Origin: Micromonospora sp. Llam0
Lineage (GTDB): Bacteria > Actinomycetota > Actinomycetes > Mycobacteriales > Micromonosporaceae
DNA: 64,000 nt
Direction: 5' to 3'
Assembly (NCBI RefSeq): GCF_003751085.1
Contig: NZ_RJJY01000002.1
Span: 2,542,001 to 2,606,000, forward strand
Positions 1 to 64,000 of the stretch are shown here, one piece after another. The notes below the pieces were generated by a model. It had not been told where the DNA came from, made no database searches, and saw only the letters and a program-made list of their open reading frames with translations. How positions within the stretch are numbered: the stretch's first letter is position 1; each line of letters begins with the position of its first letter. Both the position numbers and the translations under genes were made by a program.

Positions 1-1400
1 CGACCATGGTGTTGACGGTCGATTTCAGTTCGAGGATCTCACCCTGTGCGTCGACGGTGATCTTCTGCGACAGGTCGCCCTTGGCGACCGCCGTGGAGAC
101 CTGGGCGATGTTCCGTACCTGGGCGGTCAGGTTCGACGCCATCGAGTTGACGTTGTCGGTCAGGTCCCGCCACGTCCCGGCCACCCCGCGCACCTGCGCC
201 TGGCCGCCGAGTTTGCCCTCGGTGCCGACTTCGCGGGCGACCCGGGTGACTTCGTCGGCGAACGACGACAGCTGGTCGACCATGGTGTTGACGGTCGACT
301 TGAGTTCGAGGATCTCGCCGCGTGCGTCGACGGTGATCTTCTGCGACAGGTCGCCCTTGGCGACGGCGGTGGTGACCGAGGCGATGTTGCGGACCTGGCT
401 GGTGAGGTTGGAGGCCATCGAGTTGACGTTGTCGGTGAGGTCGCGCCAGGTGCCGGAGACCCCCTTGACCTGGGCCTGGCCGCCGAGTTTGCCTTCCGTA
501 CCCACTTCCCGGGCGACCCGGGTGACTTCGTCGGCGAACAGCGACAGCTGGTCGACCATGGTGTTGACCGTCGATTTGAGCTCCAGGATCTCGCCGCGTG
601 CGTCGACGGTGATCTTCTGCGACAGGTCGCCCTTGGCGACCGCCGTGGAGACCTGGGAGATGTTACGGACCTGACTGGTCAGGTTGCCGGCCAGCTGGTT
701 CACGTTCTGGGTCAGGTCACGCCACGTCCCGGAGAGCCCACGAACCTGGGCCTGACCACCCAGCTTGCCTTCGATGCCGACTTCGCGGGCCACCCGGGTG
801 ACCTCGTCGGCGAACCACGACAGCTGGTCCACCATCGTGTTGACCGTCGATTTCAGCTCCAGGATCTCGCCCTGGGCGGCAACGGTGATCTTCTGCGACA
901 GGTCGCCCTTGGCGACCGCCGTGGAGACCTGGGCGATGTTCCGTACCTGGGCGGTCAGGTTCGACGCCATCGAGTTGACACTGTCGGTCAGGTCCTTCCA
1001 GGTGCCGGCCACGTTCGGCACCTGGGCCTGCCCGCCCAGCTTGCCCTCCGTACCCACCTCGCGGGCGACCCGGGTGACCTGCTCGGCGAACAACCGCAGC
1101 GTGTCGGTCAGCATGTTGATCGTGTCGGCGAGCTCGGCGACCTCACCCTTGGCCGACACGGTGATCTTCTGCGACAGGTCGCCCCGGGACATCGCGGTGG
1201 CCACCTGGGAGATCGACCGCACCTGGTGGGTCAGGTTGGAGGCCATCGAGTTGACGTTGTCGGTCAGGTCCTTCCAGGTGCCGGAGACCCCCTTGACCCG
1301 CGCCTGACCACCCAGCTTGCCCTCGGTGCCCACCTCCCGGGCGACCCGGGTGACCTCGTCGGCGAACGACGACAGCTGGCCGACCATCGTGTTCACCGTC
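1..1400 (-). repeat. 276-bp in-gene tandem repeats encoding HAMP units
   Basis: The same coding block recurs every 276 bp (for example the NTMV codons near 5, 281, 557, 833), so each unit is 92 codons. Units 277-552 and 553-828 are close to identical at the DNA level, suggesting recent duplication or gene conversion. The unit around 1100 is the most divergent ([14 protein letters not shown] instead of [14 protein letters not shown]). Confidence 0.9.
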
Positions 1401-1846
1401 CGGCCGATCCGCAGAAACTCGCCGCGTAGCGGCTGTCCGTCGATCTCCAGCTCCATGTGCTGGGACAGGTCACCTTCGGCGACCGCCCGGATCACCCGGG
1501 CGATCTCGGTGGTCGGTCGACCCAGGTCGTCGATCAGCGCGTTGATCGCCTGGTGGTTGTCCGCCCAGGCGCCGCCGAAGCCCTCCTCGTCGAGGCGTTC
1601 GCTGAGCCGGCCGTCCCGGCCCACGATCCGACTGATCCGGCGCAGGTCCAGGTGCTGACGTTCCTGCAGCGAGACCACCTCGTTGAAGGCGTCGGCGACC
1701 TCGCCGGCCACCCCGACGCGGCGGGGCAACCGTACCTTCAGATCCCCCTGCCCCACCCGGCGCAGCGCCTCGGCGAGCTCGGTCAGCAGCGCGGTCTCGT
1801 CGATCGCCGGCCGTTGGTCGGAGGACAGCTGTTTCGCGCTGGTCAT
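1..1846 (-). CDS. tandem-HAMP sensor histidine kinase, N-terminal part (runs off left edge)
   Basis: Only the first 615 residues are visible; the kinase core would lie left of position 1. The protein has no obvious membrane segment. After a first HAMP-like block (motif [12 protein letters not shown], about residue 32) it is built from a 92-residue unit repeated about five times, each with the motifs [17 protein letters not shown] and [17 protein letters not shown]. This is the poly-HAMP array of Nik1/group III-type hybrid kinases, which sense osmotic or envelope stress in fungi and are common as cytoplasmic signalling proteins in actinobacteria. The ATG at 1846 was chosen because the coding frame starts there with MTSAKQLSS. 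Divergent from the SpoIIE-type phosphatase at 1958, which may act in the same signalling network (inference). A C-terminal kinase and receiver are expected but not seen. Confidence 0.88.
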
Positions 1847-1957
1847 AACTCCTCGCTCAGCTCTGGGAGTGGGCTGACCTCATCATTGCTCGACTACCGT
1901 GGCAGATGCGAGGCGCATGCCCGCACCAATCTGTCAGGGGATCGGAGGAACCGGCAG

Positions 1958-4108
1958 GTGACAGCTAGGGCCGAGCGTTCCGCCACCGGTACCGGGAGTG
2001 AGCATGTCCGGCGGGTCCGCCTACCGGCCGACCGACGGACCCCGGCCACCGCACGCGCGGTGGTCAGGTCGGTACTGTCCGAAGCTGCCCTGGATGAACT
2101 GATCAACGAGGCCCTGCTGCTCACCACCGAGCTGTCGACCAACGCGGTGGTGCACGCCGGCACCGAGCTGGTCATCGAGGTGGTGGCCGACCCGGTCGGG
2201 CTGACCGTCACGGTCACCGACTTCGCCGCCGGCCCGATCGAGAACGTCGCCGCGCTGCCCCGCAACGAGCGGCAGAACATCTCCGAGGTGTCCGAGCGAG
2301 GCCGGGGCCTGCTCCTCGTCGACCACTTCGCCAGCCGTTGGGGCACCACCCACCTGCGGACCGGCAAGGGGGTCTGGTTCCGGCTCGACCGGCACGGCAC
2401 CCCACCGGCACCGGACGACTGGTTCCCACCGTGGCCGGCCGGCACCCGGCCGGCACCCACCGACGACGATGATCACCACGCACGGCCGCCCGCCGCGCCG
2501 AGCGCCGGGACACTCGCCGCACTGATGCAGGCCGGGCCGGAACCACACGCCGACGATCCGCTCGCGGACCTGGCCGGCAGCCTGCTCGCCCGGGTCGCGG
2601 ACCTGGTCGGCGCGGCCGGTGGCACCGTCCGGCTGGACCGCGGCGACGGCAACGGCACCCAGGTCCTGGCACGGTACGGCCGGCAGCCGCGCTCCGGTGA
2701 ACTGCTGCGCGTACCACTGACCGTGCACCGGCCGTACTCCGGGGAACTCGAACTCGACGCCGCGCCGTCGGACTACGCCCGGCCGCTGGCCGCGCTCGTC
2801 GCCGAGCGGCTGTCGCTGCACCTGGAGAACGACCGGCTGCGCCGCGCCGACCTGCGCCGGCAGACCTGGCTGACCTTCCTGGCCGAGGCGAGTGAACTGC
2901 TCGCCCAATCACTCGACGTCGACCTGACGATGGCGCTGATCCCGCAGCTGGTGGTGCCCCGGCTCGGCCGGTGGTGCGCGGTGCACACCGCGGACGAGTG
3001 GGGCCAGCTGCAGCTGGCCGCCGCGAGCCACGCCGACGAGACGGTGCTGCCCGCGCTGCATGCCGCGCTGCGCGAGTCCGGCCCCGACTCGGTGCTGGCC
3101 CGGCTGCGGGAGGCGTCGCGCAGCGGATCACAGGTGCCGCTCGGCGCACCGATGGAGGGCTTCGCCGTACCGCTGGTGGCCCGGGGCCAGCGGCTCGGCA
3201 CCCTCGCGGTCGGCCGGCACCAGCGGCACCGGCACGACCCGGACGAGGTGTCGGTGCTGGAGGACGTCGCCCGGCGGGCCGCGCTGGCCATCGACAACGC
3301 CCGGATCCATCAGGAACGCCGACGGGTCGCACACACCCTGCAACAGTCCCTGCTGCCACCGGGGCTGCCCACCATCGGCGGGATCGGGCTGGCCGCCGAG
3401 TACGTGCCCAGCGGCGACGCGGTCGAGGTCGGCGGGGACTTCTACGACGTGGTGCCGCTGTCGGAGGGCCGCTGGCTGGTGGTGGTCGGCGACGTGTCCG
3501 GCAAGGGGGTGCAGGCGGCCACCGTCACCGGGCTGGTCCGGGACGTCATTCGGGTGCTGGTACGCGACGGAAAGGCGTTGCCGGAGGTGCTGGTCCGGCT
3601 CAACGACACGCTCGTCGAGCGGGGCGGTGGGCGCTACTGCACGCTCGCCATGGCCGCCGTGACGGTCACCGCCGACCAGCGGCTGGACGTCCGGCTGCAC
3701 CTGGCCGGCCACGACCGGCCGGTGCTGATCAGCGGGTACGGGCAGGCCCGGTTCGTCGGTGCCGGCGGCACCGCGCTCGGGCTGCTGGAGGAGATCGTCG
3801 CGCCGTCGGTGGAGCTCAGCCTGGCACCCGGCGACTCGCTGGTCTTCTACACCGACGGGATCACCGAGCGGCGCAACGGGCGGGAGCTGTTCGGCACCGA
3901 GCGGCTGCGTCGCGCCGCGGCACCGCTGGCCGGCTTCTCCGCCGACGTGGTGGCGGCCCGGCTGCGCACCACGACGCTGGACTTCTCGGTCGAGGCGCCC
4001 CGCGACGACATCGCGATCCTGGTGGTGCGCAACGAGCCGGCGGCGAAGGCCGGCCCGGCCGGCTCTCGCCGCCCACCCAGATCGGCGCGTGACCCGCTGA
4101 CCGGGTGA
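1958..4108 (+). CDS. HATPase-GAF-SpoIIE (PP2C) serine phosphatase
   Basis: A 716-residue cytoplasmic regulator. Residues about 20-130 are an RsbW-like ATPase (N box LSTNAVVHAG, G box GRGLLLVDHF) that would phosphorylate an anti-sigma antagonist. Residues about 210-440 look like one or two GAF-type sensor regions. Residues about 455-690 are a SpoIIE/RsbU PP2C phosphatase with metal-binding motifs VGGDFYDV (about 491), GDVSGKG (about 510), YTDGITE (about 629) and DDIAILV (about 683). Kinase and phosphatase in one chain suggests a partner-switching hub acting on a STAS protein such as that at 7745 (inference). The GTG at 1958 follows a GGAGG Shine-Dalgarno at about 1944; the open frame continues upstream but without family sequence. 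Confidence 0.9.
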   Translation: MTARAERSATGTGSEHVRRVRLPADRRTPATARAVVRSVLSEAALDELINEALLLTTELSTNAVVHAGTELVIEVVADPVGLTVTVTDFAAGPIENVAALPRNERQNISEVSERGRGLLLVDHFASRWGTTHLRTGKGVWFRLDRHGTPPAPDDWFPPWPAGTRPAPTDDDDHHARPPAAPSAGTLAALMQAGPEPHADDPLADLAGSLLARVADLVGAAGGTVRLDRGDGNGTQVLARYGRQPRSGELLRVPLTVHRPYSGELELDAAPSDYARPLAALVAERLSLHLENDRLRRADLRRQTWLTFLAEASELLAQSLDVDLTMALIPQLVVPRLGRWCAVHTADEWGQLQLAAASHADETVLPALHAALRESGPDSVLARLREASRSGSQVPLGAPMEGFAVPLVARGQRLGTLAVGRHQRHRHDPDEVSVLEDVARRAALAIDNARIHQERRRVAHTLQQSLLPPGLPTIGGIGLAAEYVPSGDAVEVGGDFYDVVPLSEGRWLVVVGDVSGKGVQAATVTGLVRDVIRVLVRDGKALPEVLVRLNDTLVERGGGRYCTLAMAAVTVTADQRLDVRLHLAGHDRPVLISGYGQARFVGAGGTALGLLEEIVAPSVELSLAPGDSLVFYTDGITERRNGRELFGTERLRRAAAPLAGFSADVVAARLRTTTLDFSVEAPRDDIAILVVRNEPAAKAGPAGSRRPPRSARDPLTG

Positions 4109-4113
4109 CCCGG

Positions 4114-5379
4114 TCACGACCCGCCGGTGAACCGGCCGGGTGCCAGTCGGTGCTGTGGGTCGAACCGTTGCTTGAGCTCCCGTAACCGGGGCAGGCCCGG
4201 CCGGTGGCCCCAGATGTCGACAGCCCGCCGGACCTCGGCGGGCGCGGCCAGCACCACGCAACTGCCGCTGCGCGCCAGCAGCACCGCCCGAACCGTCGCC
4301 AGGGTCTCGGCGACCCGCTCCGGCGGCGTCGACCCGGGGAGTACGGCGTGCACCAGGCCGGTGCCGACCGAGCCGCGGACACCGATGGGCGCGCCGAGCG
4401 CGTCGCGCACCGCGTAGATCGCGGCGTGCAGGTGCGCGGCCGGTACGTCGAGCCGCAGAGCGATGTCGGTGGCGGTGAACGGGTAGCGCCGCCACCAGAC
4501 CGGCTGCCGGGCGGTGTCGACGGCGTCGCCGCCGAGCAGTGCCGCCGCCCGGCCGGCGCGTTGCCGGTTCGGACCCGGCTCGCCTTCGAACAGCACCGCG
4601 AGCTGCCCGCCGGGCGGCACCTGGGACGGCCGGACGGTACGCGCGGCGTGTGCCGGCAGATCCAGCTCGACCGCCACCGGGTGCAGCCCGTCGACGGTCA
4701 GCTCGCCGACCAGGTCGCGTACCTCCAGTGGGGTGTGCACGGTGCGTCGCACCCAGCGTCGGTCGGCCGGCACCGGCTGCAGCCGGACCGTCGCGGCGAC
4801 CAGCACCGCCAGGGCGCCCTGCGAACCGCAGAGCAGGTGGGGCAGCTCGTCACCGGCGTCGGTCTCCGCCGCCGTCCGGACCAGCTGCCCGGCGGCGTCG
4901 ACGTAGTCGACCCCGGTCACGTGCCGGCACGGCGGACCGTGCCGGTGGCTCAACGGTCCGGTCTCGTCGGTGGCGACGATCCCGCCGACCGTCGCCGACG
5001 CGGAGGGCGGGTCCAGTGGCATCCGCCAGCCGGCCCGGCCGACGGCCTGCTGGGCGGTGTGCAGCGGGGTGCCCGCGCCGACCTGGACGGTGCGCGAACC
5101 TGGCGGGCGGTGCCAGACGCCGGCCAGCCGGGAGGTGTCCAGCACGATGTCCACGTGGGACGGCGGAGTCCACCAGTCCAGTTTGCTGCCGGAGCCGCGC
5201 GGGATCAGGGTCAGATCCCGTTCGGCGCACAGGCGCAGCACCTCGGCGGTCGCCGAGGCCGTGCCCGGTGCCGCCACCCAACGCGGAGCGGCGGCCGCCA
5301 CCTCGTCGTCGGGGCCAGCGTCCCGTACGTGCGCGGCACCACAGATCTCAGCCAGTCGAGCGGCCACGTCCTGAATCAC
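4114..5379 (-). CDS. FAD-binding oxidoreductase, GlcE/FAD_binding_4 type
   Basis: A 421-residue soluble protein with the PCMH-type FAD-binding fold: a P-loop-like segment LIPRGSGSKLDWW (about residue 55), TVGGIVATDETGPL (about 140) and GSQGALAVLVAATVRL (about 205). Family members oxidise alpha-hydroxy acids, often as the GlcE subunit of glycolate oxidase, but no GlcD or GlcF neighbour is present, so the substrate is unknown. The GTG at 5379 was preferred over upstream starts because VIQDVAARLAEIC begins the family sequence and a GGGGGG purine tract lies about 9 nt upstream. It ends 5 bp from the convergent phosphatase gene and is divergent from the peptidase at 5489. Confidence 0.82.
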   Translation of the reverse strand: MIQDVAARLAEICGAAHVRDAGPDDEVAAAAPRWVAAPGTASATAEVLRLCAERDLTLIPRGSGSKLDWWTPPSHVDIVLDTSRLAGVWHRPPGSRTVQVGAGTPLHTAQQAVGRAGWRMPLDPPSASATVGGIVATDETGPLSHRHGPPCRHVTGVDYVDAAGQLVRTAAETDAGDELPHLLCGSQGALAVLVAATVRLQPVPADRRWVRRTVHTPLEVRDLVGELTVDGLHPVAVELDLPAHAARTVRPSQVPPGGQLAVLFEGEPGPNRQRAGRAAALLGGDAVDTARQPVWWRRYPFTATDIALRLDVPAAHLHAAIYAVRDALGAPIGVRGSVGTGLVHAVLPGSTPPERVAETLATVRAVLLARSGSCVVLAAPAEVRRAVDIWGHRPGLPRLRELKQRFDPQHRLAPGRFTGGS

Positions 5380-5488
5380 CGTCGAGTCACCCCCCCGCGC
5401 TGATCGTACACGTGTTCTAATCGATCCGGGTGGCCGTGCGGCGTGCCGCCGCGACCGGGCCGCCCGCTCCGGGCGGTACCGTGGCCGG

Positions 5489-7576
5489 GTGACGACCCAG
5501 ACACCGGTTCCGCCGACCGCCAAGCGTGTCCCGACCGAGCGCGTCCATCACGGCGACACGGTCGTCGACGACTACGCCTGGCTCGCCGCCAAGGACGACC
5601 CGGACACGATCGCCTACCTGCAGGCGGAGAACGCCTACACCGAGGGTGCCACGGCGCACCTCGCCGCGCTGCGCGAAACACTGTTCGGCGAGACGAAGCG
5701 GCGTACCCAGGAGACCGACCTGTCGGTGCCGACCCGCAAGGGCGACCACTGGTACTACACCCGAACCGTCGAAGGCCAGCAGTACGGCATCCACTGCCGG
5801 CTCGCGGTCCGGCCCGGCGAGTCGGCCCCGCCGGCCACTGTCGACGGCGTGTCGATCGACGGCGAGGAGATCCTGCTCGACGGCAACGCCCTCGCCGAGG
5901 GGCACGACTTCTTCGCGCTGGGCACCTTCGACGTCAGCCCGGACGGCCGCTGGTTGGCGTACTCCACCGACTTCTCCGGCGACGAGCGCTTCACCCTGCG
6001 GATCAAGGATCTGTCCACTGGCGAGGTGCTGCCCGACGAGGTGCCGTCGACCTTCTACGGCACCGCCTGGTCGGCCGACGGCAGCGCGCTGTTCTACCTG
6101 ACCGTGGACGACGCGTGGCGCCCGTACCGGGTCTGGCGCCACCTGGTCGGCACCGGCGCGGACCGCGACGTGATCGTCCACCAGGAGGACGACGAGCGGT
6201 TCTGGGTCGGCGTCGAGCTGACCCGCTCCGAGCGGTTCATCCTGATCGACGCGCACAGCAAGACCACCAGCGAGGTACGGGCACTGCCGGCCACCGACCC
6301 GACCGCCGAGCCGGTGGTCATCGCCCCGCGTCGGCAGGGGGTGGACTACTCGGTCGAGCACCACGGGCACCGGTTCCTGATCCTGCACAACGACGGCGCC
6401 GAGGACTTCGCCCTCGCGTACACCTCTGTGGACGCCCCCGGCGACTGGGTTCCGCTGATCGGGCACACCCCCGGCACCCGGCTCGAATCGGTGGACGCGT
6501 TCGCCAACCACCTGGTGGTGTCGCTGCGTACCGACGGACTGACCGGGCTGCGGGTGCTCCCGGTCGGCAGTACCGACACCTTCGACATCGAGTTCCCCGA
6601 ACCGATCTACAGCGTCGGGCTGGACGCCAACCCCGAGTACACCACCACCAGCCTGCGGATCCGGTACACCTCGCTGATCACCCCCGACTCCATCTACGAC
6701 TACGACCTGGTCACCCGTGACCTGGCGCTGCGCAAGCGCAAGCCGGTGCTCGGCGGCTACGACCCGGCCGGCTACGAGCAGCACCGGGAATGGGCGGTCG
6801 CCGACGACGGCACCCGGGTGCCGATCTCGGTGGTGTGCCGCGCCGGGACCCCCCGGGACGGTTCCGCGCCGTGCGTGATCTACGGGTACGGGTCGTACGA
6901 GATCAGCATGGACCCGTGGTTCTCGGTGCCCCGGCTGTCGTTGCTGGACCGTGGCGTGGTGTTCGCCGTCGCACACGTGCGGGGCGGCGGTGAGCTGGGC
7001 CGGCGTTGGTACGACGACGGCAAGATGATGGCCAAGAAGAACTCGTTCACCGACTTCGTGGCCTGCGCGCGACACCTGGTGAAGGCGGGCTGGACCACCT
7101 CGGACCGGCTGATCGCCCGGGGCGGTTCAGCCGGTGGGCTGCTGATGGGCGCGGTGGTCAACCTCGCCCCGGACGCGTTCGGCGGCATCGTGGCGCAGGT
7201 GCCGTTCGTGGACGCGCTGAACACGATCCTCGACCCGACGCTGCCGTTGACGGTCACCGAATGGGAGGAATGGGGCAACCCCCTGGAAGATCCCGACGTG
7301 TACGCGTACATGCGCTCGTACACCCCGTACGAGAACGTCTCCGCCGTCGACTACCCGCCGATCCTGGCCGTGACCAGCCTCAACGACACCCGGGTCTTCT
7401 ACCACGAGCCGGCGAAGTGGGTGGCGAAACTGCGCGCGGTGGCCCCCGACGGGTCGTACCTGCTGAAGACGGAGATGGGTGCCGGTCACGGCGGCCCGAG
7501 CGGGCGCTACGACGCCTGGCACGAGGAGGCCTTCGTCACGGCCTGGATCCTGGACCGGGTGGGGCTGGCCGGCTGA
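5489..7576 (+). CDS. prolyl oligopeptidase family (S9A), oligopeptidase B-like
   Basis: A 695-residue cytoplasmic serine peptidase with no signal peptide. Residues 1-410 form the seven-bladed propeller that restricts access to peptides; the C-terminal alpha/beta-hydrolase carries the nucleophile in RGGSAGGLLMG (Ser about 546), Asp in LNDTRVFYHEP (about 632) and His in GAGHGGPSGRYD (about 667). The length and the YGSYE...RGGGELGRRWYDDGK region fit oligopeptidase B, which cleaves after basic residues in short peptides. The GTG at 5489 gives MTTQTPVPPTAKRVP; no better start is seen. It is followed by a strong hairpin terminator, so it is probably monocistronic. Confidence 0.9.
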   Translation: MTTQTPVPPTAKRVPTERVHHGDTVVDDYAWLAAKDDPDTIAYLQAENAYTEGATAHLAALRETLFGETKRRTQETDLSVPTRKGDHWYYTRTVEGQQYGIHCRLAVRPGESAPPATVDGVSIDGEEILLDGNALAEGHDFFALGTFDVSPDGRWLAYSTDFSGDERFTLRIKDLSTGEVLPDEVPSTFYGTAWSADGSALFYLTVDDAWRPYRVWRHLVGTGADRDVIVHQEDDERFWVGVELTRSERFILIDAHSKTTSEVRALPATDPTAEPVVIAPRRQGVDYSVEHHGHRFLILHNDGAEDFALAYTSVDAPGDWVPLIGHTPGTRLESVDAFANHLVVSLRTDGLTGLRVLPVGSTDTFDIEFPEPIYSVGLDANPEYTTTSLRIRYTSLITPDSIYDYDLVTRDLALRKRKPVLGGYDPAGYEQHREWAVADDGTRVPISVVCRAGTPRDGSAPCVIYGYGSYEISMDPWFSVPRLSLLDRGVVFAVAHVRGGGELGRRWYDDGKMMAKKNSFTDFVACARHLVKAGWTTSDRLIARGGSAGGLLMGAVVNLAPDAFGGIVAQVPFVDALNTILDPTLPLTVTEWEEWGNPLEDPDVYAYMRSYTPYENVSAVDYPPILAVTSLNDTRVFYHEPAKWVAKLRAVAPDGSYLLKTEMGAGHGGPSGRYDAWHEEAFVTAWILDRVGLAG

Positions 7577-7593
7577 CCCGACCGGCGGTCGGG

Positions 7594-7641
7594 CCCGCCG
7601 CGACCGGCGTCATCGCCGCGATGAACGCCGGTCGCGGCGGG
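7594..7641 (+). terminator. 16-bp stem terminator after the S9 peptidase
   Basis: Perfect inverted repeat: left arm 7594-7609 (CCCGCCGCGACCGGCG), right arm 7626-7641. The 16-nt loop itself pairs (TCATCG/CGATGA), giving an almost continuous hairpin. No U tract, as is usual in actinobacteria. Confidence 0.75.
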
Positions 7642-7744
7642 TTCCCGACGGCCTGGGATTATGGTGACGGGGCAACGAACTCCCGGTCCTGCGCGGACGA
7701 CAGCAAGTGGAGTACCGTTCGAGCGGAATGGCTGGAGGTCTCGA

Positions 7745-8101
7745 ATGTCCCTGACGGTGCAGACGGAGCAGCGTGGCGACGTCGTCGTCGTGTCGGTCGG
7801 TGGTGAGTTGGACATGGCCACCGCGCCCCAACTCCAGGACCAGATAACGGATCTACTGGACAAAGGCCGCAGCCGGCTGGTCTTCGACCTGGCCGACGTG
7901 TCGTTCTGCGACTCCACCGGTCTGTCGGTCTTCGTCCGGGCGAAGAACGGGTGCGACGAGGCCGGCGGCGTCGTCCGGCTCGCCGCACCGCAGCGCGGGG
8001 TGTTGCGCATCCTGGAAGTCAGTGGCCTGGTCGAGGTCCTGCAGACCTTCCCGACCGTCGACGAAGCGGTCTCGGCCCCCCAGCCGGCTCCAGCCGACTG
8101 A
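7745..8101 (+). CDS. STAS-domain anti-anti-sigma factor
   Basis: A 118-residue single STAS domain. The segment FDLADVSFCDSTGLSVF (about residues 45-60) carries the conserved phosphorylatable serine (DST) recognised by RsbW-type kinases; in the unphosphorylated form such proteins bind the anti-sigma factor and release a sigma factor. ATG 7745 is preceded by GGAGG at about 7734. No anti-sigma or sigma gene is adjacent; the SpoIIE/HATPase protein at 1958 is a possible partner (inference). Its last 83 bp overlap tail to tail with the MFS gene on the other strand. Confidence 0.88.
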   Translation: MSLTVQTEQRGDVVVVSVGGELDMATAPQLQDQITDLLDKGRSRLVFDLADVSFCDSTGLSVFVRAKNGCDEAGGVVRLAAPQRGVLRILEVSGLVEVLQTFPTVDEAVSAPQPAPAD

Positions 8102-9533
8102 CTGACGCGGCGGTGCCCGCCTCGTCCTCGATCCAGCGCGGCCGGGCGATCGCCCAGCCTGTGCCGGTCTGCACCAGCAGCGCCACACCCAGCAGACCGA
8201 TCGGCACCAACCAGCCGCCGGTCTGCTCGTACAGCAGACCCACCGAGAGCGGGCCGAGCGCGGCGATCAGGTAACCGGTGCTCTGGGTGAACGCCGACAA
8301 CGACACGACGCCGGCCCCGGTCCGGGCCCGGAGCCCGATCATCGCCAGCGCCAGCGGGAAGGTGCCCTGGCCGAGCGCGAGCAGCACCATCCACACCAGG
8401 GCACCCTGGTACGGCAGCCAGAGCAGCCCCGCGTAGCTGAGCGCGGACGCCACGGCGGTACCGAGCACCAGCGGCCGCAGACTCGACATCCGGGCGGCCA
8501 GCGTCGGCATCAGCAGCGCGATCGGGACAGCGACCGCGGTCACCCCGGCCAGCAGCAGCCCGGCGGTTTCCGGCCGGAAACCGGCGTCGCGGAACACCTG
8601 CGCCAGCCAACCCATCTGGGCGTACGCGCCGAACGACTGTGCGCCGAAGAAGCCGGCCATCAGCCAACCGAGCCGGGTCCGGCCCGGTCGGATCACGGCC
8701 GTCGCGTCCGGCCGCGCCAGCGGCCGCAGACCGGCGCCCCGCTTTGTCGCACCGACGACCGTGGCCGCCGGGCGTCGTCGGTCCCGCCAGGCGACCGGCA
8801 CCCAGAACACCGCGGCGGCGACCGCGATCAGCGCCCAGAAGCCGAGCCCGACCCGCCAACTGCCGGCCGCGTGGGCGATCGGGACCGCGGTGCCGGCCGA
8901 CACCGACGCGCCGATCGTCAACGACATCATGTACGCACCGGTGACCAGGCCGGCCCGATGCGGGAAGTACTGCCGAACCAGCATCGGCAGCAGCACGTTC
9001 GCCACCGCGATCCCGGCCAGGGCCAGGGCGCTGGTCGCCACGAACAACCAGGCGGAACTGGTGGTGACCCGGAGCAGTTGACCGGTGGCGAGCGCCGCCA
9101 TCGAGGCCACCAGCAGCCGTGGTGGCGAGAATCGGCGGACCAGCCAGGGGGTGAACGCGCCGACCGAGGCGAAGGCCAACGCCGGCAGCATGGTCACCAC
9201 GCCGGCCAGCAGGCCGGACAGTGCCAGGCCGGTACGGACCTCGTCCAGCAGCGGGCCGAGGCTGGTGATCGCGAGCCGCAGGTTGAGCGCGACGAGGATC
9301 ATCGCGATCAGCACCACGACCGTGCCGCGCCGGCCGGCCCCGGCCGTCGCCGTCCCGGCCGGTGCGGTGGCCGGCACCGGCTCGGTCCGCCCCGGCGCGG
9401 CCGGCCTTGGTGGGCTCTGCGCTGGCGCGGTCGGCCCCGGCACGGCCGGCCCCGATGGGGTCCGCCCCGGCGCGGTCGGCCCTGGTGTGGTCCGGGCAGC
9501 CGGGCGGCCGGTGAGGGCGGTTGGCGGAGTCAT
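8019..9533 (-). CDS. MFS transporter, CynX/NimT (cyanate/nitroimidazole) subfamily
   Basis: A 504-residue inner-membrane transporter with about 12 hydrophobic segments after a proline/alanine-rich cytoplasmic N-terminus of about 60 residues. The segment LNLRLAITSLGPLLDEVRTGL directly after TM1 is diagnostic of the CynX/NimT group, whose members move cyanate, 2-nitroimidazole or other small anions and drugs; the substrate here is not known. ATG 9533 (MTPPTALTG) or the in-frame ATG 9542 are both possible, and neither has a good Shine-Dalgarno, so the mRNA may be leaderless. Divergent from a GntR regulator across a palindrome at 9547-9563 that overlaps the promoter region. Confidence 0.85.
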   Translation of the reverse strand: MTPPTALTGRPAARTTPGPTAPGRTPSGPAVPGPTAPAQSPPRPAAPGRTEPVPATAPAGTATAGAGRRGTVVVLIAMILVALNLRLAITSLGPLLDEVRTGLALSGLLAGVVTMLPALAFASVGAFTPWLVRRFSPPRLLVASMAALATGQLLRVTTSSAWLFVATSALALAGIAVANVLLPMLVRQYFPHRAGLVTGAYMMSLTIGASVSAGTAVPIAHAAGSWRVGLGFWALIAVAAAVFWVPVAWRDRRRPAATVVGATKRGAGLRPLARPDATAVIRPGRTRLGWLMAGFFGAQSFGAYAQMGWLAQVFRDAGFRPETAGLLLAGVTAVAVPIALLMPTLAARMSSLRPLVLGTAVASALSYAGLLWLPYQGALVWMVLLALGQGTFPLALAMIGLRARTGAGVVSLSAFTQSTGYLIAALGPLSVGLLYEQTGGWLVPIGLLGVALLVQTGTGWAIARPRWIEDEAGTAASVSRLEPAGGPRPLRRRSGRSAGPRPGH

Positions 9534-9546
9534 GCCGTCCATCCTA

Positions 9547-9563
9547 AAATCATGGGATGATTT
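9547..9563. promoter_or_regulatory. GntR operator between divergent MFS and regulator genes
   Basis: AAATCATGGGATGATTT is a perfect 7-3-7 palindrome and is AT-rich in a GC-rich genome. It lies 13 bp from the MFS start and 20 bp from the regulator start, so a bound dimer would block both promoters. Assignment to the adjacent FadR-type regulator is inference. Confidence 0.6.
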
Positions 9564-9583
9564 ATGGTCGGGTGATGTAACCG

Positions 9584-10285
9584 ATGACACCCTCGGCAGC
9601 TTCCCCGCCGGCATCCGCCGGCCCGCTCGGCACTTCCCGCAGGTCCCGGCAGACTCTGGTCCGCCAGGCGATCGACTCGCTGCGCGAGCAGATCGCCGCC
9701 GGCGACTGGCCGCTCGGCACCCGGATCCCGACCGAACCACGGCTGGCCGAGGCGCTCGGCGTCGGGCGCAACACGGTCCGCGAGGCGGTACGCGCGTTGG
9801 TGCACGCCGGCGTGCTGGAGTGCCGGCAGGGCTCCGGCACCTACGTGATCTCCACCGACGAGTTGGCCGGCGCGGTGGCCCGTCGCTGCGCCACCGCCGA
9901 GTGGCGGGAGACCGTGGAGGTCCGCCGGGCGTTCGAGGTCGAGGCGGCCCGGCTGGCTGCGCAGCGACGTACCCCGACGGATGTGGCGTCGCTGGACGCG
10001 GCGCTGGCCGACCGCGAGGCGGCCTGGCGCGGGGGCGACCTGGCCCGGTTCGTCGACGCGGACCTGACGCTGCACCGGGCGATCATGGCCGCCGCACACA
10101 ACGTGATGCTGTCCGAGTTGTACGACTCGATCGGCGCGGCGATGCGGGCCACCGTCGCCGAGGCGGTCGGCCCGGACCTGCATCCGGACCGGCACGTCGA
10201 CCACACCCGGCTGGTCGCGGCGATCCGCGACGGCGACCCGGAACGGGCGGCCCGAGAAGCGGCCGCCTACCTCGGCACCGACTGA
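9584..10285 (+). CDS. GntR family transcriptional regulator, FadR/FCD subfamily
   Basis: A 233-residue DNA-binding protein. The winged HTH spans about residues 22-90 (EALGVGRNTVREAVRAL then GVLECRQGSGTYV) and the FCD ligand-binding helical domain about residues 100-225, with the metal/ligand histidine motif DADLTLHRAIMAAAHN. FCD proteins bind organic acids or similar effectors and usually regulate the neighbouring transporter or catabolic gene. The divergent CynX-like transporter is the obvious target. The start at ATG 9584 leaves only 20 bp to the palindrome. A strong terminator follows at 10354-10391. Confidence 0.88.
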   Translation: MTPSAASPPASAGPLGTSRRSRQTLVRQAIDSLREQIAAGDWPLGTRIPTEPRLAEALGVGRNTVREAVRALVHAGVLECRQGSGTYVISTDELAGAVARRCATAEWRETVEVRRAFEVEAARLAAQRRTPTDVASLDAALADREAAWRGGDLARFVDADLTLHRAIMAAAHNVMLSELYDSIGAAMRATVAEAVGPDLHPDRHVDHTRLVAAIRDGDPERAAREAAAYLGTD

Positions 10286-10353
10286 CTCGCGACGCGCACC
10301 CAAGGCCGACCCCGCGATGCTCGCGCAACACCGACCCCGTGACGCTGACGCAA

Positions 10354-10391
10354 CGAGGGCCGGACCCCGGGGGGGCGGGGTCCGGCCCTCG
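10354..10391. terminator. bidirectional 15-bp stem terminator
   Basis: Perfect inverted repeat, arms 10354-10368 (CGAGGGCCGGACCCC) and 10377-10391, with an 8-nt G-rich loop. It sits between the convergent GntR gene and the secreted-protein gene and can serve both. Confidence 0.8.
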
Positions 10392-10467
10392 CGCTGACCA
10401 GCGGCGCTGCACGATGGTGCTGTGCTGCGGCGCGCTGCTCTCGCGCTGCTGCGGATGGTGCGGTGAG

Positions 10468-11103
10468 TCAGCTGCTCCAGTGCTGGGCGACCAGCTCGGC
10501 GGCCTGGGTCTCCCACTGGGCGTAGTGGAACGGGTACGCCGATACCTGGACGGTCTGCGCGGCCACGGTCAGCGGCATGTCCTGCCAGCCGTCCACCTGC
10601 TTGAGGCCGTCGAGGAACGCGGTGGTGGAGTACTCCACGTCGGTGATCTGCTCGACCGTGCCCCAGCCGGAGGAGGGGCGCTGCTGGAACAGGCCCTGCG
10701 AGTCGTGGTCGTTGCGGTCCCCGAGGTGGCCGAGGTTCTCCAGCTTGGACTCCTGCAGGGCGGTGGCGATGGCGACCACGGCGGCCCGCTCGTCCATGCC
10801 GGCCTTCCTGGTCGCGGCGATGATGCCCTTGACGTTGTCGGTCTGCTCGCCGGACAGGGTGATCCGGGACTGCTCGCCCCGCACACCGTGCGGGGTCAGC
10901 TTGTCGCTGTCGACGCGGTCGCTGGTGGTGACGTTGTCGGTGGCGACGGCGACGGTGTCCGTGGTGGCGGCCTGGACGCCGGGGGTCTGCTGGGCGGCCA
11001 GGGCGGGGGCGGCGATCGCGCCGCCGGCCAGGGCCAGCCCGGCGATGCCGAGGGCGGTGTTACGCAGCTTGTCGCGGAGCGTACCGGTGATGATCGTGTT
11101 CAT
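10468..11103 (-). CDS. secreted lysozyme/transglycosylase-like protein
   Basis: A 211-residue protein with a Sec signal peptide (residues 1 to about 33, hydrophobic core ALGIAGLALAGGAIAAPALA, cleavage near ALA-AQQ). The mature part has a linker of about 60 residues and then a lysozyme-like alpha domain with AIATALQESKLENL (possible catalytic Glu in QES) and DSQGLFQQRPSSGWG, typical of actinobacterial proteins related to the SLT/phage lysozyme fold. It probably acts on or binds peptidoglycan outside the cell; activity is not proven by sequence. ATG 11103 is preceded by GGAGAGGTGG. Divergent from mscL. Confidence 0.72.
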   Translation of the reverse strand: MNTIITGTLRDKLRNTALGIAGLALAGGAIAAPALAAQQTPGVQAATTDTVAVATDNVTTSDRVDSDKLTPHGVRGEQSRITLSGEQTDNVKGIIAATRKAGMDERAAVVAIATALQESKLENLGHLGDRNDHDSQGLFQQRPSSGWGTVEQITDVEYSTTAFLDGLKQVDGWQDMPLTVAAQTVQVSAYPFHYAQWETQAAELVAQHWSS

Positions 11104-11307
11104 GGGGGGTCCACCTCTCCGTGCCGGGGGGATCGCCGTTTCAGGTGGTCGTGCGGTGCGGGGGCGGACCATGCACAACGACCGCCGGTCACCAGGCATT
11201 CCACCCGCTGTCGGTGGGCTGCCGACGCGGCGTGCGCCGGCGGGGCGGGCAGATCGGCGCGGTAGTTTGTCGACCGATATTCCGCTCAGCTGCCGGGAGT
11301 GCCCCTC

Positions 11308-11712
11308 ATGATCAACGGCTTCAAGAATTTCATCCTGCGCGGGAACGTTGTCGACCTGGCGGTCGGCATCGTCATCGGTGCGGCGTTCACCGCCGTGGTG
11401 ACCCAGTTGACCAAGTCGTTCCTGGAGCCGTTCATCAGGCTGCTGTCCGTACTGCTGACCGGCGAGGAAGGCATCGGCGGTGTCGGGTTCACGTACCGTG
11501 GCGTGGTCTTCGACTGGCCGGCCTTCGTCAACGCGGTGATCACCTTCGTGCTCACCGCCGCCGCGCTGTACTTCCTGGTGGTCATGCCGATGAACCGGCT
11601 CGCGGAGCGTCGGCGTCGGGGCGAGGAGCCGCCGCCGGCCGCGCCGAGCGAGGAGATCAAGTTGCTGACCGAGATCCGGGACGCCCTGGTGACCCGCCGC
11701 ACCGACCGGTGA
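11308..11712 (+). CDS. mscL: large-conductance mechanosensitive channel MscL
   Basis: A 134-residue membrane protein that opens under membrane tension to release solutes on osmotic downshock. The N-terminal amphipathic helix and TM1 are recognisable (FKNFILRGNVVDLAVGIVIG, residues 5-24), TM2 spans about residues 68-95, and a charged C-terminal helix follows (EEIKLLTEIRDALV), as in homopentameric MscL. ATG 11308 was chosen: it lies 8 nt after GGGAG at 11295-11299 and matches the conserved N-terminus; an upstream GTG at 11299 would overlap that ribosome-binding site. Confidence 0.95.
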   Translation: MINGFKNFILRGNVVDLAVGIVIGAAFTAVVTQLTKSFLEPFIRLLSVLLTGEEGIGGVGFTYRGVVFDWPAFVNAVITFVLTAAALYFLVVMPMNRLAERRRRGEEPPPAAPSEEIKLLTEIRDALVTRRTDR

Positions 11713-11917
11713 GTGTCGTCCGGGGTGGTTCCCGGCGCGGACCGGATCGAGGGAACCGTCATTGTCGTCAAAGCGGCTCCGAGACAACCATGTGGGTTCC
11801 CTCGGCGGTGCCAGGTCGACGAGGCGCTGACCTTGAAGAACTATCCGTAGTTGCCTTGTCACTCCCAGCAGTTGAAAAGTGGCGGCGGCTGGACGTGATC
11901 TGCGTGACACTTGACTC
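11713..11917. other. intergenic region with an imperfect hairpin
   Basis: No gene is seen. GAGGGAACC (11749-11757) pairs with GGTTCCCTC (11795-11803) and an inner TTGTC/GACAA can pair as well, giving a stem with an internal loop. It may be the mscL terminator or a structured RNA. A second 10-bp inverted repeat, GGACGTGATC (11891-11900) with GATCACGTCC (11935-11944), surrounds the start of the next small reading frame. Confidence 0.4.
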
Positions 11918-12094
11918 ATGGAGCAGCTAGCCGGGATCACGTCCCAGGACTGCGCAACCCCTACCCGACCCGTCGCCGACCTTGGTCGACCGACCGCCCG
12001 GCCCGCTGGTGGCCGGGCGGTGGCCACCCTTGTCCGGCCCCGCTGCGACGACCCCACCTGCGGCACCTGCTACCAGCGGCCGGAGACGGACTGA
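11918..12094 (+). CDS. possible 58-residue protein with a Cys cluster
   Basis: An ATG-started frame encoding 58 residues, ending RCDDPTCGTCYQRPETD. The CxxxxCxxC spacing could bind metal. The start lies inside a 10-bp inverted repeat (11891-11944) and has no Shine-Dalgarno, so if translated it may be leaderless. It precedes the SOS-box gene. Composition is Pro/Arg-rich and chance coding in GC-rich DNA cannot be excluded. Confidence 0.3.
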   Translation: MEQLAGITSQDCATPTRPVADLGRPTARPAGGRAVATLVRPRCDDPTCGTCYQRPETD

Positions 12095-12151
12095 CCGCCG
12101 TACCCGGGTCGGTCGCCCGATCCGGTAACCACCCGCCACTGCCGTATCCTC

Positions 12152-12167
12152 TCGAACAGATGTTCGA
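12152..12167. promoter_or_regulatory. LexA (SOS) box
   Basis: TCGAACAGATGTTCGA is a perfect match to the actinobacterial/mycobacterial SOS box TCGAAC-N4-GTTCGA. It is 13 bp upstream of the GTG at 12181 and overlaps an in-frame ATG at 12160, which argues that the GTG is the true start. Confidence 0.75.
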
Positions 12168-12180
12168 TAGGGTCCGTCGG

Positions 12181-12450
12181 GTGGAGCAGCGTAAACACTG
12201 GTGGAACGGCAGTTGGGGGCGGTTGGCCCGGCGGGACGTGTTCCTCCGCGCCGACGCCGACCGGTGGTTCGTCGAGGCCCGCGTCGGCGGCGCCGAGGGC
12301 AGGTCACGGTTCACCGAGTACGACACCGAGGAGTCCGCGTACGACGCGGTCCGTCGCCTGATCGGCGGCCCCGGCGCCTGGCGTGAGGTCTCCGACGGAC
12401 GGTTTGTCGCACGCCGACACGGGGAACCGGACTTCCATGAACGCGGCTGA
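12181..12450 (+). CDS. uncharacterised small protein under a predicted SOS box
   Basis: An 89-residue soluble, basic and aromatic-rich protein (VEQRKHWWNGSWGRLARR at the N-terminus, FTEYDTEESAYDAVRRLI near residue 45). No domain is recognised with confidence. The GTG at 12181 was preferred to ATG 12160 because the ATG lies inside the LexA box; a weak AGGG lies 8 nt upstream of the GTG. Translation of the next gene starts within its 3' end (ATG 12437), so the two are probably co-transcribed. The perfect SOS box predicts induction by DNA damage; the function is unknown. Confidence 0.6.
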   Translation: MEQRKHWWNGSWGRLARRDVFLRADADRWFVEARVGGAEGRSRFTEYDTEESAYDAVRRLIGGPGAWREVSDGRFVARRHGEPDFHERG

Positions 12451-12811
12451 CGCATCTGTGACAGACCGGATCGCCACCGGCATGCCGGTGGTCGACGCAC
12501 GGGGTGACGAGGTCGGCACCGTCGCCCTGGTCCGTCCGGCGGATCCGAACGCGGTGACGGTCGAAGGCGCCGTCGATCCGCAGGACGCGATCGGCGACGA
12601 GGTGCCCCACCCGCAGGTGGGCGACGAGCCGGCCACCGCGCCCGACGTGGCGGCCCGGCTGCTGCGTACCGGCTTCATCAAGATCAGCACGACGGAGCCG
12701 GCGGCGCTGCCGGGCGGTGTCGGCTATGCCAGCGTCGAACAGTTGGCGGCGGTCGACGCCGGGGTGGTCCGTCTCGCGGTGCCCCGGTCCGAGGTGACAC
12801 CGCCGGCCTGA
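12437..12811 (+). CDS. PRC-barrel/DUF2171-like small protein
   Basis: A 124-residue acidic soluble protein. The N-terminal MPVVDARGDEVGTVALV resembles the first strands of PRC-barrel or DUF2171 domains, often found in small stress-related actinobacterial proteins; a second half-barrel-like segment follows (VRLAVPRSEV). Its ATG overlaps the end of the SOS-box gene by 14 bp, so it probably shares that transcript. The biochemical role is unknown. Confidence 0.55.
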   Translation: MNAADASVTDRIATGMPVVDARGDEVGTVALVRPADPNAVTVEGAVDPQDAIGDEVPHPQVGDEPATAPDVAARLLRTGFIKISTTEPAALPGGVGYASVEQLAAVDAGVVRLAVPRSEVTPPA

Positions 12812-12894
12812 CCGGCGGTATGGTCACTGACCGGACCGACCGGACCGACCGGCGGGCGGCGGGCCCGGCGGGCGATCCGACGGTGGGAGGCGAC

Positions 12895-13590
12895 GTGGCG
12901 CGCGGTGGCGTCTTCTGCATCGAGGGGCAGTGGCATCGCGACCTGAACGAGCGCGGCTCGGTGCTGCCGACCCTGGAGCTGCTGGAACGGCTCAGCCGGA
13001 TCCGGTTCATCCACCGCGACGCCGCGACCCCCGACGAGCTGGCCTACTTCCTGGACCGCTGGCTACTGCGCCAGTACGCCGACTACCGGGTCGGCTTCTT
13101 CGCCATGCACGGCGAGCCGACCAAACTGTGCCTGACCGAACGCCACCACGTCGACCTGGACGACGTGGCCGAGCAGATGGCCGGCCGGTGCACCGGCAAG
13201 CGGCTGTACTTCGGCAGCTGCTCGGTGCTGCGCGCCTCCGACGCCCGGATGCGCGAGTTTCTTGCCACCACCGGGGCCTCGCTGATCTGCGGCTACACCC
13301 GGGAGGTCGACTGGGTGGAGTCGGCGGCGTTCGAGACGGTGCTGCTCGACGTGCTCGCCAACGGGGTCTACAACAACGCGGCCGAGCTGCGGATGGGCTC
13401 GTCGCACTGGGCGCCGCTGGCGGCGTACCTGGGCTTCCGGATCGTCTACGCCAACGGCCGGACCTGGCGCCCGGCCGGTCGGCAACGCGCGTCGGCTGGC
13501 CAGACGCCGGGGCCGGCGAGCCCGCCGCAGGTGCCGGCGCAGGGCGGCGGTCGCGGCGGTCGGGCCAGCCGTACGTCTGCCGGCAGGTAA
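12895..13590 (+). CDS. DUF6642-like protein, possible caspase-like (clan CD) fold
   Basis: A 231-residue soluble protein resembling conserved actinobacterial proteins I recall as DUF6642 (VFCIEGQWHRDL N-terminus). It has a hydrophobic strand ending in a His-Gly pair (GFFAMHGEPTKL), then 36 residues later a hydrophobic strand ending in Cys (KRLYFGSCSVL), followed by GASLICGYTREVDW. This order and spacing resemble the catalytic dyad of caspase/CHAT-type clan CD peptidases (inference). The C-terminal 35 residues are Gly/Pro/Arg-rich and probably disordered. The GTG at 12895 follows GGGAGG at 12885; the in-frame ATG at 12820, 8 bp after the previous gene, is an alternative that would add a 25-residue low-complexity leader. 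Confidence 0.6.
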   Translation: MARGGVFCIEGQWHRDLNERGSVLPTLELLERLSRIRFIHRDAATPDELAYFLDRWLLRQYADYRVGFFAMHGEPTKLCLTERHHVDLDDVAEQMAGRCTGKRLYFGSCSVLRASDARMREFLATTGASLICGYTREVDWVESAAFETVLLDVLANGVYNNAAELRMGSSHWAPLAAYLGFRIVYANGRTWRPAGRQRASAGQTPGPASPPQVPAQGGGRGGRASRTSAGR

Positions 13591-13648
13591 CCACCGCCGG
13601 CAGACGTACCGCTGGCGTACGCCGATCGCCCGATCGCCATTGGCGGCA

Positions 13649-13912
13649 TCACCATGTGGTGGTGGGCGGTAGGCAGTAGCCGAGTTGTTGGCCGTAGGTC
13701 ATCAGTGGGCGCAGGGTCGGGACGAGTTCGGTCGCCTGTGTGGTCCAGTGGTGTCCCCGGTTGCCGTCGAGTCGGCGGTGACGGGCCGATGCCGTCTGCC
13801 GTTGTTGGCGCAACTCGCGTCGCAGGTGGTGCAGCCGTTTGGATGCCGTCGGCCGGCCGGAGCGCCAGCCGAGCCGCCGCAGCCACCAGTCACGGATCAT
13901 TTCGGTGATCAT
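13649..13912 (-). CDS. small hypothetical protein, last gene of a five-gene operon
   Basis: An 87-residue Arg/His-rich basic protein (WWLRRLGWRSGR near the N-terminus; C-terminus PLMTYGQQLGYCLPPTTTW). No family is recognised. Its ATG overlaps the stop of the upstream gene (ATGA at 13909-13912) and a GGGAG Shine-Dalgarno lies within that gene's end, so it is translationally coupled to it. Confidence 0.5.
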   Translation of the reverse strand: MITEMIRDWWLRRLGWRSGRPTASKRLHHLRRELRQQRQTASARHRRLDGNRGHHWTTQATELVPTLRPLMTYGQQLGYCLPPTTTW

Positions 13913-14199
13913 TTCTCTCCCTTGATCAATTTGGTCGATGGTCGGGTTTCTGTGCGCCGGGGTAGTCGGTAGAGTCCGTGGCGCTGGACGAAGATTTCCC
14001 GCCGTTCGGCGGCGTTGCCGTGGCGGTCGATGACGTATCCGGTGATCCAGATCCACCCGTCGTAGGTCCACTTGCGGTCGACGGCGATGACCCGGAGTCG
14101 GATGGCGCGGTCGTCGGCGAACTGGACGCTGGCTTCCCGGCCGATGATCAGCACGTCGCCGGGCTTCGGCTCCGGCGTGGCGAGTAGCCGGCTACTCAC
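13909..14199 (-). CDS. hypothetical 96-residue protein
   Basis: A soluble beta-rich protein (PGDVLIIGREASVQF, RLRVIAVDRKWTYDGWIWITGYVID) that looks like a small barrel or SH3-type fold; no family name can be given. The GTG at 14199 overlaps the stop of the preceding 45-residue gene (GTGAGTAG), and its own stop overlaps the next start, so it is embedded in a tightly coupled operon. Confidence 0.62.
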   Translation of the reverse strand: MSSRLLATPEPKPGDVLIIGREASVQFADDRAIRLRVIAVDRKWTYDGWIWITGYVIDRHGNAAERREIFVQRHGLYRLPRRTETRPSTKLIKGEK

Positions 14200-14329
14200 C
14201 AGGCCGATCCGCTATCGGGTACGTGGTACGCCCGCAGTCCGGGCACCATCTGGATTTGATCTTGAACGACCACAGCCCGGCGCAGAAGCCGAGCAGCGCT
14301 GCGCCGATAGCCGCCCCGATTCCTAGCAT
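14192..14329 (-). CDS. 45-residue membrane peptide with a CPDC motif
   Basis: One hydrophobic helix (MLGIGAAIGAALLGFCAGLW) followed by a short basic segment with WCPDCGRTTYP, a half zinc ribbon or thioredoxin-like CxxC. ATG 14329 has an AGGAGG Shine-Dalgarno 8 nt upstream and overlaps the end of the resolvase-like gene (ATGCTAG). Small size and good translation signals make it credible; function unknown. Confidence 0.6.
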   Translation of the reverse strand: MLGIGAAIGAALLGFCAGLWSFKIKSRWCPDCGRTTYPIADRPGE

Positions 14330-14673
14330 GGCCACATCCTCCTGTCGCAGGTGTCGATGGCTTCGAGGTCGAAGATGAGCGCGTCTGCCGCGTGTAGTTC
14401 CTCGATCAGGTTGTTGAAGAGGTGGCTGTGGTGTGCGGAGAGGGTTTCGTGGGCGGGGACGATGATGTGGTGGGCGTCCTCGACGAGGAGGTCATGCATC
14501 AGGCGGTCGAACGCGGCTCGGCTGGTCGCGCGTTCGATGAAGACGGCGGTCAGGTCGTAGCCGTGGCTGTCGGCGAACTGCTGCATGCTTCGCTCGGCTT
14601 GGTCCACGATGGCGTTGCTGGTGTTGGCGTGCGGCGGCAGTAGGCGGATGTAGCCGTACAGCGGCGGTTTCAT
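14323..14673 (-). CDS. resolvase-like N-terminal domain protein, no catalytic serine
   Basis: A 116-residue protein that begins MKPPLYGYIRLLPP, equivalent to the first strand of serine recombinases (usually xGYxRVS), and continues with a helix, FADSHGYDLTAVFIE and a strand AHHIIVPAHETLS, the order found in the resolvase catalytic fold. The catalytic Ser after YxR is replaced (LLPP) and there is no DNA-binding domain, so strand exchange is unlikely. Overlaps the upstream paralogue by ATGA and the downstream membrane peptide. Confidence 0.55.
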   Translation of the reverse strand: MKPPLYGYIRLLPPHANTSNAIVDQAERSMQQFADSHGYDLTAVFIERATSRAAFDRLMHDLLVEDAHHIIVPAHETLSAHHSHLFNNLIEELHAADALIFDLEAIDTCDRRMWPC

Positions 14674-15071
14674 GGGCTCAGTTCCTCCTGCAGGGTGTGG
14701 ACCTGGACGCCGGTGTCTTCCAGCACGTCGAGAAGGTGGTGCTGGACGACCGGGTGCGTGGAGAGGTGCGCGAGGCTGGGCGTGATCACGCGCCGGGCGT
14801 TGGAGCGGCAGGTCTCTTCGATCAGTGCGGTGAGGGCGGGGCGGTTCAGCGCGGTGTCGTACTCATGGAAGAGCCCTGCGAGGCAGTAGCCCTCCTGCTC
14901 GGCCCAGAACTTGAGGGCGAGTTCCATCTGCCGGATGTCGCCGTCGAGGGTGTCGCGGTCCACCCGCAGGTAGCCGTACATCAACGGCTTCACCCGTAGC
15001 TCCTCACACTCGCCGTGCCGGGACGCGAAGAACGTCACGAACTCGGTGGCGGTGAGCGCCAGAGGTTCCAC
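14670..15071 (-). CDS. resolvase-like protein (first gene of the small-protein operon)
   Basis: 133 residues. After a 30-residue N-terminal extension the sequence LMYGYLRVDRDTLDGDIRQME matches the start of the serine recombinase fold, with Asp in place of the catalytic Ser; FWAEQEGYCLAGLFHEYDT and ARRVITPSLAHLS correspond to later strands. It is paralogous in design to the next gene. The GTG at 15071 has a perfect AGGAGG 6 nt upstream. Divergent from the XRE regulator at 15213; the shared 140-bp region holds TGTGCAA direct repeats that may control both. Confidence 0.58.
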   Translation of the reverse strand: MEPLALTATEFVTFFASRHGECEELRVKPLMYGYLRVDRDTLDGDIRQMELALKFWAEQEGYCLAGLFHEYDTALNRPALTALIEETCRSNARRVITPSLAHLSTHPVVQHHLLDVLEDTGVQVHTLQEELSP

Positions 15072-15120
15072 ATGACGCCTCCTGGTACGTCGGTTGCCTT
15101 CTGTGATGAGCAGACTAAGC

Positions 15121-15158
15121 TGTGCAATCGCGTGGTGCAATAGCATGAGCTGTGCAAG
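15121..15158. promoter_or_regulatory. TGTGCAA direct repeats in the divergent promoter
   Basis: Three near-identical octamers: TGTGCAAT (15121), GGTGCAAT (15134) and TGTGCAAG (15151), followed by GTGTGCAC. They lie between the small-protein operon and the XRE gene, a natural site for autoregulation by that protein (inference). Confidence 0.4.
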
Positions 15159-15212
15159 TGTGCACTACCCTGAACCGCCATGGAGAACCGCAGACCTGAC
15201 ACACTGGCCGGC

Positions 15213-16070
15213 ATGGCGAACGGCTCAGGCTCGATCCGCAGGCGACGCCTGGGGATCGAGCTGCGTGAACTCCGTACGGCCAAAGGGCTGACGCTCGACG
15301 AGGTGGCACGCCGGTTTACCTGGTCGGTCAGCAAAGCCAGCCGCATGGAACGCGGCCTGGTCCCGGTCTCACCCCGGGACGTGGCCGACCTGGTGAAGCT
15401 CTACGGTGTCGACGACCCCGACCACGCCGATGCCCTGGTCGCCATGGCCGCAGCATCACGCCAACGTGACTGGTGGCACAAGTTCGACGACCTCTTGCCT
15501 CGCCAGTTCTCCGTCTACCTCGGCTTCGAGGGCGACGCGGAGAGCATCCACACCTACCAGAGCCTGCTGATCCCTGGTCTTCTCCAGACCGAGGCGTACG
15601 CGCGGGCGATCTTTCGCGCGGCGCAACCCGGCGAAACCGACGAGCAGATCGACCGCCGCGTCGAAGCCAGGCTGCTGCGTCAGACCATCGTCAAGAACAA
15701 GGACGCGCCGCGACTATGGGCGATCCTCGACGAGGCCGCCATCCGACGCGGCGTCGGCGGCAGAGACGTGATGCGCGAGCAGCTCGCCCACCTGGCGTCG
15801 TCCAGCAAGCAGCCGAACATCACCATCCAGGTCATCCCGTTCCAGACGGGTGCCTACATGTCGATGGACGGCGGCTTCATCATCCTGCGTTTCGCTGAAG
15901 CCGAAGACCCCGACGTCGTCTGCGTCGACATCAGGACCCGCAGCCTCTACGTCGACGACCCCGCCGAGGTCCGGAGATATACGCTGGCCCACGAGCAGTT
16001 GCTCGCACTGGCGGCAACCCCTGACGAGTCGATCAAGCTGATCGAGGCCGCTTTGGAGGAGATGCGATGA
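15213..16070 (+). CDS. XRE family regulator with DUF5753
   Basis: A 285-residue protein. Residues about 10-65 are the XRE-type HTH (LRELRTAKGLTLDEVARRF, then SVSKASRMERG); the C-terminal about 180 residues are the DUF5753 sensor domain (IHTYQSLLIPGLLQTEAYARAI, IQVIPFQTGAYMSMDGGF). Such genes are present in many copies in Streptomyces and Micromonospora and are almost always followed by a DUF397 gene, as here; the BldB/WhiJ developmental systems are the studied examples. ATG 15213 (MANGSGSIRRRR) was chosen as the usual family start; ATG 15180 is possible. Confidence 0.88.
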   Translation: MANGSGSIRRRRLGIELRELRTAKGLTLDEVARRFTWSVSKASRMERGLVPVSPRDVADLVKLYGVDDPDHADALVAMAAASRQRDWWHKFDDLLPRQFSVYLGFEGDAESIHTYQSLLIPGLLQTEAYARAIFRAAQPGETDEQIDRRVEARLLRQTIVKNKDAPRLWAILDEAAIRRGVGGRDVMREQLAHLASSSKQPNITIQVIPFQTGAYMSMDGGFIILRFAEAEDPDVVCVDIRTRSLYVDDPAEVRRYTLAHEQLLALAATPDESIKLIEAALEEMR

Positions 16071-16276
16071 GTCCGACGGACCCGTTCGACCGCGACCGAG
16101 CGGTCTGGCGCAAGAGCACCCGCAGCAACGGCAACAGCGGCGACTGCGTCGAAGTGGCAGACAACCTGCCCGGCCAAGTCCTGGTCCGGGACACCAAGAA
16201 CCGCGACGGTGGCACCCTGACCTTCGCGCCGTCCGCGTGGCACTCCTTCGTCGAACTGGCCAAGCAGCGTCACTGA
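16067..16276 (+). CDS. DUF397 small protein
   Basis: 69 residues with the family core AVWRKSTRSNGNSGDCVEVA and VLVRDTKNRDGGTLTFAPSAWHSFV. DUF397 proteins (BldB-like partners) work with the upstream XRE-DUF5753 protein, probably by modulating its DNA binding. ATG overlaps the stop of the XRE gene (ATGA), so the two are translationally coupled. A terminator follows at 16309. Confidence 0.92.
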   Translation: MSPTDPFDRDRAVWRKSTRSNGNSGDCVEVADNLPGQVLVRDTKNRDGGTLTFAPSAWHSFVELAKQRH

Positions 16277-16308
16277 CCACTGACGCCTACCCCGGAGAGA
16301 CAGCCAAC

Positions 16309-16342
16309 GAGCGCCGACCCCGCCTCAGCAGGGTCGGCGCTC
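16309..16342 (+). terminator. 12-bp stem terminator after DUF397
   Basis: GAGCGCCGACCC (16309-16320) pairs perfectly with 16331-16342 across a 10-nt loop. It separates the XRE-DUF397 operon from the CRISPR leader region. Confidence 0.8.
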
Positions 16343-16731
16343 CAGGTCTGCGTCCGGGATGTAACCCAGGCCGGCCTGGTTTTAGACTGCCCTTCTGTCA
16401 AGAGTGCGTGCGCTGGCTCGACGGTCCGGCCCGGGCCGTCGAGGTGGGGCCTACGCCGGTTGAGGCGACCAGGAGGGTCCGCACTGCTCGCCTGACAGTG
16501 GGGGACCAGGGCCGCCTGATTGCCGGCCGGCCCGGCGGTTCAGCTCCCCGCCGCGAAGGCTCTGTCATGACGGCCGTGAGCGCGGACCCTTCGCGGAGCC
16601 ATTTCCCCTGCTCAGGTATCGTTCTGTAGTGGACAATGGTGGCGTTTGCGTTGTCGCAGCGCCCTCTGCTGGCGGACCTCTCGCGGACCCCGTGCTCCGC
16701 AGCAGGTCAGGAGGGGTAGAATTCCGACCCA
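16343..16731. promoter_or_regulatory. presumed CRISPR leader, no gene
   Basis: About 390 bp with no credible gene between the DUF397 terminator and the first repeat. The array degenerates at its right end, so this side should be the leader with the promoter and integration signals. No promoter can be fixed with confidence. GTCGCAGC at about 16655 echoes the start of the repeat. Confidence 0.5.
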
Positions 16732-18076
16732 GTCGCAGCTCTCTCGGGAGCTGCCCTTCATTGAGGCTGCGGGCTGCGATGGGAAGAGATGGGCGGCCTC
16801 GACCGTCGCAGCTCTCTCGGGAGCTGCCCTTCATTGAGGCTCATCGCACCCACGGCAGCCCGCGAACCGGACGTCCCGTCGCAGCTCTCTCGGGAGCTGC
16901 CCTTCATTGAGGCGCCGCCCCCATCGTCGTCGGCTGCACCGCCGACCTGAGTCGCAGCTCTCTCGGGAGCTGCCCTTCATTGAGGCGCCAGGCGCGTTGG
17001 CACCGATCATCTGCCGTTCGGTCGCAGCTCTCTCGGGAGCTGCCCTTCATTGAGGCAGCTTGCGACGAAGGTCGGGGCTGCCATTGTTGACTCCGTCGCA
17101 GCTCTCTCGGGAGCTGCCCTTCATTGAGGCTCGATCGTGTCTCCGCCCCGAAATTCGTCGCCTTGTCGCAGCTCTCTCGGGAGCTGCCCTTCATTGAGGC
17201 TCCCACGGGTCCGGGTCGGGCTCGGTGGTGGTGTCGTTGTCGCAGCTCTCTCGGGAGCTGCCCTTCATTGAGGCTTGCGTGCTGCCGACTTGATGGACTT
17301 GAGTCGGATGTCGCAGCTCTCTCGGGAGCTGCCCTTCATTGAGGCGGGCTACGACACCGGACACCGAACCGTCGAACTGCGCATGAAGGGTCGCAGCTCT
17401 CTCGGGAGCTGCCCTTCATTGAGGCCCGACGCCCCGGGAGACCACCACGGTCGCCCGGGGGTCGCAGCTCTCTCGGGAGCTGCCCTTCATTGAGGCACAG
17501 AACGATTAGGCCCGGCCGGTTCAGGTTGACGTGGTCGCAGCTCTCTCGGGAGCTGCCCTTCATTGAGGCGACCTGGTGCCGGTCGAGGCCGAGGACCTGC
17601 AGTTCCGTCGCAGCTCTCTCGGGAGCTGCCCTTCATTGAGGCTGATCGGACTCAAGGTCCGGGAACTGCTCAAACTCCAGTCGCAGCTCTCTCGGGAGCT
17701 GCCCTTCATTGAGGCGTCACGACCAGCACCGGCACACCGTCCGGCAGATCATGTCGCAGCTCTCTCGGGAGCTGCCCTTCATTGAGGCGGGGCGACCCGC
17801 TCACTGGTGATGCCGGCCGACGTCGCAGCTCTCTCGGGAGCTGCCCTTCATTGAGGCTTCCTGGCGTGATCCGCACGGGACTCTCAGTGCGTGTCGTCGC
17901 AGCTCTCTCGGGAGCTGCCCTTCATTGAGGCCCCGTGCTGCGCTGCCTGCGGGGTAGTGCGCCGCCGGTCGCAGCTCTCTCGGGAGCTGCCCTTCATTGA
18001 GGCATGCCGCTGCCCTGGATCACGGTGATCAGGCCCTCGTGTCGCAGCTCCCTCGGGAGCTGCCCTTCGGTGCAAA
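16732..18076 (+). CRISPR. CRISPR array, 19 repeats and 18 spacers
   Basis: A 36-bp repeat starting GTCGCAGCTCTCTCGGGAGC and ending CCTTCATTGAGGC. Repeats begin at 16732, 16805, 16878, 16951, 17021, 17095, 17165, 17239, 17310, 17390, 17461, 17534, 17607, 17680, 17753, 17822, 17896, 17968 and 18041. Spacers are 33-44 nt, mostly 37. The repeat folds into a 7-bp stem (GCAGCTC/GAGCTGC) and ends in ATTGAGGC, the place of the 8-nt 5' handle left by Cas6 in type I and III systems. The first 18 repeats look identical; the last (18041) has T to C at position 11 and loses its final 8 bases, marking the leader-distal end. Transcription is therefore left to right. No cas gene lies within the window. Confidence 0.97.
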
Positions 18077-18114
18077 CCGCTCTCCGGCTCTAGCGAGCCC
18101 GGAAGGTGGCTGCG

Positions 18115-18173
18115 TCGAGGTGAGGATTACGCACGTTATTCATGCGTTTTAACGTGCGTAATCCTCACCTCGA
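18115..18173. repeat. perfect 24-bp inverted repeat with 11-nt loop
   Basis: Arms 18115-18138 and 18150-18173 are exact reverse complements (left arm begins TCGAGGTGAGGATTACGC); the loop is TTCATGCGTTT. It starts 39 bp after the last CRISPR repeat and contains the 3' end of the minus-strand frame at 18136-18396. It is less GC-rich than the terminators in this window and has no U tract, so it may be a transcription boundary, a protein-binding site or the scar of a mobile element. Confidence 0.85.
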
Positions 18174-18396
18174 AGTGGGCGGAGTATGGCAGTAATCGGA
18201 CGACAGTGCCGTTGGTGAGGACGCGCCTACACCGGCGGCGAGGCCTTGGCTTGATCGCCCTCTCGTTGACGGAAGGCAAGCAGGTCAGCCGCATGGGTAG
18301 CCGGATCGCCGGAGTCAGCTCCCGCATGGCTAGGAGCGCCGCGATCGGGCCGCGACTCAGGGCCGCGTCCACGGTCTGCCGGTCACCAACCGACAA
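18136..18396 (-). CDS. uncertain 86-residue hypothetical protein
   Basis: A TTG-started frame (LSVGDRQTVDAALSRGPIA...) whose first half has ordinary amphipathic composition and whose second half is Arg-rich; its stop lies in the inverted repeat at 18138. It starts 6 bp after the stop of the 50-residue Cys-rich gene, which supports an operon. No family is recognised; it may be a degraded gene. Confidence 0.3.
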   Translation of the reverse strand: MSVGDRQTVDAALSRGPIAALLAMRELTPAIRLPMRLTCLPSVNERAIKPRPRRRCRRVLTNGTVVRLLPYSAHFEVRITHVKTHE

Positions 18397-18402
18397 CGAC
18401 TG

Positions 18403-18555
18403 CTAGACCTGACCGGCCGTGCACATGCTGCAGAGCCCACCGATGTGCTCAGCGTCAGCGACCGAACATCGCGCCGTGCAGTCGGGACAAGTGAAGTGGA
18501 ACATGACCGGATCATGCAGCGGACGAATCCGAGCCAGCAACCGTGTCGACGACAT
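18403..18555 (-). CDS. 50-residue zinc-ribbon-like protein
   Basis: Encodes a short protein with the pattern FTCPDCTARC then GGLCSMC, that is CxxC-x3-C and CxxC, as in small zinc ribbons. ATG 18555 has no clear Shine-Dalgarno. Below the usual gene-calling cutoff, yet the cysteine pairs are unlikely by chance. It may be a regulator or a remnant from an element near the array. Confidence 0.45.
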   Translation of the reverse strand: MSSTRLLARIRPLHDPVMFHFTCPDCTARCSVADAEHIGGLCSMCTAGQV

Positions 18556-18742
18556 GTGAAATTGGCTCTGGTGACGGTCGAAGTTTGACCAGCGCCCAGC
18601 GGCCCAAGGGATTGTTTGAGATGACGATGAGGCTGGCGCGTTCGTAGCGGGCTGAGATACACGGCCTGCTCGACACCAAGATCCTCATCCTAGGCCGGTA
18701 GGTGCGCATTGACCCAACCCGTACACGATTGATCATCAAGGG

Positions 18743-21031
18743 TCAGTCGTCGGGTGCCAGGCGGTGGGTGAGCGCGGTGTGTCGGCGGCCGGCACCGGCG
18801 GTCCGGACCGCGATCGCGATCGCCTTGCGGGAGCCGACCAGCACGACGAGCTTCTTCGCCCGGGTCACCGCCGTGTAGAGCAGGTTGCGCTGCAGCAGCG
18901 TGTACGAACTCATGGTGACCGGGATGACCACCGCCGGATACTCGCTGCCCTGGGAGCGGTGCACGGTGATCGCGTACGCGTGCTGCAACTCGTCCAACTC
19001 GTCGAACTCGTACTCGATGTCCTCGTCCTCGTCGGTGCGTACGGTGAGCTTGCGCTCCTCGGTGCTGACCGCGGTGACCACCCCGATGGTGCCGTTGAAG
19101 ACGCCGGCGGTGCCCTTGTCGTAGTTGTTGCGGATCTGGATGACCTTGTCGTTGATCCGGAACACCCGGGCGCCGTGCCGCCGCTCCGGCCGGTCGTCGC
19201 GCGGCGGTGCGAGGGCCTCCTGCAGGGCGGTGTTGAGGTTGCCGGCGCCGGCCGGACCCCGGTGCATCGGGCTGAGTACCTGGATGTCGCGGGCCGGCAC
19301 CCGGAACTTGCGCGGGATCCGCCGGGCGACGATGTCCACCACCAGGCCGGCGACCGCCTCCGGCTCGTCGGCCGCGAACAGGAAGAAGTCGGCCATGCCG
19401 TCGGTACGGGGCTGTTCGCCGGCGTTGATCCGGTGCGCGTTGACCACCACCCCGGACTCCTGAGCCTGCCGGAAGATCCGGGTCAGCCGCACCTGCGGTA
19501 CGGCCGGGGCGGCGAGGACGTCGCGCAGTACTTCGCCGGCACCGACCGACGGCAACTGGTCGACGTCGCCGACCAGGAGCAGGTGGGCACCGGGTGCGAC
19601 CGCCTTGACCAGCTTGTTGGCCAGGATCAGGTCGAGCATCGACGCCTCGTCGACGACGATCAGGTCCGCGTCGATCGGGTTGTCCCGGTCGTACGTCGGA
19701 TCGCCGCCGGGCCGCAGTTGCAGCAGCCGGTGCACGGTGGCGGCCGGGTGGCCGGTGAGTTCGGTCATCCGCTTCGCGGCCCGGCCGGTCGGCGCGGCGA
19801 GCACGATCTTGGCGCCCTTGGCGGCGGCCAGCGTGATGATCGACTTGACGGTGAACGACTTGCCGCAGCCCGGCCCGCCGGTGAGTACCGCCACCTTCGA
19901 GGTCAGCGCCAGGCGTACCGCCTGCTCCTGCTCGGGGGCGAGGTCGGCGCCGGTGCCGGCGCGCAGCCAGGCCAGCGCCCGGCCCCAGTCGACGTCGGCG
20001 AAGGCCGACAACCGGTCGGCCCGGTGGTGCAGCAGCCGCAGCAGGCTGCCGGCCAGCGAGCATTCGGCCCGGTGGAACGGCACCAGGTAGACCGCCGGGA
20101 TGGTGCTCCCGTCGCTGGTCGGGTTCGGCACCGCCTCGCGTACCACGCCTTCCTCGGCGACCAGCGCGGTGAGCGCGTCGCGGACGAGTTCGACGGCGAC
20201 GCCGAGGATGCCGGCGGCGTCCGTGCACAGGTTGGGCTCTGGCAGGTAGCAGTGGCCGTTGTCGGCGGCCTCGGAGAGGGTGTACTGGATGCCGGCCTTG
20301 ATCCGTTCCGGGCTGTCGTGCGGGATGCCGACCGCCTGCGCGATGGTGTCGGCGGTTTTGAACCCGATGCCCCAGACGTCGGCGGCCAGCCGGTACGGCT
20401 CGTTGCGGACGATCGAGATCGACGCGTCGCCGTACTTCTTGTAGATCCGGACGGCGAGCGAGGTGGTGACCCCGACGCCCTGCAGGAAGATCATCACCTC
20501 CTTGATCGCCTGTTGTTCGATCCACGCCTTGGCGATCAGCGAGGTCCGTTTCGGCCCGAGACCGGGCACTTCGACCAGCCGGCCCGGTTCTTCCTCGATG
20601 ATCCGTAGCGTGTCGGCGCCGAAGTGGGCCACGATCCGGCCGGCCATCTTCGGTCCGATCCCCTTGATCAGGCCGGAGCCGAGGTAGCGTTCGATGCCCT
20701 GCACGGTGGCCGGAAGCACCGTGGTGTACGAGTGGACCTCGAACTGCCGGCCGTACTTCGGGTGCGACCCCCACCGGCCGACCAGCCGGATGCTCTCCCC
20801 GGGCTGTACGCCGAGCAGCGAGCCGACCACGGTCAGCAGGTCGGTGCCGGACCGCTCGGTGGCGACCCGGGCGATGGTGTAGCCGGTCTCCTCGTTGGCG
20901 TAGGTGATCCGTTCCAGGACCGCCTCCAGCACCGCTGCCGGCGGCCGGGTCGGCGGTGCGGCGGAGTGCGTGGCCGGAGGCGTGGCGGAGTGCGCGGCCG
21001 GGGCGGCGGTGGGTCCGGTGGTGGCGGTCAC
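18743..21031 (-). CDS. recD2: RecD2-like ATP-dependent DNA helicase (SF1B)
   Basis: A 762-residue helicase without RecB/RecC partners, as for RecD2. The N-terminal region has an OB-like barrel and helix-hairpin-helix repeats (SGLIKGIGPKMAGRIVAHFG, LVEVPGLGPKRTSLIAKAW, DVWGIGFKTAD). The motor has Walker A GGPGCGKSFT (about residue 384), DEASMLD (motif II), LVGDVDQLPSVGAG (motif III), and the C-terminal AYAITVHRSQGSEYPAVV and YTAVTRAKKLV motifs. RecD2 unwinds 5' to 3' and takes part in replication-fork and repair processes. GTG 21031 lies 7 bp after the stop of the ABC exporter gene on the same strand. Its closeness to the CRISPR array is probably coincidental. Confidence 0.93.
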   Translation of the reverse strand: MTATTGPTAAPAAHSATPPATHSAAPPTRPPAAVLEAVLERITYANEETGYTIARVATERSGTDLLTVVGSLLGVQPGESIRLVGRWGSHPKYGRQFEVHSYTTVLPATVQGIERYLGSGLIKGIGPKMAGRIVAHFGADTLRIIEEEPGRLVEVPGLGPKRTSLIAKAWIEQQAIKEVMIFLQGVGVTTSLAVRIYKKYGDASISIVRNEPYRLAADVWGIGFKTADTIAQAVGIPHDSPERIKAGIQYTLSEAADNGHCYLPEPNLCTDAAGILGVAVELVRDALTALVAEEGVVREAVPNPTSDGSTIPAVYLVPFHRAECSLAGSLLRLLHHRADRLSAFADVDWGRALAWLRAGTGADLAPEQEQAVRLALTSKVAVLTGGPGCGKSFTVKSIITLAAAKGAKIVLAAPTGRAAKRMTELTGHPAATVHRLLQLRPGGDPTYDRDNPIDADLIVVDEASMLDLILANKLVKAVAPGAHLLLVGDVDQLPSVGAGEVLRDVLAAPAVPQVRLTRIFRQAQESGVVVNAHRINAGEQPRTDGMADFFLFAADEPEAVAGLVVDIVARRIPRKFRVPARDIQVLSPMHRGPAGAGNLNTALQEALAPPRDDRPERRHGARVFRINDKVIQIRNNYDKGTAGVFNGTIGVVTAVSTEERKLTVRTDEDEDIEYEFDELDELQHAYAITVHRSQGSEYPAVVIPVTMSSYTLLQRNLLYTAVTRAKKLVVLVGSRKAIAIAVRTAGAGRRHTALTHRLAPDD

Positions 21032-21038
21032 CGGTCGA

Positions 21039-22985
21039 TTATCCGACCGGCGTGTCGGCGTACCCGCTCGCCTGCAGCTCGAACAGTTCCCGGTACAGCC
21101 CGTCGACGGCGAGCAGTTCGTCGTGGGTACCGGCCTCGACCAGCCGGCCCGACCGCAGCACGTAGATCCGGTCGGCCTGGCGGACGTTGGCCAGCCGGTG
21201 GGTGATCAGCACGACGGTCCGGTCCGGCCGGCGTCGGAGCTGCTGGAACAGGGCGTGTTCGGCGCGGGCGTCCAGCGCCGCCGACGGTTCGTCGCAGATC
21301 AGCAGCGGCGCGTCGCGGTAGATGCCACGGGCGGCGACCAGCCGCTGCCACTGGCCACCGGACAGGTCGTGGCCTTCCCGGAAGTTGCGGTCGAGCAGCG
21401 TCCGATAGCCCCGGGGCAGGCTCTCGATCATCTCGTGTGCGGTGGCGGCCGTCGCCGCATCCACCATGGACGGCCGCACCCGGTCGTGCTCCGCCCGGTG
21501 GCGGTCCGGTCGGCCGATGGTGATGTTCTGCCCGGCGGTGAACGGGAACCGCCACCAGTCCTGGCTCACCACCGCGACCTGGCCGGCGAGCCGCTGCGGG
21601 TCGATCTCGTCGATGTCGACGCCGTCCCAGCGGATGGTGCCGCTGCTCGGCCGGTACAGCCCGGCGATCAGTTTGGCCAGGGTCGACTTCCCGGAGCCGT
21701 TCTCGCCGACCAGCGCGATCACCTCGCCCCGGCGCAGGGTCAGGCTGACCCCGTCGACCGCCGGCCGGTCGGTGTCCGGGTAGCTCAGGCTGACGCCGTC
21801 CAGCTCGATCTCGTGGTACCCGCCGATCCGCCGTCCGCCGGCCGGCGGCACCTGCCGGTCGGCGCGGGCCAGGAAGTCGCGGTAGTCGCGGTAGTACAGC
21901 GCGTCCTCGTACAGCGAGTTGGTGGCGTGGATGGCGGTGTTCAGGTTGGCCCGGGCGGCCTGCAGCGCGATCATCGCGGTGGCGGCGGCGGCCAGCGGGA
22001 TCATGCCGACCAGGAGCAGACCGCCGAGTACGGCGTACACGACGAAGGCGGCGGTACCGCTGAACGCACCCCCGACCACCCGGGTGCCGGTCTGTGCCCG
22101 GACCAGCCGCAGTTGGGCCCGGGTCTCGGTGGTCATCGTGCGGTGGTACTCGCCGAGCAGGAAGTCCCGCATCTGGTAGGTGCGGATCTCGGCGGCGGTG
22201 TGCCGGTTGGCCATCAGGTGGGCCAGCATCCACATCCGCCGCCGCCGGGTGATCCGGGCCAGCAGCGCGAGGTATTCGCGGCGGGCGATCCGGATGGCGG
22301 TGACGGCGGCCGGCACCGCCGCCAGCAGCAGGCACGGCAGCAGCAGCGGTTCGATGACGGTGACCGCGGCGGCGGTGGCGGCCACCCCGACGACTCCGGT
22401 GGTGAGGTTCACCGCGTCGTCGACGATGGACGCCGCTTCGACGGTGCCCCGGTCGCGGGCCCGGTCCATCTCCTCGGCGAAGCCGGCGTCGTCGAACGCG
22501 GCCAGCTCCACCGACGTGGTCGCCTCGAACAGCCGTAGCTCGGCCCGGTAGGTGACCTGGGGGGTCAGCCGGGCCTGGGCCCAGCCGGCGGCGATGGTCA
22601 GCCCGCCCCGGGCCACCACGGCGAGCGCGGCGACGGTGAGCGCCGGGGCGGCCGCGCGGATCCGGTCCGGCGTCGGCCCGGAGGCGAACAGTTCCCGCAG
22701 CACGCTGCTGGTGGCCAGCAGCCCGAAGGTGGTCATCACCCCGGCCACGATGTTCAGCCCGATCGCGGCGACCGTGTCGCGTGGGCTCACCGACCAGGCC
22801 AGCCGGACCGCCTCGGCGAGGATCCCGGGCAGCCGGCGGGCGACGGTCCAGAAGCTGGTCGCGGCGAACGCCCGGGCGTGGTGCATCCAGTCGGCGTCGG
22901 CGAGTTCGGGCAGCGCCTCGCCGTCGTCGGGGGAGTCGGCGGGTGGTTGCGTGGCGGCGGAAGCTTTTTGCCGAATAGGCCACAT
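21039..22985 (-). CDS. ABC transporter, fused permease and ATPase (exporter)
   Basis: A 648-residue half-transporter. Residues about 60-340 form the membrane domain, with strong segments near VAAIGLNIVAGVMTTFGLLA, ALTVAALAVVARGGL and AAFVVYAVLGGLLLVGMIPLA. The ATPase at about 395-640 has Walker A GENGSGKST, signature LSGGQWQR, Walker B LLICDEPSA and the switch His in LITHRLA. It would act as a homodimer and export an unknown compound. ATG 22985 lies 9 nt after AAAGGA. It is followed directly by the recD2-like gene, probably in one transcript. Confidence 0.9.
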   Translation of the reverse strand: MWPIRQKASAATQPPADSPDDGEALPELADADWMHHARAFAATSFWTVARRLPGILAEAVRLAWSVSPRDTVAAIGLNIVAGVMTTFGLLATSSVLRELFASGPTPDRIRAAAPALTVAALAVVARGGLTIAAGWAQARLTPQVTYRAELRLFEATTSVELAAFDDAGFAEEMDRARDRGTVEAASIVDDAVNLTTGVVGVAATAAAVTVIEPLLLPCLLLAAVPAAVTAIRIARREYLALLARITRRRRMWMLAHLMANRHTAAEIRTYQMRDFLLGEYHRTMTTETRAQLRLVRAQTGTRVVGGAFSGTAAFVVYAVLGGLLLVGMIPLAAAATAMIALQAARANLNTAIHATNSLYEDALYYRDYRDFLARADRQVPPAGGRRIGGYHEIELDGVSLSYPDTDRPAVDGVSLTLRRGEVIALVGENGSGKSTLAKLIAGLYRPSSGTIRWDGVDIDEIDPQRLAGQVAVVSQDWWRFPFTAGQNITIGRPDRHRAEHDRVRPSMVDAATAATAHEMIESLPRGYRTLLDRNFREGHDLSGGQWQRLVAARGIYRDAPLLICDEPSAALDARAEHALFQQLRRRPDRTVVLITHRLANVRQADRIYVLRSGRLVEAGTHDELLAVDGLYRELFELQASGYADTPVG

Positions 22986-23158
22986 GCGTCCGGATCCTTT
23001 GTCGTCGGCCTGCCGCAGGGGCGGACGGAACGTAGCGTGGAGGCTACTGAAGGATATGTGGTCGGTGATGCCGGCGAGTGTCGTACCGGCTATCCATGGC
23101 AAACTTTCGATCCGGTGGCGAACGGCCGCCCACCCCGACGGAAGAAGGCCAGCGACCG

Positions 23159-23737
23159 ATGGACCAGCAGCAACTGCAGACACTCCGACAGCTGTACGTG
23201 CGACAGCGCATCCGGTTGATGGTCAACCAGTACGAGGTCCGCGCCGTCGGCCCGGACGGCTCACCCGGGCCGCTGCTCGCCTTCGCCCAGCAGAAGCGGC
23301 TGGCCTTCCGCGAACAGGTCACCCTCTACGCCGACGATCAGCGCCAACAGCCCGTACTCGGGTTCAAAGCCCGGCAGGTGATCGACCTCGGGGCGACCTA
23401 CGACGTGACGGACGCCTCCGGCCACCCGATCGGACTGTTCCGCAAGGACTTCGCCAAGTCGCTGCTGCGCTCCACCTGGCACCTGGAGCAGCCCAACCTC
23501 GGCGCGGCGACCGGCGCGGAACGCAACATGGTGGTCGCCCTGCTGCGCCGGTTCAGTGACCTGCTTTCCTGGCTGCCGTACCACTTCGATTTCACCATCG
23601 ACGGCCAGCCGGCCTTCTCCGTGGTGCGCAGGTGGGGCCTGCGGGACAACTACCAGGTCGACATCCACCACCCGCAACTGGACCGCCGCCTGGTGATCGC
23701 CATGGCCGTCGCGCTGGACGCCCTGCAGTCGCGGTGA
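23159..23737 (+). CDS. LURP-one-related (tubby-like fold) protein
   Basis: A 192-residue soluble protein. The pattern of short strands (LYVRQRIRLMVNQYEVRAV, LLAFAQQKRLAFREQVTLY, GATYDVTDASGHPIGLFRKDF) and the closing FTIDGQPAFSVVRRWGLRDNYQVDI correspond to the LURP-one/scramblase beta barrel. Bacterial members are uncharacterised; membrane or lipid association is suggested for the fold. ATG 23159 with GAAGG about 10 nt upstream. Divergent from the ABC exporter. Confidence 0.72.
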   Translation: MDQQQLQTLRQLYVRQRIRLMVNQYEVRAVGPDGSPGPLLAFAQQKRLAFREQVTLYADDQRQQPVLGFKARQVIDLGATYDVTDASGHPIGLFRKDFAKSLLRSTWHLEQPNLGAATGAERNMVVALLRRFSDLLSWLPYHFDFTIDGQPAFSVVRRWGLRDNYQVDIHHPQLDRRLVIAMAVALDALQSR

Positions 23738-23817
23738 CCTGCCGATTCCGTCCCGGGGCGGCCGATGGCGCCGTCCCGGCAGCCGGGCCGGGGCGGCCGC
23801 TGGCGTACCGGCTTCAC

Positions 23818-23823
23818 TAAGAT
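23818..23823 (+). promoter_or_regulatory. -10 element, probable leaderless start
   Basis: TAAGAT ends 8 nt before the GTG at 23832, so transcription would begin at or next to the start codon. No Shine-Dalgarno is present. Confidence 0.4.
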
Positions 23824-23831
23824 ATCGATTT

Positions 23832-25868
23832 GTGATGGCCGGATGTGGGCAAGCGACCACCAGTCTGGACCGACGGCTGCGGCAGACCCGGGAGCACCAC
23901 TTCGTCGGCCGGGCCGCCGAGCTCGCCCTGCTGCGGGAGGCGTTGGACCGCGCCCCCGAGCCGCTCGGAGTGCTCTACCTGCACGGTCCGGGCGGCATCG
24001 GCAAGTCCACCCTGCTGCGGTACTTCGGTGACGAGGCCGCTGCCGCCGGGCGGCGGGTGGTGCATGTGGACGGTCGGGCGGTCAGCCCGTCGCCGGCCCG
24101 GTTCGAGCTCGCCGCCAGCGACGCGTTGGCCGACGACACTGCGGTGCTGCTGGTCGACTCGTTCGAGCACTGCCAGGGGCTGGAGGACTGGCTGCGGGAC
24201 CGGTTCCTGCCCCGACTGCCCGAGTCCGTCCTGGTGGTGCTGGCCGGCCGGGGCGGCCCCGGGCCGCAGTGGCGGGCCGACCCGGCCTGGCGTGACCTGC
24301 TGAAGGTGATCCCGATGGGCAACCTGTCCCGGGAGCACGCCGTCGCGCTGCTGAACCGCCGGGGCGTACCGCCGGATCTGCACCCCTCGGTGCTGTCGTT
24401 CGCCGGCGGCCACCCGCTGGCGCTGCGACTCGCCGCCGAGGTCGCGGTCACCCACGACGCCGCCGCCACCGCCGCCTGGCGGCCCAGCCTGAACGTGGTG
24501 GAGACCCTGCTCACCCAGCTGATCGGGGAGACCCCGTCGCCGCTGCACCGGCACGCGCTGGAGATCTGCGCGCATGCCCAGACGACCACCGAAGGACTGC
24601 TGCGGGCGGCCCTGGACCGCGACCCCGGGCCGATCTTCGCCTGGCTGCGTGAGTTGCCGTTCATCGAGTCCGACGCCCGCGGCCTGCGCCCGCACGACGT
24701 GGTCCGCGACGCGCTCAACGACGACCTGCGCTGGCGTGACCCGCAGGGCTACGAGACGATGCACCGGCGGCTGCACGCCTACCTGCTCGAGCAGGCGCTG
24801 GCCGCCACCGGGCCGGCGGTGCTGCCGGCGGTCGGCGCGATGATGTACCTGCAACGGCACGCGCAGGAGATCCGCCGCTACTTCACCTTCGCCAGCGAGG
24901 GCGAGGCCTACGAGGATCCGTACCAGCCGGCGGACCGGCCGACGGTGCTGGACCTCGCCGGCGAGGCCGAAGGCCCGGAGTCCGCCGCGCTGGTCGGCTT
25001 CTGGCTGGACCGCCAGCCCGAGGGCTGCCGCGTCTACCGCAGCTCCGCCACCGACGAAGTGGTGGGCTTCATGATCTGGCTGGACCTGGACGACCCGCAG
25101 CCGGCCGAACTGGACGCCGATCCGGTCGTCGACACCGCCTGGCGGCACTGCCGGGCCAGCGCCCCGCTGCGCGGCGGCGAACACATCGGTCTGGCCCGGT
25201 TCATGGTGCATCCCCCGTCATACCAGCGGCCGTCGCCGGTGACCGACATGATCCAGATGCGGATGCTGGCCCACTACCTGCACGACAAGGGTCTGGCCCT
25301 GCACTACCTGGTGCTGCACGACGCCGAGTTCTGGGGGCCGCACCTGGCCTACTTCGACGACCATCCCGTTGAGACGGTGCCGCAGGTCGGCGGACGCCTG
25401 TACCACCTGTTCTTCCACGACTGGCGGGTCACGCCGCTGATGCACTGGCTCGACCACAACCAGCGGCAACTGCTGTACGGGCTGCAGCCGCGTACCGCCC
25501 GGCCCGGTGCCGACCTGCTGGTGCTGTCCCGCCCCGAGTTCGACGCGGCGGTCCGGTCCGCGATGCGGGCCTGGCGCCGCCCCGACGCGCTGGCCGCCAA
25601 CCCGCTGGTCCGTACCCGGCTGGTCGCCGACCGCCCGGACGGCGACCCGGTCGACGCGCTGCGCGGCGTACTCGGTGCCGCGCTCGACGGCCTGCGCGAC
25701 GACGCCCGGTCACACCGGGTGCTGGTCACCACGTTCGTGCACGGCACCCCGACGCAGGAGGCGGCGGCGGACCGGCTCGGTCTGCCGTTCAGCACCTACC
25801 GCCGGCATCTGACCCGGGCGTTGGACCGGATCAGCGACGCCCTGTGGCACCGCGAACTGCACGGCTGA
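23832..25868 (+). CDS. AAA/STAND-like ATPase with GNAT-like middle and C-terminal HTH
   Basis: A 678-residue protein, one of a convergent paralogous pair. Residues about 25-300 are an NTPase of STAND/AAA type: EHHFVGRAAELALLREAL, Walker A GPGGIGKST (about 53), Walker B AVLLVDSFEHC (about 105), FAGGHPLALRLAAEV (about 195). Residues about 380-560 have the strand/helix layout of a GNAT acetyltransferase (GFMIWLDL, HIGLARFMVHP, then MIQMRMLAHYL), although catalysis is not demonstrated. The C-terminal 45 residues form a sigma-70 region 4-like HTH (QEAAADRLGLPFSTYRRHL). It looks like a signal-responsive transcription factor; the signal is unknown. Confidence 0.7.
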   Translation: MMAGCGQATTSLDRRLRQTREHHFVGRAAELALLREALDRAPEPLGVLYLHGPGGIGKSTLLRYFGDEAAAAGRRVVHVDGRAVSPSPARFELAASDALADDTAVLLVDSFEHCQGLEDWLRDRFLPRLPESVLVVLAGRGGPGPQWRADPAWRDLLKVIPMGNLSREHAVALLNRRGVPPDLHPSVLSFAGGHPLALRLAAEVAVTHDAAATAAWRPSLNVVETLLTQLIGETPSPLHRHALEICAHAQTTTEGLLRAALDRDPGPIFAWLRELPFIESDARGLRPHDVVRDALNDDLRWRDPQGYETMHRRLHAYLLEQALAATGPAVLPAVGAMMYLQRHAQEIRRYFTFASEGEAYEDPYQPADRPTVLDLAGEAEGPESAALVGFWLDRQPEGCRVYRSSATDEVVGFMIWLDLDDPQPAELDADPVVDTAWRHCRASAPLRGGEHIGLARFMVHPPSYQRPSPVTDMIQMRMLAHYLHDKGLALHYLVLHDAEFWGPHLAYFDDHPVETVPQVGGRLYHLFFHDWRVTPLMHWLDHNQRQLLYGLQPRTARPGADLLVLSRPEFDAAVRSAMRAWRRPDALAANPLVRTRLVADRPDGDPVDALRGVLGAALDGLRDDARSHRVLVTTFVHGTPTQEAAADRLGLPFSTYRRHLTRALDRISDALWHRELHG

Positions 25869-25890
25869 CTCAAGCTGATCGGCGGTCGGG

Positions 25891-27978
25891 TCACGACTCC
25901 CGGCGCCACAACAGCTCACAGATCCGGTCGATGGCGGCCCGCAGATGCCGCTTGTACGTGCTGGCCGGCAGACCGAGCCGGTCCGCCGCCGCCTCCTGGG
26001 TGGTCGGCCCGGCGAGGTAGGTGGCGGACAGCACCCGGTACAGCTTGGCATCGCGTGGGTCGTGCCGCAGCGACTCCGCCGCGTCGGTCAGCAGCGTCCG
26101 CAGCGTGTCCACCGGGTCCCGAACGCCTGACTGACCGGCGCCTGACTGGTCGGCGGACGGGCCGGCACCGGAACCGAGCACCAAACGGCTGCGGGTCAAC
26201 GGGTTGGCCCGCAGCGCCGACCCGTCGTGCAGCCGCCGCAGCGCCGACCGGACCGCCGCGTCGAAGTCGGGCCGGGAGAGCACCGTGTGCACCGGGGCGG
26301 CGACGACGGTGGCGGCCGCGCCGGTCGAGGACCGGGCCGGCGCGCCGGTCAGCGGCCACGCGGTCACCCGGGACGCCCACACGTCCACCGGGACCGCCCG
26401 CCAGTCGTGTGCGTACAGGTCGTACGTCCGGCCGTCGACCACCGGCCGGGGCCGGACCGGCTGGTGGTCGATGAACTCGGCCACTCCGACCGCCTCGTCG
26501 GCCAGCGTGAGGAACGACCAGGCGAGCCGCTGCGACCGGATCCACCACTGCAGGGTCCGGACGTGCATCAGATCCCGGACCGCGGAGCGCCGCCGCGCCG
26601 CCAGTGGGTAGCTGAACCGGGTGAGCAGGATGTGTTCTCCGGCCCGAGGCGGCGCGGCGGCGGCGGACCGCCAGACCGCCGCGACCACCGGGTCGGCGGC
26701 GATCTCGTCCGGGTCCGGGCCGGTGAGCCGCAGAGTCACCTGGAACCCGGCGACGGCTCCGTCGAGCGAACGCCGGTACACGTCGAACGCCTCCGGTTGG
26801 CGGTCCAGCCAGAAGCCGACCAGCTGGTCGGTGCCGTCGCCGGACTCCCGAACGATCCGCCGCAGGGTGGCGTGGTCGCCGGGCGTCGCCCGGTCCGGGT
26901 AGACCGCGCCGCCGCCGTGGCGCAGCGCGAACGGCGCCATCACGGCGGTGTCCTGCAGGATGTGGTAGAGCGAGCGGACCGCCGGCAGTACGGCGTCGCC
27001 GCTGGCGGCCCGCGCCCGGTGCAGCAGGTGGGCCGCCACCCGGGCGTGCATCACCTGGTAGCCGTGCGGGTCCCGCCAGCGCAGATCCGTGTCCAGCACA
27101 CTGCGTACCACGTCGTGCGGGACGACCCCGTCGCGGCCACTTTGGACGAATGGTAGCCGGCGCAGCCAGGCGAACAGTTCCGCCGCCGCCTCGCCGACCA
27201 CGGAACGCAGCAGGTCCTCGGTGGTGGTCAGCGCATGTGAGCAGGTCTCCAGCGCGAGCCGGTGCTGCGCCGACGGCAGCTCGCCGACCAGGTGGTGCAG
27301 CAGCGTCGCGACGACGTCCGGGGTCGGTGTCCAGGTGGCGGCGGCCCGGCGGTCACCGACGGCGACCGCGGCGGACAGGTTGAGCGCGAGCGGATGGCCG
27401 CCGGCGAAGCGCAGCACCGCGTCCCAGAGTTCACGAGGTACGCCGCGCCGGTCCAGCAGCTCGGTGGCCGCGTCCGGCGGCAGACCGCCGAGGCTCTCCA
27501 CCCGCAGTACGCCGGACCAGCCGAGGTCGGCCTGCCACTCGCAGTCCGGTGCCTGCCGGCCGGCGACCACCACGACGACGCCGTCCGGGATGCGCGGCAG
27601 GAACCGGTCCCGCAGCCAGCCTTCCAGGCCCTGGCAGCGTTCGAATGTGTCGACCAGCAGGACGGCCGGGGCGCCGCTGAGCGCGGCGTAGGCGGCCGCG
27701 GTGAACCCGGCCGGGGACGGGTCGATGCCGGCGCCGTCGACCTGGACGACGATCCGGCCGGCGTCGCGGGCGAGGGCGGCGAACCGACGCAGCAACATGG
27801 ACTTGCCGATGCCGCCGGGGCCGTGCACGAACCACACCGGACATCCGTCGGGCGCGCCGGCGAGTGCGGCCCGGAAGGCGTCCAGTTCGGCGGTACGGCC
27901 GACGAACGCCTCCTCGCGGGCCGTTCCCAGTCGGTTTGCCAGCCGCCCAGCCACCGCACCCCCCGTGATCTGGTCCAC
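25891..27978 (-). CDS. paralogous AAA/STAND-like ATPase with GNAT-like middle and HTH
   Basis: A 695-residue paralogue of the gene that faces it, with the same domain order: EEAFVGRTAELDAFRAAL, Walker A GPGGIGKSM (about residue 53), Walker B AVLLVDTFERC, FAGGHPLALNLSAAV, a GNAT-like segment (GFQVTLRLTG, HILLTRFSYPL) and the terminal HTH QEAAADRLGLPASTYKRHL. The genes are separated by 22 bp tail to tail. The GTG at 27978 lies 6 nt after a -10 hexamer TAGTAT (27989-27984, minus strand), so the mRNA is probably leaderless, as for the partner. Strong conservation of the HTH suggests related DNA targets. Confidence 0.7.
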   Translation of the reverse strand: MDQITGGAVAGRLANRLGTAREEAFVGRTAELDAFRAALAGAPDGCPVWFVHGPGGIGKSMLLRRFAALARDAGRIVVQVDGAGIDPSPAGFTAAAYAALSGAPAVLLVDTFERCQGLEGWLRDRFLPRIPDGVVVVVAGRQAPDCEWQADLGWSGVLRVESLGGLPPDAATELLDRRGVPRELWDAVLRFAGGHPLALNLSAAVAVGDRRAAATWTPTPDVVATLLHHLVGELPSAQHRLALETCSHALTTTEDLLRSVVGEAAAELFAWLRRLPFVQSGRDGVVPHDVVRSVLDTDLRWRDPHGYQVMHARVAAHLLHRARAASGDAVLPAVRSLYHILQDTAVMAPFALRHGGGAVYPDRATPGDHATLRRIVRESGDGTDQLVGFWLDRQPEAFDVYRRSLDGAVAGFQVTLRLTGPDPDEIAADPVVAAVWRSAAAAPPRAGEHILLTRFSYPLAARRRSAVRDLMHVRTLQWWIRSQRLAWSFLTLADEAVGVAEFIDHQPVRPRPVVDGRTYDLYAHDWRAVPVDVWASRVTAWPLTGAPARSSTGAAATVVAAPVHTVLSRPDFDAAVRSALRRLHDGSALRANPLTRSRLVLGSGAGPSADQSGAGQSGVRDPVDTLRTLLTDAAESLRHDPRDAKLYRVLSATYLAGPTTQEAAADRLGLPASTYKRHLRAAIDRICELLWRRES

Positions 27979-27983
27979 CAGGC

Positions 27984-27989
27984 ATACTA
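27984..27989 (-). promoter_or_regulatory. -10 element TAGTAT, probable leaderless start
   Basis: The hexamer ends 5 nt before the GTG start of the ATPase gene, placing the transcription start at the start codon. No ribosome-binding site is present. Confidence 0.5.
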
Positions 27990-28862
27990 CGGTGGGTTAC
28001 CGTCGGTGCTGAACGGCAGCCCGGCTGCTGCGTCGAGCGGTCGGCTCGCTTCGCCGGCCGGTAGCAGCCCGTCGCGCTGGGTGCCCGCCGGGATGTCTCC
28101 GGTGGCCGGCCTGCCCGCGCCGGGTCGCCACCAGTTGGCCCGGCCGAGCAGCGCCATCGTGGCCGGTACCAGCAGGCCACGGATGATCGTGGCGTCCACT
28201 GCGATCGCCACCGCCATCCCGAGCCCGAACATCTTGATCACCGGGCTCGGGTTGAGCACGAAGCTGGCGAAGACACAGACCATGATCAACGCGGCGGAGG
28301 TGATCACCCGCCCGGTGGCGGCCAGCCCGGTCCGTACCGACAGCAGGTTCATCACCGCCGCCTTGACCGCGAGCACGGGTGCCCGGAACGCGAACAGCAG
28401 CAGCAACGCGGAGAGCGCCACCACCACGGCGATCACCCACGGCATTCGGTCGGCGACCCGTTCGGTGAGATCGGACTTGATCGCCACCGCGCCGGTGACG
28501 TGCAGCTGTCCGCCGTACGGCTGGACCTCCCGTAGCGCCGCCACGGTGTCCACGGTGGCCGGATCGCTGGGGGCGGTGGTCGGCTGCATCCGCAGCGTAC
28601 TCACCCGACCGCCGTCGGAGACGGCCGGTGGCGCGACCGCGCGGCGGCCGGCGGGGTCACCGACACCACGTGCGGTGCCTGCTCGACCCGGTCGAGCGCG
28701 GCGGTGACCGCCGCGACGTTCGCCGGATCGTCCAACCGACCGTCGCCCGCTTCGAAGATCAGCTGCCCGCTGGCCTCGTCGCTGCCGGAGAAATGCTCGT
28801 CGGCCAGGTCCCGCTGCCGACCGCGCCCATCATCCGGTGGACGGCACCGGTCTCCACGCTGT
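27987..28862 (-). pseudogene. MMPL/RND-type membrane transporter, decayed
   Basis: Remnants of an MmpL transporter. The upstream piece (about 28800-28620) reads DLADEHFSGSDEASGQLIFE and APHVVSVTPP from the periplasmic domain, then shifts frame near 28640. The downstream piece (28604-27987) continues with GGRVSTLRMQPTTAP, TERVADRMPWVIAVVV and the terminal helices GLAATGRVITSAALIMVCVFA and FGLGMAVAIAVDATIIR. The family sequence between MNLLSV and RTGLAATGR (several helices and the MDYEVFLLSR motif) is missing, and the N-terminal first helix is absent. It cannot make a working pump. It overlaps the promoter of the ATPase gene next to it. Confidence 0.8.
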
Positions 28863-29744
28863 TCACGCCGGCTCCCCGCACTTGTCGGTGTCTGACGGCG
28901 TCGCCCGTCCGGCGGGCCGCAGGCCGTCTCCGCCGACGGCGACGGACTCGCCGGTGATCTCCAGGCGCAGCCCGTCGGCGGTCGCGGTCAGTCCGTGGTA
29001 CGCCAGCCCGGCCGGCAGATCGGGCAGCTCCCGTTCGATCCGACGCTGCCCGAGGGCACCGGCGCCGAGGGCACCGGCCAGCTGGTCGGCGGAGCGGCGC
29101 AGCCCGAACACCTCGACCTCCACCGGCTCGATCCGCAACATGCGGCCGTCGAGCACGGGTACGGCGTACACGGTCACCGGCACGGCCTGGCCGAAGATCG
29201 TCGCTGTCACGTCGACGATCAGCTGGCCGTTGTCGCTGCCGCGAATCTGCACGTCGGCCCCGGAAAGCAGACCGCCGAAAGAGTCTGCCGATTCTCCGTC
29301 AGTCCCGCCGCCGGCCCAGTTGTCGGTCAGCGTGTCCAGTCGCGTGAGGTCGACCGTGAGCGCGGCGTACAGCTGACCGATCCGGATCTCGACCGGGCCC
29401 GAACCGGCGGAGCCGGCACCGGCCGCTGCCAGGCCGCCGTCGATCTCGACGTCGCGCACCTCGGCGGTTACCCCGGCGATCGGCAGCTCGCTTCCGCCGA
29501 AGCGGTCGGCGGTGACGGTGAGACCGGCGAACCGGCCGGCCAACGCCTGCGTCACGAACGGGAAGCCGTGTACGTCGACCTGCGGCGGCTCGGCCAGCCC
29601 GAGGACGCAGGCGGCGGCGTCGGCGAGCCGGCCGCCGACCACCCCGGCGGCGATCCGGTCCGCGACGACCAGACTCCCGGGGATCAGCAGCGCCACGGTG
29701 AGCAGCAGCCATCCCCGCCGGTTGCGAGGTCTCCAGATGCGCAT
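28863..29744 (-). CDS. DUF2993/LmeA-like lipid-binding protein
   Basis: A 293-residue protein with an N-terminal membrane anchor or signal (GWLLLTVALLIPGSLVVADRIA, residues 10-31), then an alternating-strand periplasmic domain (VDVHGFPFVTQALAGRFAGLTVTADR) typical of DUF2993 proteins. The mycobacterial relative LmeA binds phosphoinositides and helps lipomannan elongation; a comparable cell-envelope role is plausible. The ATG at 29744 begins MRIWRPRNRRGW, a positively charged N-region. It overlaps the end of the decayed MmpL gene, which is also an envelope-lipid function. Confidence 0.8.
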   Translation of the reverse strand: MRIWRPRNRRGWLLLTVALLIPGSLVVADRIAAGVVGGRLADAAACVLGLAEPPQVDVHGFPFVTQALAGRFAGLTVTADRFGGSELPIAGVTAEVRDVEIDGGLAAAGAGSAGSGPVEIRIGQLYAALTVDLTRLDTLTDNWAGGGTDGESADSFGGLLSGADVQIRGSDNGQLIVDVTATIFGQAVPVTVYAVPVLDGRMLRIEPVEVEVFGLRRSADQLAGALGAGALGQRRIERELPDLPAGLAYHGLTATADGLRLEITGESVAVGGDGLRPAGRATPSDTDKCGEPA

Positions 29745-29865
29745 GCCCCGATCACACCCGGCTGCGGTGCAAGCCGGACGTGAGTTCGATGAGAACCCGT
29801 TAAGAACTGCCCGCACCGCTGCAACCGCACCAGCTCGTCCCGTGGTTCCGGGCGGCGGATGAAGA

Positions 29866-29894
29866 TGTAGGTACTATGGTTGAGTTGTAGGCAC
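29866..29894 (+). promoter_or_regulatory. vapBC promoter with 20-bp spaced direct repeats
   Basis: TGTAGGTAC (29866-29874) and TGTAGGCAC (29886-29894) are spaced by exactly 20 bp, two helical turns. The -10-like TACTAT overlaps the first copy. A fit to VapB-VapC autoregulation is inference. Confidence 0.45.
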
Positions 29895-29910
29895 AGTTAG
29901 GGGGGTCAGG

Positions 29911-30195
29911 TTGAGCACCGTGTCCGTACGTGAATTCTCGTACAACCCGAGTGCCATGTTCGCCAGGGTCGAGCGTGGCGAAACGCTCGAGGTCACCCGG
30001 CACGGCACCGTGATCGCCGTGCTGCTACCTGGTTCGGCCGCCCTCAGCCGCTACTCGCCGCTGGTCGCGAAGGGCCTGATCAAACTCGCCACGACCACGA
30101 CGAGCGACTTGGACCAAATCCCGCACTTCGACGTACCAGAGGACGCGTCACCGCTGGACCTGCTGCTCGAAGCCCGTGAGGACGAGGACCGTTGA
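29911..30195 (+). CDS. vapB: antitoxin, Phd/VapB type
   Basis: 94 residues. The N-terminal VSVREFSYNPSAMFARVERGETLEVTRHGTVIAVLLP is the Phd/YefM-type DNA-binding and dimerisation domain; the acidic C-terminus (LLLEAREDEDR) would wrap the toxin. TTG at 29911 follows a GGGGGG purine tract. Coupled to the toxin gene by a 4-bp overlap. Confidence 0.85.
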   Translation: MSTVSVREFSYNPSAMFARVERGETLEVTRHGTVIAVLLPGSAALSRYSPLVAKGLIKLATTTTSDLDQIPHFDVPEDASPLDLLLEAREDEDR

Positions 30196-30584
30196 TCTAC
30201 CTTGACTCCTCGGCTCTCGCCACCCTCGTCTCTGGCCGGTCGTACGCGCCCGAGTTGCGCGAGTACCTTGCCGATCAACCTGCGGCACCGATGGCCACGT
30301 CGACCCTCGGGTTCGTCGAGACCGTCCGTACTCTCGACACGATCGGTGACTACCCCGACATAATGTCGGATCTGCTTCGCAACTTCACCGAGATCCTGCT
30401 GACCGCCGAGGTCCGGGACGCCGCCGCGCTCGTACCACCAGGTGCGCGGTCCCTGGACGCGATCCACATCGCAAGCGCTCAGGTGCTGGGCGACGCCCTG
30501 ACGGTCCTGATCAGTTACGACAAGCGGATGCTGGACATCGCCCGCACGATCGGACTACCGACAGCCTGCCCCGGTCTCAGCTAG
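30192..30584 (+). CDS. vapC: PIN-domain toxin VapC
   Basis: A 130-residue PIN ribonuclease. Acidic residues of the active site are visible: MIYLDSSALA (Asp5), FVETVRTLD (Glu about 42), SLDAIHIASA (Asp about 94) and SYDKRMLD (Asp about 113). VapC toxins cleave tRNA or rRNA when released from VapB. The TTG start overlaps the stop of vapB, ensuring coupled translation. Confidence 0.88.
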   Translation: MIYLDSSALATLVSGRSYAPELREYLADQPAAPMATSTLGFVETVRTLDTIGDYPDIMSDLLRNFTEILLTAEVRDAAALVPPGARSLDAIHIASAQVLGDALTVLISYDKRMLDIARTIGLPTACPGLS

Positions 30585-30605
30585 GTCGCTGGTCGGACTA
30601 CGGCG

Positions 30606-31568
30606 TTACGAGCCCAGGCCTGCTCGGCCGCAGCACTTCTTGTACTTGATACCCGACCCGCACCAGCACGGATCGTTACGTGCCGGTGGCCAGACGATGG
30701 TGTCCTGGTCGGCGGCCAGCCTGGCGTACCGGGTCTTCACCGCCGAGTCGAGCGGCGACTCACCGATCCGCTCGGCGAACTCGGACAACCCGGCAACCGT
30801 GGCCGGCACCACCCGGATCGCCGGCACCCCGCTGTCGGCCAGGCCGCGCCAGCGACGCTCCGCCGCCGGAAAGTACTCCTCATCAGGGTCGACGTACGCA
30901 TCAGGCCACCGGCGGCGGGCCTCGGCCCGCTCGGCGCGCTGAAACACCAGCAGCCGCAACTGATCAGGTATCCGACCCGACTCGAAGTGCTCACGCGCCT
31001 CGTCCAGCGTCGTCGGCAGTCCGGTCGGCTCTGCCATCTGCTGCGCCGGTGCCGCCGGGGCGATCTCGTCGGTGGCATCGGCCGGCAACCCGAGCTGGCG
31101 CCGGACCTCGCGCCGGGCCCGGACCATCACCGACGACATCTGCATCCAGCCGTCCGGCCCGCGCAGTGCCTCGAGATCCTCGGGCGTCAGGCGGGCGACG
31201 GCCCGGTCGTACCATTCCAGCGCCGCCGGCAGGTCACCGCGTTCGGCCAGCAACTCGGCTACGAGAGTGCACTGCCCTTCACCCAGGTCGGGGTCGCGGG
31301 CGAGCCGGGCGAGTTCCGTGTACGCCTCGCTGTCCGCCCCGGCCTCGAACTCGATCCCGGCCAGGTCGCACCGCGCGTAGCAGCCGTCCTCGCCGCCCGC
31401 CGCGATCAGCTCGGCCAGCAGCTTGCGTGCCCGGTCGAGCTGGCCGGCCACCCGCCACGCCTCGGCCGCTTCCAGCAGGAGGTCGGCCCGCTCGTCCGGA
31501 TACTTCTCCGCGTCGGCCTCAAGCGCCGCCGCCCGCGCGGCGGCTTGGTTCGCCGGTTTCGTCGCCAC
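30606..31568 (-). CDS. TPR-like protein with C-terminal SEC-C zinc motif
   Basis: A 320-residue soluble protein. The first 140 residues are helical hairpins of TPR type (LLLEAAEAWRVAGQLDRARKLL, LVAELLAERGDLPAALEWYDRAV). The C-terminus NDPCWCGSGIKYKKCCG is a SEC-C metal-binding motif, as at the end of SecA, which binds SecB or ribosomes. Members with TPR plus SEC-C are common and uncharacterised. GTG 31568 begins MATKPANQAAARAA. Confidence 0.85.
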   Translation of the reverse strand: MATKPANQAAARAAALEADAEKYPDERADLLLEAAEAWRVAGQLDRARKLLAELIAAGGEDGCYARCDLAGIEFEAGADSEAYTELARLARDPDLGEGQCTLVAELLAERGDLPAALEWYDRAVARLTPEDLEALRGPDGWMQMSSVMVRARREVRRQLGLPADATDEIAPAAPAQQMAEPTGLPTTLDEAREHFESGRIPDQLRLLVFQRAERAEARRRWPDAYVDPDEEYFPAAERRWRGLADSGVPAIRVVPATVAGLSEFAERIGESPLDSAVKTRYARLAADQDTIVWPPARNDPCWCGSGIKYKKCCGRAGLGS

Positions 31569-31601
31569 GGCCGGAGACCGTACCCGTTGTGCCCGCCGAC
31601 G

Positions 31602-33074
31602 TCACCGCGACACTCCCGTCCGGAGCGCGGCCGGGACGGTGAACCAGATGGTGGTCCCGCCGCCGGGAGTGGTGTCGGCGCCGACCTCGCCGCCGAGCGC
31701 CCGTACCGCGTCGGCGACGATCGCCAACCCGAGCCCGCTGCCCTCGGTGGCGCCGCCCGCCGCGCCCGCCCGGTAGAAGCGGTCGAAGACCCGTTCGGCG
31801 GCCTCCGGGGTCAGCCCTGGCCCGGTGTCCGACACCGCCACCCGCACCCGGCCGGCGTCGGTGTGCACCGACACCTCGGCGTTCGCTTCGACCGGCGTGT
31901 GCGCCCGTACGTTGGCCAGCAGGTTCGCCAGCACCCGCCGCAACGCGTCCGCGTCACCGGCGACGAGCAGATGTGGTGGCGAGTCCAGCGCGATCACCCG
32001 CTGCGGTTCGACGGCGAGCGCGTCGGCGACCGCGTCGCGGGCCAGCACCGCGATGTCGACCGGCTCGTCCTGCAACTGCGGCTCGGCGTCCAGCCGGGCC
32101 AGAAACAGCAGGTCGGACACCATTGTGGACATCCGGGCGGCCTCGTCGTCGAGCCGGCGCAGCACGTCCGGCCGGCGCTGCTCGTCGACCATGCCGCCGC
32201 GCAGCAACTGGGTGTAGCCGCGGATCACGGTGAGCGGGGTGCGCAGCTCGTGCGACGCGTCCGCGACGAACGACCGCATCCGCTGCTCGGAACGCTCCCG
32301 CACGGCCAACGCGGCGAGGATCCGGTCCAGCATGCCGTTCACCGCCAGGGTCAGCCGGCCGGCCTCGGTACGCCGTACCCGTCGGGGGTCGTCGGTGATC
32401 GGCACCCGGCGGTCCAACTGCCCGCCGGCGATCGCGTCGGCGGTCCGCGCGATGTCGTCCAACGGCCGCATCCGGGCCACGATCAGCATCCGGGCCAGAA
32501 ACGCCAGCAGTACGGCGACCGCCACCGAGACCAGCACCTCGATGCCGAGCAGCCGCGCCACGGTCTCCCGGACCGGGGCCAGCGGCAGCCCCAGCAGCAC
32601 CACGCCGGGGCCGGCGTCGACGGTCACCACCCGGTACCCCCCTTCTGGGGTGGTGACGCTGGTCAGCGGGGACCGCCCGCCGGGCGGTGGGGCCGGTGCG
32701 GCGTCCAGCAGCGGGGTCGCCGGCACCGGCGCCGTCGACGCGAACCGGGTCAGCTCGCCGTCACCGGTCCGGATCTCCACCAGGAACTCGGTGGGACCGA
32801 TCACCGCCCGTACCGTCTGGTCCCGCAGGTCCCGCTCGCCGACCCGGGCGATCTGCCGGCTGCCGCTGGCGACCAGCGCGGCGGCGGTGGTGAGCTGCTC
32901 GTCGGTCCGGTTCATCAGCTGCTGGCGCAACGCGACCGCGCTGACCACACCGGTGATCAGCAGCGCGGCGCAGGTGAGCGCCACGGTGGCGGCGATCAGC
33001 GAGCCGCGCAGCGACCAGCGCGGCGCCCGGCGGGTGCGACCGTGCGGTGCCCGGCGGGTGCGACGCGGCGGCAC
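31602..33074 (-). CDS. sensor histidine kinase (OmpR-pair type)
   Basis: A 490-residue membrane kinase: TM1 about 25-50 (LIAATVALTCAALLITGVV), an extracytoplasmic sensor of about 115 residues, TM2 about 170-195 (IEVLVSVAVAVLLAFLARM), HAMP, the dimerisation helix with the phospho-His in SFVADASHELRTPLTVIRG (His about 275), and the ATPase domain with N box NLLANVRAHTP, DTGPGL and GSGLGLAIV. It starts 3 bp after the regulator gene on the same strand. Layout and helix sequence resemble TcrY/TrcS-type actinobacterial kinases; signal unknown. Confidence 0.93.
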   Translation of the reverse strand: MPPRRTRRAPHGRTRRAPRWSLRGSLIAATVALTCAALLITGVVSAVALRQQLMNRTDEQLTTAAALVASGSRQIARVGERDLRDQTVRAVIGPTEFLVEIRTGDGELTRFASTAPVPATPLLDAAPAPPPGGRSPLTSVTTPEGGYRVVTVDAGPGVVLLGLPLAPVRETVARLLGIEVLVSVAVAVLLAFLARMLIVARMRPLDDIARTADAIAGGQLDRRVPITDDPRRVRRTEAGRLTLAVNGMLDRILAALAVRERSEQRMRSFVADASHELRTPLTVIRGYTQLLRGGMVDEQRRPDVLRRLDDEAARMSTMVSDLLFLARLDAEPQLQDEPVDIAVLARDAVADALAVEPQRVIALDSPPHLLVAGDADALRRVLANLLANVRAHTPVEANAEVSVHTDAGRVRVAVSDTGPGLTPEAAERVFDRFYRAGAAGGATEGSGLGLAIVADAVRALGGEVGADTTPGGGTTIWFTVPAALRTGVSR

Positions 33075-33077
33075 GGC

Positions 33078-33827
33078 TCACCCCTGCACGGCGGTACGCA
33101 GCGCGTAGCCGAAGCCGCGGTGGGTGACGATCAGTGGCTCACCCAGCGGGTCCAGTTTGCGGCGCAGGTAGCCGATGTAGGTGTCGACGACGTTCGACTC
33201 ACCTCCGAAGTCGTAGCGCCACACCGCCTCCAGGATCTGGCTGCGGGACAGCACCCGGCCGGAGTTGAGCATCAGGTAGCGCAGCAGTTTGAACTCGGTC
33301 GGCGACAACTGGACCGGGGTGCCGGCCCGCTGCACCAGCAGAGTGTCCTCGTCCAACTCCAGGTCGGCGTAGCGCAGCATGGAACCGGCCCGGCCGGCCG
33401 TCCCAGCCGGATCGCCCGGCCCGGCGGGACCGTCGCGCCCGGCGGGACCGGAGCCGACCCGGCGCAGCACCGCCCGTACCCGGGCCAGCAGTTCCTCCAC
33501 CGCGAACGGCTTGGTCAGGTAGTCGTCACCACCGAGGGTGAGCCCGGAGACCAGGTCGCGGCGGGCGTCGCGGGCGGTCAGGAAGACGATGCCGAACCGG
33601 TGGCCGCGTTGCCGTAGCCGCCGGCACAGGTCGAAGCCGTCGCCGTCGGGCAGCATCACGTCGAGTACGACGAGGTCCGGTCGCTCCGACTCGGCGAGCT
33701 GCTCCGCCTGCGCCACGGTGGTCGCGGAGTCGACGGCGAAGCCGTGGAAGGTGAGCACGGTGACCAGCATGTCGACGATGTTCGGTTGGTCGTCGACGAC
33801 CAGGATGCGCGCCGATGCGTTGCCCAT
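33078..33827 (-). CDS. OmpR-family response regulator
   Basis: 249 residues: receiver domain 1-125 with the acidic pocket DD (12-13), phospho-acceptor Asp56 in LVVLDVMLPDGDG and Lys in DDYLTKPF; an Ala/Gly/Pro linker of about 30 residues that is longer than usual (GSGPAGRDGPAGPGDPAG); and a winged HTH (LSPTEFKLLRYLM, RSQILEAVWRYDFGGESNVVDTYIGYLRRKL). ATG 33827. It heads the operon with the kinase. Confidence 0.94.
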   Translation of the reverse strand: MGNASARILVVDDQPNIVDMLVTVLTFHGFAVDSATTVAQAEQLAESERPDLVVLDVMLPDGDGFDLCRRLRQRGHRFGIVFLTARDARRDLVSGLTLGGDDYLTKPFAVEELLARVRAVLRRVGSGPAGRDGPAGPGDPAGTAGRAGSMLRYADLELDEDTLLVQRAGTPVQLSPTEFKLLRYLMLNSGRVLSRSQILEAVWRYDFGGESNVVDTYIGYLRRKLDPLGEPLIVTHRGFGYALRTAVQG

Positions 33828-33896
33828 GTCTGCTGATCAGATCACGCAATCATGGGAGAAGGATGAGAACCGGCGGCACCGGTCAGCCGTGGTCCG

Positions 33897-34388
33897 TCAC
33901 AGGCAGCACCAGCAGTAGAGGTGGTCACCGGCGTCGCGGGCTCGTCGGGCGAGACCGGCGATCGCCTCGATCACCGGGACGAGCTCGCCTTCGGGCAGCG
34001 GGCCGGAGTGGGCGAACTCGTCGATCCGCCCCCACCGCGCCGACAGCTCCGGCAGCTGGCCGCCGCTGATCGAGGCGAGGGTGTCCCGGGTGGCGTCGTC
34101 GAGGCCGAACAACCACGGGCCTTCCTCCTCCGGACTCCAGAGCAGCCGGCTCTGCACCAGGCCGGCCCGCCAGGGCGCATCCCGGACGAAGCTGACGAGC
34201 TGGCCGAGAGCGACCGGAGGGTCGATCCACTTGAAGCCGACGGCGTCCACGGCAACGACGCCGGTGCCATGGACGCCGTCGCCGCTGGCAGCGGTGTTGC
34301 GGGCGACCGGTCCACCGCCGAGATCGTCCATCAACGCGATCGCCGCGCCGTCGTCGGTGGACCGGAAGTAGTCGTACAGCACACCCAT
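33897..34388 (-). CDS. hypothetical 163-residue protein (DUF1877/immunity-like)
   Basis: A soluble acidic protein starting MGVLYDYFRSTDDGAAI, a pattern seen in DUF1877/YfbM-like and contact-dependent immunity-like proteins (weak similarity). It ends with CWCCL. ATG 34388 was preferred to GTG 34397; a GGGG purine stretch lies upstream. No neighbour clarifies its function. Confidence 0.6.
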   Translation of the reverse strand: MGVLYDYFRSTDDGAAIALMDDLGGGPVARNTAASGDGVHGTGVVAVDAVGFKWIDPPVALGQLVSFVRDAPWRAGLVQSRLLWSPEEEGPWLFGLDDATRDTLASISGGQLPELSARWGRIDEFAHSGPLPEGELVPVIEAIAGLARRARDAGDHLYCWCCL

Positions 34389-34409
34389 GCCGGTCACCCC
34401 ACCACATGG

Positions 34410-34695
34410 ATGAATCAGCTACGGGCACGTCGGCGGCGTACAGCTGATGTCGTTGGTGCCCGGCGAGACCACCCCGACGGTACGGATGACGGCCGCCGAC
34501 GGGGTACGGGCGATCGACGTGGCCGACCGGGCGCTCGCCACCGGGGTGATCCGGCCGGGGCAGGAACCGCCCCGCTGGCCGGGACCCCGGTTCTGGCTGT
34601 GGCCGGCGGTGGGTCTGGTCGTCGCGGCGCTGCTGCTGCCGGTCGCGTACCGTGCTGCGGGTGTCCGACGCCGACTTCCTGACCACCACCCGTGA
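34410..34695 (+). pseudogene. C-terminal fragment of a membrane-anchored protein
   Basis: A frame reading GGVQLMSLVPGETTPTVRMT and ending with one hydrophobic helix (FWLWPAVGLVVAALLLPVAY) and a basic tail. It has no proper N-terminus (ATG 34448 lies inside the conserved-looking stretch), and it overlaps the methyltransferase start by 44 bp. Probably the end of a deleted gene; a small real protein is possible. Confidence 0.35.
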
Positions 34696-35305
34696 CTCCT
34701 ACGACGCGATCGTCGGCGAGTACGCCGAGGCGGTGAAGACCGAGCTGGACGAGTCGCCGCTGGACCGGGCCATGCTCGGCATGTTCGCCGAGCTGGTGCG
34801 CTCGACGGGCAACACCGCGGTCGCCGATGTCGGCTGCGGGCCGGGCCGGGTCACCGTGCTGCTGGCCGGGCACGGGCTGGACGCGTTCGGTGTCGACCTG
34901 TCCCCGGGCATGATCGCGCACGCCCGGCAGGCGTATCCGGGGCTGCGGTTCGAGGTCGGTTCGATGCTCGACCTGGACGTTTCGGACGGCGGGCTCGGCG
35001 GGCTGCTCGCCTACTTCTCGATCATCCACCTGCCATGGCAGCGGCGGCCGGAGGCGTTCGCCGAGTTCCACCGGGTGCTGGTGCCGGGCGGCTACCTGAT
35101 GCTGGTCTTCCAGGTCGGCGACGACATCCGGCACCGGGACGAGTTCGAGGGCAAGCCGATCGACCTGCGTTTCCACCGGCAGCGGCCAGCCGAGGTGGCG
35201 CGGTTGTTGACCGAGGCAGGCTTCCAGGTCCTGGTGACCGTCGAGCAGACCCCGCCGACCCCGGACCGGCCGCCGCTGGGCATGCTGGTCGCCCGCAGAC
35301 CCTGA
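34652..35305 (+). CDS. SAM-dependent methyltransferase (class I)
   Basis: 217 residues. Motif I VADVGCGPGRVTVLLAGHG (about 56-72) with acidic VDLSPGMIAHAR after it, GSMLDLDVSDGGLGGLLAYFSIIHLP and an LVPGGYLMLVFQ motif are those of the Methyltransf_11/25 families. Substrate unknown. The start is GTG 34652, or GTG 34661 (VSDADFLTT); both lack a strong ribosome-binding site. Confidence 0.85.
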   Translation: MLRVSDADFLTTTRDSYDAIVGEYAEAVKTELDESPLDRAMLGMFAELVRSTGNTAVADVGCGPGRVTVLLAGHGLDAFGVDLSPGMIAHARQAYPGLRFEVGSMLDLDVSDGGLGGLLAYFSIIHLPWQRRPEAFAEFHRVLVPGGYLMLVFQVGDDIRHRDEFEGKPIDLRFHRQRPAEVARLLTEAGFQVLVTVEQTPPTPDRPPLGMLVARRP

Positions 35306-35400
35306 CCGGGTGACGCCGGGCCCCGGGGCGTTCGGGGTGTCAATCCCGCCGCGCGAGTACCGCCGCGATTCGTTCGACGGTCAGCGGTTGCGGGACGACG

Positions 35401-35559
35401 GTCAAGCTGGTCGCGGCTCCGCTGCGGGCCGGCACCGACCCGCAGCGGATCACCAAGGACAGTTTGACCACGGCGGTACGGCAACTGCTCACCCTCGACG
35501 ACAGCCAGCCGATCGAGGACAGGCACTGGACGTTGATCGACGAACTCGTCCGCTGCTGA
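35401..35559 (+). pseudogene. short orphan gene remnant
   Basis: A frame without start codon coding for VKLVAAPLRAGTDPQRITKD and ending WTLIDELVRC before a stop. The composition is protein-like and the upstream part degenerates, so it is probably the 3' end of a lost gene. Family not recognised. The rest of 35306-35580 holds nothing identifiable. Confidence 0.3.
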
Positions 35560-35580
35560 ACCGCCCTGCGCCGGTACGGG

Positions 35581-36789
35581 TCACTTCGCGCAGAGCGCGG
35601 CGTCGACCAGTGCGGCCCGCTCGGCGGCGACGGACTTGTCCGTCACCGACCCGGTCATCGAGGTGACCGTGAGGGTCGCCGCCCGACCGTCGTCGGTGGC
35701 ACCGTTGGCGGTCGAGTAGCCCGGGATGTCGCCGCCGTGTCCCCACGCCACCCCGCCACAGCTCAGCGGGGTGCTGAAGAGACCGAGCCCGTACCTCACG
35801 TCCGATTGCGGGTGTACGGCGACGGTGGTGCGCATCTCGGCCAGCTGCGCCGGCTTGAGTAGCTTGCCGTCGAGCAGCGCCCGCATGAAGGTATTCAGGT
35901 CGGCCGGGGTTGAGATCAGTTGGCCGGCGGCCCACCCCCAGCTCGGGTCCATCCGGGTGAAGTCGAGCAGCTTGCCGGTGGCGTCGTCGAGCTGGTAACC
36001 CTGGGGATGCCTGCCCCGGATGCCTTCCTCACCGACCCCGGGCGCGTACGTGTGACGCAGGCCGAGCCGCTCGATGATCCGGGTGGTGACCAGCTCGTTG
36101 AACGGGCGGCCGGTGACCCGTTGGGCGATCAGACCGGCCAACAGGTAGTTGGTGTTGCTGTAGGCCCAGGTGCCGGCCGGTCCGCCGTCCATGGCGTTGG
36201 CCAGGTCGAGCAGGTCCCGGGGTTCGAGGTAGATGTGCTGGTACGGCGGGATGTCGATCATTTCCTGGAACATCGAGTCGGTGTAGTCGGGCAGTCCGCT
36301 GGTGTGCTGCAGCAACTGGCGGACGGTGATCGCGTCAGGATCGACGCCGGGGCTGCGCACCAGGCCCGGCAGGTACGTCTCGACGGACGCGTCGAGGTCC
36401 ACTGTGCCTTCGTCGACGAGCTGCAGGATGACGACGGAGGCGAACATCTTGCTGGCGCTGCCGATGCGTACCTTGCCGTTCCTCGGCACCTTCGCACCGG
36501 TACGCAGGTCGCCGACGCCGGCCGTGTAGTGGCGGGTCCGGCCGCGCTGGTCCCGGACGGCGGCCAGCGCGCCGGGGTGCCGGTCGGAGCCGACGAGTGT
36601 CTCGATGCGCTGCGCGATGACGTCGGGGCGTTGCCCGATGGCGTCGGGGCGGGTCTCGGCCTGCGCGGCGGTGACCGGGCCGGCGGCCGCGAGCCCGCCG
36701 GCCGCGATCGTGGCGGCCGTCGCGATGGTGACGATCCGGCGGCGGGACGACCGGACGGGCCGGTCCGGTAGGGCGACTGAGGTGGACAC
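35581..36789 (-). CDS. secreted serine hydrolase, class C beta-lactamase/DD-peptidase fold
   Basis: A 402-residue exported enzyme. A long Sec or Tat-like signal (SSRRRIVTIATAATIAAGGLAAAG, residues 14-37) precedes the catalytic domain. Active-site elements are SASK (nucleophile Ser111, Lys114), YSN (Tyr210) and WGHGG near residue 350 replacing KTG. Relatives are D-alanyl-D-alanine carboxypeptidases, esterases and antibiotic-modifying peptidases. It is a paralogue of the next gene and is last in a minus-strand series with an ABC transporter and a two-component system. Targets may be peptidoglycan stem peptides or a peptide antibiotic (inference). Confidence 0.88.
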   Translation of the reverse strand: MSTSVALPDRPVRSSRRRIVTIATAATIAAGGLAAAGPVTAAQAETRPDAIGQRPDVIAQRIETLVGSDRHPGALAAVRDQRGRTRHYTAGVGDLRTGAKVPRNGKVRIGSASKMFASVVILQLVDEGTVDLDASVETYLPGLVRSPGVDPDAITVRQLLQHTSGLPDYTDSMFQEMIDIPPYQHIYLEPRDLLDLANAMDGGPAGTWAYSNTNYLLAGLIAQRVTGRPFNELVTTRIIERLGLRHTYAPGVGEEGIRGRHPQGYQLDDATGKLLDFTRMDPSWGWAAGQLISTPADLNTFMRALLDGKLLKPAQLAEMRTTVAVHPQSDVRYGLGLFSTPLSCGGVAWGHGGDIPGYSTANGATDDGRAATLTVTSMTGSVTDKSVAAERAALVDAALCAK

Positions 36790-36826
36790 GGTACGTGGCT
36801 CCTTTGCTCGAAGGTTGGGGGCTGGG

Positions 36827-36861
36827 CCCCGGCCGGGATGCGCCGAGCATCCCGGCCGGGG
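36827..36861 (-). terminator. 15-bp stem terminator between the two serine hydrolase genes
   Basis: CCCCGGCCGGGATGC (36827-36841) pairs perfectly with 36847-36861 over a 5-nt loop. It lies directly after the stop of the upstream hydrolase gene (36869) and before the ATG of the downstream one, so the two are probably partly uncoupled. Confidence 0.8.
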
Positions 36862-36868
36862 CGCGGGG

Positions 36869-38056
36869 TCACTTACCGGCGCACAGGGCGGCGTCGAACG
36901 CGTCCAGGACCTTGAAGACGCCGTCGTTGGTCGCGGCGGTCACCACGAGGGTCACGGCGCGACCGTCGGCGGTGATGGCGGTACGGCTGGAGTATCCGTC
37001 GATGTCGCCGCCGTGCCCCCAGGCGATACCGCCGCAGGAGAGTTCGTACCCGTTGGTGCCGAGACCGTAGTGCCACACCAGGTCAGGGAAGGTCTCGCCG
37101 CCGGGCAGGAAGGCCTTGCTGTCGCGCATCTCGGCCAGGGTCGCCGGCTTGATCAGCTTCCCGCTCTGCAACGCCACCAGGAACTTGTTGAGGTCACTCG
37201 GGGTGGAGATCATCTGGCCGGCCGCCCAGGAGATGGAGGGGTCCACCTGGGTGGTGTCGACCCACTTCTCCGTCTGAGGGTCCGGCAGGTAGCCCTTGGC
37301 GTGCGGCCGGCGGATGGTCTTGTCACCGACACTCGGCCAGTACGTCTCGTGCAGTCGGGCCGGCTTCAGGATCTTGTTGGTGATCACTTCGGCCAGCGGG
37401 CGACCGGTGACCTTCTGCACCAGCAGACCGGCAACGATGTAGTTGGCGTTGCGGTACTGCACCTCCCCGCCGGGGGCCGGGGCGTGCGCCGGCTGGGAGA
37501 ACGCCGAGTCGAGCATGTCACGCGGTTCGTAGTACCGCTCGCCCCACACGGAGACGTCCGGCAGTTCGTACTCGGGCAGGCCGCTGGTCATGCTCAGCAG
37601 GTGGCGGACGGTGATGGTGTGTCCGTCGAAGCCCTCGCCACGGACCAGCCCCGGCAGGTACGTCTCGATCGGCTCGTCCAGTTTGACCTTGCCTTCGTCG
37701 ACGAGCTGCAGGACGGCGACCGAGGTGTACATCTTGGTGTTGCTCGCGATCCGCACGTACCCGTCGGTGGGCACCTTCGCCCGGGTACGGGGGTCGTTGA
37801 CGCCGGCGGTGTAGTTGGTGACGCGACCCCTGCTGTCCCGTACCGAGACCAGCGCCCCGGGCGCGACGCCGTCCTTGACCAGCGCGTCGATGCTGGTCTG
37901 GATGGAGTCCTTCTTCGGGCGGTGGGCCTGCGCGGCGTCGGCGTACTGGATGCCGATGCCGGCGAACCCGACCAGTGCGACGAGCGCGAGTGCGGCGGCG
38001 CTGCGGCGACCGAACCCGAACCGCTTGCGCGGCGTCGTGGTGTGTTGCGGTGACAT
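36869..38056 (-). CDS. secreted serine hydrolase, class C beta-lactamase/DD-peptidase fold
   Basis: 395 residues; signal or anchor at residues 16-43 (RRSAAALALVALVGFAGIGIQYADA). Catalytic motifs: SNTK (Ser105, Lys108), YRN (Tyr201) and WGHGG. The closing LVVTAATNDGVFKVLDAF...CAGK is similar to that of the downstream paralogue (disulfide-like Cys near the end in both). ATG 38056 has AGGAGG 5 nt upstream. It follows the ABC permease gene at 95 bp on the same strand, so read-through from the ABC operon is likely. Confidence 0.88.
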   Translation of the reverse strand: MSPQHTTTPRKRFGFGRRSAAALALVALVGFAGIGIQYADAAQAHRPKKDSIQTSIDALVKDGVAPGALVSVRDSRGRVTNYTAGVNDPRTRAKVPTDGYVRIASNTKMYTSVAVLQLVDEGKVKLDEPIETYLPGLVRGEGFDGHTITVRHLLSMTSGLPEYELPDVSVWGERYYEPRDMLDSAFSQPAHAPAPGGEVQYRNANYIVAGLLVQKVTGRPLAEVITNKILKPARLHETYWPSVGDKTIRRPHAKGYLPDPQTEKWVDTTQVDPSISWAAGQMISTPSDLNKFLVALQSGKLIKPATLAEMRDSKAFLPGGETFPDLVWHYGLGTNGYELSCGGIAWGHGGDIDGYSSRTAITADGRAVTLVVTAATNDGVFKVLDAFDAALCAGK

Positions 38057-38151
38057 GGAACCTCCTGGTGAGTGTTCGGACCGGGCGCACGGTGCGCCGA
38101 TCCACGGAGCCGACGGCGATTCGTCGGAGCCTGCGGTGGACTGGCTTACGG

Positions 38152-40707
38152 TCATTCCTTGACGCCGATGCTGTTGACCGGTGGCGTCCGAAGGAGTGCG
38201 CTGATGGGGGCGATGGTGGTGACCAGCGCGAGCAGCGTGGTACCGCCGATGATCGAGACCCAGCCGAGCGGCGGGACGTAGGGGACCAGCTGTCCGGTCA
38301 TCATCCGGACCACCGAGACCAGGGTGACGGCGGCGATGGCGCCGCCGATGAGCAGCGACGTGCCGAGCAGGCCGACCTGTTCGGCGTGCACCATCCGCTT
38401 GACCTGGCGGGTCGTGACGCCGACCAGCCGCAGCAGGGCCAGTTCACGGCCCCGGGTCAGCGCCGCCATGATCATGGTGTTTGCGGCGGCGAGGGCGGCG
38501 TAGCCGACCATGACCCCGATGACCAGCTTGTTCATCCAGGCGCTGAGCGCCAGGTCGGTGGCGAGCTGGGCGCCGACGGCCCCGGTGTCGATCAGGCCGC
38601 TGCCCGGGTACCGCTCGACCAGGCCGGCGAGCCCGGCGACGGCCTCGGCGTCGCCCGGTTCGGTGCGGATCAGGATCTCGTCGTCGAGGTTGGTCGGGGT
38701 GTGGCCGTCGACCGTCTCCCGGTGGAGGGTGACGTCGCCGAAGGCGAGGCCGCGTTCGTAGATGGCGACCAGCCGCAACGTCACCGGGGTGCCGTCGCCG
38801 AGCCAGATCTCGACCTGGTCGCCGAGATCCGCTCCCAGGGTGGCTGCCTGCAGGTTGGACAGTGCCACGGTGTCGCCGCGCAGGTCGGTGAGGCTGCCCT
38901 CGGTGACCGACAGGTCCATGGTCCGGTCGGCCCCGTCGGGGTCGATCGCCTGGGCGCCGAACGGTTCGGCGCCGCCCATCACCGGCAGGATCACCGAGGT
39001 ACGCCGGACCGGTGTGGCCGCGACGACGCCGGGGATCTCGCGGGCGTCCGCTGCGGCGCTCGCCGGCAGCCCGACCGCCGACATCAGCGTGTGCTGGGCC
39101 AGCGTGCCGTCGCGGGTCTGGGCGATGGCCTGCCGGTCCAGGTTGTCCTGCAGGAACCAGATCGAGCCGCCGAAGCCGACCGACAGCACCAGCGCGGTCA
39201 GCACGGTCGCCATACCCTGCGCGTTCGCCCGCAGGTTGGCCGCCGCCAGGTAGCCACTGTCGCCCCACACCGCGCGCAGCACCGGGCCGAGCACCTGTGC
39301 GGCGTACCGGTTGATCCACGGCGCGAGCAGGGCGGCGGTGAGCACGAAGACGAACAGCATGCCGAGCGCCGCGCTGAGTCCGGCCTGGCCACGCAGGGCG
39401 GTGGTGAACATGGTCAGGGCGAATCCGCCGCCGAGTGCGACCAGACCGGCGAAGAGCCGGACAAGGCTGCTGCGGGGAGGCTCCACGGCGATCTCACCGA
39501 GCGCCTCGGTCGGCCGGATCCGCACCGTACGGCGGGCCGCGATCAGCGCCGCCGACACCGCCACCAGCACGGTCGCCACGCTGACCGCCACCGCGGTGAG
39601 CACCCCGCCGTCGAACGGGAAGCCGTGCGGGATGAAGCCCCGGTCCATCAGCTGCCGGTGCACCCAGTCGGTCGCCCACAGCCCGGCGGGGATGCCGAGC
39701 AGCACCGCGACGATGGCGAGCTGCGCGACCTCGGCGACGACCAGCAGCCGTACCTGTCCCGGGGTCGCCGCGACGGCACGCAGCAGGGCCAGGTCGCGGC
39801 GGCGGTGGCGGACCGCCAGGCCGATCGTTCCGGCGACGACGAACATGACGAGCCCGGCGACGTAGCCACCGAGTACGGAACCGAGTTGGATCAGCATGTC
39901 GGCTGCCATGAGCGCCTCGGACTGTTCGAGTCCGGCCCGTTCGGTGCCGGTGTGGACCGTCGCGCCGGATTCGGCGGCCAGCCGACCGACCTCGGCCGTC
40001 ACGGCGGCGGAGTCCGCGCCGCTAACCAGGACGATCCCGATCAGTCCGGCCCGGTCCGGGCTGCTGCTGAGCGCTGCGGCGCGGTCGTCGGTGAAGAACA
40101 GCGCGGGCGGTTGGTCACCGGCGGCGGTACGGTCCACGATGCCGCTGATCCGGTACTGCTGCACCGAGCCGGCGGCGAGGACCGGAACCTGGTCGCCGGG
40201 CCGCAGCTGGTCGCCGGCCGCCGAGGCGAGCCGCACGTCGATGGCGACCTCGTCGGTGGTGTCCGGCTGGTCGCCGTCGACGATCCGGTACGGGGTGAGC
40301 GCGGCGCTGCTCCACCCGTGCCCGACCGCCCCCTGTGCCGCCGGCTGACCTGGCGCGGCGGATTCGATCGGCACGACCGCCTGGATCGACCGGTCGGCGG
40401 CGGCCACCGCCACGCCGGGCAGCTGACCGATGCGCTCGGCCAGGGCGACCGGCACGCTTCCGCCGGTGGGCAGGTCCACGGTGACCGTGGACGTCTCACC
40501 GAACTCGGTGGTCTCGATGGTCATGTCGCGGTCCGCGACCAGGATGTCGGCGGCGCCGTACCGCTGCGGTTCGGGCGTGAACCGCATGCCGGACTCGACC
40601 ATCACGCCCATCGACATGAGGATCATGACGCCGCAGGTGAGGGCGACGAGGGTGGCGACCGCACTGCCGATGCGGTGGCGCAGCATCCGAAGGGCGAGCT
40701 TCAGCAT
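38152..40707 (-). CDS. ABC transporter permease, FtsX/MacB-like (two FtsX domains)
   Basis: An 851-residue membrane protein: TM1 (IGSAVATLVALTCGVMILMSMG) followed by a large extracytoplasmic domain, then two FtsX-type three-helix blocks around residues 270-400 (GGYVAGLVMFVVAGTIGLAVRHRRRDLALLRAV) and 740-840 (LRLVGVTTRQVKRMVHAEQVG). A second external region lies between them. Such permeases with a separate ATPase export or sense peptides and lipoproteins; in BceAB and similar systems they confer peptide-antibiotic resistance together with a two-component system, as in this locus. ATG 40707 is 3 bp after the ATPase stop. Confidence 0.9.
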   Translation of the reverse strand: MLKLALRMLRHRIGSAVATLVALTCGVMILMSMGVMVESGMRFTPEPQRYGAADILVADRDMTIETTEFGETSTVTVDLPTGGSVPVALAERIGQLPGVAVAAADRSIQAVVPIESAAPGQPAAQGAVGHGWSSAALTPYRIVDGDQPDTTDEVAIDVRLASAAGDQLRPGDQVPVLAAGSVQQYRISGIVDRTAAGDQPPALFFTDDRAAALSSSPDRAGLIGIVLVSGADSAAVTAEVGRLAAESGATVHTGTERAGLEQSEALMAADMLIQLGSVLGGYVAGLVMFVVAGTIGLAVRHRRRDLALLRAVAATPGQVRLLVVAEVAQLAIVAVLLGIPAGLWATDWVHRQLMDRGFIPHGFPFDGGVLTAVAVSVATVLVAVSAALIAARRTVRIRPTEALGEIAVEPPRSSLVRLFAGLVALGGGFALTMFTTALRGQAGLSAALGMLFVFVLTAALLAPWINRYAAQVLGPVLRAVWGDSGYLAAANLRANAQGMATVLTALVLSVGFGGSIWFLQDNLDRQAIAQTRDGTLAQHTLMSAVGLPASAAADAREIPGVVAATPVRRTSVILPVMGGAEPFGAQAIDPDGADRTMDLSVTEGSLTDLRGDTVALSNLQAATLGADLGDQVEIWLGDGTPVTLRLVAIYERGLAFGDVTLHRETVDGHTPTNLDDEILIRTEPGDAEAVAGLAGLVERYPGSGLIDTGAVGAQLATDLALSAWMNKLVIGVMVGYAALAAANTMIMAALTRGRELALLRLVGVTTRQVKRMVHAEQVGLLGTSLLIGGAIAAVTLVSVVRMMTGQLVPYVPPLGWVSIIGGTTLLALVTTIAPISALLRTPPVNSIGVKE

Positions 40708-40710
40708 GGC

Positions 40711-41484
40711 TCAGCTCTCCTGGGTGACGAGCTGGCGGCGGCCGAGCCACGCCAACTGTTCGGCGATCTGCTCCGCACCCGGCTGGGGCATGTCCCGCAC
40801 GATCCGACCGTCGGCGAGGACCATCACCCGGTCGGCGTACGAGGCCGCCACCGGGTCGTGGGTCACCATGATCACCGTCTGCTGCGCGTCGTCGACCACC
40901 GACCGCAGCAGGGCCAGCACCTCCGACGCGGTCTGGGTGTCCAGCGCGCCGGTCGGCTCGTCACAGAAGATCACCTCGGGGCGCATGGCCAGCGCCCGGG
41001 CGATCGCCACCCGCTGCTGCTGCCCGCCGGACAACTCGGCCGGGCGGTGGTGCAGCCGGTCGCCCAGCCCGACCCGCTCGACCACCTGGCGCAGCCAGGC
41101 GGCGTCCGGGCGGGACCCGGACAGCCGCAGCGGCAGGTGGATGTTCTCCTCGACGGTCAGCGCGCCGATCAGGTTGAACGCCTGGAAGACGAAGCCGATC
41201 CGGCTGCGACGGAGCTTGGTCAGCTTCGTCTCCGACAGCCGCGACAGTTCCTGGTCGCCGATGAACACCTGCCCGGAGGAGGGCCGGTCCAGACCGGCCG
41301 CGGTCTGCAGCAGGGTGCTCTTACCGGAACCGGACGGCCCCATCACCGCCGTGAACGTGCCGCGGTGGAAATCCGCGTCGACGCCGGCGAGCGCGGTGAC
41401 CGCCTGCGGTCCGGAACCATACGTACGGGCGAGCTGTATCACGCGGACCGCCGGGTCGGCGGGGCGTCCAACGCGGACGGACAT
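40711..41484 (-). CDS. ABC transporter ATP-binding protein (MacB/LolD/BceA type)
   Basis: A 257-residue ATPase: Walker A GPSGSGKST (about residue 45), Q-loop FVFQAFNL, signature LSGGQQQR, Walker B VIFCDEPTGALD and switch His in VTHD. The RSRIGFVFQAFNLIGALT region marks the MacB/BceA subfamily that pairs with FtsX-type permeases. ATG 41484 lies 8 nt after GGAGAG; that ribosome-binding site is one arm of an inverted repeat (41494-41526), which may control translation. Confidence 0.93.
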   Translation of the reverse strand: MSVRVGRPADPAVRVIQLARTYGSGPQAVTALAGVDADFHRGTFTAVMGPSGSGKSTLLQTAAGLDRPSSGQVFIGDQELSRLSETKLTKLRRSRIGFVFQAFNLIGALTVEENIHLPLRLSGSRPDAAWLRQVVERVGLGDRLHHRPAELSGGQQQRVAIARALAMRPEVIFCDEPTGALDTQTASEVLALLRSVVDDAQQTVIMVTHDPVAASYADRVMVLADGRIVRDMPQPGAEQIAEQLAWLGRRQLVTQES

Positions 41485-41493
41485 CTGAACCAC

Positions 41494-41526
41494 TCTCCAT
41501 GTCGTCAGAGGACGATGACATGGAGA
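41494..41526 (-). promoter_or_regulatory. inverted repeat covering the ribosome-binding site of the ABC operon
   Basis: TCTCCATGTC (41494-41503) and GACATGGAGA (41517-41526) pair perfectly; an inner GTC/GAC can pair as well. In the minus-strand mRNA the 3' arm contains the GGAGA used by the ATPase start at 41484. It could be an RNA switch hiding the site or a DNA operator; sequence alone cannot decide. Confidence 0.55.
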
Positions 41527-41577
41527 ACGCTATGGTCAGACGGACTTTCAAACGATCCAGCGTACTGGCCGACCGGG

Positions 41578-41593
41578 GTACAGCAGGCTGTAC
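41578..41593. promoter_or_regulatory. palindrome GTACAG-N4-CTGTAC upstream of the ABC operon
   Basis: GTACAGCAGGCTGTAC, 94 bp upstream of the ATPase start, overlapping the last base of the response regulator gene. An 18-bp sequence containing it (GGTACAGCAGGCTGTACT) occurs identically, in opposite orientation, upstream of the kinase gene at 43605-43622. Confidence 0.7.
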
Positions 41594-42252
41594 TAGCTAC
41601 GCCGCTGAGCGTCTTCGAGGTAGCGCAGGACCGCCGTCACCCGCCGGTCCGCGCGGTCGTCCGGGGCGAGTCCGAGCTTGGCGAAGATGCTGCGGATGTG
41701 CTTGTGGACGGCCCCGTCGGTGACGAACAGCCGCTGCGCGATCGCCGTGTTGCCGAGTCCTTCGGCCATCAGGGCGAGCACGTCGCGTTCGCGGGCGCTG
41801 AGCCGGCTCAGGTCGCTGTCGGGACGACTGCGGGCGAACAGCTGCCCGACCACCTCCGGGTCGATCGCCGTACCACCGTCGGCGACCCGGTGCAGCGCGG
41901 CGAGGAACTCCTCGACCCGGCCGACCCGCTCCTTGAGCAGGTAGCCGAGCCGGACCGCGCCGCCGGCGAGCAGGTCGGTGGCGAAGGCCTGCTCGACGTA
42001 CGCCGACAGGACCAGCACCGCGAGGTCGGGTCGACGGCGCCGGGCCTCGACGGCGGCGACGATGCCCTCGTTGGTGTGCGTGGGCGGCATCCGGACGTCG
42101 ACGATCGCCACGTCCGGCCGGAACTCGTCCACGGCGGCCAGGAAGGTCGTCGGCGAGTCGGTGGTGGCGACCACGTCCAGCCCTTCGGCCCGCAGCAGCA
42201 GCGCCAGACCCTCCCGCAGCAGGGCGTCGTCCTCGGCGATCACGATCCGCAC
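41593..42252 (-). CDS. NarL/LuxR-family response regulator
   Basis: 219 residues. Receiver domain with EDD (7-9), phospho-acceptor Asp52 in VAIVDVRMPP and GYLLKERV; C-terminal LuxR HTH (LSARERDVLALMAEGLGNTAIAQRL, VHKHIRSIFAKLGL). GTG 42252 overlaps the 3' end of the kinase gene by 13 bp, so the pair is translationally coupled. The two identical palindromes flanking the pair are its likely binding sites. Confidence 0.94.
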   Translation of the reverse strand: MRIVIAEDDALLREGLALLLRAEGLDVVATTDSPTTFLAAVDEFRPDVAIVDVRMPPTHTNEGIVAAVEARRRRPDLAVLVLSAYVEQAFATDLLAGGAVRLGYLLKERVGRVEEFLAALHRVADGGTAIDPEVVGQLFARSRPDSDLSRLSARERDVLALMAEGLGNTAIAQRLFVTDGAVHKHIRSIFAKLGLAPDDRADRRVTAVLRYLEDAQRRS

Positions 42253-43538
42253 GGCAGCTCCACGAGTAGTGTCGTCGGCCCACCGGGTGGGCTGGTCAGG
42301 GCGAACCGGCCGTCGTGTGCCCGTACCCGTCGGCGGATGCCGCCGATCCCCGAGCCGCCGCCCTCGTCGGCGCCGCCCCGGCCGTCGTCGACGACCGACA
42401 CGTGCAGCCGGTCGCCGCTGCGGTGCACGGTGACCGACGCCGAGGCGGCACCGCTGTGCCGGGCGACGTTGGTCAGCGCCTCCGCGACCACGAAGTATGC
42501 CGTCGCCTCGACCGAAGCGGCGCACCGGCCCGGGACGTCGACCTGCACCGTGCACGACACCCCGCAGCCGGCGGCCAGGCCGTCGAGCGCGGCGGCGAGC
42601 CCACGGTCGTCGAGCACCGGCGGCAGGATCGAGCGGACCACGGTACGCAGCTCCGCGAGGGCCAGTTCGGCGGAGTCGTGCGCGCGGTCCAGGATCTCCA
42701 CCGCCCGCGCCGGATCCCGGGCCATCGCCCGCCGCGCGGCACCCAGCAGTACGGTGACCGCGACCAGCCGGTTCTGCGCCCCGTCGTGCAGGGACCGCTC
42801 GATGCGGCGCAGTTCGACGGCGTGCGCGTCCAGCGCGGCCGCCCGGGTGGCGGTCAGCTCGGCGATCCGCATCGACGTGTCGACGTCGCGGGGCGGGGCC
42901 AGCAACCATCGCCCCGGCAGCGCCTGCAGCCGGGCCATCGTCGGGCCGAGCGCCACGGTCGCGGCGAGCCAGCCGATCCCGATCAGCCCCACCAGCAGCG
43001 CGTCGGGGAAGCCGTCGATCCGCCGGTCGATGAAACCCGGGCCGCCGGCCTCCGGCGGCAGCACCCAGTAGTACAACGGGAACAGCAGGTTCTGCACGGC
43101 GGAGATCGGCAGCGACAGCCCGAGTACACCCAGCCCGAACCCGACGGTGCCGTGCGCGGCCACGAACGCGGCCTCGCGCCGTACCCACGGATCGTGCAGG
43201 ACGCCGCGCAGGCCGGCGGGAGCCGCCGGCGGCAGCGGCAGGTCGCGGTCCCATCGCGACAGTCGGGCCCGTTCCCGGTTGGCGGCCAGCCGCACCGCCT
43301 TCGCCGCCGACGGGACCATCGCCAGGCCGATGCCGACCACGCTGGCGAGCGCGACGAGGAGCAGGAGCAGTACGGCCGCCAGCGCCAGGATCGACGTGCC
43401 GAGGCCGCTGACGAGGTGCTCGATGGCGTCGACGGACATTCGTACGCGGCGACGGACGTACCGTCGCAGTGTGCGCCCACGACCCGGCCCCGCCGCCCGA
43501 GCGGCGACCGAACGCCCGACGGTGTCTCTGCGCGGCAT
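42240..43538 (-). CDS. sensor histidine kinase (NarX/DesK type, HisKA_3)
   Basis: A 432-residue membrane kinase with about four hydrophobic helices in the first 200 residues (for example ILALAAVLLLLLVALASVVGIG and LLVGLIGIGWLAATVAL) and almost no external loop except VLPPEAGGPGFIDRRID, as in intramembrane-sensing kinases. Phospho-acceptor His251 in IERSLHDGAQNRLVAV, N box EALTNVARHSG, G box GGGSGIGGIRRRV. ATG 43538 lies 7 nt after GGGGAGG. With the BceAB-like transporter downstream this fits a cell-envelope stress or peptide-antibiotic detection system. Confidence 0.92.
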   Translation of the reverse strand: MPRRDTVGRSVAARAAGPGRGRTLRRYVRRRVRMSVDAIEHLVSGLGTSILALAAVLLLLLVALASVVGIGLAMVPSAAKAVRLAANRERARLSRWDRDLPLPPAAPAGLRGVLHDPWVRREAAFVAAHGTVGFGLGVLGLSLPISAVQNLLFPLYYWVLPPEAGGPGFIDRRIDGFPDALLVGLIGIGWLAATVALGPTMARLQALPGRWLLAPPRDVDTSMRIAELTATRAAALDAHAVELRRIERSLHDGAQNRLVAVTVLLGAARRAMARDPARAVEILDRAHDSAELALAELRTVVRSILPPVLDDRGLAAALDGLAAGCGVSCTVQVDVPGRCAASVEATAYFVVAEALTNVARHSGAASASVTVHRSGDRLHVSVVDDGRGGADEGGGSGIGGIRRRVRAHDGRFALTSPPGGPTTLLVELPCGS

Positions 43539-43605
43539 CGGCGTACCTCCCCGGCCACAGACGATAGGCGACAGGCGTCGGATCCAGTGCTGTGCCGCCC
43601 AGGAA

Positions 43606-43621
43606 GTACAGCCTGCTGTAC
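43606..43621. promoter_or_regulatory. palindrome GTACAG-N4-CTGTAC upstream of the kinase gene
   Basis: GTACAGCCTGCTGTAC, 68 bp upstream of the kinase ATG and just downstream of the DUF4386 gene. It is the reverse complement of the site at 41578, with the identity extending to 18 bp. Confidence 0.7.
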
Positions 43622-43629
43622 CAGGCGTC

Positions 43630-44346
43630 TCAGCTCGCCGCCGCCGACGGCGACGCCGGTGTACGGACGGCCGGCTGCGCTTCGCCCAGTGCCGTCCGGC
43701 GTATGCCGTAGCTGAGCAGGTAGCCGATCATCCAGAACTCGCCGACCGACGCCGGATAGGCCATCGCGTCGACGAGGACCTGCGCGTCGCGGGCGAGGTA
43801 CGAGACGAACGGGCTGAGCACGTACCCGACGCCGCCGACCATGAGGATCCAGCCCAGGGCGCGGGGCATCCAGCCTGAGCGCAGCACACACCAGCCCATC
43901 GGGATGAGCCACAGGCCGAAGAACAGTGCGCCCACGGTCCACATGTTGGCGCTGACCAGGTACAGGAGCTGGACGGTGGCCGCCGCGTCGCCGACCGGGT
44001 CCACTGAGACTCCGATCGCGGTGCCCAACATCGCCGCACTGACGAGGACCGCGATCGCGTTGACCAGGCCGAAGGCGGCGATAGCGCTGGCGGCGAGGGA
44101 GCTCACGGTGCGGAACAGGCGGTGGAACCAGACGGCGGTGAGGACCTGGGTGACGACGATGGCCAGCTCCAGGGCGACGCCCGCGCGGGCGAGCGCACCG
44201 TGCGTGACCAGGTTGGCCAGCGTCGCATCAGGGTCGTCGGCCACGAAGAGCTGCGCGCGGACGATGAGAAAGCCGAGTACGCCGGTGATGGCGATGCCGA
44301 GGTAGAAGAGCCCGGTCATCCGGGCGGTACGGGTCAGCGCGTGCAT
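43630..44346 (-). CDS. DUF4386 family membrane protein
   Basis: 238 residues with about six hydrophobic segments (MTGLFYLGIAITGVLGFLIV; AGVALELAIVVTQVLTAVWF; ASAIAAFGLVNAIAVLVSAA; MWTVGALFFGLWLIPMGWCV; ALGWILMVGGVGYVLSPFVS; GEFWMIGYLLSYG). The RTARMTGLFYLGIAITG start and FGLWLIPMGW motif are typical of DUF4386, a family of unknown function often next to transcriptional regulators. ATG 44346. Confidence 0.85.
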   Translation of the reverse strand: MHALTRTARMTGLFYLGIAITGVLGFLIVRAQLFVADDPDATLANLVTHGALARAGVALELAIVVTQVLTAVWFHRLFRTVSSLAASAIAAFGLVNAIAVLVSAAMLGTAIGVSVDPVGDAAATVQLLYLVSANMWTVGALFFGLWLIPMGWCVLRSGWMPRALGWILMVGGVGYVLSPFVSYLARDAQVLVDAMAYPASVGEFWMIGYLLSYGIRRTALGEAQPAVRTPASPSAAAS

Positions 44347-44425
44347 CGTCGTCGCTCCTTCGATCTGACGAGGGGTCCGGAGGGGTCGTGCGCTCCGCTG
44401 CGTGCTCCGCGTGCGGTCCGCTGTG

Positions 44426-44460
44426 TGCTTTCGGCGTGCTTTCGGCGTGCTTCGGCGTGC
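44426..44460. repeat. short tandem repeat GCTTTCGGCGT
   Basis: Three consecutive copies (the third one base shorter) in the region between divergent genes. Function not evident; replication slippage is the simplest cause. Confidence 0.5.
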
Positions 44461-44497
44461 GCGACAAAGCCGGCCGCGCGGGGGTTGCGTAGACGCC

Positions 44498-44549
44498 GTG
44501 TCAAGAAAACTTGACACCTTGAAGGTAAAGTAGGCCTGACATCATGTCA
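44498..44549. promoter_or_regulatory. two palindromic operators sharing TGTCA half-sites
   Basis: GTGTCAAGAAAACTTGACAC (44498-44517) is a perfect palindrome with 8-bp arms. TGACATCATGTCA (44537-44549) is a second perfect one that overlaps the ATG at 44544. They lie between the DUF4386 gene and the gene at 44544. No regulator gene is adjacent, so the protein that binds is unknown. Confidence 0.6.
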
Positions 44550-45143
44550 ATAATCTTTGACTTCGCTCGACCTGCTGACCTGCTGCCCTCCACTCGACAA
44601 CGTGCCGAGGCGTGGCGGACCGACGTGCGGCTGCGGCTGCCAAGCGGTCGACTGGTGGCCGCCGAACCGCCAGGGGGCTTCCCCGCTGGCGAAGTCGCCC
44701 GTTGGGCGTTCACCCAGACCGTGGCACCCGGCGAGTACGCCGTCGAAATCCTGGTCGAGGACGACGTGGTGCTGGGCGCCGGAGTCGTCGTACGTCCCGA
44801 GCCGGTCAGCCGGTGGCTGCCCGCCCGGCGCGGCGGAGAGGACTACGTCTACCCGGTCGACGGTGCCACCGGCGGGTTCGGATCGGTCGAGGTCTTCGAG
44901 GCGTTGACCGACGGCGACGCCCGCGAGGATCTGATCGCGGACCTCTCCTTCGACCAGGACGGGCTCTACAGCGTCTACCACGATGAGGCCACCGACACCA
45001 ACCTGGTCGCCATCCACCTCGACGCCGACGGCCGGTACCGCAGCTGGGTCGGGTACACCGCCGACGGCGAGGTCGCCTGCTTCTTCACCGACTTCGGCGA
45101 CCTGGAACATCTGAGCGGCGATCCCCAGAATCCGTTCCAGTAG
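44544..45143 (+). CDS. DUF4241-like hypothetical protein
   Basis: 199 residues, soluble. The segments VYPVDGATGGFGSVEVFEAL and LVAIHLDADGRYRSWVGY followed by GEVACFFTDFGDLEH match the DUF4241 layout (a Gly-Tyr-Pro-Val-Asp-type motif, then a calcium-site-like DxDxG and a closing strand), proteins often found in immunity or toxin neighbourhoods. ATG 44544 lies within a palindromic operator, so the mRNA may be very short-leadered. Confidence 0.65.
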   Translation: MSIIFDFARPADLLPSTRQRAEAWRTDVRLRLPSGRLVAAEPPGGFPAGEVARWAFTQTVAPGEYAVEILVEDDVVLGAGVVVRPEPVSRWLPARRGGEDYVYPVDGATGGFGSVEVFEALTDGDAREDLIADLSFDQDGLYSVYHDEATDTNLVAIHLDADGRYRSWVGYTADGEVACFFTDFGDLEHLSGDPQNPFQ

Positions 45144-45147
45144 GAGA

Positions 45148-45408
45148 TCACCCGTCGAGGTGGCTGCGGAGGAACTCGGTGATCTCCGTCCGTGCTGACT
45201 TTGCCTGCGGTACCAGGCCCGGCATGCTGAGGAACGCGTGCGTCGCTCCGGGATGCTCGGTGAGCTGCGCGGGAGTTCCGGCCTCGGGTAGCCGTTGCGC
45301 GGTACGTCCATGATCGGCTAACGGGTCGAGTGTCGGCACCACCACCAGCGCCGGGGCCAGCCCGCTCAGAGCGCTCCGGGTGGCTCTGCGGTCGGAGGGT
45401 CGGGTTGA
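45148..45408 (-). pseudogene. C-terminal fragment of an alpha/beta-hydrolase
   Basis: Encodes LSGLAPALVVVPTLDPLADH (containing the catalytic-acid segment) and GATHAFLSMPG (catalytic His region), the final 70-80 residues of an acetyl-esterase/lipase-like hydrolase. The nucleophile elbow and the N-terminal two thirds are missing, and the frame runs into the PPOX gene. A relic. Confidence 0.8.
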
Positions 45409-45789
45409 TCAGAACGACACGATGATGCCGACCATCGGGGGGCGGCGTAGCCGGAGCAGGCGAGCGAGCCAGTTCCCTGCCCGTGCCATGACGTACCGGC
45501 GGGCCAGTAGCTTGCGGGCCAGCGCCGTTCCGTCGCCGTCGAGTAAACGGGCCGTTCCCGTCACGCTCGGCGCGGCCGGTGCCACCGCCCCGCGTAGGGA
45601 ACACGGCTGTACCCGAACGCGCGGGTTGTTCCGGATCCGTTTGACCTTGCCCGAGCCCGCTTCGGTCACGATCCAGAGTTCGGTGCCGTGCGGTACGTGC
45701 CAGACCGGTGTGGCCACCGGGGTGCCGTCCTTGCGGTAGGTGGTCAGGCTGACGTACCGGCTACGGGCGATCTCATCGGCCACGGTCAC
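45409..45789 (-). CDS. PPOX-class F420-dependent oxidoreductase
   Basis: 126 residues, split-barrel flavin fold: RYVSLTTYRKDGTPVATPVWHVPHG at the start, ELWIVTEAGSGKVKRIRNNPRVRV in the middle. These are the marks of the actinobacterial FDOR-B/PPOX F420 group, small cytoplasmic reductases of unknown substrate. GTG 45789. Confidence 0.82.
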   Translation of the reverse strand: MTVADEIARSRYVSLTTYRKDGTPVATPVWHVPHGTELWIVTEAGSGKVKRIRNNPRVRVQPCSLRGAVAPAAPSVTGTARLLDGDGTALARKLLARRYVMARAGNWLARLLRLRRPPMVGIIVSF

Positions 45790-46054
45790 CGGGCCAGCGT
45801 AGCGAGTCGTGCCCGGGCCGCGCCCGTAACGTCGAGAGCGCTGGCCGCCGGGAAGGAGTACCCGCGCCCTCGGCGCGGCAGGTCCGGATGCTTGGACGGC
45901 GTCGTGGTGAAGTGACCCCGGCTGGGGCTCTGGCGTGACTGGACGGTTTGCTCGGGCAGCCGGCCCCGGCCGGGATCGGTCTGCGCGCTACGGTCTGCGT
46001 ATCGCTGCGGGCGTGTTTTCAAGATCCGCAGCTGGACAGTACGAGGAGACAACG
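45790..46054. other. intergenic region, nothing identified
   Basis: 265 bp without convincing gene or structure. The last 20 bp hold the ACGAGGAGAC ribosome-binding site of the next small gene. Confidence 0.5.
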
Positions 46055-46261
46055 ATGGCCGATGCCACCAGCGGCGCCGATCCCACCGCTGACGCCGAAG
46101 CGGGGGCCGAGGAGCAGCCGCAGCCCTTCGAGAACCGGGCGGCACGCCGGTCCAAGGGCAAGGCCACCGCCAACCACACCGCAGGTACGGCGAGCCGCAT
46201 CCACGGCCGTTCCGGCACGGTGCAGAGCCCTCGCCAGTACGGCAACCGTCGAAGCGGCTGA
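46055..46261 (+). CDS. 68-residue hydrophilic protein
   Basis: A small protein with an acidic Ala-rich first half (ADPTADAEAGAEEQPQPF) and a basic second half (RAARRSKGKATANH, RIHGRSGTVQSPRQYGNRR), probably disordered and nucleic acid-binding. ATG 46055 has GAGGAGA 5 nt upstream. Similar low-complexity basic small proteins are common in Micromonospora; function unknown. Confidence 0.6.
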   Translation: MADATSGADPTADAEAGAEEQPQPFENRAARRSKGKATANHTAGTASRIHGRSGTVQSPRQYGNRRSG

Positions 46262-46425
46262 TAGTCGACACAGAGGGGTGCCAGCGCCCGCAGGGCGGCA
46301 GTTCCGGGCGTCGCGGGGCAGCATGGGTAGCTCAGAGCGTGACAGCCCTGCCGGCCCCGCGCGGGATCCGCCGACCGAGGCGGGGGTTACGGTGGATAAT
46401 CAACAACCCGACGATGAGGCTACAA

Positions 46426-46785
46426 ATGATCAATGTCCAGGAGTTCGCGCGGCGGCTGAGCACTCACCGAGCTGATACGTTCACCAGCGACGACGTGGTG
46501 GACCTGGCGACCGCGGCCGATGTCCGCATCAGCGCAGACCTCGAGATCGACGCCACCCTGGCGCAGCGCTTGCTCGACCAGATCTCGCCCACCCTGCCGG
46601 TCACCGGGGCCCAGATCGCGGCGTCGCAATGGCCGCCACCGAAGTCTTCCCGTCCTGCGGCACCTTCGGTGTCGTTCTCCAGCCCCGGTGCCGTCGACGG
46701 ACCGGCTGATCAGCCGACCCGACCTCGCAGTTCTAGGCCTGCTGGTAGCGGTCGGCGACACGGCTCTCGACGAACTGGCAGGTGA
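46426..46785 (+). CDS. hypothetical protein, probably frameshifted at its end
   Basis: The first 75 residues are convincing (MINVQEFARRLSTHR, DDVVDLATAADVRISADLEI). The last 40 residues turn Ser/Arg/Pro-rich, while another frame of the same strand reads DLAVLGLLVAVGDTALDELA, which looks like real protein. A frameshift near 46680 is likely. No family is recognised. Confidence 0.4.
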   Translation: MINVQEFARRLSTHRADTFTSDDVVDLATAADVRISADLEIDATLAQRLLDQISPTLPVTGAQIAASQWPPPKSSRPAAPSVSFSSPGAVDGPADQPTRPRSSRPAGSGRRHGSRRTGR

Positions 46786-46799
46786 AACTGCAGTCCTGT

Positions 46800-47520
46800 C
46801 TATGGGATCAGCTCAGCCACGGGCAGCGCCTCGTGCAGCCGGCCAGCGGCCAGGTCGTCGTGACGGATCACGAAACTCCCGTCACTTCGGTAACAGAACT
46901 CGTTGTCCACGGGAAAGCGGGCGAGCGACACCCACTCACTCGTCAGCCGGTGCGTCTCCTTCTCCACATGGGAATACCACTTCGCGACCGGGACGACGAT
47001 CTCGCCGGTCTTCTCCCGCCACGCGAGGGTCTGCTCCGCGATCCACTTGACCACCTCGGCGTCGGCGTACCCGCCGAGGTAGGCGCTCCGCGCGCAGCGT
47101 GGCGCTGACGTCGTACTGCTCGCCGACGATCGCGTGGCCGGTGGATCCTGCCGCCACCTCGGTATCGGTGCCGGCGGGCACGAACACGACCCGGCCGTAC
47201 CTTCGCTCCCCGGTGGCAGCGGCCTGCTCGTGGGCCAGGAAGAACAGCAGCGAGCCCGCTGCCGGCAGGCCGAAGCCGTCGACTCTTGGCAACGCCGCAC
47301 AGTCGACCGAAAAGATGAACGGCAACGGACCGACCCCGTCGGACGGCCAGTCCATGCCCACCGGCAGCCGGGGCAGCCCACCGAACTGCCCGACCGGCAC
47401 GCCGCCGGATCCCCCGCTCAACCGGATCGACAGACGGAGGTGCTCGGTGAACCGGCTGACCTCGTCGTCCGGGATGCCCAACGCGATCGCTGCATGACGA
47501 AACTGCCCCTGATGATCCAT
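46800..47520 (-). pseudogene. DUF1963 (YwqG-like) protein with one frameshift
   Basis: From ATG 47520 the first frame gives MDHQGQFRHAAIALG, FGGLPRLPVGMDWPSDGVGP (the DUF1963 hallmark) and GSLLFFLAHEQAA up to YDVSATLRAE. The second frame continues from about 47090 with SAYLGGYADAEVVKWIAEQT to the stop at 46800. Together they make one normal-length DUF1963 protein of about 240 residues, so a single-base indel near 47085-47100 breaks it. A sequencing error would be an alternative explanation. Confidence 0.75.
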
Positions 47521-47708
47521 GGCGCACCATGGTGGCACGAGGGCGAGCACGGCGACCGATGCCCCACGGTCCGTACGCACCGCCGCGGTGACCGGGTGCG
47601 CACATCTCAGCACGTCCGGACGGCTCCCCCGGCGGCGCCTGGACGCGCTCCGTGACACGCGTTTCGCGGCAGATCCGGGCGCCTTGTTGACCCGCGCTCC
47701 GTGGGTGA

Positions 47709-48170
47709 TCATGCCCGCTGGGCGGCCGCGCCGATCGCGGCGTGCAGGTCCCGTAGCGCCCGCTGTACGTCGCTGGCGGGCCGGGGGAGGGCGCCCTCGA
47801 CAGTGGCCAGGGCGGACAGGAAGTGCCGGCCTGCCGTGGTGTGAGCGTGCTGGCCTGCGTCGGTGAGCGTGATGCGGTACGACCGACGATCCTCTGGGTG
47901 TGGAACCTGCCGGACGTGCCCGCGCGCGACTAGTCGCTTGACGTGGCTGGAAACCGTCGTTGCCGGGGCGGACATCCACCGGGCGAGTTCGCTTGGGCTG
48001 ATCTCGCCGGCCTGGCGCAGTACGGAGTAGACGGCGAAGTCCTCGGCGTCCAGACCGGTGCCGGCCAGCGCGGTGTCCAGCAGTGCGATGGCGGCGCGGG
48101 CCGTGAGCCAGGTGTCGAAGAGCACGTTCGACGGATCATCACCCTTGACAGAACTGCTGCGATCTCGCAC
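47709..48170 (-). CDS. MarR family transcriptional regulator
   Basis: 153 residues with the MarR winged HTH: LARWMSAPATTVSSHVKRLVARG (recognition helix) followed by the wing HVRQVPHPEDRRSYRITLTDAG. Dimer helices at both ends. GTG 48170 is preceded by GGGAGAG. Divergent from a small membrane protein gene (48220); a 10-bp inverted repeat lies in between, and the left arm overlaps the start codon region, so it probably controls itself and its neighbour. Confidence 0.88.
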   Translation of the reverse strand: MRDRSSSVKGDDPSNVLFDTWLTARAAIALLDTALAGTGLDAEDFAVYSVLRQAGEISPSELARWMSAPATTVSSHVKRLVARGHVRQVPHPEDRRSYRITLTDAGQHAHTTAGRHFLSALATVEGALPRPASDVQRALRDLHAAIGAAAQRA

Positions 48171-48202
48171 TATCTCTCCCGGGGGCAGGTATTGCGAGAT
48201 CG
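48160..48202. promoter_or_regulatory. inverted repeat, predicted MarR operator
   Basis: CGATCTCGCA (48160-48169) and TGCGAGATCG (48193-48202) are perfect reverse complements. Extended to 19 bp, the two copies still agree at 16 positions, one facing each divergent gene. Confidence 0.6.
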
Positions 48203-48219
48203 TAGCATCGGAGGTTGTG

Positions 48220-48789
48220 GTGAAGGCGTGGTCCGTGATGAGCCGTGGCCGGGTCGTCGTAGCTATCTGGGTTCTCCATGGGATCAGCGCACTGGCCATG
48301 TTCGGCTGGCCCGGCCTGACCGGCGCGGTCTCCCGGGCCTGCCACGGGCGGAGCGCCCTGGACGTACGCAGCCACTGGACCGCCGCGGATGCACGCGATC
48401 TGGTCGCGGCCTGCGGTACCGAGGGACGGGCGGCCTATCTCCGGCTGGAATTGCTCGACCTCGTGTACCCGCTGCTCTGCGGCCTGGCCCTGCTGCTCGT
48501 AACATCCCTGTTGATCCGGCGCTTGCCGGGCCGGAGGTGGCGTCTCCTGCTGATCCCCGCAGTCGCGATGACCGTGCTCGACTACGGCGAGAACGCGGCT
48601 GTCTGGAATATTCTGTCGACTGGGCCCGCCGTCTGGGACCTGCCCGCACACCTCGGAGGGGCCGCCACCGCAGCGAAGCGCGCCGCAGGTCTCGTGGCCT
48701 ACCTCGCCGTACCGCTGCTTCTCCTCACCGTCGGCCTTGATCGGCTTCGAGTCCGGACTCGGGCCGGGGCTGCGGACTCTTCCCGGTGA
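48220..48789 (+). CDS. four-helix hypothetical membrane protein
   Basis: 189 residues with hydrophobic segments near VVVAIWVLHGISALAMFGW, LLDLVYPLLCGLALLLVTSLLI, RLLLIPAVAMTVLDYGENAAV and GLVAYLAVPLLLLTVGL. No family is recognised. GTG 48220 follows GGAGG (48210-48214). Probably the target of the divergent MarR regulator; a role in transport or stress is only a guess. Confidence 0.7.
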   Translation: MKAWSVMSRGRVVVAIWVLHGISALAMFGWPGLTGAVSRACHGRSALDVRSHWTAADARDLVAACGTEGRAAYLRLELLDLVYPLLCGLALLLVTSLLIRRLPGRRWRLLLIPAVAMTVLDYGENAAVWNILSTGPAVWDLPAHLGGAATAAKRAAGLVAYLAVPLLLLTVGLDRLRVRTRAGAADSSR

Positions 48790-49075
48790 GGGCACCGGCA
48801 GAGCCGATCAAGGTCTCATTCATCTCCGGCACCGTTCAACAGTCATGACTCCATCCGATCGCGGCGAACACTTCCGGAGTGACCGCACATCGGCACGACC
48901 GCACACCGATCGTCGCCGCGTTTCGTTACGCATCGTGACGATCGGATCAAGCGGATCCGTACGCTTGATCTTGATTCACGCCGGGGCCTACCGGTAAGCC
49001 TCGCACGGCTGCTCGCGTCGGCGCACGCAGGGGGCGAACCGACTTGGTACGGTCTGGTCGTGGAGTGGGCCGGCC

Positions 49076-49160
49076 TTCTGGCGCATCGTCGAAGGTGCCC
49101 GGGCCGAGGTAGGCAGTGACACCGAACGTGTCGCCCAGGCGCTGCTGCGTCGCCCTTCGC
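49076..49160 (+). pseudogene. DUF4240 N-terminal fragment
   Basis: FWRIVEGARAEVGSDTERVA followed by QALLRR matches the first helices of DUF4240 proteins (typically FWxxIExAR...). The remaining 100 or so residues are missing. A relic. Confidence 0.55.
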
Positions 49161-49464
49161 ACGTTGGCTCCGGCCGAGCTGACCGGCGAGACCCCTACCC
49201 GGCGGCGGTTTCCCAGGCTCACGACCTACCTGGACAAGAACCCGTGGACCGACCGTCCGTGGGGGCGCGCCACCAGCCGACCTCAACACGCACGCTGCGG
49301 CACGAGCGGATGCTGACGGAGCGCGACGATCCAGTAGCTACATCGATCGGCTTCTGCTTACTTGCACTGGTCGACCGGCTTGCGCGGCCATCAACCCGGG
49401 CCGGACGAGCGAGGCCGCCCGCGACCGCTGCACCGGTCCGTCGATCGCCCGAGCTTGCTTTTCG

Positions 49465-49500
49465 CGACAACCTGTCGCATACTTTTGCGACAGGTTGTCG
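49465..49500. promoter_or_regulatory. 15-bp inverted repeat, predicted TetR operator
   Basis: CGACAACCTGTCGCA (49465-49479) and TGCGACAGGTTGTCG (49486-49500), 6-nt loop. Each arm is itself palindromic (CGACA-ACC-TGTCG), so there are two adjacent dimer sites. A -10-like TATAGC follows at 49501. Located 72 bp upstream of the SnoaL-like gene. Confidence 0.7.
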
Positions 49501-49571
49501 TATAGCATCCACTGTCGCGGCGCTGCCCAGGTAGCCGTGGTGCGGTGACGCGGAGAGGAAGGGGCTGGGAG

Positions 49572-50045
49572 ATGAGCGCGCTCGCGGACCGCGCGGATCT
49601 GACGGAGTTGTTCGGACGTTACGCCGACATCGCAGACCGCCGGGAGTTCAACGGACTGCCGGGGCGGGTCTTCACCGATCCGCTGACGCTCGATTTCTCG
49701 TCGGTAACCGGCATTCCGCCGATGACGACGCCGTTGCGGGACTACGTCGAGATTCTGCGCGGTGCCTTCGCGCCCTTCGCGGCAACGCATCACGTCATCA
49801 CCGGCCATGTCGTCGATCTCGACGGCGACCGCGCGACGGTCCACGCACACGTCAGGGCTGAGCACTGGCTGTCAGAGGAGCTTGCCGCAGGCGGCCCCAA
49901 CCGTTGGCTGGTGGTGGGCTTCTACGACAACGAAGCGGTCCGCACCCCGGACGGTTGGCGCTTGACCCGCGTGCGGCTCACCGCGACCCACCAGGAAAAC
50001 TCTCATCTCGCGGGTGTTGCTGCCGGCACTGGACGCGCCACCTGA
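49572..50045 (+). CDS. SnoaL-like/NTF2-fold protein
   Basis: 157 residues: the helical start (LTELFGRYADIADRREFNGL), strands with TPLRDYVEILRGAFAPFAATHHVITGHVVDLDGDRATVHA in the middle and closing GFYDNEAVRTPDGWRLTRVRLTA are those of SnoaL_4-type proteins, which are cyclases, hydratases or small-molecule binding proteins. ATG 49572 lies after GAGGAAGGGG. It forms an operon with the TetR regulator 20 bp downstream; both probably respond to a small aromatic compound (inference). Confidence 0.8.
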   Translation: MSALADRADLTELFGRYADIADRREFNGLPGRVFTDPLTLDFSSVTGIPPMTTPLRDYVEILRGAFAPFAATHHVITGHVVDLDGDRATVHAHVRAEHWLSEELAAGGPNRWLVVGFYDNEAVRTPDGWRLTRVRLTATHQENSHLAGVAAGTGRAT

Positions 50046-50065
50046 CGCCAGGACAGAATCACATC

Positions 50066-50698
50066 GTGCCGCGGATACGGGGAGATAGCGTCCAGGAGCA
50101 CCACGAGATGGTGTGGGCCGAGATCACCAAGGCCATTCGGCAACTACTGACGGAACGCGACTACGACTCGATCAACATGGGTCACATCGCGGCCCGGGCC
50201 GGGATCGCACGTAACACCCTCTACAACTATGCCCCGGACAAAAGCGCGTTGGTACGGGCCGTGACCCACCGAGCGGCCACGCCCATGCTCGATCGGGTGG
50301 CCGCCATCGGTGCACGGTCCGCTGACTCCGCGACCGACCGGATGTTGGAGATCATCGGTACAGTTCTGGACGCGTGCACAGACCAAGCCCTGCAGGTGAT
50401 GTTCCGTCCGGGTTCCGGTCCGCTGGTCCAGGAGATACCCAAGGGGCCTGATGGTCCGTTCGAAGCCGTCATCGCCGAGGTCGAGAACGTCGTACGAGAT
50501 GGCATCACACGCGGCGAGTTCCGCGACGTCGGCGACGTGCGCCTCGCCGTGGAACTACTCTCCGGGATGATGCACGCTGGCGCCGTACGCATCACCCGGG
50601 ATCCGGCAACATTCACGGCCACCGTAGCCGCAGCGCAGGGGGCCATCCTCGCATCCCTCCGGAAACACCCGGACCGTTCAGACGTCGGGCATCGATAG
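50066..50698 (+). CDS. TetR family transcriptional regulator
   Basis: 210 residues. HTH at about residues 15-60 (IRQLLTERDYDSINMGHIAARAGIARNTLYNYAPDKSALV) and a helical ligand domain. GTG 50066 is used since it gives VPRIRGDSVQEHHEM in front of the first helix; AGGACA lies upstream. The double palindrome at 49465 is its likely operator, with the SnoaL-like gene as target. Confidence 0.88.
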   Translation: MPRIRGDSVQEHHEMVWAEITKAIRQLLTERDYDSINMGHIAARAGIARNTLYNYAPDKSALVRAVTHRAATPMLDRVAAIGARSADSATDRMLEIIGTVLDACTDQALQVMFRPGSGPLVQEIPKGPDGPFEAVIAEVENVVRDGITRGEFRDVGDVRLAVELLSGMMHAGAVRITRDPATFTATVAAAQGAILASLRKHPDRSDVGHR

Positions 50699-51053
50699 CC
50701 GACCACATCTGAACCTACCGAACAAACCAGGGCCCGCCCCGGCCCCGTTCCAGCACCGAGTAGACAGCAGCCAGAACGCTGCCTGGGTGTGGGTTGAGTG
50801 ACCGTGGCCGAGGTGAGCAGGCGCCACCGGTTGGTGGTCAGCTGCCGGTGGTGCTGGCCTGGGTGACGAAGGTGGACCAGGCGGTGGGGGTGAAGGTGAG
50901 GGTGCCGCCGGTGCGGTCTTTGCTGTCGCGGACCAGTACCTGGCGGGGCAGGTTCTGCCGAGCACGCATATCTGGCACAGATTCCTTCCCGGGCATTTGC
51001 TGGTAGTGCAACAATTCGCGTCACCTGCAGTCGTCTGCGAAACCTGGGACCGC
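50699..51053. other. intergenic region between TetR gene and defence operon
   Basis: Contains only the DUF397 remnant at 50838-50996. No terminator could be identified for either flanking operon. Confidence 0.5.
50838..50996 (-). pseudogene. DUF397 remnant
   Basis: The 52-residue frame ends LVRDSKDRTGGTLTFTPTAW...TTGS, nearly the same as the C-terminal half of the intact DUF397 protein at 16067. Its N-terminal half (with WRKSSxS...CVEVA) has been replaced by unrelated sequence, and no XRE partner is present. It is a broken copy at the edge of the defence operon. Confidence 0.75.
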
Positions 51054-54000
51054 TTACTCGGAGACAGCAGTCTTTGTGCTCCCGCCATGCTGGGTGATCC
51101 GGGGGCGGATCTGTGCCTTGACGGCGCTGCGGGTGAATGCCGCGTCGGTCGCCTTGCCGGACCAGATGTATGCCTCCCCGCGCCCGAGCGCGGCCATCTT
51201 GGCCGGAGTCAGATCGGCGAGAGCTGCGTTGGCCTTCTGCAGGTGCTTCAACCAGGCTGGCGAGTTGAACTTGTGCAGGATCAGTTGGTTGGAAAGCTCG
51301 ATCAGCGCTACTGGCACTGAAGTCGGCTCCTGACTCGCAACCAGGATGCTCATCCCCTTGTGCCGCATCTCCCGTACGCTCTCGATCAGGCCGGCGGCGA
51401 GGTCTGGGCTGTCAATGAACTTGTGTGCCTCGTCGAAGACAACGAGTTTGTTGAACCGTCGCCCGTCGCTGGTGGCTTCCGAGAAGAGCTCCATGAGTAC
51501 GACGAACAGGCCGAGGGCCTCATCCTTTTCGATCAGTTCGTCGCGGAGGTCGACGATGACGACTCGGCCGGGGCGGACCAGGTCCTGGATGCGGACGGTG
51601 TCGTCGATGTAGTCGGCAGCGAGGTCCAGGCGCTGATGGGCGAGCTGCTTGATGGGATCCGACAGGGTCGACTGGTCGACTCCGGCGCGCAGGACACCGA
51701 TCGACAGGTTGTCGCGGTGCGCCTTCATGATCCTACCGAGCTGGCGGATGTAGGTGGACTGGTTGCCGACCGCGCCCATGAGGAATCGCCAGTGCGCGGC
51801 ACGTAGCTCCGTGGAGCTGAACTTGAGTGCCCGCAGTTCAATGCCGGGATACTCGCTTCGGCGCTGCTCCAGCTGGTCTTCCGGAACCAGCATCAGTACG
51901 TCACCGAGCCCGGCCGGCTCGACACCGTAGCGCTCCCGCAGGCGCTGCACCTGCGCCTCGTCGGAGTTTGGTGCGACCAGGCTGGTGAACTCCGGCACGT
52001 AGTTCAGTATGGCGCTGTAGTGAAAGATGATTGTGGCCAGTGGCTGCGGTAGGTGGTTGACCGGCGGCGTGGCGAGGGAAGCGGCTTCGACGATGGTGCC
52101 CATCGTGTAGCTCTTCCCGGTGCCCTGCACCCCGAACAGGCTGATGGTGTGCGTCTCGTTGAGGTCGAGCGCGATGTGCCGACCGCCGTACTCGGCGAGG
52201 ATTCCGTACTGTGGCGACGGACGTGCCGCGCCGAGGTAGATGTCTGGCTGGATCGACTGGGCCGATGGGTCGGCCACCGCCAGCTGTCGGTGGTCCGTTG
52301 ACTCCGGCGGTTGCGGCCGGTCGGTCGACTCCTGCGGTTCCACCGGGTGCGCCGGTTCCGACCGGGGCCGGACATCATCCGGCGCACTGCCCAGATTCGC
52401 TTGCGTCGCATCGGCCGCATCGTTGAGATCGTCGGCGGCCGCTGGGTCGCGGTCGTCGGCGGGGCGGCCTTGCGGCACGACATGGTCGCGGGCCGGTGCC
52501 CGGAACGCTGCCTGTGGCAGCCGTGCGACCGTGGACGGCCGCGTCGCCAGAGTCCCCTGGGAGCGGGTGTCGGTGTGAGTGGCGGCCGCCAGCACCGGGT
52601 CGGTGACGATGCCGCCGAGTAGCTCGTCGATGACATCGCGGCCGATGCGGTGAAACTCGACGTCGCTTTCGACGTCTTGGTCGGTGCCGCTGCCTCGTAG
52701 GTCGAAGATGAGCCCGGTCTGGGTGAAGTTCAGCTGGTATCCCCAGTCGAGGTGGTCCAACATCCAGCGAGCCTCGTCCGCGATCGGACCAGCATCGTCG
52801 ATGATGCCGTGGCGGACCGCGCGACCGAGATAGAAGCGCAGCAGCGCGGCGAGCTCCGCGTTGCGGCTTGCCCGATCGGGGCGATCGGGCTGGTGGTGCG
52901 CGGGGTCGAAGCTTTCAGCAAGGACGTCCCGGCTGCGGCTGAGCTGCTCGATGATCTCGCTGCGGACCTTCTGCAGGTCCGCGATGCTGGTCAGCGTGCT
53001 GTGACACTTCACCTCGACGAGTCGACAGGTGATAGTGCGTCGCTGTGCGTCGAGGCTGAACAGGGCCAGGTCGGTGCGCCGTAGTCCGATGCTCTCGGTG
53101 ACCTCGTCTGCTCTGCGGCGAGCCTCCCGGTACAGCTCCAGGTGGGAATCGAGGGGGACGAGGATCTGGTTGCCCAGGACCGCTTGATGCTCCAGGTAGA
53201 GCCGGGCGAGCGCCAGTCCCAGGACTTCGGTCCGCTGGTTCGGCGCGGTAGACGCGATCTTGAAGGCGAGTCGGCCGGACAGCAGCCGGAGCTGGTCGAA
53301 GAAGGTCCCAGCATGTCTACGGTCGACCTGAAAACCGTGCTGATTCATCATGGGATGCAGCAGGGCGCGCAGCTCGTCCACCGATCTGGAACTGACCACC
53401 AGTTGGTGGCCGAGGCCGTCCGGTCCGGTGCTGGCGAAGTCGATGATGTAGTCGGGGCGGCGTGAGCTGCCCGGGCTGTCGAAGTACTCGACGCCCAAGG
53501 TCCGGTCGACGGTGATGACCCAGTCGCTGCATCGGTGGGCTTGATGGAGCAGGCTGCCGTCGGCGGCGGTGAGGTTCAGCGTGATTCGTGGCACCAGGCC
53601 GGTTCCCGCTTCGCCGGTGGCTACTGTCGCCGCGGCGACCGAGATTACCCGGGGGAGTGCGGTGAGCAGGTCGGAATACTCCTCGGCCCCCGGGATGTCC
53701 CGCCCGGGTCCGTGCCGGGGCTGTTTGTGCCAGGCCACGATGCCGTCGGCGGTGTCGACGTAATCGACGGTCAACTCTTGGACAAGTCCGTGTACGGGTG
53801 CGGTCGAGTCGGGCCGGGCCGGGCCGACGCCGAGGTCTTCACCGCTGAAGGCGTCGAAGAGCAGCGTGACATGTGCGGTGTGCCGGCTTGTCGCGGAACG
53901 AAAGTCGTTCAGTGGCAGCACCGCTACGGCGAGTTTGGGTGCCAGCCCCGCGCTTCTCGGTGTGCAGAACGTCTCCGCTTCGGCGGCGGTGCTCCACTCG

Positions 54001-56549
54001 CCGGTGAGTAGTTGAGCCAGTGCCGCACCGGTGCCGGCTAGCTGCGGGTCTGCGGCGAACAGTCGCAGGTCGTACGAGAGGTGTCGAAGTGGTTTGCGCC
54101 GTTCCAGTTCGATGAGGGTGTCGGCCAGGAGTTCGGCGCGCCCCGGGTTGACTACGCACAGGACCAGAGTGGCGACGTACGGGTGCATCCGGACGTATCG
54201 CTCGATCCGGTCGGCGAGCTGCCCGGCCGTGACCGTCAGTGCCGCATTCGGGGCGTCGGGCACGCCGAGTGCTGCCGCCACGTCGGCCAACAGCGTATGC
54301 GGGTCGCCGGTTTCCGCTGGTAGGCAGGCTCCCCAGTAGGTGGCGAGGTCGGCGGTGGCGGCGCTTAGCCGGCCGTCGGCGCCGACGATCATCAGCGGGA
54401 ATCCGGTCGGCGTCAGTGCGAACAGCCGCTCGGCCGCTGCCCGGATCCGGTCCTTTCCACTGACCGTGGCCGGGCTCTCGGCTGGCGCGTCGGTCGACGC
54501 TTCAGCCAACCAGTGCCGACCGAGCCGCGCCCAGGTAACCATCCACAGTAGGCGCAGTGGATGGGTTGGAGCGACCAGGGTGAGCTGGTGCAGGTTGCCG
54601 CGGATGTCCTGGTGCTCCACCACGACGGTGTCGATCTGCAGCAAGGTGGCCAGCCGCCGGGTCAGCTCGGTCTCGGCGACCCGCCCGGTGCTGTGTAGCG
54701 ATCCGTTGAGCAGCTCGGTGTATGCCTCCGCGTAGGCGAGCACGGCGGCGTCGATCCGACTCAGGTCGCGGCCGGCGACGACCATGGCGTCGTCGCCGCT
54801 GATCGCGGTCAGGACAGCGGCCCGGGTGGCGAGGAACGTGTCGAGCCGGTCTGAGGAAGCCAACGGGGGGTGCGCGGGCTCGACCTGGACGAGGCGGGGT
54901 GGCTGCCCGGCCGCTGTGGTCAGCTGTCGTACGGCGAACTGGGTGGGGTCGGCGAGGATCTGCCGCTCCAGTTCGGCGAGGATCGGAGCGAGTGGCACCT
55001 GCGCGGTGCCGTGCGCGCCGAACTCGGCCTCGACGACCGTGCGGGCCGGGTCCTTCCAGGACGTCTGCTGGCAGCTGACGCCTTGCCCGTCGCGTCCGTC
55101 CACCGATGCCTCGAACGCCAGCCGGAGCAACTCCTGGGTCACTCCGACGGAACGGCGGGTGCGAGGTGGTGCCGGTGGTTCGTCGAGGTCGTCGTCCGCG
55201 ACGACATAGAACCGGTCGCTTTCGTTGTCGGCGTGCCGGTCCGGCACCTCGCCGCCGTGGGCGTCGTGGTGACCCGCGGGGTGGCCTGTCTCCACCGGCA
55301 GCGGCACGCCATCGCTGTCCATCGGTGTCACCCGCAGGTAGTGCCAGCCGTTGTCGAGCCGGGCGGAGCGCAGCCGTTTCAGCACGGCCTTGTACGTCTG
55401 CCGCCGGTTGGTGCCGACCTTGACGACGGCGTGTACGCCGGTCGGGCCGGACTCTTCGGACATCAACTGGACGGTGAAGGAGGTCAGGCCACGGACCTGC
55501 CGAGGGTCCGGGGTCACCTCGAACGCCACCGGCAGCTGGTTGTGGCCGGAGGCGCCGCCCGGCAGGTACGCCTGTCCGGTGATGGTGTCCAGGACCGGAT
55601 GGTCGCGGTGTTCGGGGCGTCCGCCGGCGCGCGGCAGGGCCAGCTCGGCGAGGGTGATGCGTACGGCCGTTGCGACCCGGTCCTGCGGCAGCGGCCAGCG
55701 GTGGAAGGACAATCCCCAGTTGGCCCGGTCCACGACGATCCGGCGGGTCCAGTTGGCGGAGGCGTCCCGGCCGGCGTCGGTCAGCAGTTCGGCGACTCTC
55801 GTGCGGAACGCGGCATCGGTGAGCCGCAGGTCGACGACGCGTTGCCGGACCGACCGGTCGGCCCGGCTCAGCGCTTGGACGGTCCGGGCGTTGCGGGTGG
55901 CCCGGGTGCGGACCTGGGTGGGGTCGGTGAACAGTTCGAAGTCGGGGATGAGGCCGAGTTCGAACAGCGCGCCGCCGGCGGCCTGCGGGTCCCGGTCGTT
56001 GTGTTCGATGGTGAGCAGGAAGCGGGCGCGCCGCAGCGGGCCGGCGTCGACCCGACCTGGCTCGACCGTCTGCTCGTCGAGCACGCCGAACAGTTCGCCG
56101 ATCGCGGTACGCAGCTCGTCGGGCAGACCAGCCTGTAGCCGGGTGACGAGTTCCTGGTAGACGTCGCCGGGTTCACTCTGTTCAAAGGTGGCGACGCCGA
56201 AGGAGTCTTCGGCGCTGGCGTGGGTGCCGGGTGGGATGAACACCAGCAGCGGCGGGCGTTGGCGGCCATCGGCGTCGGGGTTGCGCAGTTCGACGAGCTT
56301 GGTGCCGCTGATGGCGACGTCGTCGGGCACCTGCGGCGGTTGCCCGAGGACGTGGATCTGGGCGGCGGTGCCGGTGGCGCCGCGCAGCCGGCGGCAGAGC
56401 CTGGCGGCCAGCGGTGCGCCGAGGTCGGTCACCCGGACGCAGTGCCCGGCCGTGCGGGCGGCGAGCAGCGCGGCGAACCGGGGCACCAGGACGCGTTCGA
56501 GGGCTTCGTCGAGGTCGGTGTCGGTGACTTCGCGTAGTCCGGTGCTCAT
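51054..56549 (-). CDS. mad8: MADS ATP-binding protein MAD8-like (C-terminal HerA-type ATPase)
   Basis: 1831 residues. The first about 1330 residues are a large region without a clearly named domain; a nuclease-like stretch may lie around residues 1150-1190 (LALFSLDAQRRTITCRLVEVK). A Pro/Asp-rich linker (about 1350-1440) joins the C-terminal HerA/FtsK-like ATPase: Walker A GVQGTGKSYT (about 1475), Walker B NKLVVFDEAHKF (about 1703), LVASQEPTSVP sensor and EAYIWSG. HerA-type motors form hexamers on DNA and partner with nucleases in several anti-phage systems. Last gene of the operon; its ATG overlaps the preceding stop (ATGA). The MAD8 label comes from gene order and domains, recalled from the described MADS system, not from a search. 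Confidence 0.82.
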   Translation of the reverse strand: MSTGLREVTDTDLDEALERVLVPRFAALLAARTAGHCVRVTDLGAPLAARLCRRLRGATGTAAQIHVLGQPPQVPDDVAISGTKLVELRNPDADGRQRPPLLVFIPPGTHASAEDSFGVATFEQSEPGDVYQELVTRLQAGLPDELRTAIGELFGVLDEQTVEPGRVDAGPLRRARFLLTIEHNDRDPQAAGGALFELGLIPDFELFTDPTQVRTRATRNARTVQALSRADRSVRQRVVDLRLTDAAFRTRVAELLTDAGRDASANWTRRIVVDRANWGLSFHRWPLPQDRVATAVRITLAELALPRAGGRPEHRDHPVLDTITGQAYLPGGASGHNQLPVAFEVTPDPRQVRGLTSFTVQLMSEESGPTGVHAVVKVGTNRRQTYKAVLKRLRSARLDNGWHYLRVTPMDSDGVPLPVETGHPAGHHDAHGGEVPDRHADNESDRFYVVADDDLDEPPAPPRTRRSVGVTQELLRLAFEASVDGRDGQGVSCQQTSWKDPARTVVEAEFGAHGTAQVPLAPILAELERQILADPTQFAVRQLTTAAGQPPRLVQVEPAHPPLASSDRLDTFLATRAAVLTAISGDDAMVVAGRDLSRIDAAVLAYAEAYTELLNGSLHSTGRVAETELTRRLATLLQIDTVVVEHQDIRGNLHQLTLVAPTHPLRLLWMVTWARLGRHWLAEASTDAPAESPATVSGKDRIRAAAERLFALTPTGFPLMIVGADGRLSAATADLATYWGACLPAETGDPHTLLADVAAALGVPDAPNAALTVTAGQLADRIERYVRMHPYVATLVLCVVNPGRAELLADTLIELERRKPLRHLSYDLRLFAADPQLAGTGAALAQLLTGEWSTAAEAETFCTPRSAGLAPKLAVAVLPLNDFRSATSRHTAHVTLLFDAFSGEDLGVGPARPDSTAPVHGLVQELTVDYVDTADGIVAWHKQPRHGPGRDIPGAEEYSDLLTALPRVISVAAATVATGEAGTGLVPRITLNLTAADGSLLHQAHRCSDWVITVDRTLGVEYFDSPGSSRRPDYIIDFASTGPDGLGHQLVVSSRSVDELRALLHPMMNQHGFQVDRRHAGTFFDQLRLLSGRLAFKIASTAPNQRTEVLGLALARLYLEHQAVLGNQILVPLDSHLELYREARRRADEVTESIGLRRTDLALFSLDAQRRTITCRLVEVKCHSTLTSIADLQKVRSEIIEQLSRSRDVLAESFDPAHHQPDRPDRASRNAELAALLRFYLGRAVRHGIIDDAGPIADEARWMLDHLDWGYQLNFTQTGLIFDLRGSGTDQDVESDVEFHRIGRDVIDELLGGIVTDPVLAAATHTDTRSQGTLATRPSTVARLPQAAFRAPARDHVVPQGRPADDRDPAAADDLNDAADATQANLGSAPDDVRPRSEPAHPVEPQESTDRPQPPESTDHRQLAVADPSAQSIQPDIYLGAARPSPQYGILAEYGGRHIALDLNETHTISLFGVQGTGKSYTMGTIVEAASLATPPVNHLPQPLATIIFHYSAILNYVPEFTSLVAPNSDEAQVQRLRERYGVEPAGLGDVLMLVPEDQLEQRRSEYPGIELRALKFSSTELRAAHWRFLMGAVGNQSTYIRQLGRIMKAHRDNLSIGVLRAGVDQSTLSDPIKQLAHQRLDLAADYIDDTVRIQDLVRPGRVVIVDLRDELIEKDEALGLFVVLMELFSEATSDGRRFNKLVVFDEAHKFIDSPDLAAGLIESVREMRHKGMSILVASQEPTSVPVALIELSNQLILHKFNSPAWLKHLQKANAALADLTPAKMAALGRGEAYIWSGKATDAAFTRSAVKAQIRPRITQHGGSTKTAVSE

Positions 56550-58138
56550 CGCGGTGCTCCGTCGGACCCGAGGCGATAACGCGGGGTGATGGTCTGGGTG
56601 AGGTAGGCGTCGGAGAGGTCGGTGTAGAAGCCGATCTCGCGCAGCCGGGCGACGAACGCGGCCCGGTTCTGTCGTAGCGCCCGGTGGTCGGTGATGCTGG
56701 GCTGGCCGAAGCCGTCACCGGGGGGCAATTCGTCGATGTAGATGCCGTACCGGTCGCGCAGCAGCGTAAGGAACTCGTCGACCCGGATCGCGGCGGTCCG
56801 AAACGCGCCGGTGCCGTCGGGGTGGAGCAGGGCCAGCTGTAGCAGCACTTCGAGCAGCCGGCTGTCGAGGATGAATCGGCGTTGCCCGCGACGCGGCTGG
56901 GCGAGCATCGCGCCGGGGCGGTGCTTGAGCAGCAGGCTGTCGAGGCACTCGGTCAGCCGGGTGCGGTGATGTTTGACCCGGTACGCGGTGATGATCTCGA
57001 TGTAGGTGGTGAATGGGTCGAGTTTCAGCTGTAGCAGGTCGGCGATCTGCGGGTCGAGGCCGTTGTCCGCACCGGATGCCGATTCCACTACGCGGGCCAG
57101 CCGCGCCTCGGCGAACCGGCCCCGGTCGGCCTTGTGCGCCGGGCCGAGCAACGACAACAGTTGGTCGACGGGGAACATGTCGCCGACCGGCTTGCGGAGC
57201 TTGCCGATTTTCACCAGGTGCCAGCCGAAGTCGTCGAGCTTCTTTACGGTGAAGGTGGCCTGCACGAACGCCGGGATCCGGTCGTACCAGATCTGGGCGC
57301 TGGTCTCGGCGAGCCGGGCGGCGGGTGTGTCGGGCACGCCCGCGACGTCGAGGAAGAATCCGCCACCGAATGCGACGCGGTCGCCGGCCGTCCAGATCGG
57401 CAACGTCTTCATGATTCGGAAGTGGTACCGCGCCAGGTGGAAGGCGAACAGGATCTTGAGGTGGTCGACCAGCACCGACCGGGGGACGACACCTCGGTGG
57501 TAGAGCAGCCGGCCGACGTCGTGGGTGAGCAGTTCGGCGGCGGCGGTGTCCAGCGGTGGGTAGATCTTGCGGGCCCGTTGGTCCTCCCGGTCGGTGACGG
57601 CACCCTTGGCCGATTCGCAGAGGTTGATCAGGGTCTGCGTCTCGACGTCGATCTCGGTGGCGTCGCCGTCGCCGGTACGCGGGTCGACTCCGGCGAAGAA
57701 GAAGCTTTTCAGCAGTGGCAGGACAGTGCCTTGGGTCCTGGAGCCGTGGTGGATCATCCGGTAGAGCTGTTCGTCGGCGTTGCGCGGCCGGGACCGGCGG
57801 GCTACCCGGAAACGGTAGGTGAAGCCGTGCAGCGGACGTAGCCCGGCGATTGCCTGCCCCGGCTTGCCCCGGTTGACCAGGTCGAGCAGGTGGGTTTCCA
57901 GCCAGCGCGCGGTGACGTCCGGGTCGAATCCAACGAACCGGTCGGGAGAGTTGGCGATCTGCTCGACGAAGGCGTCGACGCTCAGATCCGCCCCCGAACC
58001 GACCAGCACGCTGGGCGAGCCATTGTACCACAGCCGGGGCAGCAGGGCGGTGAGCACCCGGTCCATGTCGATTTGGGTGTAGTCGAGGTAGCTGACCGCC
58101 GGGTGGCGGAACTCCTTGTCGTCCCTGTGCAGCCCCAC
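56546..58138 (-). CDS. mad7: MADS protein MAD7-like, unknown function
   Basis: 530 residues, soluble, helix-rich, beginning VGLHRDDKEFRHPAVSYLDY. No catalytic motif is evident; segments such as DRVLTALLPRLWYNGSPSVLVG and RILFAFHLARYHFRIMKTL suggest an alpha-helical scaffold or DNA-associated protein. The GTG at 58138 has a perfect GGAGGAG 5 nt upstream and overlaps the stop of the kinase gene (TAGTG). Position between the kinase and the HerA ATPase genes is that of MAD7 in the described system. Confidence 0.75.
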   Translation of the reverse strand: MGLHRDDKEFRHPAVSYLDYTQIDMDRVLTALLPRLWYNGSPSVLVGSGADLSVDAFVEQIANSPDRFVGFDPDVTARWLETHLLDLVNRGKPGQAIAGLRPLHGFTYRFRVARRSRPRNADEQLYRMIHHGSRTQGTVLPLLKSFFFAGVDPRTGDGDATEIDVETQTLINLCESAKGAVTDREDQRARKIYPPLDTAAAELLTHDVGRLLYHRGVVPRSVLVDHLKILFAFHLARYHFRIMKTLPIWTAGDRVAFGGGFFLDVAGVPDTPAARLAETSAQIWYDRIPAFVQATFTVKKLDDFGWHLVKIGKLRKPVGDMFPVDQLLSLLGPAHKADRGRFAEARLARVVESASGADNGLDPQIADLLQLKLDPFTTYIEIITAYRVKHHRTRLTECLDSLLLKHRPGAMLAQPRRGQRRFILDSRLLEVLLQLALLHPDGTGAFRTAAIRVDEFLTLLRDRYGIYIDELPPGDGFGQPSITDHRALRQNRAAFVARLREIGFYTDLSDAYLTQTITPRYRLGSDGAPR

Positions 58139-61100
58139 TACGACTCCTCCCGTGGGGTCACCGGCTCCATCCGGACCTGCCCACCCGGCTGGCGGAGCAC
58201 CCGCCACAGCTGCTGCCCGGTCTCGGTGAGCAGCAGCTCCTGGTACGGGGCGGCGGACAACTCGTGTTTGAAGATGGTCAGGCCGAGGTGCAGCCCTTGG
58301 CGTTCGGCGATGCCGGGTAGGTAGCCGTCGCGCAGCCGGGTGAGCAGCTCGAACAGGTCGAGCCGGATCCGCAGGGTGACCCGATGATCGGCAGCCCCCC
58401 GGTAGCCGAGCACCAACTCCTGCGCGCCACCCTCCAGGTAGGGCGACTGTGGCTCGCCGTCGGCCAGCAGCGTCAACTGTCCGGCGGGGAACAGCCGGTA
58501 GCTGCGGATCTTGCCGCCGGGCACCACTCTGACCTGCAACGCCAGCGCGTCAGCGAGCCGTGCCGCGTCGCCGAGACCTTCGCTGCGGTTGAGCGCAGTG
58601 ATCAGCTCCGGGAGCCGCGACGGCAGTTCGTCCGGCCGGACCAGCAGGTTCAGGAAGTCAAGGGCCGAGCGGTACGGCAGCATCCGCCGGGATCGTTCGT
58701 CGTCGACGCATTCGAAGTAGAACCGGCGACGGGCGGCGGCGAGGTAGCGGCGATGCGTCTCGGCGGTGGCCGGGTCCATCGCCGCGCCGCGCGGCAGGGC
58801 GTCGACCAACCGCTGCAGCATCCGCAGGTCGTATTCGCCGCGTTGGTCGACGGTCATCAGGGCACGTCCGGCGTCCGGGCCGACGTAGTCGAGCCGCCGG
58901 TCCAGGCCCGGGTCGGCGACTGTGGCGACGTCGACCTGTGCCAGCAGGTTCAGTAGCCGGTCGGCACCGGCGACCGGTCCGGCCCAGCTGTTGAAGTAGA
59001 AGCCGTCGAGCACTTCGGTGAGCTGGTCGCTGGCGTACAGCTCGTGGATGTCCGCGCAGTCACGACCGGAGGTCAGCATGAAGGCCAGCGCCGACTGGAC
59101 GTCGCGGACGGTGATGTGCGCGATGCCGCGTAGCTCGGTCAGCCGGTAGAGCATCCGCAGCCGTGCGGCGATCTTCGGCCCGAGGGCGGGGTGCGCGAAG
59201 GTACGGGCGTTGTGCCGGACGTAGCACGTGTCGACGAGGGCGCACCCGCCGCACGCCTCCCACCGCTGGGGTGCGGTCATCCGGGCCAGCATCCGGTCGA
59301 AGACCGCGCCGCCCAACTCGTCGGAGTCGTCCAGCAGACTGCGGCGGTTGAGGTTGATGACCACGACACCGGGGTCCACGACGGTGGCGGCCGCGCCGGC
59401 CGCCGGCTCCGGCCGGTCGGTCAGGCTGGTCAGCACCTGGTCGGCCAGGGCGGGAAACTGTGCCCGGTGGGTGTCGAGGAAGTCGACCAGCCGGCCTTCG
59501 TTGATCGCGATCAGCCGGGTCTCGCCGGCGACGCCGGCCAGGTCGACACCGGCGAACGGCGCGAAGAAGTCCAGCAGCACGTCGTCGTTGTGTTTGTCGG
59601 ACTCGTCCTGACTGCCGTCGTGGTTGGTGCGTAGGACCAGGCCGGTGGGGGTGGTGAAGTCGGCTCCGTTGCCGCGCCGCCCCGGGGTGTGTGGCCCGTC
59701 CTTGGCGGCGACCGTCAACAGCCGTTCCAGGAACGCGGTCTTGCCGTCCCCGGCGTTGCCGGTGATGACGACCAGCCGGTAGGCGCCGGCCAACACATCT
59801 GGCGTGAGCTTGTCGTCCAGCGCGGTGGCCACGTACAGGTCGAACGCCGGGTTGCCGCCGGCGCGGGTGCCGGCGTTGCTGCGGATGCTCTGACTGTAGA
59901 GGGTCTGCAGGTGCCCGACGAACGGGTTGCTGCCGACCGCTGTCGGTGCGGGTGGCGGGAGCACCGGGTCGACCGGCTCCGGCCGGACCGGTTGGAACAC
60001 CTCGTCGCCGATGGCGGCCAACGCGTCACGGAACTGCTGGGCGCTGGTGTACCGGTCGCTGCGCAGCGGGGCGATGGCGGTCGACAGGATGTGGACGAGC
60101 TGGTCGGAGAGGTTGCCCAGGCCCGGCACCTGGCGCGGGTCGTCGGGCCGCCGCCCGACAGGGGCAAGGCGATCGGAGTACGGCCACTGCCCGGTCAGCA
60201 CCTCGTACAGGGTGAGCCCGAGGGCGTAGACGTCCCGGTCGATGAGGTCGGCCCGGGTGACCTGCCCACCGGTGGCGAAGTCCGGCGGGGCGTACCGCGC
60301 GGTGCCGCCGGTGCGTGACAGGCTGGAGTCGTCGGAGACCGCCACGTTGAAGTCGAATATTTTGCAGCCGCTGTCGGTGCGCAGCAGGTTCGCAGGCTTG
60401 ATGTCGCAGTGGTAGATGCCGTTGTCGTGCAGGTAGGCCAACCCGTCGGCGACGTCGACCCCGAGCCGCACCGTGTCCGCCGGCCCCAGCGCCCGCTGGC
60501 TGACCAGGTCGGCGACCTGCTGTCCGTCGACGTACTCGAAGACCAGGTACGGGATCTCGCCGCCGTCGAGGTAGTCGGCGCTCTCCACCTTGACCACGCT
60601 GGGGTGCGCCGGCAGCCGCAGCAGCAGTTGATACTCGACCCGCAGCCGTTCGACTACCGACTCGCGGTCCCGGTGCACGATCTTCACCGCCCGGTCGAGG
60701 CCGGCGAGATTGTCGTACGCCTGGTAGGTGGTGCCGTAGGAGCCCGGCTTGCCGAGCCGGCGGCGGATGGTGAACTTGCGGGTCAGCTGGTGGCCCGGCG
60801 GCAGATCACGGTAGTCGGGTTGCGCTGGAGATGGCCCGGCGGCTGCCTCGGCCAGTCGGGTGTTGCCGGGCCGGATCAGCACTGCCAGGTCCCGCAGGGC
60901 ATCGGCGGCGGTGGGTCGGGCCGACGGCTTCAGCGCACACATCCGGCCCAGCAGTTCGGCCAGCGCCGGGCTGAGCCCGGCGGCGGTCATCACCGTCTGC
61001 GGCAGCACACTGCCCTTGCGGGTCTGGTCATCGGTGCTGGCGAACGGCAACTCGCCGGTGAGCAACTGGTAGGCGATGACCCCGGCCGCGTACACGTCGG

Positions 61101-62253
61101 ACGCCTGGCTCATCTCCTGCGCCCGCCCCTGGCATTCGGGGGCGACGTAGGCCGGGTCGAGGATGTCGGCCAGCCGGTGGACCACCGAATGCTCCCGTGA
61201 CCCGGGTGGCCGGGCGTAGTCGAACCCGGTGAGTACGCCCCGGTTGTCCCGGGTGACCAGCACCGACGTAGGGGTCAACGCCCGGTGCAGCACGGCGTGG
61301 GTATGTGCGTGGGCGAGCCCGCGCAGCAGGTCGGCGACGACCCGCAGCCGCACGTCGGCGCTGAGCGCCTGCCGTGAGTCGGTCAGGTGCACGGTCAGCG
61401 CCTGACCGTCGACGTCGTCGAGGACGAGGACGAACTGTCCTTCGTCGTCGGTGGGGAAGAAGTCGCGCCGGCCCACGACGTGCGGGCTCGGCGGCATTCT
61501 GGTCAGCACCGCGTAGGCGTTGCCGATCGCGTGGCGCTGCGCTGTCCGCTGCTTGGCGGGCAGGAACGGGTCGGCCCGGTAGACCCGCAGCAGCACGGTT
61601 TCCGACCCGGCGAAGGTGGCGTTGCGGGCCCGGTACTCGGTGACCTCCTCGTCGCCGCCGAGCCGTTCGCAGACCTGCCAGTTGCCGAACAGGCGTGGCC
61701 CGGTGCGCCGGCGGACCCCGCCGCCGAGGGCGTTCAGCACGGTCGCCTGATGGTCCCGGATGTCGCGGATCATGCCGGGCCGGATCCGGGCCGGGTCGTC
61801 GAGCGCCGGGATCAGGCCGGGCAGGTCGACGACGTCGATGGCGTCGGCGTCGGCGCGGTCGCTGGGGTCGATCAGCTGGGCGTCCCGACCGACCAGGACG
61901 ACGAGTTGGCCCACGTAGACCTGGGACAGCTCGGGCCGGGCCCGTTCCAGGACGCCTTTGAGCGCGCGGGCGTGCGACCGGATCTTGCGTACCGGGGAGG
62001 CGAAGGAGCCACGGCCCTTCGGGTACCACCGGACGCCGGCGACGTCGATACGCCCGACGGTGCCTTTGACGTCGATCAGGTGGACCGCCCGGGTGGTCAC
62101 CACGACCAGGTCCACTTCGTACGCCGCGCCGTGTACCGGGATTTCGATGTTGTGCAGCACGAACCAGTCGTCGGGAGCGTTGTCCCGCAGGTGTGCGATG
62201 ACCAGGCGTTCCCCGTCGTTGGCCGGGGTGGACCCGCCGACGATCTCAGCCAC
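58138..62253 (-). CDS. mad6: MADS protein kinase MAD6-like: NERD, pseudokinase, kinase, P-loop
   Basis: 1371 residues. Residues 1 to about 150: NERD nuclease-related domain (YEVDLVVVTTRAVHLIDVKG, Asp48, Asp61, Lys63). About 185-460: a kinase-like domain with degraded catalytic motifs (HRALTPTSVLV near 323 in place of HRD, GFDYA near 344 in place of DFG). About 495-760: a second kinase domain with Lys in RAVKIVHRD (about 521), YHCDIKPANLL (about 617), IFDFNVAV (DFN in place of DFG) and GTARYAPPDF. About 825 on: a P-loop ATPase (VVITGNAGDGKTAFLERLL, about 834) and a long helical C-terminus with a four-Cys cluster (CGGCALVDTCYVRHN). In MADS the kinase is a core defence component. GTG 62253 starts 2 bp after the specificity gene. 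Confidence 0.88.
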   Translation of the reverse strand: MAEIVGGSTPANDGERLVIAHLRDNAPDDWFVLHNIEIPVHGAAYEVDLVVVTTRAVHLIDVKGTVGRIDVAGVRWYPKGRGSFASPVRKIRSHARALKGVLERARPELSQVYVGQLVVLVGRDAQLIDPSDRADADAIDVVDLPGLIPALDDPARIRPGMIRDIRDHQATVLNALGGGVRRRTGPRLFGNWQVCERLGGDEEVTEYRARNATFAGSETVLLRVYRADPFLPAKQRTAQRHAIGNAYAVLTRMPPSPHVVGRRDFFPTDDEGQFVLVLDDVDGQALTVHLTDSRQALSADVRLRVVADLLRGLAHAHTHAVLHRALTPTSVLVTRDNRGVLTGFDYARPPGSREHSVVHRLADILDPAYVAPECQGRAQEMSQASDVYAAGVIAYQLLTGELPFASTDDQTRKGSVLPQTVMTAAGLSPALAELLGRMCALKPSARPTAADALRDLAVLIRPGNTRLAEAAAGPSPAQPDYRDLPPGHQLTRKFTIRRRLGKPGSYGTTYQAYDNLAGLDRAVKIVHRDRESVVERLRVEYQLLLRLPAHPSVVKVESADYLDGGEIPYLVFEYVDGQQVADLVSQRALGPADTVRLGVDVADGLAYLHDNGIYHCDIKPANLLRTDSGCKIFDFNVAVSDDSSLSRTGGTARYAPPDFATGGQVTRADLIDRDVYALGLTLYEVLTGQWPYSDRLAPVGRRPDDPRQVPGLGNLSDQLVHILSTAIAPLRSDRYTSAQQFRDALAAIGDEVFQPVRPEPVDPVLPPPAPTAVGSNPFVGHLQTLYSQSIRSNAGTRAGGNPAFDLYVATALDDKLTPDVLAGAYRLVVITGNAGDGKTAFLERLLTVAAKDGPHTPGRRGNGADFTTPTGLVLRTNHDGSQDESDKHNDDVLLDFFAPFAGVDLAGVAGETRLIAINEGRLVDFLDTHRAQFPALADQVLTSLTDRPEPAAGAAATVVDPGVVVINLNRRSLLDDSDELGGAVFDRMLARMTAPQRWEACGGCALVDTCYVRHNARTFAHPALGPKIAARLRMLYRLTELRGIAHITVRDVQSALAFMLTSGRDCADIHELYASDQLTEVLDGFYFNSWAGPVAGADRLLNLLAQVDVATVADPGLDRRLDYVGPDAGRALMTVDQRGEYDLRMLQRLVDALPRGAAMDPATAETHRRYLAAARRRFYFECVDDERSRRMLPYRSALDFLNLLVRPDELPSRLPELITALNRSEGLGDAARLADALALQVRVVPGGKIRSYRLFPAGQLTLLADGEPQSPYLEGGAQELVLGYRGAADHRVTLRIRLDLFELLTRLRDGYLPGIAERQGLHLGLTIFKHELSAAPYQELLLTETGQQLWRVLRQPGGQVRMEPVTPREES

Positions 62254-62255
62254 GC

Positions 62256-63662
62256 TCAGCGCGCCGCCTCTCGCACCGCCTTGTCGAGCAGAGCAAACGC
62301 CTCGTCCTCCTTGCGGTCCGCATCGTCGCGGTCACGATACGCCTGCCGCACCACCCCGGCGATCCGTTCCCGGTCGGCCGCCACCACCATCGGCACGGGT
62401 AGATCGGCGCGCAACGATTCGTGGATGTCCTGCTGTTTGCCGCCGGTGCTCATCGAGCGGAGCATCCGGAACGCCACTTCGGACCGGAGGAACGCGAACA
62501 GGTACGCCCCCGGCACCTGCGGATCCCCCGAGACCACCCGAAGAAAATGCTGAGTGTAGACATTTTCGAGCCACGTTCCTGTGACGAACACCGGCCGGCA
62601 AAAGACTTCGGTCTCACCGAGTGTGCCCTGAGCAGCAACAAGGACAGTTTCATCCTTCGCATAGATGTCAGCCGGTGCTTCGTTGGGATTGATCCACCTA
62701 CCCTCGGGCCGGAGCCAGAAGCCCTGCCGTTGCCCGATCAGCCTTGCCCCATGTTCGGGGTTAGCGTCAACCCGCTTGAATCGGACTCCGGAACCCAGAT
62801 AGCCGCCTTTGCAGATGTTGCCGAGGGGGTGGTGGGGGACGGAGCGGAGGGTGTCGATGACGCGGCGGGCGCGGGGGGAGTAGTTGAGAGCACGCAGCGA
62901 CAGCGCGGTGGGTCGCTCGATGGTGAAGCCGAGGTCCCGCTCCTGGTCGTGCCAGCGCAGGTCGAGCAGCTCGGGGATGCCGGCGCTGACGAACAGGTCG
63001 CGGGTCGCTTCCCGGACGCCGTCCTCGTAGCGCTGGCGCAGCTGCATCGCCTCGCTGATCAGGGCGTCGATCCGGTCTTCGACGCCGCCACCGAAGCGGG
63101 GCACCGGCAGATCGGCGACGTGGCTCGGCTCGATGTGTCTGACGCTGGTGCCGTAGATGCCGCCCTTGATGATCGGAATGCCGAACGGGCTGGCCAGGAA
63201 GGTGTAGAGGTAGCCGGCCGGGATTCGGGCCAGATCGGGCACCACCCGCATGACGTGTTCGCTGCAGGCCGCCCCGGCCATGCTGAGCCGGGCGTAGGTG
63301 ACCCGGCCGGCGGTCATCCCGGAGCGGGTGACCAGGGTCCAGCCCGGCTCCAGTGGTAGGTTCGGGATCTTCTCGAATGAGCGCTTGGTGATCCTCGGCA
63401 GGTTGGTCAGGTCGGCCTCGAAGATGTCGGCGCTGCCGAGGAACGGCACCCCGTGTGCCGGGTCGGTGGTCCACTCGCGCGTCGCCCGACCGGAGTGGAA
63501 GATCCGTGCGGTGACCGTGTGCAGCGGCTCGGCGTGCGGCATCCGACCCAGGTACTTTCGGGCGGCGTAGGCGTCCGAGACGTACGGCCCCGGGTCGAGG
63601 CGGGACCCCTGCTCGGCCAGCCAGCTCGCCTGGACGGGATTGTCTGGGCTGGCAAGCTTCAC
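62256..63662 (-). CDS. mad5: MADS specificity subunit MAD5-like (type I HsdS-like)
   Basis: 468 residues with two target-recognition-like halves. The first contains SEHVMRVVPDLARIPAGYLYTFLASPFG and HIEPSHVADLPVPRFG; the second contains WLENVYTQHFLRVV, PGAYLFAFLRSEVAFRMLRS and SLRADLPVPMVV. These tandem 'visible boundary then helix' patterns are characteristic of HsdS. It would direct the system's methyltransferase and perhaps the defence complex to a bipartite DNA motif. The GTG start overlaps the stop of the upstream gene (GTGA). No methyltransferase is within the window; it should lie beyond the right edge. Confidence 0.85.
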   Translation of the reverse strand: MKLASPDNPVQASWLAEQGSRLDPGPYVSDAYAARKYLGRMPHAEPLHTVTARIFHSGRATREWTTDPAHGVPFLGSADIFEADLTNLPRITKRSFEKIPNLPLEPGWTLVTRSGMTAGRVTYARLSMAGAACSEHVMRVVPDLARIPAGYLYTFLASPFGIPIIKGGIYGTSVRHIEPSHVADLPVPRFGGGVEDRIDALISEAMQLRQRYEDGVREATRDLFVSAGIPELLDLRWHDQERDLGFTIERPTALSLRALNYSPRARRVIDTLRSVPHHPLGNICKGGYLGSGVRFKRVDANPEHGARLIGQRQGFWLRPEGRWINPNEAPADIYAKDETVLVAAQGTLGETEVFCRPVFVTGTWLENVYTQHFLRVVSGDPQVPGAYLFAFLRSEVAFRMLRSMSTGGKQQDIHESLRADLPVPMVVAADRERIAGVVRQAYRDRDDADRKEDEAFALLDKAVREAAR

Positions 63663-64000
63663 AGCTCCTCCTCGGGAAACCAGTCACGTAGCGTGTCGCG
63701 CAGGGTCAGGAACGCCGGGTCGACGCAGCCCTTGACCGAGATCCCGGCGGCCAGCCGCTTGAACAGCGCCGGGGACCGGTCAACCCGGTAGCCGTCGCGG
63801 CGCAGGTCGCGGTAGCGGTCGCGTAGATGTTCGAGGGCTTCCTTGGGCCGCGCCGGTTTGGCGAGCTCCGGCGGCCAGAAGCCACTGCTGGCCAGGATCT
63901 GCCGGAAGTTGGGCGGGCAGTTGAGCGCCTGGGCGACCCGGGGGTTGTCCTGCCAGACCCAGGCTTCCAGCTCTGGCTCGATCACGATGACCGCGAACTC
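63659..64000 (-). CDS. mad4: MADS protein MAD4-like, C-terminal part (runs off right edge)
   Basis: The last 113 codons of a gene whose frame is open to the right edge. The visible start, EFAVIVIEPELEAWVW, is a hydrophobic strand followed by acidic residues, as in Toprim/DUF4276-type small proteins (inference); the rest is helical with a basic middle (EALEHLRDRYRDLRRDGYRV). It overlaps the next gene by 4 bp (TGA/GTG), confirming the operon. Position just before the HsdS-like gene is that of MAD4. Confidence 0.7.
   Translation of the reverse strand, partial: EFAVIVIEPELEAWVWQDNPRVAQALNCPPNFRQILASSGFWPPELAKPARPKEALEHLRDRYRDLRRDGYRVDRSPALFKRLAAGISVKGCVDPAFLTLRDTLRDWFPEEEL

Follow-up and report, generated by a model that had tools for sequence, protein, structure and literature searches.

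MADS, the methylation-associated defense system, was reportedly described by Maestri et al. in 2024 (10.1016/j.chom.2024.07.005), in a paper whose abstract is said to name predicted nuclease, ATPase, kinase and methyltransferase domains. We know of no earlier account of MADS in the present host or at the insertion site described here. The family itself is known, as an earlier sequence-only reading of this DNA had pointed out, and MAD7 and MAD8 from actinobacteria are already named in public sources.

How MADS restricts DNA is listed as unknown in the available part of a 2026 review (PMC12904381). DndFGH is reported to nick and translocate DNA (PMC11662687), and the accessible sections of a second study state that its link to phosphorothioate is often absent (PMC10853773). 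Those sections also describe DndF variants that carry a NERD domain plus an inactive and an active kinase domain in tandem, and interpret such additions as back-up effectors; the text contains neither "MADS" nor "HsdS". NERD-kinase variants of DndF have further been likened to PglW (PMC12839542, in part), and archaeal mixed-class genes are said to resemble MADS, phosphorothioate systems and BREX (PMC13321033, in part). The literature searched, consisting of partial texts other than the original MADS paper, held no tie between MADS and DndFGH. Here we propose, with a probability of roughly three in four, that the locus is a two-part restriction-modification system, acquired as a block and devoid of MAD1, in which MAD2 and MAD5 would mark DNA and a DndFGH-type MAD6-MAD7-MAD8 assembly would restrict it. 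Its specialist interest would lie in this family-level reading of a methylation-licensed DndFGH engine and not in the individual locus.

The MADS operon

The window, meaning the whole stretch of 64,000 nucleotides analyzed, covers bases 2542001-2606000 of a 2.67-Mb contig (C2) in a genome of 8.9 Mb assembled in two contigs. Positions beyond 64000 in the following list are continued along the same contig.

50829-50954, minus strand: 3' remnant of a second DUF397 gene, a direct repeat of 67839-67964 (92%) and the left edge of the inserted block
51054-56549, minus strand: MAD8, 1831 aa, with methyltransferase-like fold, PD-(D/E)XK motif and HerA-type ATPase; DndH homologue
56546-58138, minus strand: MAD7, 530 aa, predicted DndG fold
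58138-62253, minus strand: MAD6, 1371 aa, with NERD, pseudokinase, kinase and DndF-like core
62256-63662, minus strand: MAD5, 468 aa, HsdS-like specificity subunit
63659-64303, minus strand: MAD4, 214 aa, its C-terminal part (63659-64000) inside the window and the rest past the edge
64332-65630, minus strand: MAD3, 432 aa, ATPase (Pfam AAA_21)
65627-67720, minus strand: MAD2, methyltransferase of about 697 aa with NPPF (Pfam N6_Mtase), start uncertain
67848-68036, minus strand: resident DUF397 gene (Pfam DUF397)
68033-68815, minus strand: resident XRE/DUF5753 gene (Pfam HTH_31, DUF5753)

The five minus-strand frames that the sequence-only reading had taken for MAD4 to MAD8 each match the corresponding MADS family above its NCBIfam cut-off, and five long, overlapping, co-oriented frames with such matches are far beyond chance. 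All seven proteins from MAD2 to MAD8 pass the NCBI equivalog cut-offs (bits/cut-off: MAD2 993/720, MAD3 582/420, MAD4 273/160 and MAD5 567/400 among the right-hand genes; MAD6 766/460, MAD7 598/410 and MAD8 218/175 among the left-hand ones). They form one operon in a single orientation and in the published numbering order, which the Piscinibacter MADS shares. The operon had been thought to be cut by the window edge, and the MAD4 reading frame indeed runs on to 64303; of the three genes predicted beyond it on the minus strand, MAD2 and MAD3 are present and MAD1 was not found. A methyltransferase had been expected within about 8 kb to the right, and MAD2 lies 1.6 kb past the edge. Judged by these matches and this order, the locus is best classed as a MADS anti-phage system comprising MAD2 to MAD8 without MAD1, an ordinary new member of its family.

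Adjacent genes overlap by 4 bp (MAD4/5), 1 bp (MAD6/7) and 4 bp (MAD7/8) or are 2 bp apart (MAD5/6) within the window; past its edge, MAD2 and MAD3 overlap by 4 bp and MAD3 and MAD4 are separated by 28 bp, so that the earlier claim of junctions all overlapping or within 2 bp applies to the window part only. The MAD7 start taken here is the GTG overlapping the MAD6 TAG, which gives the 530 aa frame; the longest MAD7 frame begins at 58207.

Insertion site and the absence of MAD1

G005, a MADS-free genome of the same genus, has at this place an XRE gene followed by two intact tandem DUF397 genes. Rightwards from 67843 this genome shares 95.7% identity with G005 across 5149 columns, so that the right flank is clean; on the other side, the remnant (50833-50954) and the second DUF397 gene of G005 agree at 92.6%. 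These two matches are separated by 202 bp in G005 and by 16,888 bp here. The inserted block broke the second DUF397 gene. Cross pairings of the DUF397 copies (89.2% and 90.7%) are slightly worse than the pairing chosen, and come close to it because the two copies resemble each other. Left of the window's MADS genes, only the DUF397 remnant matches G005: nothing in the stretch compared from that genome matches 44811-50832, and 35310-50832 is mostly without a counterpart there. Since the sequence left of the remnant differs between the two genomes, this flank is not a clean one. G006, over the 20-kb stretch compared, has no equivalent of the sequence between window positions 36459 and 68148. The MADS of G149 shows 87% DNA identity over 51059-68010, ending at the MAD8 stop and within DUF397. 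Together, the comparisons with G005, G149 and G006 show an acquired block in a variable region: MADS was inserted between two tandem DUF397 genes of a Micromonosporaceae chromosome, and the near-relative comparison thus captures the gain of a whole defense operon at one place. The variable region to the left of MADS spans window positions 36460-50832, which the G006 stretch compared lacks, and includes the supposed gene-decay zone of the sequence-only reading. The genome measures 8.9 Mb, against 6.7-7.6 Mb in the six other genus members listed.

No integrase or transposase was recognized among the MADS genes here, and a tRNA as insertion site was discarded, as ARAGORN detected no tRNA gene either in the window or across the eight loci scanned. 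A general rule that MADS lands beside DUF397 was likewise dropped: DUF397 adjoins MADS in two of seven genomes (this one and G149), and the nearest one listed in G041, G158, G069 and G127 is at least 29 kb away or on another contig; for Frankia, where this distance was also sought, the contig could not be matched. This genome has 68 DUF397 matches; each of the six other MADS genomes searched has between 7 and 36. Mobility genes accompany MADS elsewhere. In G041 a tyrosine integrase, at a distance of about 290 bp, and a DUF2637 protein follow MAD8 (L025:2953-5761, about 0.3 to 2 kb beyond it), which suggests an integrative element carrying MADS. A serine recombinase lies about 4.5 kb from MAD8 in G127, and TnsA, TniB and TniQ are annotated downstream of MADS on the Piscinibacter plasmid.

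The PADLOC mad1 model is a general HTH model that matches 14 of 14 control genomes and was set aside; we therefore used the NCBIfam model, which matches three of these controls, none over cut-off. In this genome it gave six matches, none over cut-off and none near the operon. Among eight MADS genomes or records, MAD1 is over cut-off in G041, where it lies beside MADS, and in the Piscinibacter plasmid, and not in this genome, G158, G149, G069, G127 or the Frankia MAG. Since just two of the eight reach the cut-off, we did not treat MAD1 as defining. Its role as regulator might now be filled by the XRE-DUF397 pair, which its presence at the same place in the MADS-free G005 marks as resident. With MAD1 absent, this pair stands directly upstream of MAD2 in the same orientation; in G149, too, a DUF397 gene lies just upstream of MAD2, preceded by a DUF5753 remnant, and in Streptomyces such pairs regulate antibiotic production, according to the accessible part of one study (PMC10364602). 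However, the pair holds the same place where there is no MADS to regulate, and no DUF397 is listed near MADS in the MAD1-less G158, G069 and G127, which leaves this role doubtful.

MAD6, MAD7 and MAD8 as relatives of DndFGH

The following domains, all encoded on the minus strand, bear on the comparison.

61894-62220, minus strand: MAD6 residues 12-120, NERD nuclease-related domain (Pfam NERD 1.3e-16)
58141-59925, minus strand: MAD6 from residue 777 on, DndF-like P-loop core (SspF 2.8e-28, DndF 2.7e-6, DptF profile 1.2e-22)
53370-54413, minus strand: MAD8 residues ~713-1060, methyltransferase-like fold without the [NDS]PP[FYW] motif
52944-53072, minus strand: MAD8 residues 1160-1202, PD-(D/E)XK residues D1160, E1179, K1181 and Q1202 (motif, alignment)
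51063-52181, minus strand: MAD8 residues ~1457-1829, HerA-type ATPase (PADLOC mad8 4.6e-42; PDB TdpA 1e-5)

The earlier description of MAD6 as a NERD, double-kinase and P-loop protein was accurate, and its P-loop part turns out to be DndF-like: it has Walker A, the acidic strand 2 and the Asn in Walker B that define the DndF core, together with N-x-D and a four-Cys insert. The kinase part matches Pfam Pkinase at 2.3e-56. The catalytic Asp of HRD is missing from the first kinase in 8 of 10 MAD6 proteins, and the second kinase keeps HxD in all 10; the NERD nuclease residues, D and (D/E)xK, are kept in all 14 aligned NERD-bearing relatives, as read by eye. On a Bacteroides finegoldii plasmid, a protein phosphatase 2C gene (L082:19633-20298) overlaps the end of MAD8 and is a possible counterpart to the MAD6 kinases.

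MAD8 had been noticed as a giant protein with a HerA-type ATPase, to which the nuclease motif and the methyltransferase-like fold can now be added. All 112 sequences compared keep the four PD-(D/E)XK residues unchanged, the set being the window protein and 111 of the closest 120 of 930 homologues (E up to 0.001), many of these 120 actinobacterial; the 930 were drawn from the 7998 candidates sharing most words, and eight homologues below 1600 aa as well as P0001, a near-copy of the window protein, were left out of the 112. The motif alignment also took in three plasmid MADS from other phyla, four trio proteins and two DptH, with the G008 and G163 proteins incomplete in it. There the nuclease motif aligns with EVK of DptH. 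MAD8 and DptH match by profile at E 1.1e-13; the HerA part aligns only partly in the profile comparison, and residues 1-550, compared because DndH has inactive SWI2/SNF2 and beta-sandwich domains at its N-terminus, gave no profile match with the two DptH. The motif is the evidence for the nuclease fold, for which no separate PDB match was found. For the MAD8 piece, Foldseek alone returned nothing with an E-value of 0.001 or lower; the structure alignment was built on 35 of the 120 homologues. With an inactive methyltransferase fold, a PD-(D/E)XK nuclease motif and HerA, MAD8 is a DndH homologue.

For MAD7, the 530-aa protein had been called unknown; the frame stands, and by fold comparison, with an alignment built on 39 of 120 homologues, it appears to have the DndG fold. 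By sequence, nothing in the PDB matched MAD7 up to E 10, whether as a single sequence or as a profile. The profile match with DptG was weak (4.6), and 33.6 to 55.4 when more sequences were used; the Rhizobium MAD7 homologue alone did not match DptG (1.0 and 1.4), and a protein search with DptG as query led to three proteins.

MAD6, MAD7 and MAD8 are homologous to DndF, DndG and DndH, with conserved catalytic motifs. They share the F-G-H gene order of DndFGH/DptFGH, the DndF core motifs, the predicted DndG fold and, in the large protein, a motif-less methyltransferase-like fold, PD-(D/E)XK and HerA, as the available text on DndFGH describes them (PMC10853773). In contrast to DndFGH, the MADS trio is accompanied by genes for an HsdS-like subunit and for an N6-type methyltransferase, and its sequences are too far for the NCBI DptF/G/H models. 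None of these NCBIfam models appeared among the hits of MAD6, MAD7 and MAD8, so the locus was not filed as DndFGH. The NCBIfam DptH model was uninformative (it matched none of 198 genomes and none of 14 controls), and PADLOC DndH matches (23 of 200 genomes) were discarded because the HerA part of that model also matches 6 of 14 controls. DndC was not found in any of nine genomes searched, which makes phosphorothioate unlikely to be the mark. On balance we favor, with some reserve, the view that MADS restricts DNA through a DndFGH engine that has come to be licensed by adenine methylation instead of phosphorothioate. A single nuclease complex able to scan and translocate would then have been paired by evolution with different self-marks, namely sulfur (Dnd), HsdS-directed adenine methylation (MADS) and other methylases (a Rhizobium plasmid), and the engine would not be bound to sulfur-marked DNA.

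This relationship suggests how MADS might attack foreign DNA. MAD2, which retains NPPF and the N6_Mtase domain, would together with the HsdS-like MAD5 mark host DNA by adenine methylation at a two-part site. MAD6, MAD7 and MAD8 could form a DndFGH-type complex that patrols DNA by the HerA motor of MAD8 and contacts it through MAD7, as reader, and the methyltransferase-like part of MAD8, whose PD-(D/E)XK site would nick or cut unmarked DNA. In MAD6, NERD and the kinases might act as triggers or back-up effectors, and so might the optional ATPase/Toprim-type pair of MAD3 and MAD4. Here we infer that a complex forms, that it senses absent methylation and that it cleaves, as well as what NERD, the kinases and MAD3/4 do. 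If correct, the scheme provides named residues to mutate and a characterized relative whose assays can be borrowed.

Alternatively, another effector could harm phage or cell, either the NERD nuclease and kinases of MAD6 or, by abortive infection, the MAD3-MAD4 pair, while the DndFGH-like parts only bind and scan DNA. The conservation of the NERD residues and of the second-kinase HxD would fit such a role, as would the resemblance of MAD3/MAD4 to ATPase-Toprim pairs, a class among which the accessible part of one paper names MADS (PMC12409363). Yet MAD3 and MAD4 both went undetected by tblastn in 4 of 10 MADS loci and the MAD8 nuclease residues are invariant across the set above, and we regard this alternative as improbable beside restriction by the MAD8 nuclease.

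Neighboring families and distribution

PADLOC agrees with the MADS call (for instance mad5 at 3.5e-38 for MAD5), except that one type II methyltransferase model ranks above mad2 for MAD2. The PglW of type 2 BREX shares with MAD6 the NERD domain followed by an inactive and an active kinase, as the available text describes it (PMC12839542), whereas the C-terminal half is wHTH/STAND in PglW and DndF-like in MAD6. An identity as a type I-like restriction-modification system or a BREX/Pgl relative is close to negligible: PADLOC type I and II models do match MAD2 and MAD5, with MTase_II model PDLC03318 (5e-202) outscoring mad2 (7.7e-79), and NERD plus tandem kinases is common to MAD6 and PglW, but all seven MADS models are passed while the NCBIfam PglW match stays at 202.5 of the 990 bits needed for BREX type 2 membership, and no HsdR, PglX or PglZ family member was over cut-off among the proteins scanned with NCBIfam.

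Of 299 genomes in a search of relatives, eight match the PADLOC mad7 model, this one among them, and the six others of the same genus do not. Six of the eight carry MADS, with G149 and G069 as MADS-bearing relatives in the same family; the other two, G008 and G163, have a MAD6/7/8-like trio, and MAD2 and MAD5 were not found in the stretches taken from them. By tblastn, ten MADS loci were compared: this one, G041, G158, G149, G069, G127, Frankia L023 and plasmids of Piscinibacter, Hymenobacter and Bacteroides. MAD2, MAD5, MAD6, MAD7 and MAD8 occur in all ten, and MAD3 and MAD4 both occur in six (this one, G158, G149, G127, Frankia and Piscinibacter). The MADS core is accordingly a methyltransferase, a specificity subunit and the 6-7-8 trio, with MAD3-MAD4 as an optional pair.

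Plasmids of Rhizobium anhuiense and R. phaseoli encode a NERD-kinase MAD6/7/8-like trio in identical order (L079:3570-18961 and L094:9790-20506). In R. anhuiense, unlike in MADS, the trio is followed by two other DNA methyltransferases and a phospholipase D-family gene; none of these is listed for R. phaseoli, whose gene table may be incomplete. The Rhizobium trio is possibly a further pairing of a DndFGH-type engine with another mark. In G069, a GmrSD-type restriction gene with a Schlafen AlbA_2 domain (L031:7727-10078) lies 2.6 kb beyond MAD8.
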